A stretch of 64,000 bases of DNA, taken from Marinomonas spartinae (GTDB taxonomy: Bacteria > Pseudomonadota > Gammaproteobacteria > Pseudomonadales > Marinomonadaceae). Below are positions 1 to 64,000 of this stretch, in pieces. The notes beneath the pieces are model-generated. The model was not told where the DNA came from. It did no database searches and was given only the letters and a program-made list of their open reading frames with translations. The stretch covers positions 1 through 64,000 of the forward strand of contig NZ_FLOB01000010.1 in the NCBI RefSeq assembly GCF_900089775.1, written 5' to 3'. The stretch's first letter is position 1; each line of letters opens with the position of its first letter. Made by a program: the position numbers and the translations under genes.

Positions 1-306
1 AAGTTTGCTCACTCAAATTCTTACACTAACAATAACTTAATCGATTCATCATCTAAAACAACAAATCAACATAAAGCGAATTGACGTGTTTGACTCTCGT
101 AAGACTTCAATTTTTTTGATCGCTCAGCGCTCCACTCAGTAAACTAAGCAAAACCCTGTCGATCTTCTGAAGGTCTCAGCGAGCGCCCACACAAATTATC
201 TGATTATCTATTTTAAAGAGCGTCTGACTTAACTTTCTAACAAAGAGAACTCATTAGAAGCGAACAACATTTTCTTAATTACTTATGAAGCGTTGCTCAT
301 GTCAGT
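1..306 (-). promoter_or_regulatory. 16S rRNA operon leader with boxA (16S lies off the left edge)
   Basis: On the minus strand the boxA antitermination element CGCTCTTTAAA occurs at 212-222. About 20 bases further on comes TTGTGTGGGCGCTCG (180-194), which resembles the conserved stretch just upstream of 16S rRNA in Pseudomonas-type operons. No protein-coding frame is evident. About 180 bases of leader remain before the window ends, so the mature 16S rRNA should start just outside. No rRNA sequence is itself inside the window. Confidence 0.7.
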
Positions 307-342
307 GGGTGCGTATGATACATCCTAAAAAACTTATGGCAA
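307..342 (-). promoter_or_regulatory. Probable rRNA operon promoter
   Basis: Read on the minus strand, TTGCCA (337-342) and TATCAT (315-320) are separated by 16 bases and followed by ACGCACCC, a GC-richer discriminator of the kind found at growth-rate-regulated rrn promoters. The stretch upstream of the -35 is strongly A/T-rich (about 343-372, inside the 3' end of msrQ) and could act as an UP element. The boxA sequence about 90 bases downstream supports an rRNA operon. The promoter match itself is by eye. Confidence 0.6.
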
Positions 343-351
343 GTATTTTTT

Positions 352-957
352 CTAAGTTTTTTTTAAATACTTTTTCCATATCGGCAGAGTCGGTATTTTA
401 GAGACAAGGAGCGGCACTAAAAAAACAGAAAACCAAATAGCTAATGAAGTGTCATCCTTCACTTGCCACCATAAATGAGCAATAACAGCGATAGCTGAAA
501 GGTACATAAGGCGATGAATTGACCTCCATCTTCGACCTAACAGGCGCATCATTCTTTTTGTACTGGTTATTGCTAGGACTGCCATAATGACCAGTGCAAT
601 CATGCCAACATATATATAGGGCTTTTCAATCAGATCCGAGCTAATCCAAGTCCAACTTAGGCCAGCAAACAAAACCAGATAGATAACAAAATGAAGCAAT
701 CCATAAAAAAAAGCCGTTAAACCGATAAAGCGACGGTATCGATTAATAACACGGAGCGGCTTGATTTTACCAATCCAGGTCATAGACAAAACCGCCACAA
801 CATATACCGAAGCCCAAATACCACTCAGCCTCATCAACAACTTTCCTGGATCAGGAAAATATTGCCCCATTAATAATGACACAAACATCCAGACAAAGGG
901 CAAGCTGAACAATATGAGTACATAAGGCTTTTCTCTTCTATCCCAAAATGCCGCCAC
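352..957 (-). CDS. msrQ: MsrQ, haem-binding membrane subunit of the MsrPQ system
   Basis: A 201-residue integral membrane protein with about six hydrophobic helices and membrane-facing His residues, matching the YedZ/MsrQ family in length and pattern. MsrQ binds haem b in the inner membrane and passes electrons from the respiratory chain to periplasmic MsrP, which repairs methionine sulfoxide in exported proteins. The start is GTG, with AGAAGGAA about 10 bases upstream. Only one base separates it from the msrP stop codon, so the two are almost certainly one transcript and translationally coupled. Its 3' end overlaps the A/T-rich region of the rRNA promoter that fires in the same direction. 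Confidence 0.93.
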   Translation of the reverse strand: MAAFWDRREKPYVLILFSLPFVWMFVSLLMGQYFPDPGKLLMRLSGIWASVYVVAVLSMTWIGKIKPLRVINRYRRFIGLTAFFYGLLHFVIYLVLFAGLSWTWISSDLIEKPYIYVGMIALVIMAVLAITSTKRMMRLLGRRWRSIHRLMYLSAIAVIAHLWWQVKDDTSLAIWFSVFLVPLLVSKIPTLPIWKKYLKKT

Positions 958-958
958 G

Positions 959-1951
959 TTAGTAGTTCCTTCTTAAGTCCATTCCCTTGTACAGACTTGC
1001 TACTTCTTCCGCGTATCCATTGAACATTTTTGTGGGAATCACATTTGGGAATAACACCCCACCAGGTAATCGACGCTCTTGCTTTTGAGACCAGCGAGGG
1101 TGGTCTACATTTGGATTAACATTGGCATAAAAACCATATTCACTTGGAGCTAACATGTTCCATGTCGTCTGTGGCATTGTTTCAACAAAGCGAATTTTTA
1201 CAATGGATTTGATACTTTTAAACCCATATTTCCAAGGCAGCACCAAACGCACTGGAGCACCGTTCTGATTGGGTAAAATACTTCCGTACATACCAACGGT
1301 AAACATCGCCAATGGATTCATCGCTTCATCCATTCGTAGCCCTTCACGATATGGCCAATCCAATGACACACCACCTTGTTGCCCTAGCATTTCTTTAGGA
1401 TCATAAATGGTTTCAAAGGCAACGTATTTAGCCTTTGAAGTAGGTTTAAATCGCTTTAAAACATCGCCTAGAGAGACACCAACCCATGGAATAACCATCG
1501 ACCAAGCCTCAACACATCGGTGTCGGTAGATACGCTCTTCTAACGCGGATGCTTTAATAATATCGTCAAGGTTAAAGACACCTGTGTGCTCAGCCTCACC
1601 TTCCACCGTCATGGTCCAAGGACGTGTTGTAAAATGTGAGGAGTATTCTGATGGGTCACTTTTACCATAGCCAAATTCGTAAAAGTTATTATAAGTCGTT
1701 GCTACATCATAGGGCGCAACCTTCTCATTTTTACCAAAGGAGGTTTCTGTAATCCTCCCAAAAGCATCAGCCAACGCGGCAGGTGGCTTAAGCGGATTGC
1801 CACTTTGTAGTGCTGCAAAAACATTACTTGCCCCCAGCCCAAGCGCTATACCTCCAGACGCCCGCATAAATTGACGACGATTGAGATAGACTTGCAAGTC
1901 TGTCACTTCAGACTCTAAACAATCAGACGCTTTTTTATTTTTGATAATCAT
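959..1951 (-). CDS. msrP: MsrP, periplasmic protein-methionine-sulfoxide reductase catalytic subunit
   Basis: 330 residues. A twin-arginine signal lies at residues 24-45 (RRQFMRASGG), so the folded molybdoenzyme is exported by Tat. Cys146 in HRCVEAW fits the molybdenum-ligating cysteine of the sulfite-oxidase-fold family. MsrP reduces Met-SO in periplasmic proteins and takes electrons from MsrQ, encoded immediately downstream. It needs Mo-molybdopterin, for which moaA, moaB and moeA lie at 19074-21833. It is separated from pssA by a terminator, so it has its own promoter in about 1952-2013. The family assignment is firm. Which proteins it repairs cannot be seen. Confidence 0.95.
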   Translation of the reverse strand: MIIKNKKASDCLESEVTDLQVYLNRRQFMRASGGIALGLGASNVFAALQSGNPLKPPAALADAFGRITETSFGKNEKVAPYDVATTYNNFYEFGYGKSDPSEYSSHFTTRPWTMTVEGEAEHTGVFNLDDIIKASALEERIYRHRCVEAWSMVIPWVGVSLGDVLKRFKPTSKAKYVAFETIYDPKEMLGQQGGVSLDWPYREGLRMDEAMNPLAMFTVGMYGSILPNQNGAPVRLVLPWKYGFKSIKSIVKIRFVETMPQTTWNMLAPSEYGFYANVNPNVDHPRWSQKQERRLPGGVLFPNVIPTKMFNGYAEEVASLYKGMDLRRNY

Positions 1952-2013
1952 CTCGATACCCTCTCTTCAGTCAACTAGTAGACTGCTTATTGTTAGGATA
2001 GTTCCTCTACATC

Positions 2014-2053
2014 AAAAAAAGGCCCTCTTACATTATTGTAAGAGAGCCTTGTT
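2014..2053 (-). terminator. Rho-independent terminator after pssA
   Basis: On the minus strand a 12-base stem with tetraloop-sized loop (GGCTCTCTTACA / TGTAAGAGGGCC, one G-T pair) is followed by a run of seven T. It lies about 20 bases past the pssA stop and closes the hemL-pssA transcript before msrP. Confidence 0.9.
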
Positions 2054-2072
2054 CTTGATTTTAAGTATCAAA

Positions 2073-2885
2073 TTAACGAAATTTTGCCGATACCCTGCCC
2101 ATCAGACCCCACACCCCATACAGACAGAACAAGCCCATTAATACAATAGCAGGTTCCAATGCCGCGATAACGAAAGCCAATACCGCGATAAGCAGCACAA
2201 CAAATGGTACTCGTCCCTTAACATCAAGGTCTTTAAAACTACGATATTTGACATTACTCACCATGAGTAAACCGACGATAGGAACAAGCAATGCCATGAT
2301 TTCTGCTAGGCTCGCGCCCGCTATTCCAGAATCGTTTGCCGCCCAGATGACACCCGCTACAATGGCTGCGGCGGCTGGGCTAGGTAGCCCTGTAAAATAG
2401 CGTTTATCTTCCAAACCAATCATGGTATTGAATCGTGCCAGACGCAGTGCCGCTCCGACCGCATAAATAAAGGCAGCGATCCACCCAACTTTTCCCAAAG
2501 GTGCTAGCGCCCAAGTAAAGGCGACCAGTGCTGGTGCCAATCCAAAAGACACCATGTCTGCAAGAGAATCATATTGAGCACCGAAGGCGCTCTGAGTTCG
2601 TGTCATGCGGGCTACCCTGCCATCTAGACCGTCAAATACCATCGAAATAAAGATGGCGACAGCTGCGTGAGTAAAATTCCCATTCATCCCAGCGATAATA
2701 GAATAGAAACCAGAAAAAAGTGCTGCTGTTGTAAACAAATTTGGTAACAAATACACCCCTTTATGAGGCTGTTTCAACTCAACACTGTCTTCACTACTCT
2801 CCATTTCGTCTGGTGAATCATGCAATGAACGCTTTTCTGTTTCTTCTACCGACATTTCAAATACCTTTTCGAGAGGTTTCTTCAT
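2073..2885 (-). CDS. pssA: CDP-diacylglycerol-serine O-phosphatidyltransferase
   Basis: 270 residues. It joins CDP-diacylglycerol and L-serine to make phosphatidylserine, the precursor of phosphatidylethanolamine, in the inner membrane. The CDP-alcohol phosphatidyltransferase signature is complete: D88-G89, A92-R93, G102, D106 and D110 have the family spacing. An acidic, Ser-rich N-terminal tail (residues 1-42) precedes the first helix, which begins at YLLPNLFTTA. This is the integral-membrane type of Pss, not the E. coli phospholipase-D-like type. Its ATG overlaps the hemL stop by one base (TAATG), indicating translational coupling with hemL. A terminator follows. Pairing with a tetrapyrrole gene is not the usual ilvC-linked context of pssA. 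Confidence 0.93.
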   Translation of the reverse strand: MKKPLEKVFEMSVEETEKRSLHDSPDEMESSEDSVELKQPHKGVYLLPNLFTTAALFSGFYSIIAGMNGNFTHAAVAIFISMVFDGLDGRVARMTRTQSAFGAQYDSLADMVSFGLAPALVAFTWALAPLGKVGWIAAFIYAVGAALRLARFNTMIGLEDKRYFTGLPSPAAAAIVAGVIWAANDSGIAGASLAEIMALLVPIVGLLMVSNVKYRSFKDLDVKGRVPFVVLLIAVLAFVIAALEPAIVLMGLFCLYGVWGLMGRVSAKFR

Positions 2886-4168
2886 TAAATCAACTTAGCA
2901 AAAGAACGTTTAGCCGCTTCGATTGTATAATCAATATCTTCATTTGTGTGGGCCTGAGAGATAAAACCTGCTTCAAACGCAGCCGGAGCAAAGTACACCC
3001 CTTCTTCCAACATATAATGGAAGAACTGTTTAAACCGCTCAGTATTACACTGCTGAACTTCAGCAAAACTTGTCACTTTATCTGCTTCAGTGAAGAAAAA
3101 GCCAAACATGCCACCTTCGTTCACGACGCAAAAAGGCACACCTTGCTCATCAGCCACCCGCTTTAAGCCGGTCACTAATCTATGTGCTTTTTCCTCTAAC
3201 TGTGCATGAAAACCCGGCTCGCTAATTTTGTTTAGTACCGTCAACCCCGCCACCATAGCAACAGGATTTCCCGACAAAGTACCCGCTTGGTACACTGGCC
3301 CCAGAGGCGAAATATGCTCCATGATGGCTCGTTTACCACCAAACGCACCAACTGGCATGCCAGCACCAATAACTTTACCTAACGTTGTCAAATCAGGGAC
3401 AATATCAAAGCGCTCTTGAGCCCCACCTAACGCGACACGAAAGCCTGTCATCACCTCATCAAAAATCAATACGGCCCCAGACTCATCACACACTTGACGT
3501 AATGTTTCTAAGAACCCCTCAACAGGAGGGACACAGTTCATATTACCTGCTACTGGCTCCACGATAACACACGCAATTTGATCGCCAATATCAGCAAAAC
3601 ACTCTTTAACTTCCTGGCTATCATTGTATTGCAAGGTGACGGTATGCTGAGCAAGATCTGCTGGTACTCCTGGCGAATTCGGCACACCAAGAGTCAATGC
3701 ACCTGACCCCGCTTTCACTAACAACGAGTCAGAGTGACCATGATAGCACCCCTCGAATTTCACAATTTTATCTCGCCCGGTGTAGCCACGAGCCAAGCGG
3801 ATTGCACTCATGGTGGCCTCTGTCCCCGAGTTCACCATACGAACCATATCCATGGAAGGCACAAGCTCACAGACTTTTTCTGCCATGGTGATTTCCACTT
3901 CGGTAGGGGCTCCAAAACTCAAACCTTCTTCAATTTGCTCACGAACGGCCGACAAAACATCTGGATGAGAATGCCCCAAAATCATTGGTCCCCAAGAACC
4001 AACATAGTCGATATAGCGCTTTTTATCTTCATCATACAGATAAGCACCCTGCCCTTTTTGAAAAAACAAAGGCGTTCCACCAACACCATTAAAAGCTCGC
4101 ACTGGTGAATTAACACCACCAGGAATACGATGTTGGGCTCGTGCGTATAAATCTTCTGAACGGCTCAT
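2885..4168 (-). CDS. hemL: Glutamate-1-semialdehyde 2,1-aminomutase
   Basis: 427 residues, the normal family length. This PLP enzyme converts glutamate-1-semialdehyde to 5-aminolevulinate, the committed precursor of haem and other tetrapyrroles (C5 pathway). Lys265 in [10 protein letters not shown] is the Schiff-base lysine, and FDEVMTGFR carries the PLP-binding Asp. The start ATG has AGAGGAA about 3-8 bases upstream. The stop overlaps the pssA start. hemJ, another tetrapyrrole-pathway gene, lies just upstream in the same orientation (65-base gap), so hemJ-hemL-pssA may be co-transcribed. Confidence 0.97.
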
Positions 4169-4233
4169 AATTCCTCTAACTTCTCAATTAAAATACTGTA
4201 ATAAGTTGGTGCAAAGTCACGCGTCAACTTAAA

Positions 4234-4656
4234 TTAAAATGGTTTAACAACTACCAATATAACGATGGCAATCAACAAAATAACGGGCAGCTCGTTAAAC
4301 CAACGATAAAAGACGTGGCTTCGAGTATTACGGTCTTCTGCAAATTTTTTCAGCAACCGACCACAAGCATGATGGTAACCTAACAATACCAACACTAACG
4401 CAAGCTTGGCATGAAACCAACCAGCATGCATATAGTAAGAGGGATTGTAAGATACCAGCCACACACCAAACACAATGGTCGCAATCGCTGATGGTGTCAT
4501 GATACCTCGATATAACTTGCGTTCCATTATTTTGAAGCGAGCAATACTTTCAGCATCTGTACTGTTTGCGTGATAGACAAATAAACGGGGTAGATAAAAC
4601 AGTGCTGCAAACCAGCACACCAAAGAAATAATATGAAACGCTTTAACCCACAACAT
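4234..4656 (-). CDS. hemJ: HemJ-type protoporphyrinogen IX oxidase
   Basis: 140 residues from the ATG at 4656, chosen because AAGGA lies about 12 bases upstream and the HemJ family starts at this point. A longer frame to 4707 would run into the upstream channel gene. Four hydrophobic helices are visible, with the family's N-terminal His (VKAFHII) and WFHAKLAL, which supplies the conserved Trp and Lys. HemJ oxidises protoporphyrinogen IX to protoporphyrin IX late in haem synthesis. The gene starts one base after the stop of the ClC gene. Relation to CopD-like proteins is the only alternative, and size and motifs favour HemJ. Confidence 0.88.
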   Translation of the reverse strand: MLWVKAFHIISLVCWFAALFYLPRLFVYHANSTDAESIARFKIMERKLYRGIMTPSAIATIVFGVWLVSYNPSYYMHAGWFHAKLALVLVLLGYHHACGRLLKKFAEDRNTRSHVFYRWFNELPVILLIAIVILVVVKPF

Positions 4657-4657
4657 C

Positions 4658-6334
4658 CTAACGATCCTTAAATAAAAACTGATCCATCGCCCGACGGGAA
4701 ATGACACTTACCTGCTGGGATTTAGAAAATACCACCAAGACATCAGACGCTTGTGTTTGATGAAACCAATCCGCAACAGAGGCTAACGAGTCGGGATCCT
4801 CAAGTTTGTCGATAGAGGTAGACTCAACCGCTTCAAAAAGGTTCATCAGTATATGATCGCCTTCGGCAACAAGCCAAGGCTGAGGCCCCTGATTCAATGC
4901 TTCAAGAGCTTCCACCATATGAGCGCGTCTGGCAATACGCCAATTATCATCCACTCTAAAAGCTGCGAAGTCTAGGGTACTTGCCCCTAAATCTTTTACT
5001 TCTTCTGGGGATGCATAAGCAGGTAACACAACCACCTCCTCTGATACCGGCTGAACACTGTGCAGCATGAGATGGTGTTTAAACGGATTTAATGTATGGG
5101 ACAAGCCTGCAAAATGCAGTCGCGATACAAACACTGACTCTTCTTGAAAGATCAGCCTCATGATCAAGCAAGCTAATACAATGACGAATAGAGCAGGCAC
5201 AATGGCCTCAGAAGAGTGCGTCATTTCCACCACGGTAATTAATGCTGTTAAGGGGGCTTGGAAACAAGCGGCCATCATGCCTGCCATACCCAATAAGGCA
5301 AACAGGGCCAACTCATGATGAATCCCCATCCCAGCGCCAAAAACAGAGGCCACCTGAACTCCCGCAACGCCCCCAATAATTAACGTCGGTCCAATCATGC
5401 CACCAGGAATGCCTAACCCAATGGTAAAAGAAGTAAGCAGCGTTTTCGCCACTAAAAAGACCAGCAAGGAATACATCAAGGTTTCACCTGATAAAGCCTT
5501 AACCAAGGGATCATATCCCCCACCCAAAATTTCAGGTAAGTAATAAGCAGCCAAGGACGTGACCATCGCCACAAGAGAAAATCGCGTCCAAATGGGTAAG
5601 CGACTTAAAGGCCATAGTATTTTTTGCACCCTATTAAAGAGCAAGGCTAAAACAACGATGGAGAGTACCAACGTTAAACATGCCAGTAAGAGATCTAGAT
5701 TTAGTAAGGTGGCAGAAAAATCACTGACCCGAAAAACACTTAACGCCCCCAAAAAATATTGACTAACCAGCATCCCCACCACAGAGGAAAGTAAAACAGG
5801 CAACACATATTGCACTCGGTATTCTAAAAAAATAACTTCAAAGGCAAATAAAACGCCCCCTAACGGGGTCTGAAACGACGCGGCTATTGCGCCAGACACA
5901 CCGCAAGCCAATAGGGTTTCAACACCAAATTGGGGTAAACGGTTCCGTTGAGCTAACAAACTACCAAAGGTTGCGCCTATATGAACGGCAGGACCTTCTT
6001 TACCTATTGATAACCCCCCCGCCAAAGCAATGGCGACGGAGAAAAATTGTACGATACCATTCACCACGGGCAATACCCCTTGGTGATAATTCAAACGTTC
6101 AATGACATAAGGAATGCCCAGCTTATGATATTTAGCAGGCAGCCAAATGAAAAATACGACCAATACAAAACAGGAAATGATTGGCAATAAAGCTCTCTGC
6201 CAATCAGGCATTGCCGCAAAACCATCTTCACCACCAAACATAAAATGTTCAGCAGGCCACTGAACAAGCCAATAAAGCAGCACCATTAGTAGGCCACTCA
6301 AAATGCCGCACACAGCCCCCAACCAAGACAACAA
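4658..6334 (-). CDS. ClC-family chloride channel / Cl-:H+ antiporter, start uncertain
   Basis: 558 residues from a TTG at 6334. ClC signatures in order: KLGIPYVIERL (the GSGIP region), GKEGPAVHIG (GREGP region), and GIPGGMIGP (GxFxP region). The final ~130 residues are soluble and look like a CBS pair. The reading frame continues upstream without stop to about 6424 and encodes family-like residues (KSNEDLLLL). No good start lies in that frame. An ATG at 6371 with an ideal ribosome site (AAAGGA) is out of frame by one base: removing one A from the run of five at 6360-6364 would join it in frame. The TTG start would still retain the first membrane helix. Transport activity is inferred from the family. 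Confidence 0.88.
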   Translation of the reverse strand: MLSWLGAVCGILSGLLMVLLYWLVQWPAEHFMFGGEDGFAAMPDWQRALLPIISCFVLVVFFIWLPAKYHKLGIPYVIERLNYHQGVLPVVNGIVQFFSVAIALAGGLSIGKEGPAVHIGATFGSLLAQRNRLPQFGVETLLACGVSGAIAASFQTPLGGVLFAFEVIFLEYRVQYVLPVLLSSVVGMLVSQYFLGALSVFRVSDFSATLLNLDLLLACLTLVLSIVVLALLFNRVQKILWPLSRLPIWTRFSLVAMVTSLAAYYLPEILGGGYDPLVKALSGETLMYSLLVFLVAKTLLTSFTIGLGIPGGMIGPTLIIGGVAGVQVASVFGAGMGIHHELALFALLGMAGMMAACFQAPLTALITVVEMTHSSEAIVPALFVIVLACLIMRLIFQEESVFVSRLHFAGLSHTLNPFKHHLMLHSVQPVSEEVVVLPAYASPEEVKDLGASTLDFAAFRVDDNWRIARRAHMVEALEALNQGPQPWLVAEGDHILMNLFEAVESTSIDKLEDPDSLASVADWFHQTQASDVLVVFSKSQQVSVISRRAMDQFLFKDR

Positions 6335-6462
6335 AAGTAAATCTTCGTTGCTCTTAATGTTTTTGAACCATTTATCCTTTAGATTTAACGGAGTCAGAGC
6401 ACTACCTCTCTTAGGAAGATATTAAAAACGACAAACAAACGCATTTTATAAGGTGTCCAGTT

Positions 6463-6894
6463 CTAATAACGATCTAATCGTCTTGCCAGACACATATGTG
6501 TCACCACTTTATGAATATTCGGCCAAGAATCAATATCACTACGAATATCATGTAGACGACTCATGGTCGGCGCTTCTACTAATAAAATAAGATCCACATC
6601 ACCACTAATAGAATGCGCTAACTTTATTTCGGGTATCCTATCAATATACGGCTGAATAAGCTGACATGATAGAGGACGAAAAGTCAGTGCTAAATAAGCA
6701 GTAACAGCTTGAACAGAGTCTGCTTTAATATGTGCATGATACCCTGTAATCATGCCATTCTCTTCTAAACGCCTAATTCGATCTGCAACCGCCGAACGAG
6801 ACAAATTAATTTGTTTACTTAATTCAGTAACAGAACGCCTTGCATCATCGACTAACAGGGCAATTAACTTTTGATCATATTTATCTAATTGCAT
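6463..6894 (-). CDS. Lrp/AsnC-family transcriptional regulator
   Basis: 143 residues: an N-terminal helix-turn-helix (residues 5-60, with LSRSAVADRIRRLEENG as the recognition region) and a C-terminal RAM domain (about 65-140) that normally binds an amino acid and drives oligomerisation. The gene is divergent from a YjeH-like amino-acid permease, and the 180-base gap probably holds the shared operator. Control of that permease is inferred from this layout. The effector is not known. Confidence 0.88.
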   Translation of the reverse strand: MQLDKYDQKLIALLVDDARRSVTELSKQINLSRSAVADRIRRLEENGMITGYHAHIKADSVQAVTAYLALTFRPLSCQLIQPYIDRIPEIKLAHSISGDVDLILLVEAPTMSRLHDIRSDIDSWPNIHKVVTHMCLARRLDRY

Positions 6895-7074
6895 GTATTA
6901 CAACTCTTTTATGTGTTCAACACTAATAGTGGCAATCTTTCCAAAACCATCAATATGAGCGTCATTCCGTGAAAATGACGGGATATGCCCTCTGTTTGCT
7001 AGATCCACTCTCACACGCATTCGCCTATGATGCTCTTATGCGCTCGTGCTCACCTTGATTATCAGGATAAACTC

Positions 7075-8349
7075 ATGAAATATCAGAAAACCTTAGGGCC
7101 GATTCAAGGCATGGCAATGACCGTCACGACGTTTGTTGGAACAGGACTCATGCTATTGCCTGCTTTATCAGTGACCAAGGCAGGTGCTTTTTCCTTCTAT
7201 GCTTGGCTAATAACCGCATTCATCTCCCTTCCCATTGCCTTTGTCTTTGCATTTCTCGGTAGCCGATTCCCCTCCGCTGGAGGCGCATCGCATTATATTG
7301 GTAAACAGTTTGGAGAAACAGTAGAGCGTGCCGTAGGGTGGCTATTTCTCAGTATTTTATTAGTCGGTCCAACCGTGGCGATCAAAATTGCAGCGGCGTA
7401 TCTTGCCGTGGCACTCAACCTAGACGAACGCTACATTTTTGCACTGAGTATTGCGACCTTACTTATTATGACACTGTATGCCTTGGCTGGGGCTGAAAAC
7501 TCATCTAAAGCACAAGTATACATTGTCATCTTGTTAATTCTCTGCGTTATCACCCTCGCTTGGAAAGGCAACTTAAGCGCTGCCACCACTTCTATAGAGA
7601 CACCTCGCGATTGGCTAAGCTGGAAAACAACGCTCTTGTCCATTGGCACCATCTTTTGGTGTTTTCTTGGCTTAGAAGTCATGGCTCACTTAGGCGCGGA
7701 ATTTAAAAACCCCGCGCGGGATTTTCCGATTGCTCTATTTGGTGGTATGACCATTGTAGTGCTCCTATACCTCATCGTCGTATTATTAGTCAGCTATCAT
7801 CATACCTATGGTGACGACCTCACTAATAGCCAATCGCTCGCCTTGTTAGTTGGCCATCTATTTGGTGAAAACACTAAACGCCTCTTTGCTGGCGTAGCCT
7901 TTATCATCGCCTTTACCAATGTTGGTATGTATCTGATCGGATTTGCTCGAATGGTTCAAACTTTGGCAGCAAAAGGAGCTCTTCCATCAACCTTTGCGCC
8001 CTTATCGAAAAAAGGCTCCCCCACCCGCGCGGTCATCCTTGTTAGCTTGGTAAGCTTACTTTCCTTGCTTACCTTTCATTATAGCGATGGTGCTATGAGT
8101 ATGTTAATAGAGATGACCAATGGTGCATTTATTTTGATTTATGGCCTGACCTCAATCACAGGATTACACCTATTAAAAGGCAAATACCGACTCTTTGCCG
8201 TCTTGGCTTGCGGCTCGAGTCTATTAGTCGCCTCCTTCATGGGGACGAACCTGCTCTTTGCGCTCAGTGCCTTCTTACTCGCCATACTGTTTGAGCACTA
8301 TAAAGAAAGAAAAAGACGCATTCATGCTCCAAAAATTCATGTACAATAG
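7075..8349 (+). CDS. YjeH-like APC-family amino-acid permease
   Basis: 424 residues from the ATG at 7075, chosen because AGGA lies 8 bases upstream and the protein then begins MKYQKTLGPIQG, the family's usual first segment. About 12 membrane helices. FVGTGLMLLPAL carries the broken-helix glycines of the APC fold. The tract RFPSAGGASHYIG and the segment EFKNPARDFP match the YjeH group, whose E. coli member exports methionine and branched-chain amino acids. The divergent Lrp/AsnC gene is its likely regulator. Substrate and direction are inferred from the family. Confidence 0.85.
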   Translation: MKYQKTLGPIQGMAMTVTTFVGTGLMLLPALSVTKAGAFSFYAWLITAFISLPIAFVFAFLGSRFPSAGGASHYIGKQFGETVERAVGWLFLSILLVGPTVAIKIAAAYLAVALNLDERYIFALSIATLLIMTLYALAGAENSSKAQVYIVILLILCVITLAWKGNLSAATTSIETPRDWLSWKTTLLSIGTIFWCFLGLEVMAHLGAEFKNPARDFPIALFGGMTIVVLLYLIVVLLVSYHHTYGDDLTNSQSLALLVGHLFGENTKRLFAGVAFIIAFTNVGMYLIGFARMVQTLAAKGALPSTFAPLSKKGSPTRAVILVSLVSLLSLLTFHYSDGAMSMLIEMTNGAFILIYGLTSITGLHLLKGKYRLFAVLACGSSLLVASFMGTNLLFALSAFLLAILFEHYKERKRRIHAPKIHVQ

Positions 8350-8414
8350 CTTCCATTAAGCAGAACATTTACCAGACATGTCTAATGACATGACGCTATT
8401 AGCAGGAGAGTAAT

Positions 8415-8927
8415 ATGCCACTATTAGACAGTTTCCGCGTAGACCATACACGTATGCATGCCCCAGCCGTTCGAGTTGCAAAATCCATGTCGACACCAAA
8501 AGGCGACGATATTACCGTCTTCGACTTACGTTTTTGTGTACCAAACGAAGAAATTCTTTCTGAAAAAGGCATTCATACACTAGAGCATTTGTTTGCTGGC
8601 TTCATGCGCGAACACCTAAATAGCGATAGTGTTGAAATCATCGATATTTCACCTATGGGTTGCCGAACAGGCTTCTACATGAGCCTTATTGGTACTCCCT
8701 CTGAAAACGCTGTCGCTAACGCTTGGAAAGCCGCCATGGAAGACGTATTGCAGGTGAAAGCCAAAGCCGATATTCCAGAGCTAAATGAATATCAGTGTGG
8801 TACTTACGAAATGCATTCTTTAGAAGAAGCGCAAGACATTGCGAGGAAAATTCTAGACCGTGATGTAAAAGTAAACAGCAACGAAGAGCTGTATCTTAGC
8901 GAAGACTTCTTAAAAGAACACAGCTAA
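8415..8927 (+). CDS. luxS: S-ribosylhomocysteine lyase
   Basis: 170 residues, standard LuxS length. It splits S-ribosylhomocysteine to homocysteine and 4,5-dihydroxy-2,3-pentanedione, the precursor of autoinducer-2, in the activated methyl cycle. The metal site HTLEH (His54, Glu57, His58), the catalytic Cys83 in MGCRTGFY and the third ligand Cys in [11 protein letters not shown] are all present. ATG is preceded by GGAGAG. A terminator follows, so it is probably monocistronic. Whether AI-2 is a signal here or only a by-product cannot be told from this window. Confidence 0.97.
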
Positions 8928-8949
8928 GACCTGTTGCTATGCACAAATT

Positions 8950-8975
8950 AAAGGCGGCTCCATGTCGCCTTTTTT
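8950..8975 (+). terminator. Rho-independent terminator after luxS
   Basis: AAAGGCGGC, a short loop, then GTCGCCTTTTTT gives a GC-rich stem with a T run, starting 22 bases past the luxS stop. Confidence 0.85.
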
Positions 8976-9044
8976 AGATCGAAAAATCTAGGGGATTTTA
9001 AATCAGCATTCAACTGATTTATTTTCTTTCCATTTAAAGAAGCA

Positions 9045-9680
9045 TTAACTTCGACTCGAAGAGGCCAGTAACATACTCGCAAGTACGAATAAGCTTCCCA
9101 TTCCCTTATTCAACCTAAGCATGCCTTTTTGGCTTTTTATCAAACGCCGAATCTGTTTACCACTTACCGCATAAATATAGGCAGCAATAAACTCACACAA
9201 AATAAATGTCATGCCAATTACAAAAAACTGAGGGGCAACTGGGCTGTTCAAATCAAGAAGTTGTGGAAAAATCGCAGTAAAAATCAAAATGGCTTTGGGG
9301 TTACTGATCGCAATCATAAATTCTTGTCGAATTCTGGGAAAGTGCCCACGAGAAACGACACTGTTTTCTGACTCGTGTTCATCCAGCGTCATCGCAGCGC
9401 TACGCCATGTTTTAATACCAATATAGAGTAGATAAACAACGCCAGCCCACTTAACCATGTTAAACCAAAACATGGATGACACAATGACAGCGCCCAATCC
9501 TAAGGCGGACACTGTCATCAAAATCATAAAGGCAAGATTACGTCCAGATGCGGCAGCTACTGCTTTTCTTGGCCCTACCTGCATGCCGTTATACATGGCA
9601 GTAAAATTATTTGGCCCTGGAGACAAAGCCAACAATAATAAAAAGGGCGCAGTAACCAACCAAAGATGCCAGCTCATCAT
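9045..9680 (-). CDS. LysE/RhtB-family amino-acid exporter (copy 1)
   Basis: 211 residues, about six membrane helices, with the family N-terminal signature SPGPNNFTAMYNG and the later conserved segment ISNPKAILIFTAIFPQ. Members export lysine, threonine, homoserine or similar amino acids. AAGGAAAG lies just before the start. The next upstream gene on this strand (9861-10496) encodes a paralogue of exactly the same length that aligns without gaps and is about two-thirds identical by eye. A terminator between them suggests separate transcripts. Substrate unknown. Confidence 0.88.
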   Translation of the reverse strand: MMSWHLWLVTAPFLLLLALSPGPNNFTAMYNGMQVGPRKAVAAASGRNLAFMILMTVSALGLGAVIVSSMFWFNMVKWAGVVYLLYIGIKTWRSAAMTLDEHESENSVVSRGHFPRIRQEFMIAISNPKAILIFTAIFPQLLDLNSPVAPQFFVIGMTFILCEFIAAYIYAVSGKQIRRLIKSQKGMLRLNKGMGSLFVLASMLLASSSRS

Positions 9681-9809
9681 TTCTTTCCTTCTAAACCCAA
9701 AAAATTGATCAATAATAAAACAATAACGAAATCGTTATAGGAGTGCAATTTGCTATTACTCCGTGAAGGCATTATGACAAGGTTTATCCAACAAACTCGT
9801 ATTTTGGAC

Positions 9810-9838
9810 AAAAAAATCGGAGCCAATGCTCCGATTAT
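9810..9838 (-). terminator. Rho-independent terminator after LysE copy 2
   Basis: On the minus strand AATCGGAGC-ATTG-GCTCCGATT is a perfect 9-base stem followed by a run of T. It separates the two LysE paralogues. Confidence 0.9.
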
Positions 9839-9860
9839 TTAACTGTCTATAAGAAGAAAA

Positions 9861-10496
9861 TTAAGCTCGCGTCGCCATGGCTAGAAATGCACTCGCCGCA
9901 ACAAATATACCACCCATACCACGGTTGAGGTTTTTCATTCCCTTAGGGCTACGAATCAAACGTCGAATTTGTTTGCCGCTCATAGCATAGACATAAGCCG
10001 CAATAAATTCTGTCATACAAAAAGTCAGCCCCATCCAAAAAAACTGCATGGGAACAGGCTGAGTTAAATCCAGCATTTGAGGGAAAATAGCGGTAAACAA
10101 CAACACCGCTTTAGGGTTACTAATCGCTACTAAAAACTCTTGGCGTATTCTTGCCCTATGACCTCGTTTCGCCCTTGTACCATTTTCCATTTCATGTTCT
10201 TCAAGCACTACTGACGCACTGCGCCACGTTTTTACACCCACGTAAAAGAGGTACAGCACCCCAACCCATTTCACAACGCTAAACCAAAATGCAGAAGAGA
10301 CAATGATGGCCCCCAGACCCAGCGCCGAAATCAGCATCAAAATACTGAAAGCAACATTTCGCCCTACTACAGCAATTACCGCTTTCGTGGCCCCCACCTG
10401 GATACCATTGTGCATGGCAGTAAAATTATTTGGCCCTGGTCCTAAAGATAGCAACATCAATAATGGCGCCATAGCCAACCACATACTAAACGTCAT
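9861..10496 (-). CDS. LysE/RhtB-family amino-acid exporter (copy 2)
   Basis: 211 residues, gapless paralogue of the product of 9045-9680, with GPGPNNFTAMHNG near the N-terminus and ISNPKAVLLFTAIFPQ in the middle. About six membrane helices. It has a weak ribosome site and a structured 5' leader with a terminator-like hairpin (see 10497-10899), which may regulate it. The two copies differ mostly in loops and in the acidic/basic linker around residues 96-113, which suggests duplication followed by modest divergence. Substrate unknown. Confidence 0.88.
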   Translation of the reverse strand: MTFSMWLAMAPLLMLLSLGPGPNNFTAMHNGIQVGATKAVIAVVGRNVAFSILMLISALGLGAIIVSSAFWFSVVKWVGVLYLFYVGVKTWRSASVVLEEHEMENGTRAKRGHRARIRQEFLVAISNPKAVLLFTAIFPQMLDLTQPVPMQFFWMGLTFCMTEFIAAYVYAMSGKQIRRLIRSPKGMKNLNRGMGGIFVAASAFLAMATRA

Positions 10497-10899
10497 AGAA
10501 ATTTATACCCTATAAAAAGATAAACCGCAGCAAGAAAACGGCGGTTAGAATGGTTTTTCACTTGAAGTCTAATAGCCGTTAAAACAACACATTAAAAACA
10601 CCCATCAGACCTCTGAATTCGGGCGCAACTTTACCCTGTAATTCCACCTATGTCAGCCCTCACGGGAGCCTTTTACTACAGAAAAAAGTGCAGTTATTAA
10701 GGTTATTGAATATCGCGACAATAAAAGCTAATGACACGACGGAAACAAACCAAAGGAAAGCGATGAATTTACTTTAAAATCGAAGGAAAGCGCCCAACAA
10801 AACTTTTCATTTTAACTTCTGGTGAATCCTTCAAGCCTATAAAATAGGCTCTCCTATCCGCTCAAGAGCAACCTAACACTATAAGGATGATTCACCATT
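10497..10899. promoter_or_regulatory. 403-base intergenic region with a candidate structured leader for LysE copy 2
   Basis: No gene is seen. On the minus strand a hairpin formed by 10537-10549 and 10568-10580 (AACGGC/GCCGTT plus TTAGA/TCTAA, one 2x2 mismatch) is followed by TTTT and sits about 40 bases before the start of LysE copy 2, like an intrinsic terminator in a leader. Upstream of it, 10615-10670 is locally GC-richer than its flanks and contains CCC-GUGA-GGG, a short GNRA-capped stem. It does not match any riboswitch consensus I can recall. The plus-strand promoter for the EamA gene must also be here. Confidence 0.4.
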
Positions 10900-11775
10900 A
10901 TGCTCATTTCACAGCTATTTTTATGGACAACCGCAGCGATTTGGGGCTTTGCTTTCGTTGCTCAAACAGTAGGGATGGACAGCTTAGGGCCATATAGTTT
11001 TAACGCCGCACGTTTTCTATTAGCCACCTTATCTTTACTGCCGCTACTGTTTATTTTTAAATCCAAGCAGCAACAGGATAAGAAGCATTTGTGGTTAGGC
11101 GGTATTTTAGGAGGAACCTGTCTGTTCTTTGGCTTTACGTTTCAGCAAGTTGGCTTGCAATATACAACGGCAGGCAACGCGGGTTTTATCACCAGTATGT
11201 ATATTGTCTTTGTGCCTATCGTAGGTATATTACTTAAGCATAAGGTAGAGTCTCATACTTGGCTGGGCATTATTTTAGCGCTCATTGGCTTATATTGCTT
11301 AACGATTGGCCCGCACTTCAATATCAATAAAGGCGATGCAATTGAACTGATTGGCACCCTGTTTTGGACAGGACATGTCATCATTATCGGCTATTTTTCT
11401 CGCTATGTTTCGGCCGTTCCGTTGTCCATCATTCAGTTTCTCATAGCAACCATCTTGGGGACTGTAACCGCTTTTTTCACAGAATCGCCAGCTCTAGCTG
11501 ACTTTGAAATGGCATGGTGGCCATTGGTGTACGCTGGTGTTGCTTCCTCCGGCATTGCCTTCACCTTGCAAACCCTTGGTCAACGTAATGTATCGGCCAG
11601 TATCAGCGCCTTAATTTTATCGTCCGAAGCGGTGTTTGCCCTCATCGGCGGATGGCTTTTGATGAACGAAGTATTATCGACTCGTACCTTAATCGGCTGC
11701 GGGTTCATTTTGTTGGGCATGATTATCAGCCAGTGGCCACGCCAAACTAAAGCCGCTGCTATCTCGGTTGCTTAA
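10900..11775 (+). CDS. EamA-family (DMT) transporter
   Basis: 291 residues with ten predicted membrane helices in two EamA halves, the family's standard size. The first half begins TAAIWGFAFVAQ, and the second contains AGVASSGIAFTLQTLGQ and ends in a helix typical of RhaT/YdcZ-like drug/metabolite exporters. AAGGATG lies 11 bases before the ATG. It ends 6 bases before the convergent Lrp/AsnC gene. Substrate cannot be assigned; amino-acid or metabolite export is usual in the family. Confidence 0.88.
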   Translation: MLISQLFLWTTAAIWGFAFVAQTVGMDSLGPYSFNAARFLLATLSLLPLLFIFKSKQQQDKKHLWLGGILGGTCLFFGFTFQQVGLQYTTAGNAGFITSMYIVFVPIVGILLKHKVESHTWLGIILALIGLYCLTIGPHFNINKGDAIELIGTLFWTGHVIIIGYFSRYVSAVPLSIIQFLIATILGTVTAFFTESPALADFEMAWWPLVYAGVASSGIAFTLQTLGQRNVSASISALILSSEAVFALIGGWLLMNEVLSTRTLIGCGFILLGMIISQWPRQTKAAAISVA

Positions 11776-11781
11776 GCGGCC

Positions 11782-12237
11782 TCATTCTGCCACTTGATCA
11801 ATACCAAGTGGCATTTTTCGATCAACGGGTGTTGATAAAATCATCATCGTATTGGTGTCACTTAAATCAATTAAGCGCTCTAGCAGTTCATCCAGCAAGG
11901 ACATAGAGCGCACGGCTACCTTTAAAATAAAGGCATAAGGCCCGGTGACATTGTGGCATGAGATCACCTCATCCAGACTTAAAACCAGCGCTTTAAATTC
12001 ACGCTCTTTGGTTCGGTAAACCTGACATTCAACCAAGGCCGTAATGGGAATACCAACTTTCTCCAAATTGATTGTTGCACCGTAGCCCGTAATAACGCCC
12101 GATTCTTCCAGTTTGCGCACTCGCTCTGCAACCGCTGGCGCAGAGAGGTGAACCAGTTTTCCTAACTCGGCATAGGTTAGGCGAGCATTTTCTTCCAATG
12201 CTTTGAGCAACTTCCAACTCGTTCTATCGATCTCCAT
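11782..12237 (-). CDS. Lrp/AsnC-family transcriptional regulator
   Basis: 151 residues: helix-turn-helix at 5-60 (HLSAPAVAERVRKLEESG) and a C-terminal RAM effector domain. It is convergent with the EamA exporter, with only 6 bases between stops, and lies upstream of ilvI-ilvH on the same strand, separated by their terminator. It could control branched-chain amino-acid or exporter genes, but the context does not prove a target. Confidence 0.88.
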   Translation of the reverse strand: MEIDRTSWKLLKALEENARLTYAELGKLVHLSAPAVAERVRKLEESGVITGYGATINLEKVGIPITALVECQVYRTKEREFKALVLSLDEVISCHNVTGPYAFILKVAVRSMSLLDELLERLIDLSDTNTMMILSTPVDRKMPLGIDQVAE

Positions 12238-12293
12238 TCACTTTACCTTTCTACATCAGTCAATTTCTACCCGTCCATTGCGACATGACACAT

Positions 12294-12321
12294 AAAAAAA
12301 CCGCGAACAAGCGCGGTTTTT
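12294..12321 (-). terminator. Rho-independent terminator after ilvH
   Basis: CCGCG-AACAAG-CGCGG flanked by seven A on one side and TTTTT on the other. It terminates ilvH on the minus strand and could also act in the other direction. Confidence 0.85.
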
Positions 12322-12345
12322 ATGACAGTCATTTTTTCATCGCCG

Positions 12346-12837
12346 CTATAGAGACAATGTCTTTTCACCACGAGCAACACCGGATACACCAGTACGCACC
12401 ACTTCCAGTAAATGCGCACCACCCAATGCTTGTAGGAAACCATCTAGTTTGTCGGATTCGCCAACGACTTGAATCGTATAAATAGAGGGCGTCATGTCAA
12501 CAATATTACCGCGGAAAATATCTACGGTACGTTTCACTTCCGCCCGTTGCGCGCCAGTGGCACGAACTTTTACTAACATCAACTCTCGCTCGATGTGCTG
12601 ACCTTCCGTTAGGTCCACCAGCTTAACTACATCGATCAACTTATTTAGCTGCTTGGTAATTTGCTCAACCACTTGATCAGAACCAAACGTTGTCAATGTC
12701 AAACGAGACAGAGTGCCATCTTCCGTCGCGGCGACGTTCAAAGACTCAATGTTAAAGTTACGCTGAGAAAACAAACCGACCACGCGCGACAAAGCACCGG
12801 GCTCATTTTCCATCAATACAGAAATAATATGTCGCAT
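12346..12837 (-). CDS. ilvH: Acetolactate synthase small (regulatory) subunit
   Basis: 163 residues, the same length as E. coli IlvH. The N-terminal ACT domain (residues 2-75; MENEPGALSRVVGLFSQR) binds valine for feedback inhibition, and the second half is the C-terminal subunit domain. It pairs with the large subunit encoded immediately upstream, one base away. Together they catalyse the first common step of valine, leucine and isoleucine synthesis. A terminator follows. Confidence 0.96.
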   Translation of the reverse strand: MRHIISVLMENEPGALSRVVGLFSQRNFNIESLNVAATEDGTLSRLTLTTFGSDQVVEQITKQLNKLIDVVKLVDLTEGQHIERELMLVKVRATGAQRAEVKRTVDIFRGNIVDMTPSIYTIQVVGESDKLDGFLQALGGAHLLEVVRTGVSGVARGEKTLSL

Positions 12838-12838
12838 G

Positions 12839-14551
12839 TTAGGTTCGCTCCGTCTTGCTCAAGAACATATCGCGCATAGAACCACGAGGCACTTGCATTG
12901 GATAAACGTGTTCTTCTGGGTCCACATAGCAATTGATGAAAACCAACTGGTCAGTCATGGCAAAAGCTTCTTCCATCTTACTATCAAGCTCATCTTTCGT
13001 ACGAATTTCGACGTATTTATGACGATAAGCATCCATCAATACTTTAAAATCCGGTAATGAATCCAAGTAAGAATTAGAATAGCGCCCTTCATAGTTCATA
13101 TCTTGCCATTGACGAACCATGCCAAGGTAACCATTGTTCAGGCAGAGAATTTTCACAGGCAAACCATACTGCAAGCAGGTAGAAAGCTCTTGAATATTCA
13201 TTTGAATACTGCCTTCACCGGTGACACATACAACGGTTTCTTGCGGAAAGCTCATTTTGATGCCCATCGCCGCAGGCAAACCAAAGCCCATCGTACCCAG
13301 ACCACCTGAATTCACCCAGCGATTTGGTTTATCAAATTTATAGTACTGAGCGGTAAACATCTGGTGCTGACCAACATCAGAAGCGACATAAGCATCCCCT
13401 TTTGTTGCACGCCAACACGCTTCAACGGCCGCCTGAGGTTTGATTTTTTCACTGCTGGTATCATAGCGACCACCATGAACCGAACGCCATTCAGTAATCT
13501 GTTTCCACCAATTAACCAGTTCCTCTGTATTCGAAGTTTGCCCTTCTATTAGGGACAACATTTCGTCAAGTACCTGCTGTACAGGACCAACAATAGGCAC
13601 ATCTGCACGGATGGTTTTTGAGATCGCGGCAGGGTCAATATCAATATGAATGATTTTGGCGCTTGGACAAAACTTATCAGGATCATTGGTTACACGGTCA
13701 TCAAAACGAGCCCCCACAGCTAAAATAACATCGCTGTGATGCATCGTCATGTTGGCCTCATAGGCGCCATGCATACCTAACATCCCCACAAACTGACGAT
13801 CCGTTGCAGGATAACAACCTAAACCCATTAAGGTATTGGTCACGGGGAAGTTCAAGGCTTGAGCCAAATTCGTCAGTAAATCCGACGCTCCCCCCATAAT
13901 CACGCCACCACCAGCATAAATAATAGGGCGTTTTGCTGCCAACAGCAGATCTACCGCCTTTTTAATTTGACCACTGTGGCCTTTTGTTGGCGGCGTATAG
14001 GAACGAATAGAGACAGATTCAGGGTATTTGTACTCGTATTTATCCCCTGGCATGGTCATGTCTTTTGGCACATCAATGACCACTGGACCTGGACGACCCG
14101 TGCTGGCAATGTGATACGCCTTTTTCATAATCATTGGAATTTCAGCAGGATGCTTTACAGTGAAACTGTGTTTCACAATTGGGCGAGACACCCCGACCAT
14201 ATCGGTTTCTTGGAAAGCGTCTTCACCGATCAAGTAACTCATTACTTGCCCACAAATGACCACCATCGGAATGGAGTCCATATAAGCCGTTGCAATCCCT
14301 GTCACCGTATTGGTCGCACCGGGCCCTGAGGTCACAAGCACAGTACCAGGTTTGCCAGTTGCACGAGCATAGCCATCGGCCATGTGCGTTGCCGCCTGTT
14401 CATGTCTTACCAGAACGTGCTTTACATCGGATTGACGATGCAAGGCATCGTAAATATGAAGAGCGGCACCGCCCGGATAACCATAGATATACTCAACTCC
14501 CTCATCTTTAAGGAAGCGGGCGATCATTTCGCCACCAGATAATAACTCCAC
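12839..14551 (-). CDS. ilvI: Acetolactate synthase large subunit
   Basis: A ThDP- and FAD-dependent enzyme that condenses pyruvate with pyruvate or 2-oxobutyrate. I place the start at the GTG at 14551, giving 570 residues beginning VELLSGGEM, because AGAGGG lies at ideal distance and other large subunits begin there. ATG codons at 14575 and 14599 give longer forms with poor ribosome sites. Motifs: [14 protein letters not shown] with the ThDP glutamate further on in [16 protein letters not shown], and the GEGSIQMN / [12 protein letters not shown] metal-ThDP region. Operon with ilvH. No leader peptide rich in branched-chain codons was found upstream. Confidence 0.95.
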
Positions 14552-15000
14552 TTTGTTACCCTCTATAGTATTCATCTGTCTGCTAATTCTAATCATCATG
14601 TTAGTGCAGCTATTGTAACCGCATACGACAAACAGATTAAAGTTGATAAAACGAAGTTTGCTAAACTAATGAGGCAACCAGAAAAAAAGTAACACTCAAA
14701 CGCAATAAATCGCAGTTTTTACACTGTCCGCGTCTTTTCGCGAGGGGAATAAAATACGGTATACTTAACCCTATTCTATTTGTGCTAATCAGAGTCTATC
14801 TGATTGAGATGGGCTGATTGGCCCATAAGAAGAAGTCTTCGACAGGGTGTTGTCGAATTAATTGAATCCCAATTTTCGCAACACAACCAGAGACTGTCAA
14901 CTAGAATATCTCTATACTAAGAAAAAGAGCGTGGATAAGACTTGCCCTAAAAAACACTTCGTGGTGTGATAGCGGCATAATTTGACTAGGAGTTTTGAAC
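14552..15000 (+). promoter_or_regulatory. Intergenic region with three consecutive hairpins ahead of the small gene at 15001
   Basis: This gap holds the ilvI promoter (minus) and the promoter and leader of the small plus-strand gene. TATACT at 14760-14765 is a possible -10. Beyond it three perfect short hairpins lie in series: ATCAGA/TCTGAT (14788-14803), ATGGGC/GCCCAT (14809-14826) and TTCGACA/TGTCGAA (14838-14857). They end about 140 bases before the start codon. None has a T run, so they look like a folded 5' leader or small RNA rather than terminators. Function unknown. Confidence 0.35.
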
Positions 15001-15261
15001 ATGGCTAATGAGCTAAGCCAACAACGAATTATTGATGAATTCTTACGTTGTTTCCGAAAAATGTTGATGGATCCAGAGCTTGCTGGGGAGTTAATTCGCA
15101 TTGCGAAAGAAAATATTCATGAGCCGAATGCCTACCAACGTATTGCTGAAGAAGTGTCTAATCAAACGACTTTAAAAATACAAGAAAATCATACCGAGGC
15201 CGACCGTATGTTCATCAAGCTACTGATGGACGTGGTAAAAGGCGACTCGCAGCTTTATTGA
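15001..15261 (+). CDS. Small conserved-looking cytosolic protein of unknown function
   Basis: 86 residues from the ATG at 15001, which has AGGAG 9 bases upstream; a TTG two codons earlier is less likely. The product is soluble, mostly helical and acidic, with no signal peptide or membrane segment. I do not recognise the family. The strong ribosome site, codon use like its neighbours and the long structured leader argue it is a real gene. It stands alone between ilvI (divergent) and queG. Confidence 0.7.
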   Translation: MANELSQQRIIDEFLRCFRKMLMDPELAGELIRIAKENIHEPNAYQRIAEEVSNQTTLKIQENHTEADRMFIKLLMDVVKGDSQLY

Positions 15262-15288
15262 TTTATTATTTAGTGATTTATTGCTTCT

Positions 15289-15316
15289 GATTAGACGGCT
15301 AAATGGCCGTCTAATC
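15289..15316. repeat. Perfect 11-base inverted repeat just upstream of queG
   Basis: GATTAGACGGC (15289-15299) and GCCGTCTAATC (15306-15316) with a 6-base loop. It lies 28 bases after the small gene and ends 14 bases before the proposed queG start. No T run follows on either strand, so it is not a classical terminator. It may end the upstream message, or fold over the queG start region. Confidence 0.8.
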
Positions 15317-15330
15317 CCACAAAATACCGA

Positions 15331-16416
15331 TTGGCTATTCTCTTGTTACCACCTGCGCTTTCTCATCCTGACGACCTGACTAACTTAGCAAACCAGATAA
15401 AACACTGGGCCGTTGAGTTTGGTTTTGCCGATGCTCGCATTGTCGCCCCTGATCTTGAACAATATAAAGAGGGTTTTAAAAAGTGGTTAGACAACGGCTA
15501 TCACGCCGGAATGGACTATTTAGCCAACCATGGTGATATGCGCTTCCATCCAGAACAACTACACGCGGGCACACGTCGGGTCATTTCCCTACGCATGCAC
15601 TATTTGCCGCAATCGGTTGAAACCGTTGAGCGACTTAAAACAAAAGAAAAAGCTTACATAGCCCGTTATGCACTGGGGCGTGACTATCACAAACTCATCC
15701 GCAAACGTTTAAACCAGTTAGCAAAAAAGATTCAAGAAGTAATCGGTGACCATGGCTATCGTGCTTTTGTCGATAGTGCCCCTGTACTAGAAAGGCAAAT
15801 TGCTGAACAAGCAGGCATGGGCTGGATTGGCAAAAACACCCTGTTACTGACACCCAAAGCGGGCAGTTGGTTTTTACTCGGGGAGATTTTCACCAACCTC
15901 CCCCTGCCCGTCGATCAGCCCACCAGAACTCGACATTGTGGCAGTTGTTCCGCCTGTTTGACTCAATGCCCAACGGATGCATTTGTTGAGCCTTGGGTAC
16001 TGGATGCTGGCAAATGTATTTCCTATTTGACCATTGAGCATAAAGGCCCTATTCCTGTTGAACTAAGAAGCAAGATGGGCAATCGTATTTTTGGTTGTGA
16101 CGACTGTCAATTAGTCTGCCCTTGGACAAAGTTTGCCAAACACACCGAAGAAGACGACTTTCAACCCCGACATGATCTGGATTCAGAAGATCTGATCACG
16201 TTATTTGCTTGGGACGAAGAGACGTTTTTAAAAAATACTGAAGGGTCACCGATCAGGCGAACTGGCTATGAAAATTGGCGACGAAACATTGCGGTGGCAT
16301 TAGGTAATGCCCCCTCTAACAAAGAGACGATCGACGCACTCAAAAAAGGGCTAGTAAGCAGCTCTGAATTGGTCAATGAACACATTCATTGGGCCTTAAA
16401 ACAGCATCAACAATAA
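15331..16416 (+). CDS. queG: Epoxyqueuosine reductase
   Basis: 361 residues. A cobalamin- and 2x[4Fe-4S]-dependent enzyme that reduces epoxyqueuosine to queuosine in tRNA anticodons (last step of Q34 synthesis). CGSCSACLTQCP and GCDDCQLVCPW supply the two iron-sulphur sites, with C...YLTIEHKGPIP between them. AEQAGMGWIGKNTLLL is a family signature. No ATG or Shine-Dalgarno sequence is present at the N-terminus. TTG at 15331 is the best start, with another TTG four codons later. The cobalamin need gives a loose link to the riboswitch-controlled CbiM gene at 36702. Confidence 0.95.
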   Translation: MAILLLPPALSHPDDLTNLANQIKHWAVEFGFADARIVAPDLEQYKEGFKKWLDNGYHAGMDYLANHGDMRFHPEQLHAGTRRVISLRMHYLPQSVETVERLKTKEKAYIARYALGRDYHKLIRKRLNQLAKKIQEVIGDHGYRAFVDSAPVLERQIAEQAGMGWIGKNTLLLTPKAGSWFLLGEIFTNLPLPVDQPTRTRHCGSCSACLTQCPTDAFVEPWVLDAGKCISYLTIEHKGPIPVELRSKMGNRIFGCDDCQLVCPWTKFAKHTEEDDFQPRHDLDSEDLITLFAWDEETFLKNTEGSPIRRTGYENWRRNIAVALGNAPSNKETIDALKKGLVSSSELVNEHIHWALKQHQQ

Positions 16417-16468
16417 GATGACATATTGAACACTCATTATCATCTAGGCCTAGCGCACCTAAGCTTGG

Positions 16469-17767
16469 TTAGGAGATTCCCTTTTCATCCGGACCTGTGT
16501 CTACTATAACTTGGTTCCGGCCCGTATTTTTGGCTTGATACATGGCAGCATCAGTCCGCTTTAATAAACTCATACCGCTTTCCCCAAGCAATAACTGGGA
16601 GACCCCAACGCTCATCGTAATATGGATAGCAGGATCATCAAAAGACGCTTCTTCCAAATGTTGTCGCAGTGTTTCCGCTATATGTTGTGCCTGATCAATG
16701 GCAATATGAGGCAGTAACACTGCAAACTCTTCCCCTCCCCAACGGGCAACAATACCATCGTTCATCACAACACTTTCAAGCAGCTTGGCGGTGACGTATA
16801 AGACATGATCACCTACTTGGTGACCAAACTGATCGTTTACGCGTTTAAAATTATCCAAATCAATTAACAAAAGCGACAAATACGTTTCTTTATGTTCGGC
16901 CATGGCCACATGCTCTCTAAATAGCAGATCAAAGCGCGTTCGATTATAGACCTGAGTTAAAGAGTCGGTATTGGCAAGGGTATAGAGTTTTTTATTTAGC
17001 TGCACCAAAGTCATATTTTTCTCTTCAAGACTTTGCGTCTTTTGCGCCACTTTTTCCTCTAACTGACTGTTTAACTCAGATAGTTCCCGACGCGAAGCCG
17101 CCAAACCATGAATGATTTTATTCATGCCATTAAGTATCCATTGATACTCTAAAAAGCGTAGAAACTTTGCATTTCCATACAACCTTTTAGGATCATCTAA
17201 ATTCATTTGGCTAAGCTCTTGCTGTATTCCACTGACTGCCATTCCTAAGCCTCTAACGACGAAATAGTATAGCAGTAGATAGATAATAGCGGTCTGAATG
17301 AAAAGTAACCCCATATACCAAAGCAGCCGATGAATAAACACTCGCCACACTTTATCGTTAGAGACATATGCGCTGAGTCGCATAGACTGGTTTCGCGCAG
17401 AAAAAGGGTACACCCAGGTTTCTAAAGCAGATGTTTCCTTATTAATATGATCTAAAATGGGAGTGTAGTGATCCGCTGATTGGAGAAAGATACCTTTAAC
17501 ACCTTCACGATCCAACTGGTGACACACCTCAAAAAAAAGCCCGCTGTCATCAAGAGACAGATCCGTGCTGCCTAATGACGTCACTGAAGAGCCTTTAATT
17601 TGTTGAATCAATAGATAAATTGTATTATCGATTTGGCGCTTCTGTTTCTCTTGCACTTCAGCATGATAGGCGAATAGTAAAGCACCATAGACAATAACGC
17701 TGATAGTGACGTAGCACCCCAATATATTACATGCAACAAAATGGGTAAAACGGACACACTTCGTCAC
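16469..17767 (-). CDS. Membrane-bound diguanylate cyclase (GGDEF)
   Basis: 432 residues: membrane helix (11-34), an extracytoplasmic sensor region (about 35-148) of no recognised family, second helix (149-171), a coiled coil (about 225-265) and a GGDEF domain (about 268-425). The catalytic motif is GGEEF, compatible with c-di-GMP synthesis. The product-inhibition I-site RxxD is not seen: the position five residues before the motif reads VMND. GTG start with GGGGAT upstream. Convergent with queG. Signal unknown. Confidence 0.9.
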   Translation of the reverse strand: MTKCVRFTHFVACNILGCYVTISVIVYGALLFAYHAEVQEKQKRQIDNTIYLLIQQIKGSSVTSLGSTDLSLDDSGLFFEVCHQLDREGVKGIFLQSADHYTPILDHINKETSALETWVYPFSARNQSMRLSAYVSNDKVWRVFIHRLLWYMGLLFIQTAIIYLLLYYFVVRGLGMAVSGIQQELSQMNLDDPKRLYGNAKFLRFLEYQWILNGMNKIIHGLAASRRELSELNSQLEEKVAQKTQSLEEKNMTLVQLNKKLYTLANTDSLTQVYNRTRFDLLFREHVAMAEHKETYLSLLLIDLDNFKRVNDQFGHQVGDHVLYVTAKLLESVVMNDGIVARWGGEEFAVLLPHIAIDQAQHIAETLRQHLEEASFDDPAIHITMSVGVSQLLLGESGMSLLKRTDAAMYQAKNTGRNQVIVDTGPDEKGIS

Positions 17768-18019
17768 AGTGGATCCCCAACAACTTGCACCAGCATTAAC
17801 ATCTAGAAGTCTATCCCCTTAATATTGACGATCTATCACCCTCTCCAAGCTGTGAAAAGCCAATACATTTATTCATATAGAAAGTTTTTATCACCACGCC
17901 CAAGCTTTACTGAGCCTTAATCAACGAGCAATAATCATTAAATAAAAGCCTCTTATTTTTAGGTCATTTCAAGCCTATTTTCGACTTAAGCAAAATGACA
18001 CAAACCTCGATACGATTAC

Positions 18020-18880
18020 TTACTCCCCGTTATATCTTATTAACCCTTCTTGAGCGGTCGAGGCAACCAATTGCCCACTGCGATTAAAGATCTGCCCTCT
18101 CGCAAACCCTCTAGAATGACTGGCAGATGGCGAGTCAGCCACATATAAGAGCCAATCATCTAAGCAAAAATCACGGTGAAACCAAATAGCGTGATCCAAA
18201 CTGGCAACATTTAAGTTAGGATTATTAATCGAAATCCCGTGCGGCAATAACGCAGTTTGGATAAAGCCATAATCGGTCGTATACGCCAACATAGACTGAT
18301 GTATTAACGGATCTTTTGGAAGTGCTTCAACACTACGAATCCACATATGTCGACGCGGCATATCAGGACGTGGCCGAAATGGATTTTGATTTTCCACTAC
18401 CCGATACTCTATTGGTCGATCGGCGGTAAACAGGCCTCTGACCTTTTCAGGAATTTCATTGGCGTGAGCGCGATACAAGCTCAACTCTGATTGAAAACAC
18501 TCTGGACCTGGTACATTAGGCATAGCAGCCTGGTGATCCAAACCCATTTCTTCAATATGATACGAAACCGTCATGGCTAAAATGCATTTACCAAACTGAT
18601 TCGCCGTAACACGCCGCAAACTAAAACTTCGTCCATCACGAACCACCTCGACATGATACTCTATGGGCTGACTGGAATCCCCTGGACGTAAAAAATAGCA
18701 ATGTAATGAGTGAGGATGACGATTTTCAACAGTCTGAGTGGCTGCGCTTAACCCCTGACCAACCACTTGACCACCGAACACTTTGGGAAATCCAATATCT
18801 TGACTACGCCCCACAAAATGGTGTTCTGATACTCGCTCTAGCTTTAATAAATCAATCAAATGATGAACGACATTATTCAT
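18020..18880 (-). CDS. tesB: Acyl-CoA thioesterase II
   Basis: 286 residues, the same length as E. coli TesB, with two hotdog domains. It hydrolyses medium- and long-chain acyl-CoA to free fatty acid and CoA. Seen: QVVGQGLSAATQTV and HSLHCYFLRPGD in the first domain, LDHAIWFHR and STAQEGLIR (the catalytic Gln near the C-terminus) in the second. AGAGGAAG precedes the ATG. It stands alone; the 252 bases downstream to the cyclase gene are A/T-rich and I see nothing in them. Confidence 0.95.
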   Translation of the reverse strand: MNNVVHHLIDLLKLERVSEHHFVGRSQDIGFPKVFGGQVVGQGLSAATQTVENRHPHSLHCYFLRPGDSSQPIEYHVEVVRDGRSFSLRRVTANQFGKCILAMTVSYHIEEMGLDHQAAMPNVPGPECFQSELSLYRAHANEIPEKVRGLFTADRPIEYRVVENQNPFRPRPDMPRRHMWIRSVEALPKDPLIHQSMLAYTTDYGFIQTALLPHGISINNPNLNVASLDHAIWFHRDFCLDDWLLYVADSPSASHSRGFARGQIFNRSGQLVASTAQEGLIRYNGE

Positions 18881-19073
18881 ATCACTTCCTCTTCTACCCT
18901 CATATACGATTTTAAAGGCACTTTACTACATTCTGAATAGTAATTATCGAACGGTCTGGACTAACAACCCAGTTAAATCTGATACACTCAATGATAATTC
19001 AATTATAAAATGCATTGTATGACTTAGCAGCGTCAATGCTAGAATACTCACAGACTTAAAAGGGGAAATTCTG

Positions 19074-20069
19074 TTGACTACATCGTCATTAATCGATCCA
19101 TATGGTCGTCGAATTGACTACTTACGCATTTCTGTGACTGATCGCTGTGATTTCCGCTGCACTTATTGTATGGATGAAGACGTCATCTTCATACCCAAAC
19201 GCCATATCCTCTCTTTAGAAGAAGTGGTTCAAGTCGCTAAAACTTTTATAAAAATGGGCACCAAACGCATTCGTATTACGGGTGGCGAGCCACTGGTCCG
19301 TAAAAACCTTTTATGGGCTTTAGAACAAATCGCTAAGACCGATGGCCTTGAAGAGCTCACTATCACAACCAATGGTTCGCAATTAGAAAAGATGTCACAA
19401 AGCTTATTGGATGCGGGTGTCTCTCGTATCAATGTCAGTCTAGACACACTCAATGCAGAACGTTTTTTCAAACTCACCCGGCGTGATAAGTTTCAACAAG
19501 TGATTAATGGTATCGACAAAGCGACGTCATTGACATTCAAAAGACTGAAATTAAACAGCGTGATTCTGAAAAACCATAATGATGACGAGATCCAAGCCCT
19601 TGCAGCGTTTGCCCTTGAGCGGGGAATGGACATTAGCTACATTGAAGAAATGCCCTTGGGTATGATTCACGACCATGACCGTGCTGAGGCTTACCTATCC
19701 AGTGATGATATTATCGACAGGCTCGGGCAGCATTTTGTCTTAACAGAATCCAACTTAACCACAGGTGGCCCGACACGCTACTACAATGTGGCAGGCTATC
19801 AAAATAAAATCGGCGTTATTTCGCCCCATAGCCATAACTTTTGCAGTGACTGTAACCGCGTTCGTTTAACTGCAGAAGGCCGATTATTACTGTGTCTTGG
19901 CAACGAACACTCAAAAGATTTAAAACCTTTTTTACGCTCCCCATCCCTTGCACCTGGCACGTTAGAAGAAGGCATTATCAGCGCCCTTGCTTTAAAGCCT
20001 TACCAACACCACTTTAACCTTGAAGATCCGCCACAAATATTGCGCTTTATGAGCGCAACTGGAGGCTAA
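19074..20069 (+). CDS. moaA: GTP 3',8-cyclase MoaA
   Basis: 331 residues. A radical-SAM enzyme that starts molybdenum cofactor synthesis from GTP. The SAM cluster motif CDFRCTYC (Cys25, Cys29, Cys32) and the C-terminal cluster CSDCNRVRL...C are present, as is the conserved C-terminal Gly-Gly. TTG start with AAAAGGGGAAA upstream. First gene of moaA-moaB-moeA. I looked for a molybdenum-cofactor riboswitch in 18881-19073 and saw none. The product ultimately serves MsrP in this window. Confidence 0.97.
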   Translation: MTTSSLIDPYGRRIDYLRISVTDRCDFRCTYCMDEDVIFIPKRHILSLEEVVQVAKTFIKMGTKRIRITGGEPLVRKNLLWALEQIAKTDGLEELTITTNGSQLEKMSQSLLDAGVSRINVSLDTLNAERFFKLTRRDKFQQVINGIDKATSLTFKRLKLNSVILKNHNDDEIQALAAFALERGMDISYIEEMPLGMIHDHDRAEAYLSSDDIIDRLGQHFVLTESNLTTGGPTRYYNVAGYQNKIGVISPHSHNFCSDCNRVRLTAEGRLLLCLGNEHSKDLKPFLRSPSLAPGTLEEGIISALALKPYQHHFNLEDPPQILRFMSATGG

Positions 20070-20082
20070 CGCAGGAACTATT

Positions 20083-20622
20083 ATGAGTAAACTCCCAACC
20101 CCTTTCCGTCCTTTAAACATCTGTGTCCTTACCGTATCAGACACACGGACTCTAGCAGAAGATACTTCAGGTGATGCTCTGATTACCATGCTTGAAGCGG
20201 CAGGTCATCACTTTATTGAGCGAGCACTCGTTCGAGACGATATTTATGACATGCGTGCTGTTGTTTCCCAATGGATTGCCGACAAAAAAGTACAGGTTGT
20301 CCTGATCACAGGAGGCACAGGCTTTTACTCTAGAGACAGCACCCCAGAAGCGATGATTCCTTTATTTGATAAGCAAGTTGAAGGCTTTGGAGAGCTGTTT
20401 CGTCAGATATCCTATGAAGAAATCGGCACCTCCACGATACAGTCAAGAGCCGTTGCTGGACTGGCAAACAACACCTTAGTCTTTTGCCTGCCTGGATCGA
20501 CTGGCGCCTGTCGAACCGCTTGGAATGGCATTTTAAGAGAGCAACTGGATTCAACACATCGTCCCTGTAATTTTGTAGAGCTGTTATTGGGAAAATTCCA
20601 ACCGAGCCTACATGAGGTCTAA
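20083..20622 (+). CDS. moaB: Molybdenum cofactor biosynthesis protein B
   Basis: 179 residues, MoaB/Mog fold. VLTVSDTRTLAEDTSGD and LITGGTGFYSRDSTPEA are the molybdopterin-binding segments, and FCLPGSTGACRTAW lies in the C-terminal half. It probably adenylates molybdopterin before molybdate insertion by MoeA. E. coli MoaB itself is dispensable, its role being filled by MogA, so the assignment of the step rests on the absence of a visible mogA here. 13 bases after moaA and 5 before moeA. Confidence 0.95.
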   Translation: MSKLPTPFRPLNICVLTVSDTRTLAEDTSGDALITMLEAAGHHFIERALVRDDIYDMRAVVSQWIADKKVQVVLITGGTGFYSRDSTPEAMIPLFDKQVEGFGELFRQISYEEIGTSTIQSRAVAGLANNTLVFCLPGSTGACRTAWNGILREQLDSTHRPCNFVELLLGKFQPSLHEV

Positions 20623-20627
20623 CAGGT

Positions 20628-21833
20628 ATGCCTGAACTTTTACCCTTTGAAGAAGCCTTAAAGGCCATCGAAGATGGTGCCAGCCAACTGGTCGCCAGCG
20701 AAGCTATTCCGTTAATGGACTCTTTAAATCGCATTGCGGCGCAAGATATTTGCGCCCAACAAGCGGTTCCCGCTTTTGATAACAGTGCGATGGATGGCTA
20801 TGCTTTTTGTATTGAAGATTGGCAAAGTGATAAATGCTTTCCTGTCAGCCAGCGTATTCCCGCTGGTTACGCACCAGAAAGATTAACCCCTAATACCTGC
20901 GCACGAATTTTTACTGGCGCCAACATTCCTACGGGTGCCAATATTGTCGTGATGCAAGAAGAGGCAGATGTCTCAAAACAGGGTGTTCGATTTCCTTTTT
21001 CCAAGAGCAACTCTCCTAAACAAGGAGATAATATTCGACCCAAGGGGCAAGACATCCAGCTAGGACAAACCGTTTTAGCCAAAGGGACAAAAATCACACC
21101 TATGCATATTGGTCTTTTGTCTAGCCTTGGCCTCACCGAACTCAAGGTTTTTAAGCCGCTTCGCGTCGGCATATTAACCACGGGGGATGAATTAGTCCCA
21201 GCAGGCCATCCCCTCCAAAAGGGTCAAATCTATAACTCTAATGGTCCTATGCTAATGGCTCTTGTACGGCATTCTGGTTATGTGGTTGCCAATTGTTTAC
21301 ATGCCGAAGACACGTCAGAGGCAACAGAAAAAGCGATAACAGAATTACTGCAATGTAGTGATGTGATTTTATCATCTGGCGGTGTTTCCGTTGGAGAAGA
21401 AGACCATGTAAAAAGTATTTTGCAAAAATTGGGTTCAGTGCACCTTTGGAAAATTGCCATTAAACCTGGCAAACCATTGGTTCATGCAACCCTGAGTGGC
21501 ATCCCATTTTTAGGATTACCCGGTAACCCCAGCTCAACATTAGTGACGTATCATTGGTTTGCAAGACGGTTATTGGCAAAAAGTGCTGGCCAGTCCCTTA
21601 CTTGCGATAGACCCTACCCTGTGGTCGCAGGCTTTAGCCGAGAAAAAACCATCAAACGAGATGAATTTATTCGCGTTGCCATTGGTGACGATGGCCTCGC
21701 TTATGCTCACCCACAGCAAAGCTCTGGCGCGTTACTCGCCGCCTGTGAAAGCCAAGGCTATTTACATATTAAAGCGCACTCTAACGTCGAGTATGGCAAT
21801 CACTACGACTTTTATCCTTTTACTGGCTTTTAA
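20628..21833 (+). CDS. moeA: Molybdopterin molybdotransferase MoeA
   Basis: 401 residues, the usual length. It inserts molybdate into adenylated molybdopterin. DNSAMDGYAF and the segment ARIFTGANIPTGAN are in the N-terminal half, GILTTGDELVPAG and SSGGVSVGEEDHV in the central domain, and LPGNPSSTLVTY near the active-site loop. Third gene of the operon. moaC, moaD, moaE and mobA are not in the window. A terminator follows. Confidence 0.96.
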   Translation: MPELLPFEEALKAIEDGASQLVASEAIPLMDSLNRIAAQDICAQQAVPAFDNSAMDGYAFCIEDWQSDKCFPVSQRIPAGYAPERLTPNTCARIFTGANIPTGANIVVMQEEADVSKQGVRFPFSKSNSPKQGDNIRPKGQDIQLGQTVLAKGTKITPMHIGLLSSLGLTELKVFKPLRVGILTTGDELVPAGHPLQKGQIYNSNGPMLMALVRHSGYVVANCLHAEDTSEATEKAITELLQCSDVILSSGGVSVGEEDHVKSILQKLGSVHLWKIAIKPGKPLVHATLSGIPFLGLPGNPSSTLVTYHWFARRLLAKSAGQSLTCDRPYPVVAGFSREKTIKRDEFIRVAIGDDGLAYAHPQQSSGALLAACESQGYLHIKAHSNVEYGNHYDFYPFTGF

Positions 21834-21906
21834 AACCGCTCCCCTAACTCTAAATAAGTGTAAATGTGCTTTAAAAGATAGTGCTTACGATAATTTAAAC
21901 TAAACT

Positions 21907-21933
21907 AAAAAGAGTCCACTAGGGCTCTTTTTG
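21907..21933 (+). terminator. Rho-independent terminator after moeA
   Basis: AAAAAGAG...CTCTTTTTG: an 8-base stem with a 10-base loop and a T run, 73 bases past the moeA stop. Confidence 0.8.
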
Positions 21934-21977
21934 TTGTCACCACCCCACATCCGTTAACGAGCGTGGAGAATGCATTT

Positions 21978-22406
21978 ATGCGCGATATAGAATGGGAACA
22001 ATCACTTTATCGTCACCAGCACGATATGATCGTCAGGCTAGATAAATTTAGAAAGCGTGACAAAAGCCTCACTTTAACAAAAGACGAAAGCATGGCCATA
22101 GAACATGCCTTTCAATTACTGGTCGCCTCCATGTTAGATCTAGCCCGCTATGTATTAAAGCACCATTATCATGTGGACATCTCTTCTCGCGACGAGGTAT
22201 TTGCGCAGCTAGTCTCACATAATGACGTCACCTTGCAGCAAGCAGAACAAATGCGTTTTTTAATCACATTAAGAGATAAAGTCTTACACGACTACTTATC
22301 CGAAAATTTTGACATGCTAGAAGACGCCATGAGTTTACGGCGCTATAGCTTAGTTGAAACACTTACACAAGAATGGCTAGCACAACTGGATAACAACCTA
22401 AAATAA
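21978..22406 (+). CDS. HepT-like HEPN-domain protein (orphan)
   Basis: 142 residues from the ATG at 21978, with GGAG 9 bases upstream; a GTG five codons earlier is possible. The all-helical product carries RDKVLHDY (Arg99, His104, Tyr106), the Rx4HxY motif of HepT/DUF86 HEPN RNases, preceded by a long helical region. HepT toxins cut RNA and are silenced by MntA nucleotidyltransferases that AMPylate the motif tyrosine. No MntA-like GSxxxG...DxD protein is encoded on either side. The neighbours are moeA and a LysR gene, so this is either a solitary member with another role or a remnant of a pair. Family call is from the motif alone. Confidence 0.65.
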   Translation: MRDIEWEQSLYRHQHDMIVRLDKFRKRDKSLTLTKDESMAIEHAFQLLVASMLDLARYVLKHHYHVDISSRDEVFAQLVSHNDVTLQQAEQMRFLITLRDKVLHDYLSENFDMLEDAMSLRRYSLVETLTQEWLAQLDNNLK

Positions 22407-22440
22407 AGGAGCTAAGAATAAGGAGTGAAAGTCAAAAGGC

Positions 22441-23361
22441 TTATACCTTCTCTTCAATAAACGCTTTTCTAAACAAACCACGAAACCACTGATGAGCAGG
22501 ATCATGCTGAAAACGCTCATGCCATATCATAGAATAATCAAACTCTCGGCTTTTAAACGGTAGTTGGTGCATTGTCAACCCAGGAATCGTCGCCATAATA
22601 TCTTGAGCAAACAAACAGGGTACGGTTAACAATAAATCACTGTCTTTCACCACCCTGGCCGCTGGCACAAAGGTTGGTAACTGTAAAGACACATGACGCT
22701 TATGCCCTAACCGCTCCAGCTCCCTATCCACAGCAAAATAGGCACGGCGCCCCAATACCACCTGCACATGGTCTGCTTGCAAATACCCTTCAAGCGTCAA
22801 CTCAGTTTTGATATTAGGATGGTTTTCACGGGCTAAACACACCATACGATCGCTTTTTAACCGCATGGCTCGCACACCAGCTGGAGGCTCTTTAGATAAC
22901 ACAGCCACGGCTAAGTCAATATCAACTTGATCCAGCTCTTGGGCAACATCCTCATCCCATGACTTCACATCCAACATCGCATTGGGAGCTGACTGCTGAA
23001 AAACGTCCAAAATTTTTGGCAAGACTGTCAAGGAGCCAAAATCGGTCGTCGAGAGAACGAAGCGGCGCTGGCTGGTTTGAGGAATAAAATTAACGGGCTG
23101 CAGTAATCGCTCTAAGCCCGCTAATGTTTCTTTCAGAACTGGCGCGAGCTCTAACGTCTTTGTGGTGGCGGATAGTCCATGGGAAGTCCGAATAAACAAA
23201 GGATCGTCAAACACATCACGTAGGCGTGCTAATGATCGACTAACTGCTGGCTGAGATACATCCAATCTTATCGCGGCCTTGGTCACATTTAACTCTTCAA
23301 TCAAAACCTGAAAAATATACAAAAGGTTTAAATCAACATCTGATAACCTGACTTCTGACAA
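22441..23361 (-). CDS. LysR-family transcriptional regulator
   Basis: 306 residues: N-terminal winged helix-turn-helix (residues 8-65; AAIRLDVSQPAVSRSLARLR) and a LysR substrate-binding domain (about 95-295). TTG start with GGAG 8 bases upstream. It is not divergent from an obvious target: upstream lies serB on the same strand, downstream the convergent HepT-like gene. Effector and target unknown. Confidence 0.9.
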   Translation of the reverse strand: MSEVRLSDVDLNLLYIFQVLIEELNVTKAAIRLDVSQPAVSRSLARLRDVFDDPLFIRTSHGLSATTKTLELAPVLKETLAGLERLLQPVNFIPQTSQRRFVLSTTDFGSLTVLPKILDVFQQSAPNAMLDVKSWDEDVAQELDQVDIDLAVAVLSKEPPAGVRAMRLKSDRMVCLARENHPNIKTELTLEGYLQADHVQVVLGRRAYFAVDRELERLGHKRHVSLQLPTFVPAARVVKDSDLLLTVPCLFAQDIMATIPGLTMHQLPFKSREFDYSMIWHERFQHDPAHQWFRGLFRKAFIEEKV

Positions 23362-23414
23362 AAGAATACTCCGATCGCAGGACTCTGCTTATTCTATTGG
23401 GCAAGGCCCTACTG

Positions 23415-24335
23415 TTATTTTTCTAAAATCGATTTTATATCACTACTGGACAAACCTAGAAGATATAAAATGCCATCTAAGCCTAATGTATTCATTGGGC
23501 AGGGTGCTTGCTTTCTGACAAGAGGCTTAGCATGTAAAGCAACACCTAATGCTGCCTTTTTAAGCATTAATAAGTCGTTTGCACCATCACCACATGCAAT
23601 CGTCTGGGACCATCCACACCCTGTCTCTTCCACCAGTGTGTCTAACAAGTCTGCTTTACGCTGCGCATCGACAATAGGACCAATATGCTTGCCCGTTAAC
23701 TTGCCATCGATGATTTCCAGAACGTTCGCATGAGCCTCCTGCATTTGATACTCTGCACAAACACGATCTGCAAAGAAGGAGAAACCACCAGATAGAATCG
23801 AGGTATGCCAACCAAAGTGGTGCAACACCTTCATTAAGGTAGCAATGCCTTCCATATGGACGATACGTTGGTATACGCCATCCATTACATCACAGCTTAA
23901 CCCTTCTAATAAAGAAAGGCGCTGAACAAAACTCTCGACAAAATCAATCTCGCCACGCATCGCGCTTGCTGTAACCGCCGCGACTTGTTCGCCGATGCCC
24001 ATCTCTATTGCCAATTCATCCATGACTTCTGCTTTGATCAGGGTTGAATCCATATCAAATACGGCGACACCCGACTGGCGAATATCCAGCGTGGACGATT
24101 GATAAATATGATCAATTTGCGTGTCGTCTGACCGCATCAGCAACTCTTTACGGAAGCTCTCTAGGCGATCATCCGCTATAGGGCGCGCTAACGTCATACG
24201 CACAACGGATATGCTTTCTGATTCCTGAGTTAAAAAAGCCGCATGCCCTTCAACGTCTTGTTCCTTTAGCCATGCAGTAAACCGAGTCAGATAACTCGCA
24301 TCAAAAGCCCCTATTAACGTAATATTCGCAGACAT
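23415..24335 (-). CDS. serB: Phosphoserine phosphatase
   Basis: 306 residues from the ATG at 24335; AGGAG lies 5 bases upstream, whereas a GTG six bases earlier overlaps that ribosome site. HAD-superfamily enzyme for the last step of serine synthesis. Seen: the nucleophile motif DMDSTL, the region LSGGFSFFADRV, the lysine-bearing KADLL segment and GDGANDLLML. The N-terminal ~85 residues form an ACT-like extension as in other gammaproteobacterial SerB. Divergent from the YtjB/AhpA-like gene, an arrangement conserved around serB in gammaproteobacteria. Confidence 0.96.
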   Translation of the reverse strand: MSANITLIGAFDASYLTRFTAWLKEQDVEGHAAFLTQESESISVVRMTLARPIADDRLESFRKELLMRSDDTQIDHIYQSSTLDIRQSGVAVFDMDSTLIKAEVMDELAIEMGIGEQVAAVTASAMRGEIDFVESFVQRLSLLEGLSCDVMDGVYQRIVHMEGIATLMKVLHHFGWHTSILSGGFSFFADRVCAEYQMQEAHANVLEIIDGKLTGKHIGPIVDAQRKADLLDTLVEETGCGWSQTIACGDGANDLLMLKKAALGVALHAKPLVRKQAPCPMNTLGLDGILYLLGLSSSDIKSILEK

Positions 24336-24563
24336 AGTCACTCCTTACAAAGAATCCGATAACTATAACAAATCAGCTCGCAGAAACTAAGCACTTGACG
24401 GTACAACATACGAACACCAATGATTTATTTTGTGGCATCAACTAATGAATCTATACTGAAAGGAACTTTTTTTGCGTTTTCCTTTACTCAAACAGTAAAG
24501 AAAAACAGAGTTACCGAGTGTATACTTGACTGATTGTTTTATAAGTAAATTTAAAGGGCATCA

Positions 24564-26009
24564 ATGCAGACGCAAATGAAAAGCAACAAAGCCATCGCTT
24601 TCCTTCGAAAAAAGCTAACGGCGTCAGCAATCACTATCACAACATTTATGTCTTTGATGATAATAACAGTAGGGCTTTTTTGGTTTACCATCACTCAGGC
24701 CTTAGAGAATTATCTGGATCAACAGATCGATGTACTAGGTAACAGCCTAGCTACTCAAGCGGCTTTCAACGCAACCCAATCTATTTTAACAAACGACTTA
24801 CTCAGCCTAAATGTTCTCCTCAATCGTCTTGTGTTGGATGATAATATCTTAAGTGCTCGCGTCTATAACAAAAAAGATGAACTGTTAGCCGAAGCCAGCA
24901 ATAGTAAAGCCAAACAACCAACCAATGCCGATTTTCGCCCATCTAAAACACACAGGGTATATACCTCAAGTATTCGCTTTCAAGATGACGTTGTTGGCCA
25001 TGTCCTCATCACGTTAGACAAAACGCCTGCGCAAGAAACCCTTAAACATCTCACAAACTTATTGATCGGTGTCTCGATTTTTATATGCGCCATTGCATTG
25101 TTGCTGGTGATCTTAGTCACTCGATGGTTGTTTTCCCCCATCAATGACGCCACCGATGCCCTATACGCTTTGGCAAAGGGTCACCATGATGCAAAATTAC
25201 CCGAGGCAGCGTTTAAAGAAGGCAAAGCACTATGTCGTGCCGTTCACGAAGCTCAAATGCTTGAATGGCCTAAACCTGAACCGATAGATGAGCCGATTTC
25301 TGTAGACTTAACAGGGCTACCCGCGAAAACACAGCTAGAAATTGATTTTGAGACTATATTAGCGGAGTCAAGGCGACGTAGCTGTGTACTGTTTATCGAT
25401 ATTATTAATATTGATGAATGGCATGAAAGCATGACGCCGCTACAAGTTGCCAACTTACTTACCCCCATTTACCGCGCTATTTTCCAAACGATTGAGCGTT
25501 TCCACGGGCAAGTACACCAATACCAAGATGATTCCGTTCTCATTCTTTTTAATGCAGAAGATACGGGTGACCATTTGTATATGGAAGCCATTAGTGCGGC
25601 CCATGTCATTATCGGTTTAACGGAAGCCTTATTAGAAAACGAATTATATCATGACGCCCCCGACTTAAATCTCCACTTAGGGTTACACAAGGGAACGCCT
25701 CAGATTACAGACATGATGAAAAATGACACGTTTGATGCAGATGAGATAAGCGAGCTGATGGATGACATCACAAAACTAAGCCAATCTGCCAGTATTAATA
25801 AGCTGGTCATCAGTGAACAAGTTTTCACCATGAATGACATACAAAACCGCGTGTTTACCAGCTTACCTGAGATCATCGAAGTAGACGAAAACGAAGTATT
25901 AATTTACGAAGTAAAGGGACTGTCTGAGAAATATCAAAAACGTGTCCACCAATATATCAAAGAAATCAACCGTGCTGATGAAAACCTAGCGTTAGACACA
26001 AATGACTAA
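24564..26009 (+). CDS. YtjB/AhpA-like membrane protein with a degenerate class III cyclase-like domain
   Basis: 481 residues: membrane helix (about 22-46), an extracytoplasmic domain (47-165), second helix (166-190), a linker, then a cytoplasmic domain (about 270-460) patterned like adenylate/guanylate cyclases (FIDIINIDEW, HGQVHQYQDDSVLILF). The two metal-type Asp positions are plausible, but the family's Asn/Arg pair appears as MDDITKL, so catalysis is doubtful. Position divergent from serB matches YtjB (Smp) of E. coli and AhpA of Pseudomonas. AAAGGG precedes the start. Function unknown. Confidence 0.75.
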   Translation: MQTQMKSNKAIAFLRKKLTASAITITTFMSLMIITVGLFWFTITQALENYLDQQIDVLGNSLATQAAFNATQSILTNDLLSLNVLLNRLVLDDNILSARVYNKKDELLAEASNSKAKQPTNADFRPSKTHRVYTSSIRFQDDVVGHVLITLDKTPAQETLKHLTNLLIGVSIFICAIALLLVILVTRWLFSPINDATDALYALAKGHHDAKLPEAAFKEGKALCRAVHEAQMLEWPKPEPIDEPISVDLTGLPAKTQLEIDFETILAESRRRSCVLFIDIINIDEWHESMTPLQVANLLTPIYRAIFQTIERFHGQVHQYQDDSVLILFNAEDTGDHLYMEAISAAHVIIGLTEALLENELYHDAPDLNLHLGLHKGTPQITDMMKNDTFDADEISELMDDITKLSQSASINKLVISEQVFTMNDIQNRVFTSLPEIIEVDENEVLIYEVKGLSEKYQKRVHQYIKEINRADENLALDTND

Positions 26010-26059
26010 TTCAGGCCAAGCCCCATGTTAGAGTATTTTAGTAATAATCGATAACCAAC

Positions 26060-26092
26060 AACGCCTCTTTAGTTCGTGACTAAAGAGGCGTT
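26060..26092. terminator. Bidirectional terminator between convergent genes
   Basis: ACGCCTCTTTAGT (26061-26073) and ACTAAAGAGGCGT (26079-26091) form a perfect 13-base stem with a 5-base loop. It lies between the convergent genes ending at 26009 and 26118. The T run is weak (TTTAAT). Confidence 0.75.
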
Positions 26093-26117
26093 TAATACTT
26101 AATACTCATTATCATAT

Positions 26118-27221
26118 TCACACTAAAACAGTACGCTGCCGCCGACGTGTGCCTGTGATGGTCGATTCATTAAAACTAAAATCAATATCACCGGACAAAC
26201 AGGATGTTTGTGCCCACAACTGTTCACATAAAACCGATAATTTCGTGTCATTTCCTTTCTGAAGCCAGCCCACGACAGCCCGCGCTACATTGGGATAATT
26301 TACCTGAACCACTCGACTACTCTCTAACCAATTCTGAATAATCGATGAATTCAGTGTACTACTGGTGTGTGCAAGTTTTAGATACTCCAAAGCAATAGCA
26401 TTCGAGTGCTGTTCTATTTGCCCTTGCAGTGGTTTAGCTAAAATACGACGCCCCAATTGCAACGCTTCTGAATTCAATTCAAATCCAGCATTGCACAAGA
26501 CAGATTCACACTCACTTAAATTCTTATGGAACTCTATGCGACTGAATGGAAAGACTTCTATATTGCCATAGACACCAGGCTCAATGTCCTTACAATGCAT
26601 ACGAAAATGATAATCCGGCACCCCTTCCAACCATTCCATGACTTCTTCACTGTCTTCAAAAGGCAAATAGACGAGGACATGATCATCTTTAGGGTTGTTG
26701 TGTTTATTATCCATTAGAATCAAAGGCGGCAAAATCGCATGATCAAAATGATGCCAGTGAGCACCCAGCTGTGTGGTAGCAGGTGCAAAGTGCGTCATAA
26801 TCCATTGCGCTATACGACTCCCTTTAAATTGTGGAATATTATGATGAAACGCATATTGATGACCAAACCCAACACTAGGGGTTCCTTGACGCTTCGCCGC
26901 CCAAGCAACAATGGGTTCAAAATCCGTAATCACCAAATCATAAGAATGAGTATTAATGGCTCGAATGTCTTTCAGTAGCTTCACGACATTGGCTTTTCGG
27001 CAAGTAGAGGGAATATCTAACTTGCCATTTCGCGCAACAAAGCTCAAACCTTGAAAAGTTTGATAATTCCCAAATACATCCATATCGAAGTAATCTTTTG
27101 CGTCTCGTCCTGAAAAAATATAATCCACTTCAATACCTGCTCGGTGAAACTCAGCCGCCATTGAGCGAGCACGAGTAATATGGCCATTGCCAGTCCCTTG
27201 AACACCGTACAAAATTCTCAC
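26118..27221 (-). CDS. MJ1255/VC2487-type glycosyltransferase-like protein
   Basis: 367 residues from the GTG at 27221, which has AGGAG 7 bases upstream; a longer ATG frame would run into the PAP2 gene. GT-B-like protein: ILYGVQGTGNGHITRA is the N-terminal glycine-rich loop of this family, followed by DLVITDFEPIVAWAAK and, in the C-terminal half, SVLCNAGFELNSEAL, comparable to nucleotide-sugar binding loops. The start overlaps the PAP2 stop (GTGA), so the pair is translationally coupled. A role in glycosylating a lipid or envelope carrier is inferred; no substrate is known to me. Confidence 0.75.
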   Translation of the reverse strand: MRILYGVQGTGNGHITRARSMAAEFHRAGIEVDYIFSGRDAKDYFDMDVFGNYQTFQGLSFVARNGKLDIPSTCRKANVVKLLKDIRAINTHSYDLVITDFEPIVAWAAKRQGTPSVGFGHQYAFHHNIPQFKGSRIAQWIMTHFAPATTQLGAHWHHFDHAILPPLILMDNKHNNPKDDHVLVYLPFEDSEEVMEWLEGVPDYHFRMHCKDIEPGVYGNIEVFPFSRIEFHKNLSECESVLCNAGFELNSEALQLGRRILAKPLQGQIEQHSNAIALEYLKLAHTSSTLNSSIIQNWLESSRVVQVNYPNVARAVVGWLQKGNDTKLSVLCEQLWAQTSCLSGDIDFSFNESTITGTRRRQRTVLV

Positions 27222-27733
27222 ACTAATACTCCTACCATAATGGCCGCACAAGCCGTTCCAAGTAATGCTCCCATTACCGTATCCGTTGGAAAGTGAACGC
27301 CTAAAAATATCCTAGACAGTCCTACATGACTGGCCCAGATATACAATAAAACACTGAACTCGGGGAAAAACTTGCTTAGACAATAGGCAATGAAAAATGC
27401 CCCAGAAGTATGACCTGAAGGAAAGGAGAACTGATCAGATGGGATAATAAAACTACTAAAATTTTCTAATGCATCTGCTGGCCGATTACGCTTAAAGCCG
27501 CGCTTTAAAAGAAAATACAAGCAGCGCTCCAAAGCAAATCCCATTACTAATATCAACACTAAAGTATTAAATTCTAGCCACCACAAGGATAAAGCTAGCA
27601 GAGCATACAATGGGCCATCCGCACTAAAGGAAATAGCACGTCCTATTCGAGTAAATCCAACACGATGTTTACGTGCCATAAACCAAGAAAAAGTATGTAC
27701 ATCTACTGCGTGGATATTTTGAAGGATATTCAT
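27218..27733 (-). CDS. PAP2-family membrane phosphatase
   Basis: 171 residues, about five membrane helices. All three PAP2 motifs are present: KRGFKRNRP (KxxxxxxRP), PSGHTSG, and SRIFLGVHFPTD. Such enzymes dephosphorylate phosphatidate, undecaprenyl pyrophosphate or related lipids at the periplasmic face. Four-base overlap with the downstream glycosyltransferase-like gene; pldA is the next gene upstream on the same strand. Together they point to envelope lipid turnover or glycan-carrier recycling. Substrate not determined. Confidence 0.9.
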   Translation of the reverse strand: MNILQNIHAVDVHTFSWFMARKHRVGFTRIGRAISFSADGPLYALLALSLWWLEFNTLVLILVMGFALERCLYFLLKRGFKRNRPADALENFSSFIIPSDQFSFPSGHTSGAFFIAYCLSKFFPEFSVLLYIWASHVGLSRIFLGVHFPTDTVMGALLGTACAAIMVGVLV

Positions 27734-27864
27734 AAGCCACCCCGCTCATTATTTGTCTCTCTAACATAGAATAGAAAAATGTCAGTTTAGCGGCAGTTAT
27801 ATGACAGCTGCATGAAGCACATACTCGCTATAACATTCTGAAGGGAGCACATACAAGAAAGGAA

Positions 27865-27888
27865 AATGCCCCGATGATACGAGGCATT
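27865..27888 (-). terminator. Probable terminator after pldA
   Basis: On the minus strand AATGCCTCG-TATCAT-CGGGGCATT (9-base stem, one G-T pair) followed by TTCCTTTC, about 40 bases past the pldA stop. Confidence 0.6.
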
Positions 27889-27925
27889 GAAATGACATTC
27901 ACTCACACAAACTGTGAGCGCTAAC

Positions 27926-28894
27926 TCATAACCAACTCGTTAGCATGATTCCCACACCTAACGTTTGTGAGCTGTGATTATAATCGAGCAATGAGTCACC
28001 GTAACCATTGAAGTACTGTATATAACCTCTTGATTTACCCCAAAGAGGGAAAGTAAAGCCTAACTGTACCGATCCTTTATTACTGGATGTGCGAAGATTG
28101 TTTCGTAGGGTCATATCAAATGTATAATCGTCAACGGTATGCACCATGGTCAACTCCCCATAACCCAAATATTTTTCAATATCTGGGTTATCATCATCGG
28201 CCGCATTTTCAGGAATTCGGTACCAAGGCTTGATGGAATACACGGTATTTTCAGTCTGAAACAAAAAGTTGACGTATATACGGTTCCAAGAACGGGATAA
28301 AGCTGTTGATTGCCCATTCGATTGATGAACAATACCATAACTTACATAAGTCGGCTTAATGCCAAACAGGCCTTTCTTAGGCTCCGTCATTAGGAACATT
28401 TCCGGCTCATAGTTGGTGTCTCTAAAGGGGGCAGAAATACTACTATTGTAAGCTTGCCAATAGGACAGCTGAGTGTAGGCCACCCATAAACTGCTGTTTT
28501 TACCAACCACATCGTATAAAACAGGCACTTTAAAACTGAATTGAAATTTAAATTCAACATCCTTCAAATCATCTGTGCTGTTTTTATCCCCTAAAAACGC
28601 CCGACTGACAGGATGAGGATTATAGTTAAACGGTAAAAAATAATTGGGTTTATAGGGCGTTAATACAAACGGATTGTTGGCCGTTGCTTGCTCTTGTTGC
28701 ACGCGTTGTTGCATAAGACCATGGGCCTTTTTAGCGCGCTCCGAAATCGGCTCAGGAACAGTGGGTTCTTCCGGTGTCGAATCATCAGAAGTATCAGATT
28801 GTGCGTTAACAGACTGTTGATCTGCTGATGCTTTGCTCTCTGCTGCCCACAACAAAGAGGGGGAAAATAATATCAGTACTAGCAACCATTTCAT
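27926..28894 (-). CDS. pldA: Outer-membrane phospholipase A
   Basis: 322 residues with a signal peptide (1-17, LLVLILFSPSLLWA) and a Ser/Thr/Glu-rich linker (18-50) before the beta-barrel. The OMPLA catalytic triad is clear: His190 and Ser192 in IVHQSNGQS and Asn204 in SRSWNR, with the same spacing (2 and 12) as His142/Ser144/Asn156 of E. coli. It hydrolyses misplaced phospholipids in the outer membrane when the barrel dimerises. The Ser/Thr/Glu-rich N-terminal extension is longer than in E. coli. AGGAC precedes the ATG. Confidence 0.95.
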   Translation of the reverse strand: MKWLLVLILFSPSLLWAAESKASADQQSVNAQSDTSDDSTPEEPTVPEPISERAKKAHGLMQQRVQQEQATANNPFVLTPYKPNYFLPFNYNPHPVSRAFLGDKNSTDDLKDVEFKFQFSFKVPVLYDVVGKNSSLWVAYTQLSYWQAYNSSISAPFRDTNYEPEMFLMTEPKKGLFGIKPTYVSYGIVHQSNGQSTALSRSWNRIYVNFLFQTENTVYSIKPWYRIPENAADDDNPDIEKYLGYGELTMVHTVDDYTFDMTLRNNLRTSSNKGSVQLGFTFPLWGKSRGYIQYFNGYGDSLLDYNHSSQTLGVGIMLTSWL

Positions 28895-29018
28895 GTTTTT
28901 GTCCTAGGGTGTTACAGAGAAATATGTCAGCATTAATGTTCGCAAAATGTTATCTTCAGTATACTACAGTCTCATTTCAGGCTATTCAGGAAAGTGAAAA
29001 CCTTTATTTATTTCATGA

Positions 29019-29954
29019 TTAATAACCTAAAGAGGTATTAATACCTTCTGGGATAAAACCATTAGCACGATAGAGACGAATCGCCTTCGCCACTATTTGA
29101 CTAGCAGAAGTGGGATTCGTTGGTGCAGAAATATGAGGTAAAACGGTTACCTTCGGGTGAGACCAAAAAGAGTGTGAAGCGGGTAACGGTTCTTGAGCAA
29201 ACACGTCTAATACCGCATGGTCTAGATGCCCATTATCCAAGTGTTCTAACAAAGTCATTTCATCCACTATGGGGCCTCGGGCAAAATTAATCACCATAGC
29301 ACCGCTTGGTAATAGGGCCAACCTTTCATAATTAAGTAGACCACGGGTACGATCCGTCAAAGGTAGCAAACAAATCAGAATATCACTGTCTCTCAACAGT
29401 GCTTCTAACCCCTCATCACCACAATAACACCTAATTCCCTCAAGAATTTTGGCCGTTCTACTCCATCCCGACACACGAAAACCATTGTCCACTAGCCGGG
29501 CTGCACTGACCTGCCCTAGCTCTCCTAACCCTAACACCCCCACTCGTCGGTCCTGAGGCATCACCATTGCCCGTTGATACCATATTTTCTCTTGCTGCTG
29601 TTGCCTATAAAATGGCATACCGCGATGCAAATACATGGTCCACGCCAACACCGCTTCAGACATGGTCTTCGCCAACTCAGGGTCAACTAAACGGACAATG
29701 GTAAATGGCATCATTGTCAATTCATCGACCATACGGTCCACGCCAGCCCACACACTATGTGCCCACTTTAAATTTGGCAGTTGCATAAGTTCTTGAGGGT
29801 CTGGGTTGGCGACAATTGCCACGTCACATTGCGACTTTTCTGCATCGGACAAAAGACAAAAAGCCACAATGGTTTCTTCAGGGAGCAAAGCCGACAATTG
29901 CTTAATCCAAACCGCTTGCTCGGCCTCATCTATTCGACCAACAAATGGAATCAT
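29019..29954 (-). CDS. GhrA-like D-2-hydroxyacid dehydrogenase
   Basis: 311 residues from the ATG at 29954; an ATG at 29993 gives 13 more residues with a poor ribosome site. NAD(P)-binding GVLGLGELGQ at about 150-160. The catalytic Arg (NFARGPIVDE), Glu (FAQEPLP) and His (LPHISAPT) of the D-2-hydroxyacid dehydrogenase family are all seen. Closest in pattern to glyoxylate/hydroxypyruvate reductase A. Substrate is inferred from the family. Confidence 0.88.
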   Translation of the reverse strand: MIPFVGRIDEAEQAVWIKQLSALLPEETIVAFCLLSDAEKSQCDVAIVANPDPQELMQLPNLKWAHSVWAGVDRMVDELTMMPFTIVRLVDPELAKTMSEAVLAWTMYLHRGMPFYRQQQQEKIWYQRAMVMPQDRRVGVLGLGELGQVSAARLVDNGFRVSGWSRTAKILEGIRCYCGDEGLEALLRDSDILICLLPLTDRTRGLLNYERLALLPSGAMVINFARGPIVDEMTLLEHLDNGHLDHAVLDVFAQEPLPASHSFWSHPKVTVLPHISAPTNPTSASQIVAKAIRLYRANGFIPEGINTSLGY

Positions 29955-30081
29955 CCTAGGTAGTCCTGCCTTCAATTTTTGATTGCTGATCATTCACGCA
30001 TCCATTACCAAAACTCTCTGACCTAACGCCATTATAATCGTCCTTTTGCCCTCAGTTGACCTTCCTTGGCGCAAATGGGAT

Positions 30082-31653
30082 TTATGAATTGACAGTATTT
30101 TCCATTTTGCCCGTGTTTGCTGGCGTTTCAAACCCAACAAGGTTAATAAACTCGGGACGTACAGTAGGTAAAGGATTCTCTTCTGAAAAAAGTGAAGAAC
30201 GACTCTGATTTTCTATAATACGAACATGTTCGCGTGTCAGCTCCCTTGGTTCTTTAACACCACAAGAATGGGCAATCAAACCAATACCATGTAACAGACC
30301 ATCGGCATAGTTAGCAACCCGCTCAGATTTTTCCTGAGCTTGTAAGCCTTTTTGTAGATCAGGATTATGCGTGGTAATCCCTGTTGGGCAAGTATTCTTA
30401 TTGCACTGTAACGCTTGAATGCAGCCTAAAGAAAATAAGAAACCTCGCGCAGAGACAATAAAATCCGCGCCCGCACTTAAAGCCCAAGCAGCTTTCCCAG
30501 GCACCACTAATTTACCAGATGAGATGATTTTGATGTACTTTCGAAGCCCATACGCTGTCACTATATCTACCACTTTCGGTAAACTTTCACGCAACTGCAT
30601 CCCCACATAGTCCATCAATGGCTGAGGCGCCGCTCCAGTACCACCGTCAGAACTGTCTATAGTGATAAAATCAGGACAGTAGGCTAGTCCTTTTTTATGT
30701 ACTAAGTCACACAGTTTCTCGAAAAACTGAAGATCCCCCACCACCATTTTAAAGCCAACGGGCTTACCCGTTAAGGAACGGACGTGGTGTATCATTTCTA
30801 GCAGGTCTTCAATACTTTTAATATTCTTATGCCCATTAGGACTGATCGAATCACGCCCTTTAGGAATTCCCCGAATATAGGCAATCTCTTCGGTCACTTT
30901 GGCCCCTGGCAGCATTCCACCTTTGCCAGGTTTCGCCCCTTGCGACATTTTTATCTCAATCATGCGTACTTGTTCATGGGCCGCAACCTTCGCTAATTTA
31001 TCATCATCTAAATTACCTTGCTCATCACGAACACCATACTTTGCCGTACCAATTTGAAAGACTAAATCACATCCTCCTTCTAGATGATAAGGTGACAACC
31101 CACCCTCGCCAGTATTCATCCAAATACCGGCTTTGCGAGCCCCTTTTGATAAAGCCTGCACCGCTGGTTTCGACAAGGCTCCAAAGCTCATACCGGAAAT
31201 ATTTACAACAGAACTGGTGCGATAAGGTTTCTTGGCGGTAAATTCACCAATACAAATTTCTTTCGGCAGAGAAGCATCTTCGTCCAACGTCGGAAAAGCA
31301 CAGTTTACAAAGAAAATATCGCCGGGCGTCTCTAAAGAACGTGTCGAACCAAACGCGATGGTTGTATCAACTTTCTTCGCCGCACGATAAGCCCAAGAGC
31401 GTTCTGCACGATCAAATGGCCGCTCTTCTCGGTCCATCGCAAAAAAGTACTGTCGGAAAAATTCACCTAAATGCTCGAGGAGATATCGGAAGCGCCCCAC
31501 AACAGGGTAGTTTCGCCTTATGGTGTGTAAAGTTTGATGAGTATCCACCCAATACATAACACCAATCACGATCACAAGAATAAGCAACCCAAAAAGAAAC
31601 AGGATAGCTCCCCAGTGTATTGTATCAGTAGCAAGAGACGACAACATATCCAT
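30082..31653 (-). CDS. Membrane-anchored FMN-binding glutamate-synthase-family protein
   Basis: 523 residues. One membrane helix (about 12-34), then an FMN-binding TIM barrel as in the central part of GltB: SGMSFGALSKPAVQALS, MNTGEGGLSPYH, QGAKPGKGGMLPG, SSDGGTGAAPQPLMDYVG. Cysteines in CNKNTCPTGI match the glutamate-synthase iron-sulphur region. There is no glutaminase domain, so it is not a complete glutamate synthase. Stand-alone proteins of this type are widespread and poorly characterised; an oxidoreductase role at the membrane is inferred. Confidence 0.85.
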   Translation of the reverse strand: MDMLSSLATDTIHWGAILFLFGLLILVIVIGVMYWVDTHQTLHTIRRNYPVVGRFRYLLEHLGEFFRQYFFAMDREERPFDRAERSWAYRAAKKVDTTIAFGSTRSLETPGDIFFVNCAFPTLDEDASLPKEICIGEFTAKKPYRTSSVVNISGMSFGALSKPAVQALSKGARKAGIWMNTGEGGLSPYHLEGGCDLVFQIGTAKYGVRDEQGNLDDDKLAKVAAHEQVRMIEIKMSQGAKPGKGGMLPGAKVTEEIAYIRGIPKGRDSISPNGHKNIKSIEDLLEMIHHVRSLTGKPVGFKMVVGDLQFFEKLCDLVHKKGLAYCPDFITIDSSDGGTGAAPQPLMDYVGMQLRESLPKVVDIVTAYGLRKYIKIISSGKLVVPGKAAWALSAGADFIVSARGFLFSLGCIQALQCNKNTCPTGITTHNPDLQKGLQAQEKSERVANYADGLLHGIGLIAHSCGVKEPRELTREHVRIIENQSRSSLFSEENPLPTVRPEFINLVGFETPANTGKMENTVNS

Positions 31654-31818
31654 CGATAATGACCTCTAATAGAGAAAAATGCCTTTAACTTATGCAAAGA
31701 CGATAAATAGACTTCAAAGCTCTCATTCATTGCTAGCAAATAAGAGCGATCGTTTTTATTATTGAATGAACTCGTTCACAACGCTCACTTCAATGCTAAG
31801 AGTAAGGGATTCCGCTTA

Positions 31819-34215
31819 TTAATTCATCTTCAAACCATGCACGCATTCGTTAACAAACTGTGAAGAAGAGACGGGGCGACTGAATAAGTACCCTTGATAG
31901 AAGTAGCAACCTATCTCCTGTAAACGTTCAAACTGCGCCACACTTTCCACACCTTCTGCCAATACACTCACATTAAAGGCTTTTGATAACGCAATAATAG
32001 AGAATACAATGGCTTCATCCCCCTTATCATCCAGTAAATCTCTCACAAAAGACTGATCTATTTTCAAACGATTAATAGGCAATATTTTTAAATATTTCAA
32101 TGATGAATATCCTGTCCCAAAATCATCAACAGACAGGTGAACCCCCATTTCGCGAATAAGCTTCATTTTTTCTAAGGATGAGTCAAGATCGGTCAACAAC
32201 ATATTTTCAGTGATCTCTAAATCGACACAGCAAGTTGGTAATTGGTACTTGTCTATTTTTTCTTTGAGCATCGCTAAAAAACCGTATTGCTGAAATTGTA
32301 CGGGGCTCACATTGATAGACATTCGCCAACTAGGAAGCCAAATACCGTCTTCAAGCCATGTTGATACTTGAGAAAAAGCCGTATCCATAACCCATGAACC
32401 GATATCAACAATCAACCCTAACTCCTCAGCCAATGGAATAAATTCACTGGGAGAGATAAAGCCCCGTTCGCCATCATCCCAACGAATTAGTGCTTCCGCT
32501 CCAATTAACTCCCCAAGATTATTCACCTGCGGCTGATAATATAACTCAAACAGGCCTAGCTCGATCGCTCTATGTAAAGACTTTTCTTTTTCCAATCGAA
32601 GGTCGGAAATGGCTTGCATGGTATTTTCGTATATCACATAAGTATTACGTCCCGCCTCTTTCGCTCGATAAAGTGCGGTATCGGCTTGCTTCACAATGGT
32701 TTCTACTTGCCAGTTTTGACCTGAAAACAACATCACACCAATACTGGCGGAAATATGCATGGAGTGCTGGTCAATCTCCTGAGACGTTGCGCAAAGCACT
32801 AATACTTTTTGTGCAAACGCTTTAATAAACCCTTCAACCTCTGTTTGCTTATCCATGCCCATTACAAAAAAAGCAAACTCGTCGCCTCCCATACGTGCCA
32901 GAATAATCGATTCTCTCTCTAATAGAGACAATTCTTCAGAAACACGAACCAAGAGTTTATCACCTACGTTATGACCAAGCGCATCATTGATGGTACTAAA
33001 GCGATCAAGATCAATAAGGATTAGCGCTCCGAACTGGCCTTCATGGATATCGTGCTTCAGATAATCGTCAATTTTATCGATAAGAAGTTGTCGGTTAGGT
33101 AACTTGGTAAGAGGATCATAGTAGGCTAACTGATGGATATGTTCTTGTGCTTCGATGCGCTCTGTGACATCTCGAACCAACAACAAAATTTCTACTTTTC
33201 CTTGCAGATCAAATTGTGCCAAATGAATTTCAACGGGAATCGCTTTTTTTGCTCCCTTAAAGAGGGTTTCCAATGTCAGTGGCGTGTCTGGGGGCATCGT
33301 ATCGATATGGTGCTTGATGGTATTAAAGGTCTCATCATCTAACACCTTCTGCGCCGATTGATTAAGTGTAACACTCGCTTGTTCGCCCAACATGGCTCGT
33401 GCGGCTGTATTCAGGAAGACAACCTTAAACTCTTGATCAAGTAACAAAATACCATCGGCGGCGTGCTCTATCACCGCCATAGAATGGATATAACTTCGCT
33501 CTAGTTCATCTTTCGTATGCTTAAGCTTTTGCCATAGTCGCGCAAAACTAACATAGAGACGTCCAAATTCATCAAATCGATGACGACGCGAAAAAATATC
33601 AGGAAACGGTCGATCCAAGTCTTCCTCAATAGAGGTAAATACTTGCGTTAGGCGCTCTAAGGGATGAGTAATTAAAAAATAAAAAAATACCGAAATGATA
33701 AAAGCAAATAACAGATCCTTAACCAAGTTATACATCAAAATCGAAGCGTGTTTGATTAAAAAACTTTCTGCCAATACCCGTTTTTCAGGCCAAATAATTA
33801 ACTGACCGGCTTTAAAATAAGGCTTTCGTAAAATAAGACTACGGTGATAGGAATGAAGGTCAGGGAACAAAAAATCGGCAACAGATTTAGATACAGGAAA
33901 GTGCGTCTGTGAAGACTGACCAAAAACGAACACCTCACCTGCCTCATCCTTTACTTCGACACGCGCAACATTAGAATTCAATAACAAGCTGTCTATTTGC
34001 TGTTTTATCAATGTTTTGTCTAAGCGAAAAGTCGCTTCAGCTATCGGGTTTTCAACAATCGTTAAAATATCCCCAAAGAAACGATTGATATTCTTTTTTT
34101 CTGCAGAAACCCCTTCTAATACTTGAAAAAAACTACTTAATAAACTCAATACAACCGCTAAAGTGAGCGTCAACACCGCCTGTTTTACAAACAAAGACCT
34201 AGACAGTCGTCCCAT
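31819..34215 (-). CDS. Membrane PAS-GGDEF-EAL protein
   Basis: 798 residues: helix (12-33), extracytoplasmic region (34-160), helix (about 163-185), HAMP-like linker (186-235), PAS (about 245-350), GGDEF (365-525) and EAL (535-795). GGDEF is intact (ARMGGDEFAFF) but no RxxD I-site precedes it. EAL is intact (AEALIRW, DDFGTGYSSL and a late LAEGVES), so c-di-GMP hydrolysis is likely and synthesis possible. Strong ribosome site (GGAAGGAA). The PAS domain may bind a cofactor; none can be named. Confidence 0.93.
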   Translation of the reverse strand: MGRLSRSLFVKQAVLTLTLAVVLSLLSSFFQVLEGVSAEKKNINRFFGDILTIVENPIAEATFRLDKTLIKQQIDSLLLNSNVARVEVKDEAGEVFVFGQSSQTHFPVSKSVADFLFPDLHSYHRSLILRKPYFKAGQLIIWPEKRVLAESFLIKHASILMYNLVKDLLFAFIISVFFYFLITHPLERLTQVFTSIEEDLDRPFPDIFSRRHRFDEFGRLYVSFARLWQKLKHTKDELERSYIHSMAVIEHAADGILLLDQEFKVVFLNTAARAMLGEQASVTLNQSAQKVLDDETFNTIKHHIDTMPPDTPLTLETLFKGAKKAIPVEIHLAQFDLQGKVEILLLVRDVTERIEAQEHIHQLAYYDPLTKLPNRQLLIDKIDDYLKHDIHEGQFGALILIDLDRFSTINDALGHNVGDKLLVRVSEELSLLERESIILARMGGDEFAFFVMGMDKQTEVEGFIKAFAQKVLVLCATSQEIDQHSMHISASIGVMLFSGQNWQVETIVKQADTALYRAKEAGRNTYVIYENTMQAISDLRLEKEKSLHRAIELGLFELYYQPQVNNLGELIGAEALIRWDDGERGFISPSEFIPLAEELGLIVDIGSWVMDTAFSQVSTWLEDGIWLPSWRMSINVSPVQFQQYGFLAMLKEKIDKYQLPTCCVDLEITENMLLTDLDSSLEKMKLIREMGVHLSVDDFGTGYSSLKYLKILPINRLKIDQSFVRDLLDDKGDEAIVFSIIALSKAFNVSVLAEGVESVAQFERLQEIGCYFYQGYLFSRPVSSSQFVNECVHGLKMN

Positions 34216-34315
34216 TCGATTCCTTCCGCAAAAGATATAGTTAATGTATTACTCTACCTATAGTGCCCATCCTTGGGCAAAACATAAATGTATTTTATAG
34301 GTGATTCAATGAATA

Positions 34316-34349
34316 ATTAGCATCAGGATCAAACACTCCCGATGCTAAT
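34316..34349. repeat. Inverted repeat downstream of the MFS gene
   Basis: ATTAGCATC (34316-34324) and GATGCTAAT (34341-34349), a perfect 9-base stem with a 16-base spacer that can pair further in part. It may end the MFS transcript (stop at 34416), though the T run is poor. Confidence 0.5.
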
Positions 34350-34415
34350 AGTAAGATTAACACATCAAAATACTCTAAGCGGCTAGATTTTACATAATGG
34401 AACGCTTTTGTAACA

Positions 34416-35618
34416 TTACTTTGGCACGGTATTAAATCCATTAGCCTGATGTAATCTAACTAAACTAACACCAGCTAAGACGACCATTGCCAATACAATC
34501 AATGAACCAATGATTACCCCTTGCCAATGATCAGTACGCCAAAAAGGATCCAAATAGTATCCCCCCATACTGCCGCCTAAATAATAACAAACCAAATATA
34601 AAGAAGACGCACTGGCTTTGGCATACTTCGCGTTGCGACTCACAAAGCTACTTGCCGTAGAATGACATAGGAAAAAACCAAAACAATTTATTGCTAAACC
34701 ACAGAGAATAACTTCTAAATGAGCACTCAGAGTGATTACTGAGCCCAACATAAAAATAACCGTTCCAACGACCATGATATAAGGTTGTGCTAGCCGTTGA
34801 GCTAATCGACCTGAAATAGCCGATCCAACAGTACCTGCAAGATAGGTTAAAAATAACAAGCCAATGTATTGGGAAGACAAGTGGTACGGCTCTGCTTCCA
34901 AACGAAAGGTAATGTAACTGTATTGATTAATGAAAACAAAGAAACTCAAGCCACCAATAAAGTAAGCGGCCAATAGACGACGATTACTTAAATGCCCCAA
35001 CATATTAGAAATAATCAACGACCATTTCAAAGGCTTCGATTCGAATTGTTTTGAGGAGGGTAACAGAACAATAAACGCAATCAAAAACACAAAACTGATG
35101 CCAGCCATGGCAGCAAAAGCAGCGGATCGCCCCATCCATTCGCCGACAAAACCACCAGTTAAACGACCACCAATCCCTCCCAGTGTATTACCACTGATAT
35201 ATAACCCAACCGCGACCATCAGCGCCTCAGGACGGTATTCATCCCCTAAATAAGCCACTGCAATAGCTGGCAACCCCGCTAAAAAAAAGCCTTGTAATCC
35301 TCGCAACAGTAAAAGTGTTTCAAAACTATTCACCACGGATAAGGCATAGGTAGTGCAAGTCACCCCGAGTAATGTCATCACCATTAACCCTTTGCGCCCA
35401 AAGGCATCGGATATAGGGCCATAAAACAGTAAAGACACTCCCAACGTCAGTGTGGTTATAGTAAAGCTAGCTGAGGCCTGCAACGCACTCACTTGAAACT
35501 CATTGGCAATCATGGGCAACAAAGGCTGAGTCACATAGACATTCGCAAACACCATAAATGATCCAATCACCAAAGCAATCGTTCCTCGCCAAAAAGTACG
35601 ACTTCCCGTTTCAACCAT
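34416..35618 (-). CDS. MFS transporter (YnfM-like exporter)
   Basis: 400 residues, 12 membrane helices. The motif YGPISDAFGRKGLM lies between helices 2 and 3 (the MFS loop motif). AAGGGGG precedes the ATG. It is divergent from a LysR gene with a 100-base gap, the same arrangement as ynfM-ynfL in E. coli and other exporter-LysR pairs. Efflux of a small molecule sensed by the LysR protein is inferred. Confidence 0.85.
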   Translation of the reverse strand: MVETGSRTFWRGTIALVIGSFMVFANVYVTQPLLPMIANEFQVSALQASASFTITTLTLGVSLLFYGPISDAFGRKGLMVMTLLGVTCTTYALSVVNSFETLLLLRGLQGFFLAGLPAIAVAYLGDEYRPEALMVAVGLYISGNTLGGIGGRLTGGFVGEWMGRSAAFAAMAGISFVFLIAFIVLLPSSKQFESKPLKWSLIISNMLGHLSNRRLLAAYFIGGLSFFVFINQYSYITFRLEAEPYHLSSQYIGLLFLTYLAGTVGSAISGRLAQRLAQPYIMVVGTVIFMLGSVITLSAHLEVILCGLAINCFGFFLCHSTASSFVSRNAKYAKASASSLYLVCYYLGGSMGGYYLDPFWRTDHWQGVIIGSLIVLAMVVLAGVSLVRLHQANGFNTVPK

Positions 35619-35719
35619 ACTGCCCCCTTATCAACACCTTAAACTATTGATGAGCACTATACGCTTGCAGAGTTTATCAATAAAATATATGTTTCTTATC
35701 CAATGTATAAGGGTTGTTG

Positions 35720-36595
35720 ATGGACATTAAGCCTCTACGTTACTTTCTCGCCATTGCACAAAACGCCAGTTTCACCAAAGCTGCAGAGCAACTCAATTTG
35801 GCGCAGCCCGCCGTCAGCATGGCAATGAAAAAGCTAGAACAGGAATTAGGACTGACACTGATTCATCGCAAAGAGCGAACTATTACGCTAACTGATGAAG
35901 GGCAACGCTTGGCTTACCATGCCGAAAAAATTCTGCAAGCGACCGATGACGCTCTATTGGAAATGTCCGAACTCAAGGGATTGAGCAAAGGTGAAGTACG
36001 TATTGGCATTCCCAGTATGCTTGGCTCTTATTACTTCCCTCCTATATTGATGGCTTTCCGTCATCAACACCCCAACCTCTCACTCACCGTTGTCGAAGGC
36101 GGCACGTGGCAATTACAAAAAATGCTGGAAAATGGCGAATTGGATTTAAGCGTCATTGTTGCAGAAAACCTACCCGACAATATCAGTACCCACCGATTAC
36201 TAAAAGAAGAGATGTTGGTTGCTACCGCTAAGGATCATCCCTTTAGCCAGCAGCAAAACGTAACCGCCGAGGCATTTTTCAATGAGGAGTTAGTAATGTT
36301 TAAAGAAGGATACTTTCATCGTCGAATCGTCAACCGACTTGCCCATGAAACCAACAAGAAGCCTAAAATAGGCTTTGAAACCAACTTAATTCCCTTGATT
36401 AAATCCATCACTCGACAAGGTTTTGGCATATCAACTTTGCTTAGCATGGTAATTGAGCCAAAAGATGGTCTCATTACTCGATCTTTTGATCCCCCAATTT
36501 GGTTAAACTTAGAAATCGCTTGGCGCAAAGACGGATATTTATCCCAAGCTAACCGTGCCTTTTTAGACTTTCTCTGCCAGCAAGCGGATCACTAG
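35720..36595 (+). CDS. LysR-family regulator divergent from the MFS exporter
   Basis: 291 residues from the ATG at 35720 (AAGGG 6 bases upstream; TTG codons just before are less likely). N-terminal helix-turn-helix (residues 2-60, AAEQLNLAQPAVSMAMKKLE) and effector-binding domain. The 100 bases shared with the divergent MFS gene should contain its operator. Terminated by a strong bidirectional hairpin. Confidence 0.9.
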   Translation: MDIKPLRYFLAIAQNASFTKAAEQLNLAQPAVSMAMKKLEQELGLTLIHRKERTITLTDEGQRLAYHAEKILQATDDALLEMSELKGLSKGEVRIGIPSMLGSYYFPPILMAFRHQHPNLSLTVVEGGTWQLQKMLENGELDLSVIVAENLPDNISTHRLLKEEMLVATAKDHPFSQQQNVTAEAFFNEELVMFKEGYFHRRIVNRLAHETNKKPKIGFETNLIPLIKSITRQGFGISTLLSMVIEPKDGLITRSFDPPIWLNLEIAWRKDGYLSQANRAFLDFLCQQADH

Positions 36596-36641
36596 CAAGA
36601 GAGACATCCACACCTCTAGCTTCCATATCCCTAAACAATAA

Positions 36642-36673
36642 GTAAAAACGCCCAGCAAGCTGAGCGTTTTTAC
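36642..36673. terminator. Bidirectional terminator between LysR gene and CbiM-like gene
   Basis: GTAAAAACGC (36642-36651) and GCGTTTTTAC (36664-36673) with an inner AGC/GCT pair give a stem with A and T runs on either side, serving both convergent genes. Confidence 0.85.
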
Positions 36674-36701
36674 AGTACAACAATACTATCGCGCAGACGC
36701 A

Positions 36702-37376
36702 CTATCCTTGATACAAACGTCGCTCGACAAAAGAAGAACCTTTTAGACGATCCATGCCTTTAGCGCCCCACAAGATCGCTAAATCCAACAAAGGCTCAAC
36801 TAAAACCACGCTCATATAAGCAAGACCAAAACTCGCAACAGAAGACAGGTTGGCAGCAGAAAAGCCTTGTCCATAGAAAGCCCAAAAGGCGACCCAAAGC
36901 ACAATACCTCCTTGATAAGTAACCGACAACTTCAACGCTTGAGCATAAGCTAAATCCACATAAGCGGTTTTTTCTGGAATAACACGACGCGCTACAGCCG
37001 CCATAACAAATAAAGGCACCAACAAAGTAGTGATATTCATACCATATTGCGGCAAATCAAAAGGAGCGAATAAAATACCCTGTATTAACAGCCCCATAAA
37101 TAAGCCAATCGACGCAGCGGCAGGACCAAAGATTAAAAACAAAGTTGAGCCCAGAATTAAATGCACTTCCGAGACACCGACCGCATGATGAGGTAAAACT
37201 TCAAAAAAAACGAACACCAATAAACTTGTCATGACACTACGAGCTAATAAATTAATCGCACCATGTTCTTTAATCGCATTAATAGAATATTTTGCAGACC
37301 AACCTAACGCCCCTAACGCTGTCGCATAACTCAATACTATTTTGGCTCCAGTGACAACACCTGGTTCAATATGCAT
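36702..37376 (-). CDS. CbiM-like energy-coupling-factor permease, probably cobalt uptake
   Basis: 224 residues from the ATG at 37376 (AGGAGAAG upstream), giving the N-terminus MHIEPG. In CbiM/NikM the mature N-terminal Met-His binds the metal, which supports this start over a TTG nine codons earlier. About six membrane helices, with LPHHAVGVSEVHLILG in the middle. The leader is a cobalamin riboswitch (37444-37632), so the gene is repressed by B12, which points to cobalt (or corrinoid) uptake. No CbiN, CbiQ or CbiO is adjacent, so either partners lie elsewhere or it works as a solitary permease. Confidence 0.82.
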   Translation of the reverse strand: MHIEPGVVTGAKIVLSYATALGALGWSAKYSINAIKEHGAINLLARSVMTSLLVFVFFEVLPHHAVGVSEVHLILGSTLFLIFGPAAASIGLFMGLLIQGILFAPFDLPQYGMNITTLLVPLFVMAAVARRVIPEKTAYVDLAYAQALKLSVTYQGGIVLWVAFWAFYGQGFSAANLSSVASFGLAYMSVVLVEPLLDLAILWGAKGMDRLKGSSFVERRLYQG

Positions 37377-37443
37377 AACTCTTCTCCTCGAAACACCAAA
37401 CACTCACCCGTGAATGACAATTTCACTCCTGATAATAGAAAGA

Positions 37444-37632
37444 GGCCTTTACACCTCTACCACCATAAAGGCCGGTATCCGGACTCATAAGATAAAACTC
37501 AAATCCTTCCCATTTTCACAGTGGATTAGAGCAGATATTCCATCACTTATTTACCGTTGCGGGGGCAGTACAGGGGTTGTTTCTTCCTAAAAACGCACCT
37601 ATTTCCCGTTTCACCAGCAAGCTGGCACCTTT
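37444..37632 (-). promoter_or_regulatory. Cobalamin (AdoCbl) riboswitch with terminator-like expression platform
   Basis: On the minus strand the conserved elements appear in order: GGTGCC at the 5' end (37624-37629), GGTGAAACGGGAA, then TACTGCCCCCGCAACGGTAA (37551-37570), CCACTGTG with GGGAAGG shortly after (37506-37525), and AGTCCGGATACC (about 37474-37486). After it, GGCCTTTA and TAAAGGCC (37444-37451 with 37466-37473) form a hairpin followed by TCTTTC. The hairpin shares its arm with the aptamer's 3' end, so ligand binding can favour termination. It lies just ahead of the CbiM-like gene. Confidence 0.93.
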
Positions 37633-37743
37633 ATAAGAGGAATCGTACGTAAGAAACGAATAGTAGGCAATCAAAAACAAATCGCTAAAAGAAGAGAAAT
37701 AGTCATACTGCGAAGCCTTTCGGTTATGCTTTATTATAATGCG

Positions 37744-38805
37744 TTATCTCGTCCCTGATAACGATGTGCGCTCATTCATGCGCGCTTCGATTTTTTTCAA
37801 TAAAGACGTTCGATGGAAAATAGCTCCACCCACACAACCAATAGCACTTCCGATACAAATATCAATTAAGCGATATTCGACTAATAAGCTAGCGGGTATA
37901 TTATGATTGGTTACTTCCGCCATAATCACCGTCAACGGCGTAATAAAAATCACGGCGAACCCGTAATGCTTTACGATTAAAAACTCGGTAATAAATTGAA
38001 ATACAAAAACACATACCGCCAATACCCAAAAATTCGGTTCAACGATAAAGACACACCACACAACCCCCATACCAATAGTCGTGCCTGCAATACGATGAAT
38101 ATTACGATGCCAAACCATGCGAAACGTTGCCCCTTGTAATATAGCAGCACAAGAGATAGGCACCCAGTAAGGATTATTTAACGACAAAGACACTGCAAAT
38201 GCGTAGGAACCACCAATCAATAAGGCCATCAAAGCGGCTTCTAAAATAATGGCATTCACGCGCGAATCGATTTCTACTTGAGTGACAGATAATCGATTCG
38301 CACCAATGGTCAGACTGTAAAAAAATGCCAACATACATGACAACATGCCCCCCAACGCTACCATACCAATATGGGTAGGCAAACGGTGTAAATCGAATGG
38401 TAGCGTAATCGCCACACAACTAATTAACACAAAAAAGAAACTACCGGGGGGAGGAAGTCGATAGTAGCGGGTAATCAATACTGCTAAAAAGACCAAGCAA
38501 GCCAAAGCCATCGAAGCAGCATAAGGATTAAAACTGGCAATAGAACCCAACGTAAAACAGACCATAAAACCAAACGAGCATAATGTAATGGTCAACATAC
38601 GGTGCGCCGTTCTGGTAGGCGGCATATATAAAATCACCATGGCCCCCATACTGGCTAAGATAGCTGTAGCAAAATCATTACTTGCAGCACCTACAAAAGC
38701 GGGAATGCCCACACATAAAGCCGCGACCAAAGGCAAATGCCACGGTCGACTTCCTTCATTCCACCTCAACAAATCTTTAAAATGCAAAAGGACACGTTTT
38801 TTCAA
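37744..38805 (-). CDS. FUSC-family membrane protein
   Basis: 353 residues with two blocks of about five to six membrane helices separated by a cytoplasmic stretch, and the FUSC-like segment YWVPISCAAILQGATFRMVWHR split here as NPYWVPISCAA and RMVWHRNIHRIAGTTIG. The family includes aromatic-acid and fusaric-acid efflux proteins, and this is the half-length form. TTG start with AGAGG 9 bases upstream. No membrane-fusion partner is adjacent. Substrate unknown. Confidence 0.85.
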   Translation of the reverse strand: MKKRVLLHFKDLLRWNEGSRPWHLPLVAALCVGIPAFVGAASNDFATAILASMGAMVILYMPPTRTAHRMLTITLCSFGFMVCFTLGSIASFNPYAASMALACLVFLAVLITRYYRLPPPGSFFFVLISCVAITLPFDLHRLPTHIGMVALGGMLSCMLAFFYSLTIGANRLSVTQVEIDSRVNAIILEAALMALLIGGSYAFAVSLSLNNPYWVPISCAAILQGATFRMVWHRNIHRIAGTTIGMGVVWCVFIVEPNFWVLAVCVFVFQFITEFLIVKHYGFAVIFITPLTVIMAEVTNHNIPASLLVEYRLIDICIGSAIGCVGGAIFHRTSLLKKIEARMNERTSLSGTR

Positions 38806-38979
38806 AAGTGATGGCCTCTATATTCCAATATAAAAATCATTGAAAAGTCATAACCGACTAAAACATAGTAAGTAGTTATTTGAGCTTTTCTTTATACTAA
38901 CACGTTTTCCTTACCTTGATTTATCGAGGGTCGGAACAATTTATTAGTGCCAATAACCGCCTAAAAAGTGTGTAGATAT

Positions 38980-40344
38980 TTATTTAAAGATACGCTGAGC
39001 CCACACTGTCAATCCCGCAGCAACACTGCCAAAGTGATCACCATCTAAAACTGGAACGTCCCCAATTCGGTCCTGAATGGCCCTTCGGATAACAGGAGAT
39101 TTTGCGGACCCGCCCGTCATATAAATAACATCTGGTTTATCACCAGCTTGTTGAACCGCTTCACTCATTAAAGACAGCATTTTTTCAAGAGGAGGTTGAA
39201 TAGATACAGAAAATTGCTCACGTGTCATCAGCGTGTTTAAACCTGCTTCTATATAATCCAGTTGCACCCTGTGCTCTAACGCATCTGATAATACAATTTT
39301 GGCCTCTTCAGCGTTCCTCACAAGATGGTAATTATGTTTTTCTTCACGTAGATGTATAAATCGATCAATTAATGTGGGCTCTGTTGCATCCAGACGCAGC
39401 TGCTCCATTTGCAACTTAGTCTCCAAACTACTAAATGTAGCCAATGCAGACACATCATTTGTCGTCACTGCGTTCCAATACAATTGAGTCGGCATGGGCA
39501 ACCCGGTTTTCAGAGTCGACTCCATCCCAAATAAGGGCATCAAATGCTTTCCTGCGACACGGATATCTAAATCATTTCCACCGACTCGCTCCCCTGTATG
39601 AGCAAGAAAATCAGCTGATCGGTCAGATTTTTTAACGTAATCAGGGCCCATTCGAACCATGGCACAGTCGGTTGTTCCACCGCCAATATCAACCACCAAA
39701 ACCGTTTTATTTTCCGTTATACTTGCTTCAAAATCTAATCCAGCTGCAATCGGCTCATACAGAAACTCAATTTCTTTAAAGCCAGCACGCTTTCCTGCTG
39801 TCGTAAGAATATCCAAAGCCTGACGATTACTCGCATCTGCGTCAACTCCTTGAAAATTTACCGGACGCCCAATGACCGTATGGGTCAGTTCTTTTCCCAA
39901 ATTTTGCTCTGAGCGACGCTTAATATTCTGCATCATTGCTGTTACAACATCTTCAAAAAAGCAAATATGCTGTTCACGAAGCCCTGTTCCGCCCAAAAAA
40001 GATTTAGGAGACTTAACAAAATACCCTTCATCTGGCCACTGAAAATATTCAGAAAAGGCGGCACGCCCAAAAAACAAAGTTTGCTCATCGTCGTCTAAAT
40101 CTTCTTCACGACGGACACGCTGAGCCCGAGTCAAAATATTACGACGTAATGTAACAAAGTCTTGACGCTCCTGTTCAGCACCAATATGACGCGCAACAAA
40201 CTCTGTAATCAGATCCCGATCCAATGCATACAGCGTCGAGGGTAAAAAAGTGTTGGTGCCTTCAAGCGGCACTAATTGCACGCTCGCCTCGTGCTCGATA
40301 CCAATGGCACAATTCGATGTACCGTAATCAAATCCGCAAATCAT
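38980..40344 (-). CDS. yegD: YegD-like Hsp70-family protein
   Basis: 454 residues, close to E. coli YegD throughout. FDYGTSNCAIGIE is the phosphate-1 motif, VVDIGGGTTDCAMV phosphate-2, and YMTGGSAKSPVI the adenosine motif of the actin/Hsp70 ATPase fold. It lacks a full substrate-binding domain, so canonical chaperone function is uncertain. It stands alone, with no DnaJ or GrpE nearby. Upstream is a 482-base gap shared with the divergent chemoreceptor gene. Confidence 0.9.
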   Translation of the reverse strand: MICGFDYGTSNCAIGIEHEASVQLVPLEGTNTFLPSTLYALDRDLITEFVARHIGAEQERQDFVTLRRNILTRAQRVRREEDLDDDEQTLFFGRAAFSEYFQWPDEGYFVKSPKSFLGGTGLREQHICFFEDVVTAMMQNIKRRSEQNLGKELTHTVIGRPVNFQGVDADASNRQALDILTTAGKRAGFKEIEFLYEPIAAGLDFEASITENKTVLVVDIGGGTTDCAMVRMGPDYVKKSDRSADFLAHTGERVGGNDLDIRVAGKHLMPLFGMESTLKTGLPMPTQLYWNAVTTNDVSALATFSSLETKLQMEQLRLDATEPTLIDRFIHLREEKHNYHLVRNAEEAKIVLSDALEHRVQLDYIEAGLNTLMTREQFSVSIQPPLEKMLSLMSEAVQQAGDKPDVIYMTGGSAKSPVIRRAIQDRIGDVPVLDGDHFGSVAAGLTVWAQRIFK

Positions 40345-40826
40345 GACTCAGCTACTCACCTAGAAATCAACGATAACAAACAAATAAAAAGGGGGCGGAA
40401 GATAACATATAACGCTAAAAGCCGTCAGCTAATAAAACGAAAACGTCAATTTCAGATAAAACAGGGTAAAAACTTTAAACATGTGTTCAATTTTGTTTAC
40501 AATGCGGGCTCAGCACTATATCCAAAATAAGACATTAAGGTCTATGATTCACTCGGTATAGGCTTGCACAGCAACCACATATGAGAAACAGACACTTAAA
40601 CAACAAAAAAGCATTATTTAAGAGCGACTGTCATAATTAAATTTTAGGATTAAGAAGAGCTACACCGCAACTATCGGTTCTTAGTAACTTCTTTTGAAGC
40701 CCCATCAAGCCAAATAGGTGTTCCTAAAATAGTAGTGCTTTCCTCTCTTAAGCATCTGCACACTTTTTTGGACGCTCATAAGTACTTATTTGAGTCACTC
40801 TCACTTAGTTTATTACTGGAGTCATC
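40345..40826. other. 482-base intergenic gap between yegD and the chemoreceptor gene
   Basis: A/T-rich region that must hold the two divergent promoters. No coding frame, tRNA or strong hairpin is seen. TACAAT at 40497-40502 with a weak -35-like TTTAAA 18 bases before it is a possible plus-strand promoter. I looked for a flagellar sigma-28 promoter (TAAA-N15-GCCGATAA) ahead of the receptor and found no good match. Confidence 0.4.
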
Positions 40827-42743
40827 ATGAAGCTTTCTCTTCAGACTAAAATTGCATTACAGTCAATTATAGTCGCCATCGTCGTTACCCTTGGTGTTGG
40901 GCTACTCTCCTATTACGAATTTCAGTCATCGAGCCAGACAAAAGTTCGTAAAGAGGCCACACTGCAAGCCGACGCCATTTCCACTTATATAGATAGTTGG
41001 TCTACAGATAGAGCCAACGCTCTAAAAGCCATGCGCAACAAAGTAGAATCCCTATTAAAAGCCCATCCACAGGCTGCAAGAGACAATAAAGCTATTTTAA
41101 ACATTCTGCAGCAGGCTCAAACCAGCTTGAATTTTGGTATGACTTTTTTAGGATTAGAAGACGGAGAAATGTTTCGTCATGACCCGTCTTTAAACAGCGC
41201 TAGCTATGACCCACGCGTTCGCGCCTGGTATAAGGATGCAAAAAGAAAACAAACAGCTTTTGTTACTGCGCCCTATATATCAGCATCTACCAAAAAACTG
41301 TCTATGACATTTGTCGAGCCTGTCATTGTTGATGGCGAATTTAAAGGTGCTCTTGGTGGCCTTGTGTTCCTAAATGATGTTATGGACAGCATACTCGCCC
41401 TAGATGTTCAGGGGAACGGTTACAGCACGCTATTTGATGCAAAAGGAAAAATCATTGCCTCCCCTGATCAATCCTTGATTTTGAAGAATGCAACCGATAT
41501 ATCGCCCGCCTTGGATAGCCATTTCTTTAACAGTATCAACCAAGGACCTCAGTTTAAAACGTTCTCTCTCAATGGGAAGCCAATGCTCATGTACGCCAGT
41601 AAAATCAAAGGAAGTCCTTGGGTTTTAGGTATGATCATGCATAAAAACGTATTGGATGCTCCCATTAAAAGTCTCGGCTATAAAACGATCATTATTTCGT
41701 TAATTATCATTTTGATTGCTGCTCTCGTCGTGACACAAGTGACTCGTTTATTATTGAAAGATTTACGTCGGGTTTCCGATAGTATGGAACAAATAGCAAA
41801 TGGAGATGGGGACTTAACACAGCGCCTAACAGCCAGCTCTAAAGATGAGATTGCGGTACTCGTTGATAATTTTAACCAGTTCGTCGAACTGTTGCATGGC
41901 ACTATCTCACACTTAAAAAACATTGGACAACAACTCGCACTACAAGCTAATCAAGCCCATGACTCCTCTGCTAATAGTGCCCTTAAACTTGAAGAGCAAC
42001 AACACAACATTTCAATGGTCGCAACCGCCGTTCATCAAATGGCTCAAGCGACACAAGAAATAGCCAATAATGCTACCAATACAGCAAATAACGCGGATGA
42101 AACAGTCGCAGCCAGCCGACTAGGACAAGATCAAGTCACCAAGAGCCAAGACAGCATCCTAGCACTCGCCGCAGATATCCAAGAAGTGGCTGAGGTCATT
42201 AACAACGTCAGTGACAATGCCAATGGTATCAGCACGATTCTAACCACTATCTCAGGCATTGCAGAGCAGACCAACTTGTTGGCATTAAATGCCGCCATTG
42301 AAGCGGCCAGAGCTGGAGAACAAGGTCGAGGGTTTGCCGTCGTCGCCGATGAAGTACGCGAACTCTCTCAGCGCACTTACAGTTCTATTGAAGAAATTCA
42401 AAAAATGATCGAATCACTGCAAAGCACCACGAAAAATGCTGTCAGCAAGATTCAGAAAAGCCATGAGCAGGCCGAAGGCAGTGTCAATGATGTGAGTGAG
42501 GCCAAACAAAGTTTAGATAGCATTCAGAAATCCATCACTTTGATTAATGACCGCGCGGCTCAAATCGCCACCGCCACGGAAGAGCAAACAAGTGTTACGT
42601 CTGAAATCAACCAAAACACGAATGATATTCAACAAGGTTCGGTTGAATTAGTCGAACTATCAACTCAAAGCTCCACGCGTGCCGAACAGCTCAAAGCGTT
42701 GGCGGACGACCTCACGAAAAACATTAATCGATTCCGTACATAA
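40827..42743 (+). CDS. Methyl-accepting chemotaxis protein with dCache sensor
   Basis: 638 residues: membrane helix (8-30), periplasmic dCache_1 domain (about 35-275), second helix (about 280-305), HAMP (about 306-358) and a signalling domain whose tip reads [20 protein letters not shown]. The amino-acid-binding motif of dCache receptors is nearly complete: Tyr127, Arg132, Trp134, Tyr135 and Tyr150 align with Tyr121, Arg126, Trp128, Tyr129 and Tyr144 of PctA at a constant offset of six. The position of PctA Asp173, which holds the ligand amino group, is Leu179. GGAG precedes the ATG. A ligand related to but not identical with alpha-amino acids is inferred. Confidence 0.93.
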
Positions 42744-42768
42744 ACATTCACATAAAAACATACCATTA

Positions 42769-42809
42769 AAAAAAATCCCCATAGGCCAAGTGCCAATGGG
42801 GATTTTTTT
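42769..42809. terminator. Bidirectional terminator after the chemoreceptor gene
   Basis: AAAAAATCCCCAT (42770-42782) pairs with ATGGGGATTTTTT (42796-42808) around a small GGC/GCC inner stem. A and T runs on the two sides make it usable for both convergent genes. Confidence 0.9.
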
Positions 42810-42828
42810 ATTATCCTTACCGTCACCA

Positions 42829-43407
42829 TTAAACCAATGGAGCGACACCAAACAGCAATTTATGAAAATAAAACACCATACCGAACCAAGTAATCATAGT
42901 GATGGTAAATGCTGCTAAGTCCATATGGATCCCGATATAATCATGCTTTATTCCTTCAGCTCTATCACGACGTCGAAGTACTGCATAAGCCACGATAGAC
43001 CACACTAAAAAGCTACCAAAGATAATGATATCTTCTAATTTACCATTACTGATTAAATGGGCGAATGCCCACAATTTCACCGCCAGTAGAAAGGGACGTC
43101 CCGTCATGGCTTTCAATTTTGTACCAGGTATCAAAGCACACGCAGCGAAATAAAAAGAAAACAGCATGAGCAATGAAGAGACCTGACGAATCCAAGCAGG
43201 TGGCAGCCAAATCCATGTCGGATCCAAGCGTACTTGTGTGAATCCCATCCAAATGAACGCAACAGAAATTAACGCCCCCATACCAAACCGCATTTGCCAG
43301 CGCATCTTGCCATGGCGCAACATGCCCTCTTCCCGCCACTTAGGTGCCATGATTTGTACTGAATGCAACACAAAAAACATGACCAGACCAATCACTAAAA
43401 TCAACAT
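42829..43407 (-). CDS. NnrU-family membrane protein
   Basis: 192 residues, five or six membrane helices, beginning LILVIGLVMFFVLHSVQIMAP with the family's His-Ser in the first helix; GRPFLLAVKLWAFAHLISNG is the central signature, here split as RPFLLAVKLWAFAHL and HLISNGKLEDII. NnrU was named from nitrite/NO reductase regulation clusters; the family is related to isoprenoid-biosynthetic and methyltransferase-like membrane proteins. No denitrification genes are nearby, so the historic role need not apply. Confidence 0.82.
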   Translation of the reverse strand: MLILVIGLVMFFVLHSVQIMAPKWREEGMLRHGKMRWQMRFGMGALISVAFIWMGFTQVRLDPTWIWLPPAWIRQVSSLLMLFSFYFAACALIPGTKLKAMTGRPFLLAVKLWAFAHLISNGKLEDIIIFGSFLVWSIVAYAVLRRRDRAEGIKHDYIGIHMDLAAFTITMITWFGMVFYFHKLLFGVAPLV

Positions 43408-43485
43408 AGAACACTATTCCTAACTGATAAACAAAAATCCACACCAAGCTTTATTAAAAAGGGGCAAACAGCAAGCTTTTATCCC

Positions 43486-43517
43486 TCTAATTACCTACAC
43501 AAATGTAGGTAATTAGA
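43486..43517. repeat. Perfect 14-base inverted repeat
   Basis: TCTAATTACCTACA (43486-43499) and TGTAGGTAATTAGA (43504-43517), loop CAAA. It lies between the end of the antiporter gene and the start of the NnrU-like gene, both on the minus strand. There is no T run next to it, so it may be an RNA end-stabilising hairpin, a weak terminator or an operator. Confidence 0.85.
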
Positions 43518-43653
43518 ATAATGCAAGAACCATCTCCGAGACAAAAAAAACGTGTTTGAACCTTCTTTAAAGGAAATAAATATATTACAAAACGAGCACA
43601 AGAGTACCTTGTTTTCATTTATTTAAAAGCTCTTTTCTCACGCCAAATAGCGA

Positions 43654-44973
43654 TTACAATACCAAAGTAGCAACCCACCCCATCACTAAAAGCGGTAAGT
43701 TATAATGCAAAAAGGTTGGGATCACACTGTCTCGAATATGGTCATGCTGGCCGTCTGCATTTAACCCCGATGTCGGGCCTAGTGTTGAGTCTGAAGCTGG
43801 TGAACCTGCATCCCCAAGCGCCGCAGCTGTTCCCACCAAAGCAACAATAGCTAAATGACTAAACCCTAAATGCAACGCCAAAGGCACATAAATAGTCGCT
43901 ATAATTGGGATGGTACTAAACGATGAGCCAATCCCCATGGTGATAATCAATCCCACCAATAACATACTAGCAGACGCAATGGCTTGATCACTCCCCAACC
44001 ATCCACTCAGCACATTGACCAGAGAGTTCACCTCACCCGTTGCTCGAATCACAGCAGCAAACCCTGCCGCACTGATCATGATAAAACCGATCATTGCCAT
44101 CAACTCAACACCACCAGACAATACCGACTGAGACTGTTTCCAACGAATCTGCCCACTAATAAAATAGACAGCCAATCCACTAAGGGCGCCGAAAATCATC
44201 GATCCAGTGTACAGCTGGGTCACTAATGCCATTAAGATAGCGATAATCGAAACAAAAATTGCCGAACAACTTGGCTGTGTCAGTATTCGAACGTCTACCT
44301 CTTCCATTTGAGAATAGTCACGCGGTTTACGATAGCTTATAAAAACTGCAATCAACAATCCCATCACCATACCTGTCGCAGGGAGCCACATCGCAGGCGC
44401 AATCGTAGCAGGGTCCACCTCCAAGCCATTTGCTGCTAAATTACTTGCCAACAACTGGTGTAAGAACACACCACCAAAACCAACGGGTAGCACCATATAA
44501 GGTGTCACCAAACCAAATGTTAATACACAAGCAATTAGCCGACGATCTAACTTTAAATAGGTCATCACATGCAGTAAAGGCGGCACTAAAATCGGAATAA
44601 AGGCAATATGGACGGGAATCAAATTCTGACTACATACCGCCATCACCAATAAAACGGAACATACGAGAGTCTTCATCAGGGCCATATGTTGTGGTGAAGG
44701 GGAACGACCCAATAAACTGATAATCTTATTTGCTAGCCAATCAGTTATACCTGAAGCAGAAATGGCGACGGCAAAAGCCCCGAGCATCACATAGCTTAGA
44801 GCAATAACAGCACCGTCTCCCAATCCTTGTTCAAACACGTGAGTAATTTTCAGTAAACTCATTCCTCCAACTAACCCAGCCACAATTGCACTGACACAAA
44901 GAGAAATGACCACATTTAAACGCGCCACACTTAATATCAACATTAAGGCCACACCAACAACAACCGCATTCAT
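43654..44973 (-). CDS. NhaC-like Na+/H+ antiporter family protein
   Basis: 439 residues, about 11-12 membrane helices, beginning with the short YuiF-type N-terminal segment [20 protein letters not shown] and containing [20 protein letters not shown] near the C-terminus, a polar stretch conserved in this antiporter family. Members exchange Na+ for H+, and some carry amino acids or organic ions instead. AGGA precedes the ATG. It stands alone with a long upstream region. Confidence 0.8.
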
Positions 44974-45429
44974 TTATATCTATTCCTAATAACGTATTCA
45001 CTATAATCAGTGAGATTTTCCAATGGAGGATTCTGCGCAAAAAAAACCGCCAGCGAAGATGTGACAAGAAAAGAGAGGAGGGATTAATGAAAAGTAAGAT
45101 CCTTTAAAACCATTTTTACAGCCATATCAACTAACGTAAACATTTTACCACCACCTCTATAGAGGTGAACGCAGCCGCATTGTAGAGAAGACAAGACAGA
45201 TCTCAAGTATAAATAGCAACTCTCTACCTTATTCAAAGAAAATAATGCCGTTGAAGGATAAATAGTCGCTCTAGAGCGTTCTCAACCACTACTACTTTAG
45301 GGTACATTAAGTAACAGAACCTAGACAGAACATGTCTAATAGAAGCGTCTGTATGAAAAACATGCTCTTGATTAATAGCGATCTATTTAAAACGAATAGT
45401 ATCCTATTAGGGCTTAGAATAATTTATAT
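44974..45429. other. 456-base intergenic region with a 16-base palindrome
   Basis: It separates the antiporter gene from the divergent cyclase gene. CACCTCTATAGAGGTG (45152-45167) is a perfect palindrome of operator size, about 180 bases upstream of the antiporter start. I tested the minus strand for a lysine riboswitch, since such elements precede some NhaC-type genes: the first GTAGAG-like part is suggestive, but the required later core is missing. No gene is seen. Confidence 0.45.
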
Positions 45430-46920
45430 GTGGTGGCTTTTTGCTCAATGGTAATAAAGACAGGCAACTTAAATAAGCTTGTAGACAGAGAGGTAACAAG
45501 CCTAGGAAATGACGTACTCGCCGCTATTTTATGTAGCACAGAGGACCTCATGACAGGCACAGGCTGGCTAGAAGGCATCAATAAGCTGCTAGCTGAACTT
45601 GGCAAAGCCACCCTAGTAAGCCGCGTATGGGTTTTTCAAACCCTAGAAGTTCAACACGATTACATCCTTCAAGACTATGCCTTTGAATGGTATGCACACA
45701 CAAAATACAAGCAAATTGGTTTACCTCATTTCAACCGTTTTAAATCTCCTATTGTCGAACCAGAATACATCGCATTAATTGAAAGCCGAAAACGAGGCGA
45801 GTATCAAAGCGTCATGACCCGCACCCTCCCCGATGACTGGCTAAAAAACCATTTAGTCAGTCAAGGGGTCAAGTCTATGCTCACCATTCCTATCATCATA
45901 GAGAACCAGTGGTGGGGCACTATCGGTCTCGATGACTGTGAAAGAGAATATAAGTGGACAGCTAACGATATCACACTACTGCGAACAGCCAGCTATTTTA
46001 TTTCCAGTGCAATTGTTCGAGATCATTATCGAGCAAAGCAACATCAACTCGATATACTAAAAGAAAATATTGCCTGCAGTAGTTGGGAATTAGACTGGCG
46101 GCGAGGGCATCTATGGTGCACTTCAGAAGTACTTACTCCAAACGAAAAACAAGTTACTCGCCAACTATTTTCCCTTCGCCAATGGCTAAGACGCATATAC
46201 CCACAGCATAGAAAACCATTTCTTAAAACCACGCTCCAATTTCTTAAATCGGATACATCGACCTTACGTTGTGACCTAAAGATTCTACGCCTAGATGGTC
46301 AATACTGCTGGGTTGAAGTTTCCAGCAATATTGTCAAAAGCAGCGCCCATATAGACAATGTGATTGCGGGCATTTGTTGGGACATTACCGACCGAAAAAA
46401 CGATGAAGAACGACTTCAACATGAAGCCACTACCGATCCTCTAACGGGGCTGATGAACCGGCGTAAGTTCGAGATACTGATGAAAAACCATTTTATGGAA
46501 TGGACCCAACAGTCACAGCCTTTTTCCTTTGCTATTCTCGATATTGACTTTTTCAAAAGTATCAATGATCGTTACGGACATGCTGCGGGGGATTATGTAC
46601 TAAAGCAGTTTGCCCACATCATTCGTCAACTCATTCGGCCTTGCGACCACTTAGCCCGTATTGGCGGGGAAGAGTTCGCTATTCTTCTACCTGACACTCC
46701 CTCAAACGATGCAACCACCCGATTAAAGAAAATATGCCGGCATATTTTTACGCACCCAATTACTCACCAAAATGACCTTATTCACTACTCCGTTTCTATT
46801 GGTGTTGCTGTCATAGAATCCCCAAAAACAACTGCCGATGAAGCATTTAAAACCGCCGATCGAGCCTTATACCAAGCCAAACAAACAGGACGAAACAGGG
46901 TCATAGCGGTTTTATTATAA
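45430..46920 (+). CDS. Cytosolic GAF-PAS-GGDEF diguanylate cyclase
   Basis: 496 residues, no membrane helix. GAF (about 25-205; VKSMLTIPIIIENQWWGTIG), PAS/PAC (about 210-325; ending VIAGICWDITDRK), GGDEF (about 335-495) with GGEEF and an intact I-site RPCD five residues earlier, so feedback inhibition by c-di-GMP is expected. The start is uncertain: GTG at 45430 or ATG at 45448, neither with a clear ribosome site. It lies 153 bases upstream of the LodA-like gene in the same direction, without a terminator between. Confidence 0.9.
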   Translation: MVAFCSMVIKTGNLNKLVDREVTSLGNDVLAAILCSTEDLMTGTGWLEGINKLLAELGKATLVSRVWVFQTLEVQHDYILQDYAFEWYAHTKYKQIGLPHFNRFKSPIVEPEYIALIESRKRGEYQSVMTRTLPDDWLKNHLVSQGVKSMLTIPIIIENQWWGTIGLDDCEREYKWTANDITLLRTASYFISSAIVRDHYRAKQHQLDILKENIACSSWELDWRRGHLWCTSEVLTPNEKQVTRQLFSLRQWLRRIYPQHRKPFLKTTLQFLKSDTSTLRCDLKILRLDGQYCWVEVSSNIVKSSAHIDNVIAGICWDITDRKNDEERLQHEATTDPLTGLMNRRKFEILMKNHFMEWTQQSQPFSFAILDIDFFKSINDRYGHAAGDYVLKQFAHIIRQLIRPCDHLARIGGEEFAILLPDTPSNDATTRLKKICRHIFTHPITHQNDLIHYSVSIGVAVIESPKTTADEAFKTADRALYQAKQTGRNRVIAVLL

Positions 46921-47073
46921 ACAAGCCATGTCATTTTCCACGCAAGATTTATAAAAGTTGTTCTTCCTTGATAAACCCTCATCTTGTACTAAAGTAAAAT
47001 TCCAAGCTCTTATTATTGCGACGTGGATAGGCTTGAAAAGAGCACGAAAATGGAAGCATAAGAAGGGATTAGA

Positions 47074-50070
47074 ATGGATAAAATCATAACAGACGACAAA
47101 GACTGTCAAATCAACTGTGCGAATCCTACCGAATCATTAGTGAATATGTTCGTTGAGATGATTCAGAAAGGACGCATAGAAAAAGGACAGTGTCCTGCTC
47201 TACGACCCGTTTTTTTAAAGCCCCATGGCGTCGCAAAAGGACGTTTCATTGTTAATAAAGATCTTCCTGAAGAGCTGAAAATAGGATTATTTGCAGGAAC
47301 CGAGTACCCACTTTGGGCACGTTTTTCTTCAGACACCTTACCAAGTATCAGTGACTACAAAACCACCTGCGGTCTTGCTTTAAAACTGTTTAATACACCG
47401 ACACCTAAAATATTCGGTTTGCCGGATGAAACTACATTCGACATTATCATGCAAAACTACCCTGTATTTTTTGTCGATACCGCTACCGATATGTGTGAAT
47501 TTACCCGAGCAGGTGTCGTTGAAGGCGACTATGGACCCTATCTAAAAGCACACCCTAAAACAGCTAACATACTAGACCAAATGGCAACACCTGTTGGCTC
47601 AGTTCTAGCCTCACCCTACTGGGGGATTTTGCCCTTTTCTTTAGGCGAAAAACAGTACGTAAAATACATGCTAAAACCAACAATCAAAGCAAAGGAACCG
47701 ACCCAGCCACCAACCAATCCAACCTATTTAGCACAAGAAATGGCTGATCGACTCGGTAAAGAAGACATACGCTTTGAATTTTGCCTACAATTACGAACCA
47801 ATCCAGACACCATGCCCCTTGATGAAGCAACCGTTGAATGGTCAGAAGACGAAAGTCCTTTTATTCCTGTTGCTGAGATCCTATTTCCTATGCAGGATAT
47901 TAACGCTCGTGGACAAGCGGAATATGGTGAAAACCTGAGCATGAATATTTGGCGAGTCACGAAAGATCATCAACCTCAAGGCTCAATTGCCCAGGTCAGA
48001 CGTGATGTCTACGCAGCCTCAGCACAACAGCGCCGAAACATAAATGGGGTGCCTGACGGTGAGCCAGTCTCCGCTAAACCGAAAGATCAAACACCACTAG
48101 GGAAAGACGACGTGATTGTTCGAGCCGCAATCCATCCAGGCATTGGAGTGGCTCGTGTTGGCAATGCGGAAACCGAATACTATATTGGTCCAGAAGTCCC
48201 CCACCCTGAAGCAGCACCAAAAGACTTTTACCGCACACCTCAAGGCACACTAAAACGCCAAGCTGCCCGTTTTCGAATCTACGGTTATAATGCGGCTGGG
48301 GAAGTCGTTCGTGAACTCACCAGTCAAAATGCGGATATTTCTTGGCGCGTTCAAGTGGCGAATACCAAAGCCAACTGGTTCTACTTTATTACCGCAATGG
48401 ACATACCTGAGAGCAAAGACCTAATCGTTAAGCGACGCAACCCAGACGTAAAGGGAACATCCCGAGAAGAACTTATTATCGCACCTGAACCCATCAATAT
48501 TTCAGGAGACTGCCAATCGGGAGCAGAGTATTGCTTTGACAAAGGCAAGTTTAAAGGCGAAAACGTCTATTTAGGTGAATTACAAACCGATGATAAAGGT
48601 CGACTATTGTTCCTAGGAGGACATGGTATTTCTCAATCACCCTCTGGTTTGCCACCTTATGATGCCAGCAATGGTGATTCCTTTAACAATGCTACGGACT
48701 GGTTTGACGATATGTCGGATGGTCCAGTCAACGCAAATGTTTGCATTAATGGCCGGTCTATTCCAGTGGAAGGCTCATGGGTTATCACTGCTCCACCAAA
48801 CTTTGCTCCCGATATTATTGGCTGGCGTACCATGTATGATTTAATGACTGACGTGTATGTCAATAATGGCTGGCTTCCTGTCCCAGAAACCACCTCATTT
48901 ACTCACGATGTCTTACCACAATTGCAGCGCCTATCTAACTTACAGTGGGTAAACAAAGGCTTCTCCGCCATGTTCGGCGCTGGTGGGCAAATGAACTTTG
49001 ATGATCCAAGCTTTATTTCCAAGCTCGCTCTAAAACCAATAGGAGTAGGAATACACAGACAAGATCCCTATGGTGAACTGCGCCAAATTATGCTCAATAG
49101 CTTCCGGCCCTATCAAACGCAGTCTAATTGCCCGCAATTATGGCCGTGGCTATATGGCGATGATTTTGGCGGAGACCTTTTACAAGCATCTCCTAATACT
49201 ATGTTGGCGCTACCCTCTTTACAGCAACTCCATCTACAACGCTGGGCTGCTGGCGAATTCGAAGAAGACTGGGATCCAAATTACCAACCTCCCCGTGACC
49301 TTGAACATGTTCCCTTGGATCAACAACCCGCCATGCTAGATAAAGCGGCGATGCATTATTGTTTAGCAGATGCTTTTCATCCCGGCTGTGAGATGACCTG
49401 GCCAATGCGCCATGCCACTCTATATGCCGCTCCTTTTCGTATTCGTCAAAGCTCGGTAGCAGAACGCCCCAATCAGTGGGGAGACAAACTGTCTCAGTCT
49501 AAAGCGCTAGCAATTAATGGTCCACTGCATGCCCAGGTGGCTGGTGGAATTACTCGCTGGATGGGGTTACCTTGGCAGGGCGACACAGCGTATTGTCGAG
49601 CTGGCTATAATCATGAGTACGATCTTTATCAACCCAGTTTTTGGCCTGCTCGTGTTCCCAACACCATTCTTACGGAAGACGATTATAAAACCGTGATGAA
49701 TGAAAGCCTTTCTAGAAAAGATCGCATTATCGCCTTTAACAAGCGGCGTAGTTGGAATCGCTTTATTGATCGGCCAGAAGCAGACGGTGCTACACCCAAT
49801 ATTGCTCAAGTCATGAATCGCATGATCGCTGAATTTGCGGAACAAGGCATCATTGAAGCGCGCCCTGGCATTAAAGATGATCCTGATTTCCCAACCGTTA
49901 TCTATGTAGAGAACAACGGTTACATGGAACAAGCAAAAGCCATGCTCAAAGCGACACTGACCCCTGAGCCAGGCTCTCGTGAAGCCAAATTACAAGAGGC
50001 AGGATGGGCTAGTGAAGAGCAACATCAAGATGCGCTACGTCTGCGCCAACGCAAACCCACCTCGCGTTAA
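47074..50070 (+). CDS. LodA-like quinoprotein oxidase fused to an N-terminal catalase-like domain
   Basis: 998 residues, against about 700 for LodA. Residues ~25-330 resemble the catalase fold: His51 in KPHGVAKGRF, ARFSS, CGLALKLF, and Asn128 in MQNYPVFF match the distal His, ARFS, RGFAVKF and distal Asn segments. The usual haem-ligand motif RxFxYxD is not seen. Residues ~347-990 are LodA-like, starting IVRAAIHPGIGVARVGN. Cys772 in FHPGCEMTW and Trp829 or Trp834 in RWMGLPWQGD are candidates for the cysteine tryptophylquinone. LodA/GoxA enzymes oxidatively deaminate lysine or glycine and release H2O2. No signal peptide. AAGGGAT precedes the ATG. Substrate unknown. Confidence 0.85.
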   Translation: MDKIITDDKDCQINCANPTESLVNMFVEMIQKGRIEKGQCPALRPVFLKPHGVAKGRFIVNKDLPEELKIGLFAGTEYPLWARFSSDTLPSISDYKTTCGLALKLFNTPTPKIFGLPDETTFDIIMQNYPVFFVDTATDMCEFTRAGVVEGDYGPYLKAHPKTANILDQMATPVGSVLASPYWGILPFSLGEKQYVKYMLKPTIKAKEPTQPPTNPTYLAQEMADRLGKEDIRFEFCLQLRTNPDTMPLDEATVEWSEDESPFIPVAEILFPMQDINARGQAEYGENLSMNIWRVTKDHQPQGSIAQVRRDVYAASAQQRRNINGVPDGEPVSAKPKDQTPLGKDDVIVRAAIHPGIGVARVGNAETEYYIGPEVPHPEAAPKDFYRTPQGTLKRQAARFRIYGYNAAGEVVRELTSQNADISWRVQVANTKANWFYFITAMDIPESKDLIVKRRNPDVKGTSREELIIAPEPINISGDCQSGAEYCFDKGKFKGENVYLGELQTDDKGRLLFLGGHGISQSPSGLPPYDASNGDSFNNATDWFDDMSDGPVNANVCINGRSIPVEGSWVITAPPNFAPDIIGWRTMYDLMTDVYVNNGWLPVPETTSFTHDVLPQLQRLSNLQWVNKGFSAMFGAGGQMNFDDPSFISKLALKPIGVGIHRQDPYGELRQIMLNSFRPYQTQSNCPQLWPWLYGDDFGGDLLQASPNTMLALPSLQQLHLQRWAAGEFEEDWDPNYQPPRDLEHVPLDQQPAMLDKAAMHYCLADAFHPGCEMTWPMRHATLYAAPFRIRQSSVAERPNQWGDKLSQSKALAINGPLHAQVAGGITRWMGLPWQGDTAYCRAGYNHEYDLYQPSFWPARVPNTILTEDDYKTVMNESLSRKDRIIAFNKRRSWNRFIDRPEADGATPNIAQVMNRMIAEFAEQGIIEARPGIKDDPDFPTVIYVENNGYMEQAKAMLKATLTPEPGSREAKLQEAGWASEEQHQDALRLRQRKPTSR

Positions 50071-50082
50071 GGAGGTTTATTT

Positions 50083-51192
50083 ATGACAGTAGGCTCGTGC
50101 CAAGTATTTGATGTTGCTGTATTGGGAGGAGGTCCTGCAGGGCTGGTCTCTGCCCTATTAATGCGGCGTAATGGTTACAAGGTTGCAGTATTGAGCAGAC
50201 CAAGCAACACCGGAGAGAAGGTTGGTGAGTCCATGCCTGCGGCCACCAACTTACTGTTAAAAAAGCTCGGACTCCCCCTGCTTGATACCCACACGCATGA
50301 CCTTATCACAGGAACCCAATGTTATTGGGCAGGCCATTTGACTCAGCAAGATGGACTGACTTTTTTACACGGCTGCGATTGGCGGCTAAACCGTAACGCA
50401 TTTGAGAAAATGCTCGCCGAACAAGCCCGCGAATCGGGCGTTCAATTTGTTGAGCAAACACTTCTTCATTTATACAAAGAAAAGACTAACTGGCTCTTAA
50501 TCACAGACAAAGAGCAATCATTTCAGGCGGATTTTATTATCGATGCCAGCGGCCGAAGCACGATGATGTCTCGCTTACTCTCTATTAAAAAAGAAAAAGG
50601 GGCACCACTCGTTGCTCTCTGGAGCAGTGCTGTATTGGATGATGCTACCTATAAAACCCTTTCCCAACAAACCTTTATAGAAAGCCAAGCGGATGGTTGG
50701 TGGTATGCTGCGCGCCTCCCCCAAAAACGTCTAATAGCTATTTTTCATACCAGTGCCGAATATGCAGCCACCCTTCATAAACACCCCCATTTGTGGCAAA
50801 CAAAGCTAGCCAATACACAACTCATTTCCAAGCACATACCGATTGACCCAGTTATCCATGCAGAGCGACATATTAATAATGCACGAGATACTAGGCTCAA
50901 AGCCTACTATGGCACAGGTTGGGCTGCATGCGGTGATGCCGCTCTAAGCTTTGACCCATTATCTTCACAAGGTATATACAATGCACTGGCCTCGGCTGCC
51001 ATGTTGTATAAAGCCTTACTCAGCAACAATAGAGATAGCGCCCTAATAGCGTATCAGCAACAGCTTAATCAAGTAGCCAACATATACCAGCAAAAGCGCC
51101 AACAGTATTATCAACAGGCTTATCACGAGTTTCAAACGGAGTTTTGGAAAAAGCAGCTAAAGGAAAACATAAGGAAAACCGTTGCGAATTAG
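50083..51192 (+). CDS. LodB-like FAD-dependent maturase of the adjacent quinoprotein
   Basis: 369 residues. FAD-binding VLGGGPAGLVSALLMRR near the N-terminus and GESMPAATNLLL, then GDAALSFDPLSSQGIYNALAS, as in the flavin-halogenase/geranylgeranyl-reductase group to which LodB belongs. LodB is required to form the quinone cofactor of LodA in Marinomonas mediterranea. The gene follows the oxidase gene by 12 bases and has a near-perfect ribosome site (AAGGAGG), so co-expression is certain in practice. Its presence supports a real quinone cofactor in the partner. Confidence 0.9.
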   Translation: MTVGSCQVFDVAVLGGGPAGLVSALLMRRNGYKVAVLSRPSNTGEKVGESMPAATNLLLKKLGLPLLDTHTHDLITGTQCYWAGHLTQQDGLTFLHGCDWRLNRNAFEKMLAEQARESGVQFVEQTLLHLYKEKTNWLLITDKEQSFQADFIIDASGRSTMMSRLLSIKKEKGAPLVALWSSAVLDDATYKTLSQQTFIESQADGWWYAARLPQKRLIAIFHTSAEYAATLHKHPHLWQTKLANTQLISKHIPIDPVIHAERHINNARDTRLKAYYGTGWAACGDAALSFDPLSSQGIYNALASAAMLYKALLSNNRDSALIAYQQQLNQVANIYQQKRQQYYQQAYHEFQTEFWKKQLKENIRKTVAN

Positions 51193-51448
51193 CCAGATAC
51201 AATAAGAGGGTCAAAAAATAGGTTTTTATGACTCTCAAATAAAAGCAATCGCTCTAAAGCCCGTTACAAAAGGTACGATTAAAACACTTCCCATCAGATT
51301 GAATACGACCTCATGCCCAGCATAAAAGCAAAAGAGAGAGGGAAATAACTAAGATTGTAAAATTGACGCCAAAAAAGACCTATTGTACGGTGGAAAAGCG
51401 TCCCATATTTGCACTAAAATACGCCCTTTTGCAGACAGGCAAGCAGCG

Positions 51449-52546
51449 ATGATCAAGACACCTTATTACCTGATTGATAAAGCCAAACTTCTAAACAACT
51501 TAGAAAAGATTGCTTACGTGCGAAAACAATCTGGTGCCAAGTCATTACTGGCGCTGAAATGTTTTGCCACATGGTCTGTCTTTGACTTGATGCAAGAATA
51601 CATGGATGGCACGACCTCCTCTTCTTTATACGAAGTAAAACTCGGCAAAGAGAAGTTTCAAGGTGAAACACACGCCTACAGTGTCGCTTACGCCGATGAT
51701 GAAATAGCAGAAGTGCTCGACAACAGTGACAAAATCATTTTCAACTCCATTGGTCAATTCTCTCGGTTTAAAGAAGTAAGTAAGGGGAAGACTCGCGGAT
51801 TGAGAGTGAATCCACAAGTCAGCACATCAGAATTTATCATTGCAGATCCCGCACGCCCTTTTAGCCGTCTTGGCGAATGGGACCCTGAAAAAATTGCTAC
51901 TATCATCGACGATATATCAGGGTTTATGTTCCATAACAACTGTGAAAACAGCGACTTTGCGCGTTTCGACGAAATGCTCACACTGATTGAAGAGCGCTTT
52001 GGCCACTTAATCGACAAAATGCAATGGATCAGCCTAGGTGGTGGCATTCATTTTACAGGTGAGGGCTACCCATTAGAGCAATTTTGTCAACGGCTCAAAA
52101 CCTTTTCTGAAAAATATGGGGTTCAAGTCTATCTTGAACCTGGCGAAGCAGCGATTACTAACAGCACATCGCTCGAAGTGACAGTATTAGACACTTTGTT
52201 TAACGGCAAACATCTTGCTGTAGTTGATAGTTCCATCGAAGCGCATATGCTTGATCTGCTAATTTATCGTGAAAATGCAAAAATGTCTCCCTGTGAAGGT
52301 GACTATGAGTACATGATTTGTGGTAAATCTTGCCTAGCTGGCGACATTTTTGGCGAATTCAAATTTAACAAAGCGCTAGAAGTGGGAGACCGTTTGTCTT
52401 TTCAGGATGCCGCAGGTTATACCATGGTGAAAAAGAACTGGTTCAACGGTGTAAAAATGCCGTCTATTGCCGTACGCCAATTGGATGGCAGCATTGAGGT
52501 CGTTAAGGAGTTTGATTACAACGACTTTATGCAAAATTTATCTTAA
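51449..52546 (+). CDS. nspC: Carboxynorspermidine decarboxylase
   Basis: 365 residues from the ATG at 51449, chosen because the family starts MIKTPYYLID; a longer frame from 51383 adds unrelated residues. PLP enzyme of the alanine-racemase/ornithine-decarboxylase fold: Lys37 in LLALKCFA, ISLGGGIHFTGEGYP, YLEPGEA and ICGKSCLAGD are seen. It decarboxylates carboxynorspermidine or carboxyspermidine to norspermidine or spermidine. The stop overlaps an ATG (TAATG) in the next frame. Partner dehydrogenase gene follows. Confidence 0.95.
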   Translation: MIKTPYYLIDKAKLLNNLEKIAYVRKQSGAKSLLALKCFATWSVFDLMQEYMDGTTSSSLYEVKLGKEKFQGETHAYSVAYADDEIAEVLDNSDKIIFNSIGQFSRFKEVSKGKTRGLRVNPQVSTSEFIIADPARPFSRLGEWDPEKIATIIDDISGFMFHNNCENSDFARFDEMLTLIEERFGHLIDKMQWISLGGGIHFTGEGYPLEQFCQRLKTFSEKYGVQVYLEPGEAAITNSTSLEVTVLDTLFNGKHLAVVDSSIEAHMLDLLIYRENAKMSPCEGDYEYMICGKSCLAGDIFGEFKFNKALEVGDRLSFQDAAGYTMVKKNWFNGVKMPSIAVRQLDGSIEVVKEFDYNDFMQNLS

Positions 52547-52605
52547 TGCCCGTTTATGATAACGGTAAAAACACTGCGACACTAAACCTTAAAGAGATTG
52601 TTATT

Positions 52606-53844
52606 ATGAAAAAAAATGTCTTAATTATCGGTGGCGGAGGCGTGGCTCGTGTAGTAGCCCATAAATGCGCCCAACACAATGACACACTGGGCAATATCGC
52701 AATTGCTTCACGTAGCGTTTCGAAATGCGACGATATTGTAGCCAGTGTCCTAGACAAAGGCAGTATGAAAGTTGAGGGTCGTATTCAAGCATTCGCCCTA
52801 GACGCTCTGGATGTGCCAGCCACAGTAAAACTCATTAAAGAAACTGGGTCACAAATCGTTATTAACGTGGGGTCAGCCTTCATCAATATGTCTGTACTCG
52901 AAGCCTGTATGGAAACAGGAGCAGCCTACCTAGACACAGCGATCCACGAAGATCCAACAAAAATTTGTGAAACCCCACCTTGGTACGCCAACTACGAATG
53001 GCAACGTCGCGATGCCTGCAAAGAAAAAGGTATTACTGCCATTCTTGGTGTAGGCTTTGATCCAGGCGTAGTGAATGCTTACGCCGCGCTTGCCTATAAC
53101 GACTACTTTGATTCCGTAAGTGATATCGACATCATCGATATCAACGCGGGCAGCCATGGTAAGTATTTTGCCACGAACTTTGATCCTGAGATTAACTTCC
53201 GAGAATTCACTGGGCGTGTCTATTCTTGGCAGAATAATGCTTGGCAAGAAAACAAAATGTTCGAAATCAGCCGTACAGACGATTTACCGGTTGTTGGTCA
53301 ACAGACGGCTTACATGACAGGCCACGACGAGCTCCACTCTCTTTCTCAAAACCTAGATGTACCAAACGTACGCTTTTGGATGGGCTTTGGCGAGCATTAC
53401 ATCAATGTATTTACTGTCTTGAAAAGCCTCGGGTTATTATCAGAGCAACCAGTCAAAACAGCAGAAGGTTTGGAAGTCGTTCCCCTGAAAGTGGTGAAGG
53501 CCGTTTTACCAGATCCCTCCTCTCTTGCTCCTGATTACACAGGCAAAACCTGTATCGGCGATATTGTCAAAGGCATAAAAGATGGACAGGAGAAAGAGGT
53601 CTTTATCTACAACGTAGCGGACCATAAAGACGCCTATAACGAAGTCGGTAGCCAAGGGATTTCTTATACCGCAGGCGTACCACCGGTGGCCGCCGCCATT
53701 CTTGTTGCCAATGGAACATGGGATGCAAAAGAAATGCGTAACGTTGAGCAGCTTGATCCTAAGCCTTTCCTAGGTTTGTTGAACACCATGGGACTACCGA
53801 CTCGTATTAAAGATGAAAACGGCGACCGCCCTTTCACTCTTTAA
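52606..53844 (+). CDS. Carboxynorspermidine synthase (saccharopine-dehydrogenase family)
   Basis: 412 residues from the ATG at 52606 (AAAGAGA 8 bases upstream), giving the dinucleotide-binding N-terminus IIGGGGVARVVAHKC. A start at 52546 overlapping the nspC stop would add 20 residues of low-complexity type. It reductively condenses aspartate semialdehyde with diaminopropane or putrescine. The decarboxylase gene precedes it, the reverse of the order in Vibrio. The diaminobutyrate aminotransferase/decarboxylase that makes diaminopropane is not in the window, so spermidine from putrescine is also possible. Confidence 0.93.
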   Translation: MKKNVLIIGGGGVARVVAHKCAQHNDTLGNIAIASRSVSKCDDIVASVLDKGSMKVEGRIQAFALDALDVPATVKLIKETGSQIVINVGSAFINMSVLEACMETGAAYLDTAIHEDPTKICETPPWYANYEWQRRDACKEKGITAILGVGFDPGVVNAYAALAYNDYFDSVSDIDIIDINAGSHGKYFATNFDPEINFREFTGRVYSWQNNAWQENKMFEISRTDDLPVVGQQTAYMTGHDELHSLSQNLDVPNVRFWMGFGEHYINVFTVLKSLGLLSEQPVKTAEGLEVVPLKVVKAVLPDPSSLAPDYTGKTCIGDIVKGIKDGQEKEVFIYNVADHKDAYNEVGSQGISYTAGVPPVAAAILVANGTWDAKEMRNVEQLDPKPFLGLLNTMGLPTRIKDENGDRPFTL

Positions 53845-53959
53845 CCCAATCTATCCTCTGATTAGCAAACAGATAAAATAGAAAATCTACATCCTAAACG
53901 ATTTTCTAGACAAACAAGATAGCAATGAACACTCTACCTTGCTGCTTTGTTAATGAACT

Positions 53960-53995
53960 AAAACCACTTTAGTGAAAAACTAAGGTGGTTTTTTT
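53960..53995 (+). terminator. Rho-independent terminator after the norspermidine genes
   Basis: AAAACCACTTTAGT and ACTAAGGTGGTTTT form a 14-base stem with one G-T pair and loop GAAAA, followed by TTT. It lies in the 339-base gap after the synthase gene; the rest of the gap is A/T-rich and otherwise featureless. Confidence 0.85.
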
Positions 53996-54183
53996 ATACC
54001 ATCTTCACAAAAGAAATCCCTTCCCTCCTTCTAAGTAATACTCTCAGAATACAAAAAAAACATATCGACTTACAAAAACACACAATGCCCACCAAAAAAA
54101 CACCAAAAGCGCATAAAAAGTTCATGAAATTTTCATCTATTCAGATATATGCTTAGTAATAATTTCAAATATTCCTATTTTTT

Positions 54184-55026
54184 ATGGAGATAGTCGGTTT
54201 GATCCACATACCTGAACTTTTTCGCTGCCATTTGCTCTCAAATACAGAGCCAAGTAAGCCTAGTACAATTCCCCTAGGCTTCATTTTGACGTTAAGTGGT
54301 TTATTGTTTGCTTTTGCTTTAGGACTCTGGCTGATGGGGGGCTATCATTCCAGTTTTACGACAATCAATTCATTAGGTAGTATCTTTCCCGACTCTTTAT
54401 GGTCTTCCATCACGCTACTAGGCGATACTCAGGTCGCTATTGCTCTTCTGCTTTTTGTGGTTTATGTTCATCCTAAATTGCTTTCAGCCACCATTATTGC
54501 CATCATCCCAACCACCTTGATCACCCATAGTATGAAGGCTTTTTTTTCCATGGAGAGACCAGGGAGCGCTTTACCAGAAGGGAGCTTTCACCTTATTGGC
54601 AAACTACTACATAGCAACAGCTTTCCTTCAGGACATTCTGCAACAGCGGGCGTTATTGCAACCTTCTTTCTAGTGATCGCAAAAAACACACAACAACGTC
54701 TTGCCATTGTCTGTGTATTACTGCTCATTATGTTTAGTCGAGTAATGGTAGGGGCTCACTGGCCAATTGATGTTCTAGTCGGAGGCGCAATTGGTTTACT
54801 GTGTGGGCTGACTTGTTACAAATTAGCAAAGCACTATCACTTTTGTAAATCAGCACTGTCCCAGTGGATTGCGATGATTATCCCTCTATATTGTGTTTTC
54901 ACCTTACCTTTTCACAATGGCGGCTACCCTCAAGGGCATTTTGAAGTAACTCTGATTATCGCCATAGCTTTACTCTTCTATTTAAATCAACTTCGTAATC
55001 AATGGCTTATCAATAAAAGATACTGA
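54184..55026 (+). CDS. PAP2-family membrane phosphatase
   Basis: 280 residues, about eight membrane helices. All PAP2 motifs: KAFFSMERP, FPSGHSA and SRVMVGAHWPID. About 80 extra C-terminal residues form two to three further helices (from IAMIIPLYCVF), making it longer than the PAP2 protein at 27218. The ATG has no ribosome site; a TTG at 54199 preceded by GGAG is an alternative start. Lipid phosphate phosphatase by family, substrate unknown. A 7-base inverted repeat (AACGCTG/CAGCGTT, 55062-55086) follows. Confidence 0.87.
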   Translation: MEIVGLIHIPELFRCHLLSNTEPSKPSTIPLGFILTLSGLLFAFALGLWLMGGYHSSFTTINSLGSIFPDSLWSSITLLGDTQVAIALLLFVVYVHPKLLSATIIAIIPTTLITHSMKAFFSMERPGSALPEGSFHLIGKLLHSNSFPSGHSATAGVIATFFLVIAKNTQQRLAIVCVLLLIMFSRVMVGAHWPIDVLVGGAIGLLCGLTCYKLAKHYHFCKSALSQWIAMIIPLYCVFTLPFHNGGYPQGHFEVTLIIAIALLFYLNQLRNQWLINKRY

Positions 55027-55288
55027 CACTTATAGTAACATTAATATTACCTAATACTATCAACGCTGACAGCCTCCTGCAGCGTTCACCTATTTGTAGC
55101 GTAACGAGACTAAGAGGTAAAAACGATATATGAATAAAAGGAGCCTGAAAATATTGTTATATTTAAAGCAACTTAACGCAATTTTTATGCTTTAATTTAT
55201 ATATTAAATGTGGTTATGACAATATCGTCAGATGATCACTTTTCATAGATCGGATTTTATTCAAATAGGCTTTTCTAACGGAGTACAC

Positions 55289-56566
55289 ATGAGACACGAG
55301 CTCAAAATTGCCGCCCTCGTCACAACACTCACTCTTATTTTAGCAGGCTGTGCTTCTAGCCCTGATTCAACAGCTAGCCTAGCAACAGATGCTGCTAAAT
55401 CAAAAACGGCCTCTGACATTAACGCAGTAAAAAATGATCTTGATCAAGCGAATTCCGCTTTAGAGTCCACCAAAAGTGATGAACTTGATTGGTTTGCAAC
55501 AGAACCAATGAAAGAGGCAAGAAAAGCACTTGCAGAGGCGAAAGAATACTATGGGGAGTTTGCCTTAGACCCATCCAAAGCAAACAGTAGCAGTGGTTTT
55601 TTCAGTTCAAAAACCAACCTTGAGGCAGCTCAATCCGCTATCACTCAGTTCAACGTCTACTTAACAAAAGCCCAAAGCATCCGCAGCAGTGCTATGACCA
55701 CTCTCGAAAGCGCATTCGACTACCAAGCACAACTGACAAAAATTGGAGCAGATAAATACTACCCTAATACGGTTAAACAGCTGGATAACGAATTAAAAAA
55801 ACTGGTTGATGACATTGCTGACGACAAAGTCAATGCCGCCATTAGCGCCCAGCCCGACTTACTTGTGAAACAGCGGGCACTAGAGGTGAAAACCATCACT
55901 AAAATCTACTTAGCCGATGCAAAACAGCAACTTAATCAGTTAAAACAAGAACAAATCGGTGATTATGCGCCAAAAACCTTAGCGCAAGCGGCAGCATCCG
56001 TCACTGCAGCAGAGGCCTTTATTAACGCTGAGCCGCGAGCCATTAGTAAAATCAAAGAAAAAGCGGCAGAAGCCATCTTTGCCATCAATCATGCAAAACA
56101 GGTCGCTATCGCGGTCAAACAATTGAAGGCTTTACCAAGTAGCGCCTACGAAAACTACATTGTGAATATCGAAGATATGCTCTTAACTATTTCAAATAAA
56201 CTGGGAGCAGACGACAAACGCGATGAGCCGATTAGTCAACAAGGTAAGGCGATTGCGGCTTTTATTGATAAGAACATGAAAAATGAACAAGCGTTAGAAC
56301 AACAAAAAAACGCACTACATGACCAAGTAAAACAACAAAAAGATCAGATTGAAGAGCTGGCGGCGCAAATCGAGTCGTTAAACACCAAGCTGTTAAACAA
56401 AACCGACTATGCAAATTCACTAGAAAAAAGACTGTCCGAACTGTTTGTGAAAATAGAGCCTGACAAGGCGACGCCGTTCTCACCGCAAACAGTTACGACA
56501 TCAGTTAAGCAAAAAAATAACACACCTAAGATAGAAACAGCGACATCTAAAAGTAGTAGTAATTAA
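55289..56566 (+). CDS. Coiled-coil lipoprotein of unknown function
   Basis: 425 residues from the ATG at 55289 (GGAG 6 bases upstream). Signal peptide with lipobox LILAGC near residue 20, next residues Ala-Ser, so outer-membrane retention is likely. The rest is helical, Ala/Lys/Gln-rich and periplasmic, with a strong coiled coil at about 330-385, then a Thr/Ser-rich tail. It resembles lipoproteins with a DUF4398-like helical region that usually end in an OmpA peptidoglycan-binding domain; no OmpA domain is present here. Flanked by a PAP2 gene and its own terminator. Confidence 0.8.
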   Translation: MRHELKIAALVTTLTLILAGCASSPDSTASLATDAAKSKTASDINAVKNDLDQANSALESTKSDELDWFATEPMKEARKALAEAKEYYGEFALDPSKANSSSGFFSSKTNLEAAQSAITQFNVYLTKAQSIRSSAMTTLESAFDYQAQLTKIGADKYYPNTVKQLDNELKKLVDDIADDKVNAAISAQPDLLVKQRALEVKTITKIYLADAKQQLNQLKQEQIGDYAPKTLAQAAASVTAAEAFINAEPRAISKIKEKAAEAIFAINHAKQVAIAVKQLKALPSSAYENYIVNIEDMLLTISNKLGADDKRDEPISQQGKAIAAFIDKNMKNEQALEQQKNALHDQVKQQKDQIEELAAQIESLNTKLLNKTDYANSLEKRLSELFVKIEPDKATPFSPQTVTTSVKQKNNTPKIETATSKSSSN

Positions 56567-56574
56567 CCCCCTAC

Positions 56575-56609
56575 TCAGTAAAAAGGTCTGGCATAGACCT
56601 TTTTACTGA
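56575..56609. terminator. Strong hairpin terminator after the lipoprotein gene
   Basis: TCAGTAAAAAGGTCT (56575-56589) and AGACCTTTTTACTGA (56595-56609) are a perfect 15-base stem with a 5-base loop, 8 bases past the lipoprotein stop. It can also serve the convergent VOC gene. Confidence 0.9.
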
Positions 56610-56712
56610 AAAATCACGGATCTCCCTAGTCTTACAGAGTATTTTTTGCATGTAGGTAAAAACAGGCTCTAGTTCTAACAAGAAAGTCTAGGAGGGCCTC
56701 TGAATTAACCCT

Positions 56713-57093
56713 TTACAGCATGCTGTGTAATGCACATATTTTATTACCTGCGGGGTCACGTAAATACGCAATATAATACTTCCTATCTTCAAAATCACGC
56801 ACCCCTGGCGGGTCCTCACAAGGAACACCGCCATGAGCCAATCCAACTTCATACCAAGCATCAACCAACTTAGTAGATTTAGCTAAAAAGCCAATAGTCA
56901 TACCATTACCATGAGCAGCAGGTTGACCATTTATCGGTATTGTTAATGCAAAAACATTGTTATCCGCAAAGTAAAAGCATTGGCCTTCAGGATTGATTGA
57001 CCCAGGAGGGTGTCCTAATTCTTGAAGAACGGCGTCGTAGAATGTTTTTGACTCTTCAATATCATTCGCGCCAATCATCACATGACTAAACAT
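56713..57093 (-). CDS. VOC-family (glyoxalase-fold) protein
   Basis: 126 residues with two beta-alpha-beta-beta-beta modules. It begins FSHVMIGANDIEESKTFYD and ends DPAGNKICALH, typical of small VOC proteins. Metal-type residues His4 and the late Tyr/Asn region are visible, but the family covers lyases, dioxygenases and resistance proteins, so no reaction is assigned. GAGGAAAAATGA precedes the ATG. Monocistronic. Confidence 0.85.
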   Translation of the reverse strand: MFSHVMIGANDIEESKTFYDAVLQELGHPPGSINPEGQCFYFADNNVFALTIPINGQPAAHGNGMTIGFLAKSTKLVDAWYEVGLAHGGVPCEDPPGVRDFEDRKYYIAYLRDPAGNKICALHSML

Positions 57094-57376
57094 TCATTTT
57101 TCCTCTTTATAAATTGGAAATATCACTAAACACACGTTATTGACGTGTTATTCAGTTCTTAGTACAGAGAAAGTAGCATGCATAAGAGCATTAAGAGAAA
57201 CGCATTATCACCTATTTCAGTGAATCAAAAGTGACTTTGCGCAGAAATTGACGTAACAGATGCTCGTTTGATATAACGAATGTGTAAAAATATGTTATAA
57301 ACGGAGTTAGCACAATAACTGATCATTCGACCCCATTATTGATAATAGGCGAAGAATACTAACCTCAGAGAGTCAT

Positions 57377-58645
57377 ATGTCAGACATCACTCAGGTTGAC
57401 TTTACAGCAACCAACACTATAACAGACACGCCTAAAAACAGCATTACAGACAAACGTGTTCTTATTATCGAAGACATTGCAGAAATGCGCTTAATGCTTA
57501 AATCTTTAATGACCTCTCTGGGTTATGAAAAAATTGATGTTGAGCCATCAGGACAAGGTGGACTAAAGCGCATATTAAATTTTAAATACGATATCGTTTT
57601 GTCGGATTACAATCTAGGCGGCAATATTGATGGCCAACACATTCTTGAAACAACGCGTAAAAACTATTCCTTGGACCATTCCGCTATTTTTATGATGATT
57701 ACCGCTGATACAACTTACGAAAGTGTTGTCAGCGCTGTAGAATATGAACCGGATAGCTACTTAGTCAAACCCTTCCCTCCAACGTCCTTTCATCGTCGTT
57801 TTAACAAAATTATTGGCCAGAAAAAAATCTTTTCTATCGTCGATCAAGCAAGAAAAAAAGATGACTACGAATCCATGGAAAAGCACGCTCAAGAGATCCT
57901 CAAAGCATACCCACAATATGCCAGCATGTGCCTGAAAGTGATAGGTGAATCTCTTTATAAACGCAAGCAGTACAAGTCAGCTAAACAACACTATGCCATG
58001 ATAGTAGATGGTAATAGCACACTGGCTTGGGCCTATTACGGGATGGCACAATGCGATGTTCAATTAGAAGAATTCCCTTCTGCCATTAATCATCTTGAGA
58101 AAACAGTAGCCCTAAGCAAGCACTTTCTCTCAGCTTACGACCTACTTGCTGATGTTCATACTCAGATGGGAAACCTAGAAAAGGCTCAATCTGCGATACT
58201 TAGAGCCTTAGAAAACTCACCAAGATCTGTTGAGCGCTCTCAAAGGCTAGGACGTGTTAGCATCGAGATAAAAGACTGGGTCATAGCAGAACAATCGTTC
58301 TCCCGAGCCATTCGTCTTGCGAAAGACACAAGCTCAGAAAATGTCGAATTGTATTACGACTATTTAAAGACAATTACAGCCATGCTCGAACAAGGCATAG
58401 AGGGTACAAGACTACAGGATAAATTCAGACGTGCATTATCTCGGTTAAGAAGCTTGGGGCAATCTAATCCCAATGTCTTATCCAATTCCTTTCGCCTTGA
58501 AATTCAACAGTTGCTCTATCGAAATCACCTTGGAGAAGCCATTCGCTCTTGGCAATTATGGAGCAAACTCATTGAAAAAGGGGAAGCTTCTGCCTTGACC
58601 CTTGCCCAAGAGCTAACCTTAAAAAAGCGACTTGGTTTACTCTAA
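57377..58645 (+). CDS. Receiver-TPR protein, copy 1 (intact receiver)
   Basis: 422 residues. CheY-like receiver (about 25-150): acidic pair Glu32-Asp33 in IIEDIAEMR, phospho-acceptor Asp77 in VLSDYNLGG, Thr109 in MITAD and Lys131 in VKPF are all present. The rest (about 155-415) is helical with tetratricopeptide-type repeats (WAYYGMAQCDVQL, AYDLLADVHTQMGN). No DNA-binding or enzymatic output, so it probably acts by protein contact. Followed 85 bases later by a paralogue of identical length. Confidence 0.9.
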   Translation: MSDITQVDFTATNTITDTPKNSITDKRVLIIEDIAEMRLMLKSLMTSLGYEKIDVEPSGQGGLKRILNFKYDIVLSDYNLGGNIDGQHILETTRKNYSLDHSAIFMMITADTTYESVVSAVEYEPDSYLVKPFPPTSFHRRFNKIIGQKKIFSIVDQARKKDDYESMEKHAQEILKAYPQYASMCLKVIGESLYKRKQYKSAKQHYAMIVDGNSTLAWAYYGMAQCDVQLEEFPSAINHLEKTVALSKHFLSAYDLLADVHTQMGNLEKAQSAILRALENSPRSVERSQRLGRVSIEIKDWVIAEQSFSRAIRLAKDTSSENVELYYDYLKTITAMLEQGIEGTRLQDKFRRALSRLRSLGQSNPNVLSNSFRLEIQQLLYRNHLGEAIRSWQLWSKLIEKGEASALTLAQELTLKKRLGLL

Positions 58646-58730
58646 AAAAGCACTTATTGTCATCTAGACAAAAATTGAATACGGGCAAAAAAATAGAATA
58701 GAAGCACAATTTTTCTTCTAGACTATAGAA

Positions 58731-59999
58731 ATGTCTAAGCTAACCTCATCCACATCAAGGTTGACCATGGAAGTGATTACGAAATCCGATGCGGCAGCAG
58801 AACAGCGCGTTCTTATCATCGAAAGCATCGCTGAGATGCGCTTTTTATTGAAGTCCTTAATGGTATCGTTAGGTTATGAGAAAATAGATTTTGAAATATC
58901 TGATCAGTCCGCTATTAAACGCATTCAAGCCATCAAGTATGATATTATTCTCTCTGATTTTAATGCTGACAATAAAATCAATGGTCAGCAGATACTTGAA
59001 GCAACGCGTAAACATTACAACCTTGATCATCCCGTGATTTTTATGATGATTACTGCAGATCGTGCCTATGAAAGCGTGGTCAGCATTTTAGAATATCAGC
59101 CCGACTGCTATTTAGTGAAGCCTTTTACACCGGCAGCGTTCCATCGCCGTCTTAAACGTGTCGTTAAACAAAGAACCGTCTTTGACCTTGCCCATCAAGC
59201 CAGAAAACAAAAGGATTACATTACGCTCGAACGTGTGGCAAAAGCTATTATTAAACACTACCCTCAATATGCCAGCCAGTGTCTTCGAGTGATTGGGGAA
59301 AGCATATATCAACGAGGAGAATACCAATCCGCCAGCGCCCACTACGCTAAGGTTTTGCAACGTAATCACGAATTAGCATGGGCCCATTTTGGCATGGCAC
59401 AATGCCATATTAAGCTCAACCAACTCAAGCAAGCGATTGAAACCCTAGAACAAACGATTGAATTAAACCAGTACTTTTTCTCTGCCTACGATCTATTAGT
59501 CGACCTATATTTAGAACTCAATCAACCCAAAGAGGCTCAAGAAATCATTATTAAAGCATTGCTTGTCTCCCCTCGTTCCTATGAGCGCTCTTTACGCTTA
59601 GGAAGAATTAGTATCGATTTAGAAGACTGGCTCACAGCAGAACAAGCCCTATCAAAAGCCATCCGCAGTTCAAAAGACAATAATAGTGATACACCAGCAC
59701 TTTATTACGATTATTTAAAAACCATTACTGAACTAATCGAAAACGACATAGAAGCGCCAAGACTGATCGAAAAATTTCATCGAGCACTGACACGATTACG
59801 AAAGATTGGACAGAATAACCCGGAGGTTGTCACTAACTCTTTCCGTCTAGAAGTTCAGAATCTACTAGCAAGAGGGCTGCAAAAAGATGCGGTCAAAGCA
59901 TGGCATACTTGGGGAAGACGCATCAGTATGGAAGAAGCGGAACCATTAACACCGCATCAAGAAATAACGCTAAAGAAAATGTTGGGCTTACGGTTTTAA
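58731..59999 (+). CDS. Receiver-TPR protein, copy 2 (altered receiver)
   Basis: 422 residues, colinear with the product of 57377-58645. The phospho-acceptor Asp76 (ILSDFNAD), Thr108 and Lys130 are kept, but the acidic pair is Glu31-Ser32 (IIESIAEMR), losing the Asp that corresponds to CheY Asp13, a Mg2+ ligand. Phosphorylation is therefore doubtful or altered. TPR-type repeats follow (WAHFGMAQCHIKL, AYDLLVDLYLELNQ). An internal ATG at 58767 with AAGG upstream is a possible alternative start. Confidence 0.9.
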   Translation: MSKLTSSTSRLTMEVITKSDAAAEQRVLIIESIAEMRFLLKSLMVSLGYEKIDFEISDQSAIKRIQAIKYDIILSDFNADNKINGQQILEATRKHYNLDHPVIFMMITADRAYESVVSILEYQPDCYLVKPFTPAAFHRRLKRVVKQRTVFDLAHQARKQKDYITLERVAKAIIKHYPQYASQCLRVIGESIYQRGEYQSASAHYAKVLQRNHELAWAHFGMAQCHIKLNQLKQAIETLEQTIELNQYFFSAYDLLVDLYLELNQPKEAQEIIIKALLVSPRSYERSLRLGRISIDLEDWLTAEQALSKAIRSSKDNNSDTPALYYDYLKTITELIENDIEAPRLIEKFHRALTRLRKIGQNNPEVVTNSFRLEVQNLLARGLQKDAVKAWHTWGRRISMEEAEPLTPHQEITLKKMLGLRF

Positions 60000-60117
60000 T
60001 CGGACACGGTAAGCTTGCCATTGGAGACGGTCCCCGTTATCGTCCCCTATTGATTTGCGATTTATTGCTGGTATGAACACGGCAGCGAGTCTTTTTTATT
60101 TCACCAGAGAGTTAACT

Positions 60118-61086
60118 ATGTCTGCTTCCCACGCTTTTTCCCACCTCGTTCCTGACGTGATTCTCGATGCCGTCGAGTCTACTGGTTTATGGAGCGACTC
60201 GCGAATTTATCCATTAAACAGCTACGAAAACCGAGTTTATCAAATCGGGATAGAAGACGGCCCAACAGTGATCGCCAAGTTTTACCGACCAGAACGCTGG
60301 AGTGAAGCCCAAATCAAAGAGGAACACCTCACCCTATTAAGGTTACAAGAGGAAAGCGTGCCCGTTGTCGCTCCCATGGTATTTAACGGTGAAAGCCTGT
60401 TTAGCCATAACGGCATACACTTTTGCCTGTCCCCAAAACTCATTGGACAACATCCAGAGGCAGACAACCTTGATCAGCTGTATCAACTGGGTGAATTAAT
60501 TGGCCAAGTCCATCAAAAAATGAACGCCCCTTTTACCAAACGCATCAGTGTGTTGCCTCTTGAACAAATGACTCAGGCGGCTAAGCACATTTTAGCAGAA
60601 GACTATCTACCACAAAAACTCAAACCTATTTATCAGGCTCAAATAACCAAGCTGATTGACTTGAGTGCCACTCGCATTCAAGCCTATTGGCCCACTCAAC
60701 TGAGAGCCATTCATGGGGACAGCCATCGAAGCAACTTGATGTTGCATAACGGTCAATTTCATTTATTGGACTTTGACGATTGTCAAAACGGTGTGGCCGT
60801 TCAAGATATCTGGCTACACCTGACACAAACCGAAAACCCAAGGCAGCAACTGAGTGAAATGATTGAAGGATACGAAGCGTATTTGCCTTTTGAAACCCGC
60901 GAATTAGACCTGATCGATGTCTTCAAAAGCGCTCGCGTTATCCAGTATGCGGCCTGGTTACAGCAACGTTGGAGCGACCCTGCGTTTATCAAAGCTTTTC
61001 CTTGGTTTGCCAGTGAAGAGTATTGGCTCAATCATTTGAGTGAATTGCACAGCTGTGAACAAGAATGGGGGCAGTTTTCTCGATGA
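60118..61086 (+). CDS. srkA: Stress-response Ser/Thr kinase SrkA (YihE/RdoA)
   Basis: 322 residues from the ATG at 60118 (GAGAG upstream; an in-frame ATG at 60055 would add 21 residues). Aminoglycoside-phosphotransferase-like kinase fold: NSYENRVYQIG (nucleotide loop), VIAKFYRPERW (ATP lysine), HGDSHRSNLML (catalytic loop) and LDFDDCQNG (metal Asp). E. coli SrkA counters stress-induced cell death. Its stop overlaps the recQ start (ATGA), so the two are co-translated. E. coli srkA is instead next to dsbA. Confidence 0.94.
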   Translation: MSASHAFSHLVPDVILDAVESTGLWSDSRIYPLNSYENRVYQIGIEDGPTVIAKFYRPERWSEAQIKEEHLTLLRLQEESVPVVAPMVFNGESLFSHNGIHFCLSPKLIGQHPEADNLDQLYQLGELIGQVHQKMNAPFTKRISVLPLEQMTQAAKHILAEDYLPQKLKPIYQAQITKLIDLSATRIQAYWPTQLRAIHGDSHRSNLMLHNGQFHLLDFDDCQNGVAVQDIWLHLTQTENPRQQLSEMIEGYEAYLPFETRELDLIDVFKSARVIQYAAWLQQRWSDPAFIKAFPWFASEEYWLNHLSELHSCEQEWGQFSR

Positions 61087-63092
61087 AGACCACCACACCG
61101 TTAACCCTCACTCCAGACTTTCAAGCGCGCGATTTACAAGGGGCATTACACACCATATTTGGTTTCGAGCATTTTCGTGAAGGCCAAGGCCAAACCATTA
61201 CTCAGTTGTTATCAGGGCATTCTTCCCTTGCCGTTTTCCCAACGGGTTCAGGAAAGTCTCTTTGCTATCAATTTACCGCCACACAGTTACCCAACCTGAC
61301 CTTAGTCATTTCGCCGCTAATCGCACTAATGCATGACCAATTAGCTTTTTTACAAAGTAAAGGCATTCCCGCTGCCTGCTTGGATTCCAGCCAATCCAAA
61401 GAAGACAGTCAGGAGGTCATGAGACAAGCCCAAAATGGTGCCATTAAAATTCTCATGATCTCGGTCGAGCGTTTTAAGAACGAACGTTTTCGCCGCTTTA
61501 TCAAGCAAGTGCCAATTTCTATGCTAGTGGTGGATGAAGCACACTGTATTTCTGAGTGGGGACACAATTTTCGCCCTGACTACTTAAAACTCCCGCAATA
61601 CAAACAAGAGCTAAACATCCCTCTCGTTTTGCTCTTAACCGCCACGGCCACTCGTCGAGTGCAAAGAGACATGGCACAAAAGTTTGATATTTTCCCTGAG
61701 CACATTGTGCAAACAGGCTTTTATCGCCACAACTTAGACGTGGATCTTATTCCTGCACAAGGCCATGAAAAACTCAATAAGCTGACGGCGATTTTAGACA
61801 ACACTCAAGGAGCCAGCATTGTCTATGTGACTCAGCAAAAAACTGCAGATGATATCGCTCAAGCACTAAGATCAAAAGGCTACTCAGCGACCTCCTACCA
61901 TGCCGGACTCGGCAACGACCTTCGTAGCCAAATTCAAGCAGACTTTATGGCAGGTCACACACGTATCATTGTCGCGACCATCGCTTTCGGCATGGGCATA
62001 GACAAAGCGGACATTCGACTCGTCGTACATTATGATTTACCAAAATCCATTGAGAATTACAGTCAGGAAATCGGCCGAGCGGGACGTGATAACCAAGCCA
62101 GCCGTTGTGTACTGCTAGCCAGCCTAGAGGGATTGCACACGCTAGAAAACTTCGTTTATGGCGATACACCGGAAAGACAAGGCATTGCCTCCCTGCTCAC
62201 TACCATTGAAGAACAAGCGGAGACCAATGACGACCAACAAACGCTTTGGGAAACCCAGCTATACGGCTTATCCAACCAAACTAACATTCGCTCACTGCCG
62301 TTAAAAACCCTCTTGGTTCAACTCGAAATTCTCGGGGCTATCACTCCTAAATACAGTTATTACGCAGATGTGCGTTTAAAGTGGGAAGGTGATCGCTATG
62401 CCTTTGCGGCACAAGTGCCTGACAACATGCGTGCCGCTTACGACGCTCTTCTTAAAGGCATTCAATATAAGAAAATCTGGGGCACACCAAATTTCGATTT
62501 AATTTATCAGCAATCAGGGCTTTCTCGCGGCGATGTTCTACAACTATTAGAATACGCTGAGTCTCACCATGTGCTCACACTAGAAAGCAAGCAACTAACC
62601 GAGGTCTATCAAGTCAATCTGGAACGGTTTCATCTCGACACCTTACTGAACGCCTTAGATCAATACGTTACAGAAAAACAAACTGCAGAAATCGAACGCA
62701 TTGCCACCATGATTCGCTTCTTTGAACTCAATCGCTGCTTGAACCATAACCTAGCTCGCTATTTTGGTGATAAAAATGCCCCAGAATATTGTGGACATTG
62801 CTCTGTATGCCGTGGAAAAGTGCTTGTCTTCCCCGAACCAATAGAGCAAAAAGAGTCGCTGGAAAAACAGCGTCAACAAATGGCTCACTATGTCACTGAA
62901 TTCACACAACAGCTGCGAAACAAAAGCTCAGAGACAAGGCTCACATCGGTTCTAATAACACGCTTTTTAACGGGCCTAGCACAACCGATTTTTACGAAGA
63001 TCAAAGCCCGTCAATTGACAGGCTTCGGCGTTTATGAAGAGAAGGCCTATAAAGACGTTATTACTGCAGTAGAAGCGCTACGAACACAATAA
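61083..63092 (+). CDS. recQ: RecQ-family DNA helicase
   Basis: 669 residues from the ATG at 61083, which overlaps the srkA stop. SF2 motifs: FPTGSGKS (Walker A), VVDEAHCISEWGHNF (Walker B and the RecQ aromatic loop), LTATATRRV, IGRAGRD (motif VI). The zinc site is C-x16-C-x2-C-x2-C (CLNHNL...YCGHCSVC). The C-terminus (about 590-669) does not look like an HRDC domain, so it differs from E. coli RecQ (609 residues). It probably unwinds recombination or replication-fork structures. Confidence 0.93.
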   Translation: MKTTTPLTLTPDFQARDLQGALHTIFGFEHFREGQGQTITQLLSGHSSLAVFPTGSGKSLCYQFTATQLPNLTLVISPLIALMHDQLAFLQSKGIPAACLDSSQSKEDSQEVMRQAQNGAIKILMISVERFKNERFRRFIKQVPISMLVVDEAHCISEWGHNFRPDYLKLPQYKQELNIPLVLLLTATATRRVQRDMAQKFDIFPEHIVQTGFYRHNLDVDLIPAQGHEKLNKLTAILDNTQGASIVYVTQQKTADDIAQALRSKGYSATSYHAGLGNDLRSQIQADFMAGHTRIIVATIAFGMGIDKADIRLVVHYDLPKSIENYSQEIGRAGRDNQASRCVLLASLEGLHTLENFVYGDTPERQGIASLLTTIEEQAETNDDQQTLWETQLYGLSNQTNIRSLPLKTLLVQLEILGAITPKYSYYADVRLKWEGDRYAFAAQVPDNMRAAYDALLKGIQYKKIWGTPNFDLIYQQSGLSRGDVLQLLEYAESHHVLTLESKQLTEVYQVNLERFHLDTLLNALDQYVTEKQTAEIERIATMIRFFELNRCLNHNLARYFGDKNAPEYCGHCSVCRGKVLVFPEPIEQKESLEKQRQQMAHYVTEFTQQLRNKSSETRLTSVLITRFLTGLAQPIFTKIKARQLTGFGVYEEKAYKDVITAVEALRTQ

Positions 63093-63135
63093 CACCCTAA
63101 CGGAGCCTTATATTGCATACTTGGTGAACAGAGAA

Positions 63136-64000
63136 CTAGACAATATAAGGGCCAAAAACGGCATCAAATTTTTCTTCCAATGCAGATTCATAAACTTCTT
63201 TGGCAGAAGTTTGATTCGCTAGGGAGACCCGTTTTCGCAGTGCTTTATCACTGAGTAAAGCATCCATCAAATTGGCAAGCGTTTGGTTGCTTTCACCATC
63301 ATAGACAAACTCAGCCGACTCAGCTTTCATTAACTCACTCGCCCCCACCCATTTCGTCGTGATCACAGGGGCACCACAAGCCATCGCCTCAGCCACAACA
63401 CGCCCAAACTCTTCAATTCTGGCTGGCAGTACAAATATATCCAACGCATTAAAGTACCCCTCCACCTTATTGATAATCGGCAGTTGGCGTACTCTGTCTT
63501 TATAGGGTGAACGGTCTAGAATCGCTTGATATTCAGGGGACAGTTTATCTTTACCAACAAAGACAAAATGCGTTTTCTCGGCCACCTCTTTTGGCAATAA
63601 ACTAATGGCCTCAAAGAATCGATCAACACCGCGTTTTTTAAAGTTTCCAGAGGTCACTAAACCCACCAGAAGCTCATCACTTTTCACGCCCAGATCAGCA
63701 CGAATCGCATTTCGCTCCTCAATGGGTAATAGCCTAAACTGGTTTTCATCAATCGCCGGATAGATCACAGAGATATCGTGCTCTGGTATCGAAAAACGAG
63801 ACATCAATTCATTTTTGGCCAAATGTGAGTTGGCAACAATATGTTTAAACTGATGATTTTGGAAAATGGGGGTATGCGTTAAATACATCTCATCGTCTTT
63901 CGCCAAGGGCTTGCCATGGACTTTCTCGGATGCCAAATGCACACAGTTATGAATAAAATGCACATCTGGCTGTTGTAAGTCCCCTTGACCTATCAACAAA
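63136..64000 (-). CDS. GT-B glycosyltransferase (family 4 type), 5' end cut by the window edge
   Basis: The 3' 287 codons of a gene whose start lies beyond position 64000. The Rossmann C-terminal half contains VGLVTSGNFKKRGVDRF, HFVFVGKDK and the EEFGRVVAEAM motif (Ex7E) followed by CGAPVITTKWVGASE, all typical of GT4 enzymes acting on lipopolysaccharide or exopolysaccharide. Convergent with recQ, 43 bases apart. Substrate not known. Confidence 0.88.
   Translation of the reverse strand, partial: LLIGQGDLQQPDVHFIHNCVHLASEKVHGKPLAKDDEMYLTHTPIFQNHQFKHIVANSHLAKNELMSRFSIPEHDISVIYPAIDENQFRLLPIEERNAIRADLGVKSDELLVGLVTSGNFKKRGVDRFFEAISLLPKEVAEKTHFVFVGKDKLSPEYQAILDRSPYKDRVRQLPIINKVEGYFNALDIFVLPARIEEFGRVVAEAMACGAPVITTKWVGASELMKAESAEFVYDGESNQTLANLMDALLSDKALRKRVSLANQTSAKEVYESALEEKFDAVFGPYIV

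Follow-up and report, generated by a model that had tools for sequence, protein, structure and literature searches.

The window, i.e. the whole 64,000-nucleotide stretch of Marinomonas spartinae DNA that was analysed, contains at 47074–50070 one open frame of 998 codons, whose product very probably joins an N-terminal catalase-fold domain (hereafter N-domain) to a LodA-type oxidase (Table 1). The first-pass annotation had proposed these two parts in one polypeptide, and Pfam, profile matches to PDB entries and relatives of the same architecture bear this out; taken whole, however, its observation is partly confirmed and its interpretation partly supported, and three of its residue calls are corrected below. 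The 369-aa product of the adjoining gene matched the NCBIfam models for GoxB (3.3e-62), LodB (5.3e-54) and QhpG (8.9e-50), all under their curated cut-offs. Upstream of the fused gene lies a gene for a GAF-PAS-GGDEF protein (Pfam), and downstream lie nspC (above cut-off) and a gene that resembles carboxynorspermidine synthase but scores under the cut-off. Promoter and terminator scans gave a signal near that of shuffles, and PADLOC assigned no family to the fused protein. GC content is 0.438 in the N-domain, 0.478 in the LodA part and 0.431 in the window, a base composition that does not settle whether the N-domain was gained recently.

Table 1. Features of the fused gene and its maturase neighbour, with window coordinates. 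Fractions give the domains that share the residue.
Feature	Position	Strand	Basis or remark
lodA-type gene, 998 aa	47074..50070	+	Predicted catalase-fold haem domain plus LodA/GoxA-family CTQ oxidase; single ORF, Pfam, relatives with same architecture
N-domain, residues 1-335	47074..48078	+	Catalase fold, y4iL-like
Linker, ~residues 336-353	48079..48132	+	From end of N-domain homology to LodA_N start at 354
LodA_N, residues 354-571	48133..48786	+	Pfam PF17990, 252.5 bits
LodA_C, residues 704-857	49183..49644	+	Pfam PF18417, 127.8 bits
lodB/goxB-like FAD maturase gene, 369 aa	50083..51192	+	12 bases past lodA stop, GGAGG between
R44, haem-coordinating Arg equivalent (R64 of coral AOS)	47203..47205	+	Alignment; R-x-x-[distal residue] spacing
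F47, at catalase distal-His position	47212..47214	+	HMMER alignment
H51, taken earlier for distal His	47224..47226	+	Not aligned with distal His in the alignments
R83, haem-coordinating Arg equivalent	47320..47322	+	13/13 LodA-linked, 49/49 stand-alone
N128, distal Asn equivalent	47455..47457	+	13/13 LodA-linked, 32/49 stand-alone
R309-x3-Y313, proximal haem-ligand motif	47998..48012	+	13/13 LodA-linked
R320, haem-coordinating Arg equivalent	48031..48033	+	Y+7, as coral AOS Y353/R360; 13/13 LodA-linked, 49/49 stand-alone
H769, aligned with GoxA His583	49378..49380	+	Cys there in 6vl7 chain
D837, aligned with GoxA Asp678	49582..49584	+	52/52 LodA domains
C841, predicted CTQ cysteine (LodA C516)	49594..49596	+	52/52 LodA domains; 3weu alignment ends at 517 = query 842
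W857, predicted CTQ tryptophan	49642..49644	+	52/52 LodA domains; GoxA position 697, printed X in 6vmw

The oxidase part spans residues 354–857, and the Pfam search suggested by the first-pass annotation placed both LodA_N and LodA_C above their curated cut-offs in the 998-aa protein. Against the NCBIfam models for GoxA (NF038173) and LodA (NF038172) the same protein scored 390.7 and 159.3 bits, below the respective cut-offs of 750 and 600, and it is therefore a member of the family without being either of the named enzymes. Its CTQ cysteine and tryptophan match C516 and W581 of LodA, the tryptophan via GoxA position 697, and the cofactor would thus form from Cys841 and Trp857. Both residues, together with D837 (aligned with the position named Asp678 in PMC7876137) and W834, are invariant across an alignment of 52 LodA domains (9 fused, including that of the window, and 43 unfused), whereas position 772 is Cys in 19 and position 829 is Trp in 27 of the same 52, so that Cys772 with Trp829 or Trp834, the tryptophylquinone pair suggested earlier, is not the cofactor pair. 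Position 769 is His in 9/9 fused and 21/43 unfused LodA domains. A second lodA-like gene of 800 aa, without a catalase-fold domain, lies elsewhere in the window's genome (contig 15, 5699–8101).

The catalase fold of the N-domain was recognised through profile matches to PDB entries and a predicted model compared with the PDB, and on this count the catalase-like character claimed at the outset stood; its Pfam score did not, as the protein reached 16.4 bits against PF00199 (monofunctional haem catalase), under the gathering cut-off of 25. The model was built with only four sequences in its alignment and is weak near residue 47 (residues 31–49 fall under pLDDT 50). Several structural alignments begin at residue 49, which they pair with position 129 of E. 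coli KatE; as the catalytic His of KatE is residue 128, also by the titles of variant structures, this pairing is shifted by one from the sequence alignment, and the register of the model there is unsure. We class the N-domain as y4iL-like from its homology to a plasmid match on pNGR234a (32.4% identity, E 3e-27), which is annotated as a catalase and was identified as y4iL from its replicon and PMC4417212. In another genome (G109, 943–3864), a y4iL-like catalase-fold domain is joined to a haem peroxidase domain of the animal type, a further case in which this fold is combined with an oxidase.

Residues expected around a catalase haem are largely retained. The proximal Tyr motif, earlier reported as not evident, is present as R309xxxY313 in every intact LodA-linked domain, i.e. 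every domain fused to or adjacent to a LodA-type oxidase, and among stand-alone relatives R309 is found in 49/49 and Y313 in 47/49. R44 is conserved in 12/13 LodA-linked domains, the exception being an ORF piece with a late start. In coral AOS, as in catalase, the haem is coordinated by R64, R102 and R360, with H67, T66 and N137 on the distal side and Y353 on the proximal side (PMC5617202); its R64–H67 and Y353–R360 spacings of 3 and 7 recur in the window protein, where R44 + 3 falls on F47 and Y313–R320 is again 7. Phe47, not His51 as first thought, takes the distal-His place in HMMER alignments with the His of 3e4w, 4qol and human catalase (weak 8.9-bit stretch). The earlier doubt whether the domain is a true catalase thus proved sound for another reason: the proximal Tyr is there, and it is the distal His that has given way to Phe.

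This replacement extends to all LodA-linked domains sampled. In a 78-row alignment, position 47 is Phe in 14/14 LodA-linked domains (11 fused, 2 beside lodA/lodB and 1 fused with an internal deletion), whereas 64 stand-alone relatives have His (56), Asn (4), Gln (2), Gly (1) or a gap (1), and never Phe. The copy with the deletion (L095) was set aside for the 13-row counts; R83 is retained in it, N128 falls in a gap, and positions 309, 313 and 320 come after its break, where the alignment carries little meaning. A further sample, added after the pattern had been noticed, had Phe in 4/4 fused and His in 9/9 stand-alone copies; three of the fused copies are from Azospirillum and near kin of one already counted, the fourth is from a phage contig, and one stand-alone copy is 97% identical to a counted Acinetobacter copy. 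In total, Phe occupies position 47 in 18/18 LodA-linked (fused, adjacent or decayed) and 0/73 stand-alone domains, of which 65/73 have His, with the 18 representing one branch and one event rather than independent cases. Phe47 has stayed fixed while the 12 other LodA-linked domains span 41–63% identity to that of the window, and S86, D87, T98, Q127, L167, R226, G280, G285, R294 and A306, among others, are likewise fixed in 13/13 LodA-linked domains and found in at most 5/49 stand-alone ones. The catalase-fold family tolerates change at position 47, given Asn or Gln there in 6/49 closer stand-alone relatives. H51 is present in 35/49 of the stand-alone relatives, also where the distal His is kept. 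As read from these alignments, the replacement of the distal His by Phe47 across LodA-linked domains is what is new here.

The search for the same fusion elsewhere, proposed with the original observation, recovered it in 12 other records, of which 11 are complete open frames and one (G248) runs off its contig. All genome searches started with a loose first look, such that a miss is not proof of absence. In the family sample, whose 48 genomes belong to a single genus, the N-domain was matched only in the window's genome, and unfused orthologues were found in three. Fused genes were found in the class sample (369 genomes) in the own genome and G248, with a deletion in G221; in the order sample (293 genomes) in the own genome and G582; and in the phylum sample (398 genomes) in the same two, along with G728, in which lodA, lodB and the N-domain are separate neighbours. 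Another class (337 genomes) contributed G1126, G1185 and G1072, as well as G1262, cut by contigs, and a scan of named genomes returned five loci, one of them fused (L003). Some part of the query was matched by 149 of 72,556 plasmid records, and at least 80% of it in one place by seven, five as intact single frames (H1, H3–H6) and two broken (H2, H8). Scans of viral contigs yielded one fused and one stand-alone copy, and scans of them with three stand-alone queries yielded no match. The fused copy lies beside lodB and adjoins a phage endolysin gene (IMG/VR 3300042338_001090, 6068–11122) and may be phage cargo or a prophage edge. That assembly or frame error merged two genes at the window's locus, as the absence of the N-domain from same-genus orthologues might hint, is ruled out to a near certainty by the fused open frames in the 12 other records, the annotation of several fused plasmid genes as one CDS and the clustering of the window N-domain with other fused N-domains.

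The N-domain tree (62 rows, after 16 of the 78 with <280 aligned residues or E > 1e-24 were left out) separated 13 LodA-linked domains (11 fused, 2 adjacent) from 49 stand-alone ones across a 100/100 branch, with the window N-domain sister to that of L003 (99/73). The LodA tree covered 40 rows, without partial and weaker matches; some of its branches are long and its root is only drawn. In it the window gene grouped with three unfused same-genus genes (100/100), then with fused L003 (97/92) and then with fused L114 (100/100), and three further unfused genes (G1183, G1070, G1273) likewise fell among fused rows. The best LodA tree has five switches between fused and unfused states, at least three of them forced by starred branches, counts that alone cannot tell gain from loss of the N-domain. 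Loss is favoured over gain, since the N-domain and the LodA part share the same nearest fused kin. It is likely that the fused state is old in the window's part of the LodA tree and was lost in the unfused sisters; the unfused genes of the genus have probably lost the N-domain, with one loss and two losses indistinguishable (AU p 0.405). An independent recent gain by the window gene is disfavoured, as both its N-domain and its LodA part have L003 as their nearest fused kin.

The three same-genus orthologues (68–74% identity) begin at the LodA part, and no N-domain homologue was found in the 18–19 kb regions around them, nor at five more unfused loci. On this comparative record, the N-domain is dispensable for the oxidase over evolution. 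In G728, the N-domain is encoded by a separate gene directly after lodA and lodB (9201–11108), whose 635-aa product carries ~300 extra residues and, searched whole, had no Pfam match at E 0.01. In S. medicae, the N-domain has its own CDS before a broken lodA, and this locus may be a decayed fusion.

Besides lodB, no conserved third partner was recognised in eight fused and four unfused loci and two annotated plasmid records, a survey in which ORF starts were judged by eye and family searches run for few neighbours, and which may therefore have overlooked a partner. In two same-genus genomes, an unfused lodA/lodB pair has YcaO and TfuA genes next to it (G003, 13831–16235, called by eye; G043, 2349–5950, tested with Pfam and also with an S8 peptidase gene), which suggests a peptide-modification cluster around the oxidase at these loci. 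On plasmid pRlvC of Rhizobium leguminosarum (57–9976), fused lodA and lodB lie near genes for an IetA-like ATPase, an S8 peptidase and a metallo-beta-lactamase-fold protein, and these neighbours match defence models.

With moderate confidence, and from sequence comparison, we infer that the protein is a CTQ oxidase which releases H2O2 and bears a haem domain, the latter not an ordinary catalase but devoted to haem chemistry linked to its partner or to sensing. The LodB-like flavoprotein encoded next door would help to turn Cys841 and Trp857 into CTQ, and the oxidase would then act on a primary amine or amino acid and release H2O2, as reported for its kind. The N-domain is predicted to bind haem through Y313, and fast splitting of H2O2 by it appears unlikely, given that Phe47 stands where catalase and coral AOS have their distal base. 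Its task may instead be haem chemistry on the oxidase product, with or without H2O2, or the sensing of peroxide or another ligand. The lack of ordinary catalase activity seems to us well supported, and a role actively linked to the partner somewhat better founded than not, as Phe47 domains occur in our sample only joined to or beside a LodA-type oxidase, which points to a shared task. Counting against this explanation, H51 is near and conserved and could in principle act.

Self-protection, in which the N-domain would still act as a catalase or peroxidase, though perhaps slowly, and clear the H2O2 made by the oxidase, possibly with His51 as base, is the obvious guess for a catalase fold on a peroxide-making oxidase. 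It would fit the retention of the fold, the Tyr ligand and the distal Asn, and the LodA-like family is known to release H2O2 (PMC4699246, in whose accessible text the word 'catalase' is absent). Pfam catalase was not matched in the genomes of the window and three genus-mates (0/4 whole genomes), and the window's genome has only a KatG-type peroxidase to offer in its place. In three of these same four genomes a KatG-type peroxidase-family match was found, the window's among them. The uniform loss of the distal His, with Phe in 18/18 copies, argues against self-protection, and His51, present also in relatives that keep the distal His, is no new substitute; moreover, unfused sisters exist without the N-domain. 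We therefore consider self-protection improbable. An ordinary catalase is disfavoured, with no distal His in place and a Pfam score short of the cut-off, and the suggestion in the first-pass annotation that the domain consumes H2O2 in this manner is now unlikely; sensing or using H2O2, which the annotation also proposed, may still apply.

We also consider it improbable that the N-domain is a pseudo-enzyme, binding haem or no more than folding, with a part in assembly, stability or LodB docking. The catalytic His has been lost while the fold was kept, and the domain can vanish while the oxidase stays, both as would be expected of such a part; however, the haem residues and distal Asn are invariant at 41–63% identity, beyond the needs of a scaffold, and in G728 the N-domain is a separate polypeptide.

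A more specific version of the partner-linked role, which we offer only tentatively, is that the LodA-linked domains form a separate and so far undescribed catalase-fold branch with a Tyr-ligated haem and a hydrophobic Phe for the distal base. Having evolved together with a CTQ oxidase, such a domain would not squander peroxide as a catalase does; the peroxide, along with the imine or carbonyl product of the oxidase, would feed a haem reaction such as oxygenation or oxidative coupling. If the N-domain does perform haem chemistry, the catalase fold would here support a reaction in the absence of the distal His common to coral AOS and catalase. No function has been assigned to the fusion since it was reported in 2015, and the loss of the distal His makes the question one that can be assayed.

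The architecture itself is not new, and the protein is one more member of a described set. Campillo-Brocal et al. (2015; PMC4417212) listed 21 LodA-like proteins of 963–1072 aa with N-terminal pfam00199 (Table 3 therein), noting cd08152 and haem binding for these fusions and placing all of them in group III, in which they form no subgroup and from which no protein had been characterised at that time. In the accessible part of that paper the distal residue is not discussed, with 'histidine' occurring once, in a reference. Two of the 21, from Azospirillum lipoferum 4B and Azospirillum sp. B510, are among our fused copies, matched by organism and length, and both have Phe. The window protein has the architecture, length and lodB-like neighbour of this set, with no structural difference found, and probably belongs to group III, an assignment based on the shared fusion rather than on the published tree. 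The fusion was thus already described, and its characterisation is not found in the accessible text of PMC4417212 or recognised in open-licence PMC literature, beyond which more may exist; to this extent the initial remark that no characterised protein of this architecture was known holds.

GoxA glycine oxidase and LodA lysine 6-oxidase have the LodA domains, the CTQ Cys and Trp and the maturase neighbour in common with the window protein, and GoxA also the equivalents of His583 and Asp678. Both are distant from it (phmmer E 4.4e-36 and 1.5e-27), and the chains in their solved structures are too short to accommodate a catalase-fold N-domain. In coral AOS a catalase-fold haem domain is likewise N-terminal to a peroxide-making enzyme, but there the product of the partner is a fatty acid hydroperoxide, and the AOS keeps its distal His67 (PMC5617202). 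Coral AOS is reported not to scavenge H2O2 despite that His, while another AOS does so somewhat (PMC5617202), so residue 47 alone does not decide function. Stand-alone y4iL-like proteins and 3e4w, a 33-kDa catalase-related protein of M. avium paratuberculosis, share the fold and haem-pocket residues of the N-domain; mostly they keep the distal His, as does 3e4w, whereas the LodA-linked domains have Phe and are separate in the tree. Oxidases are also paired with haem enzymes in RebO/RebD and VioA/VioB, and should the tentative reading of a peroxide-fed haem reaction be true, the fused protein would be a one-chain counterpart of these pairs.
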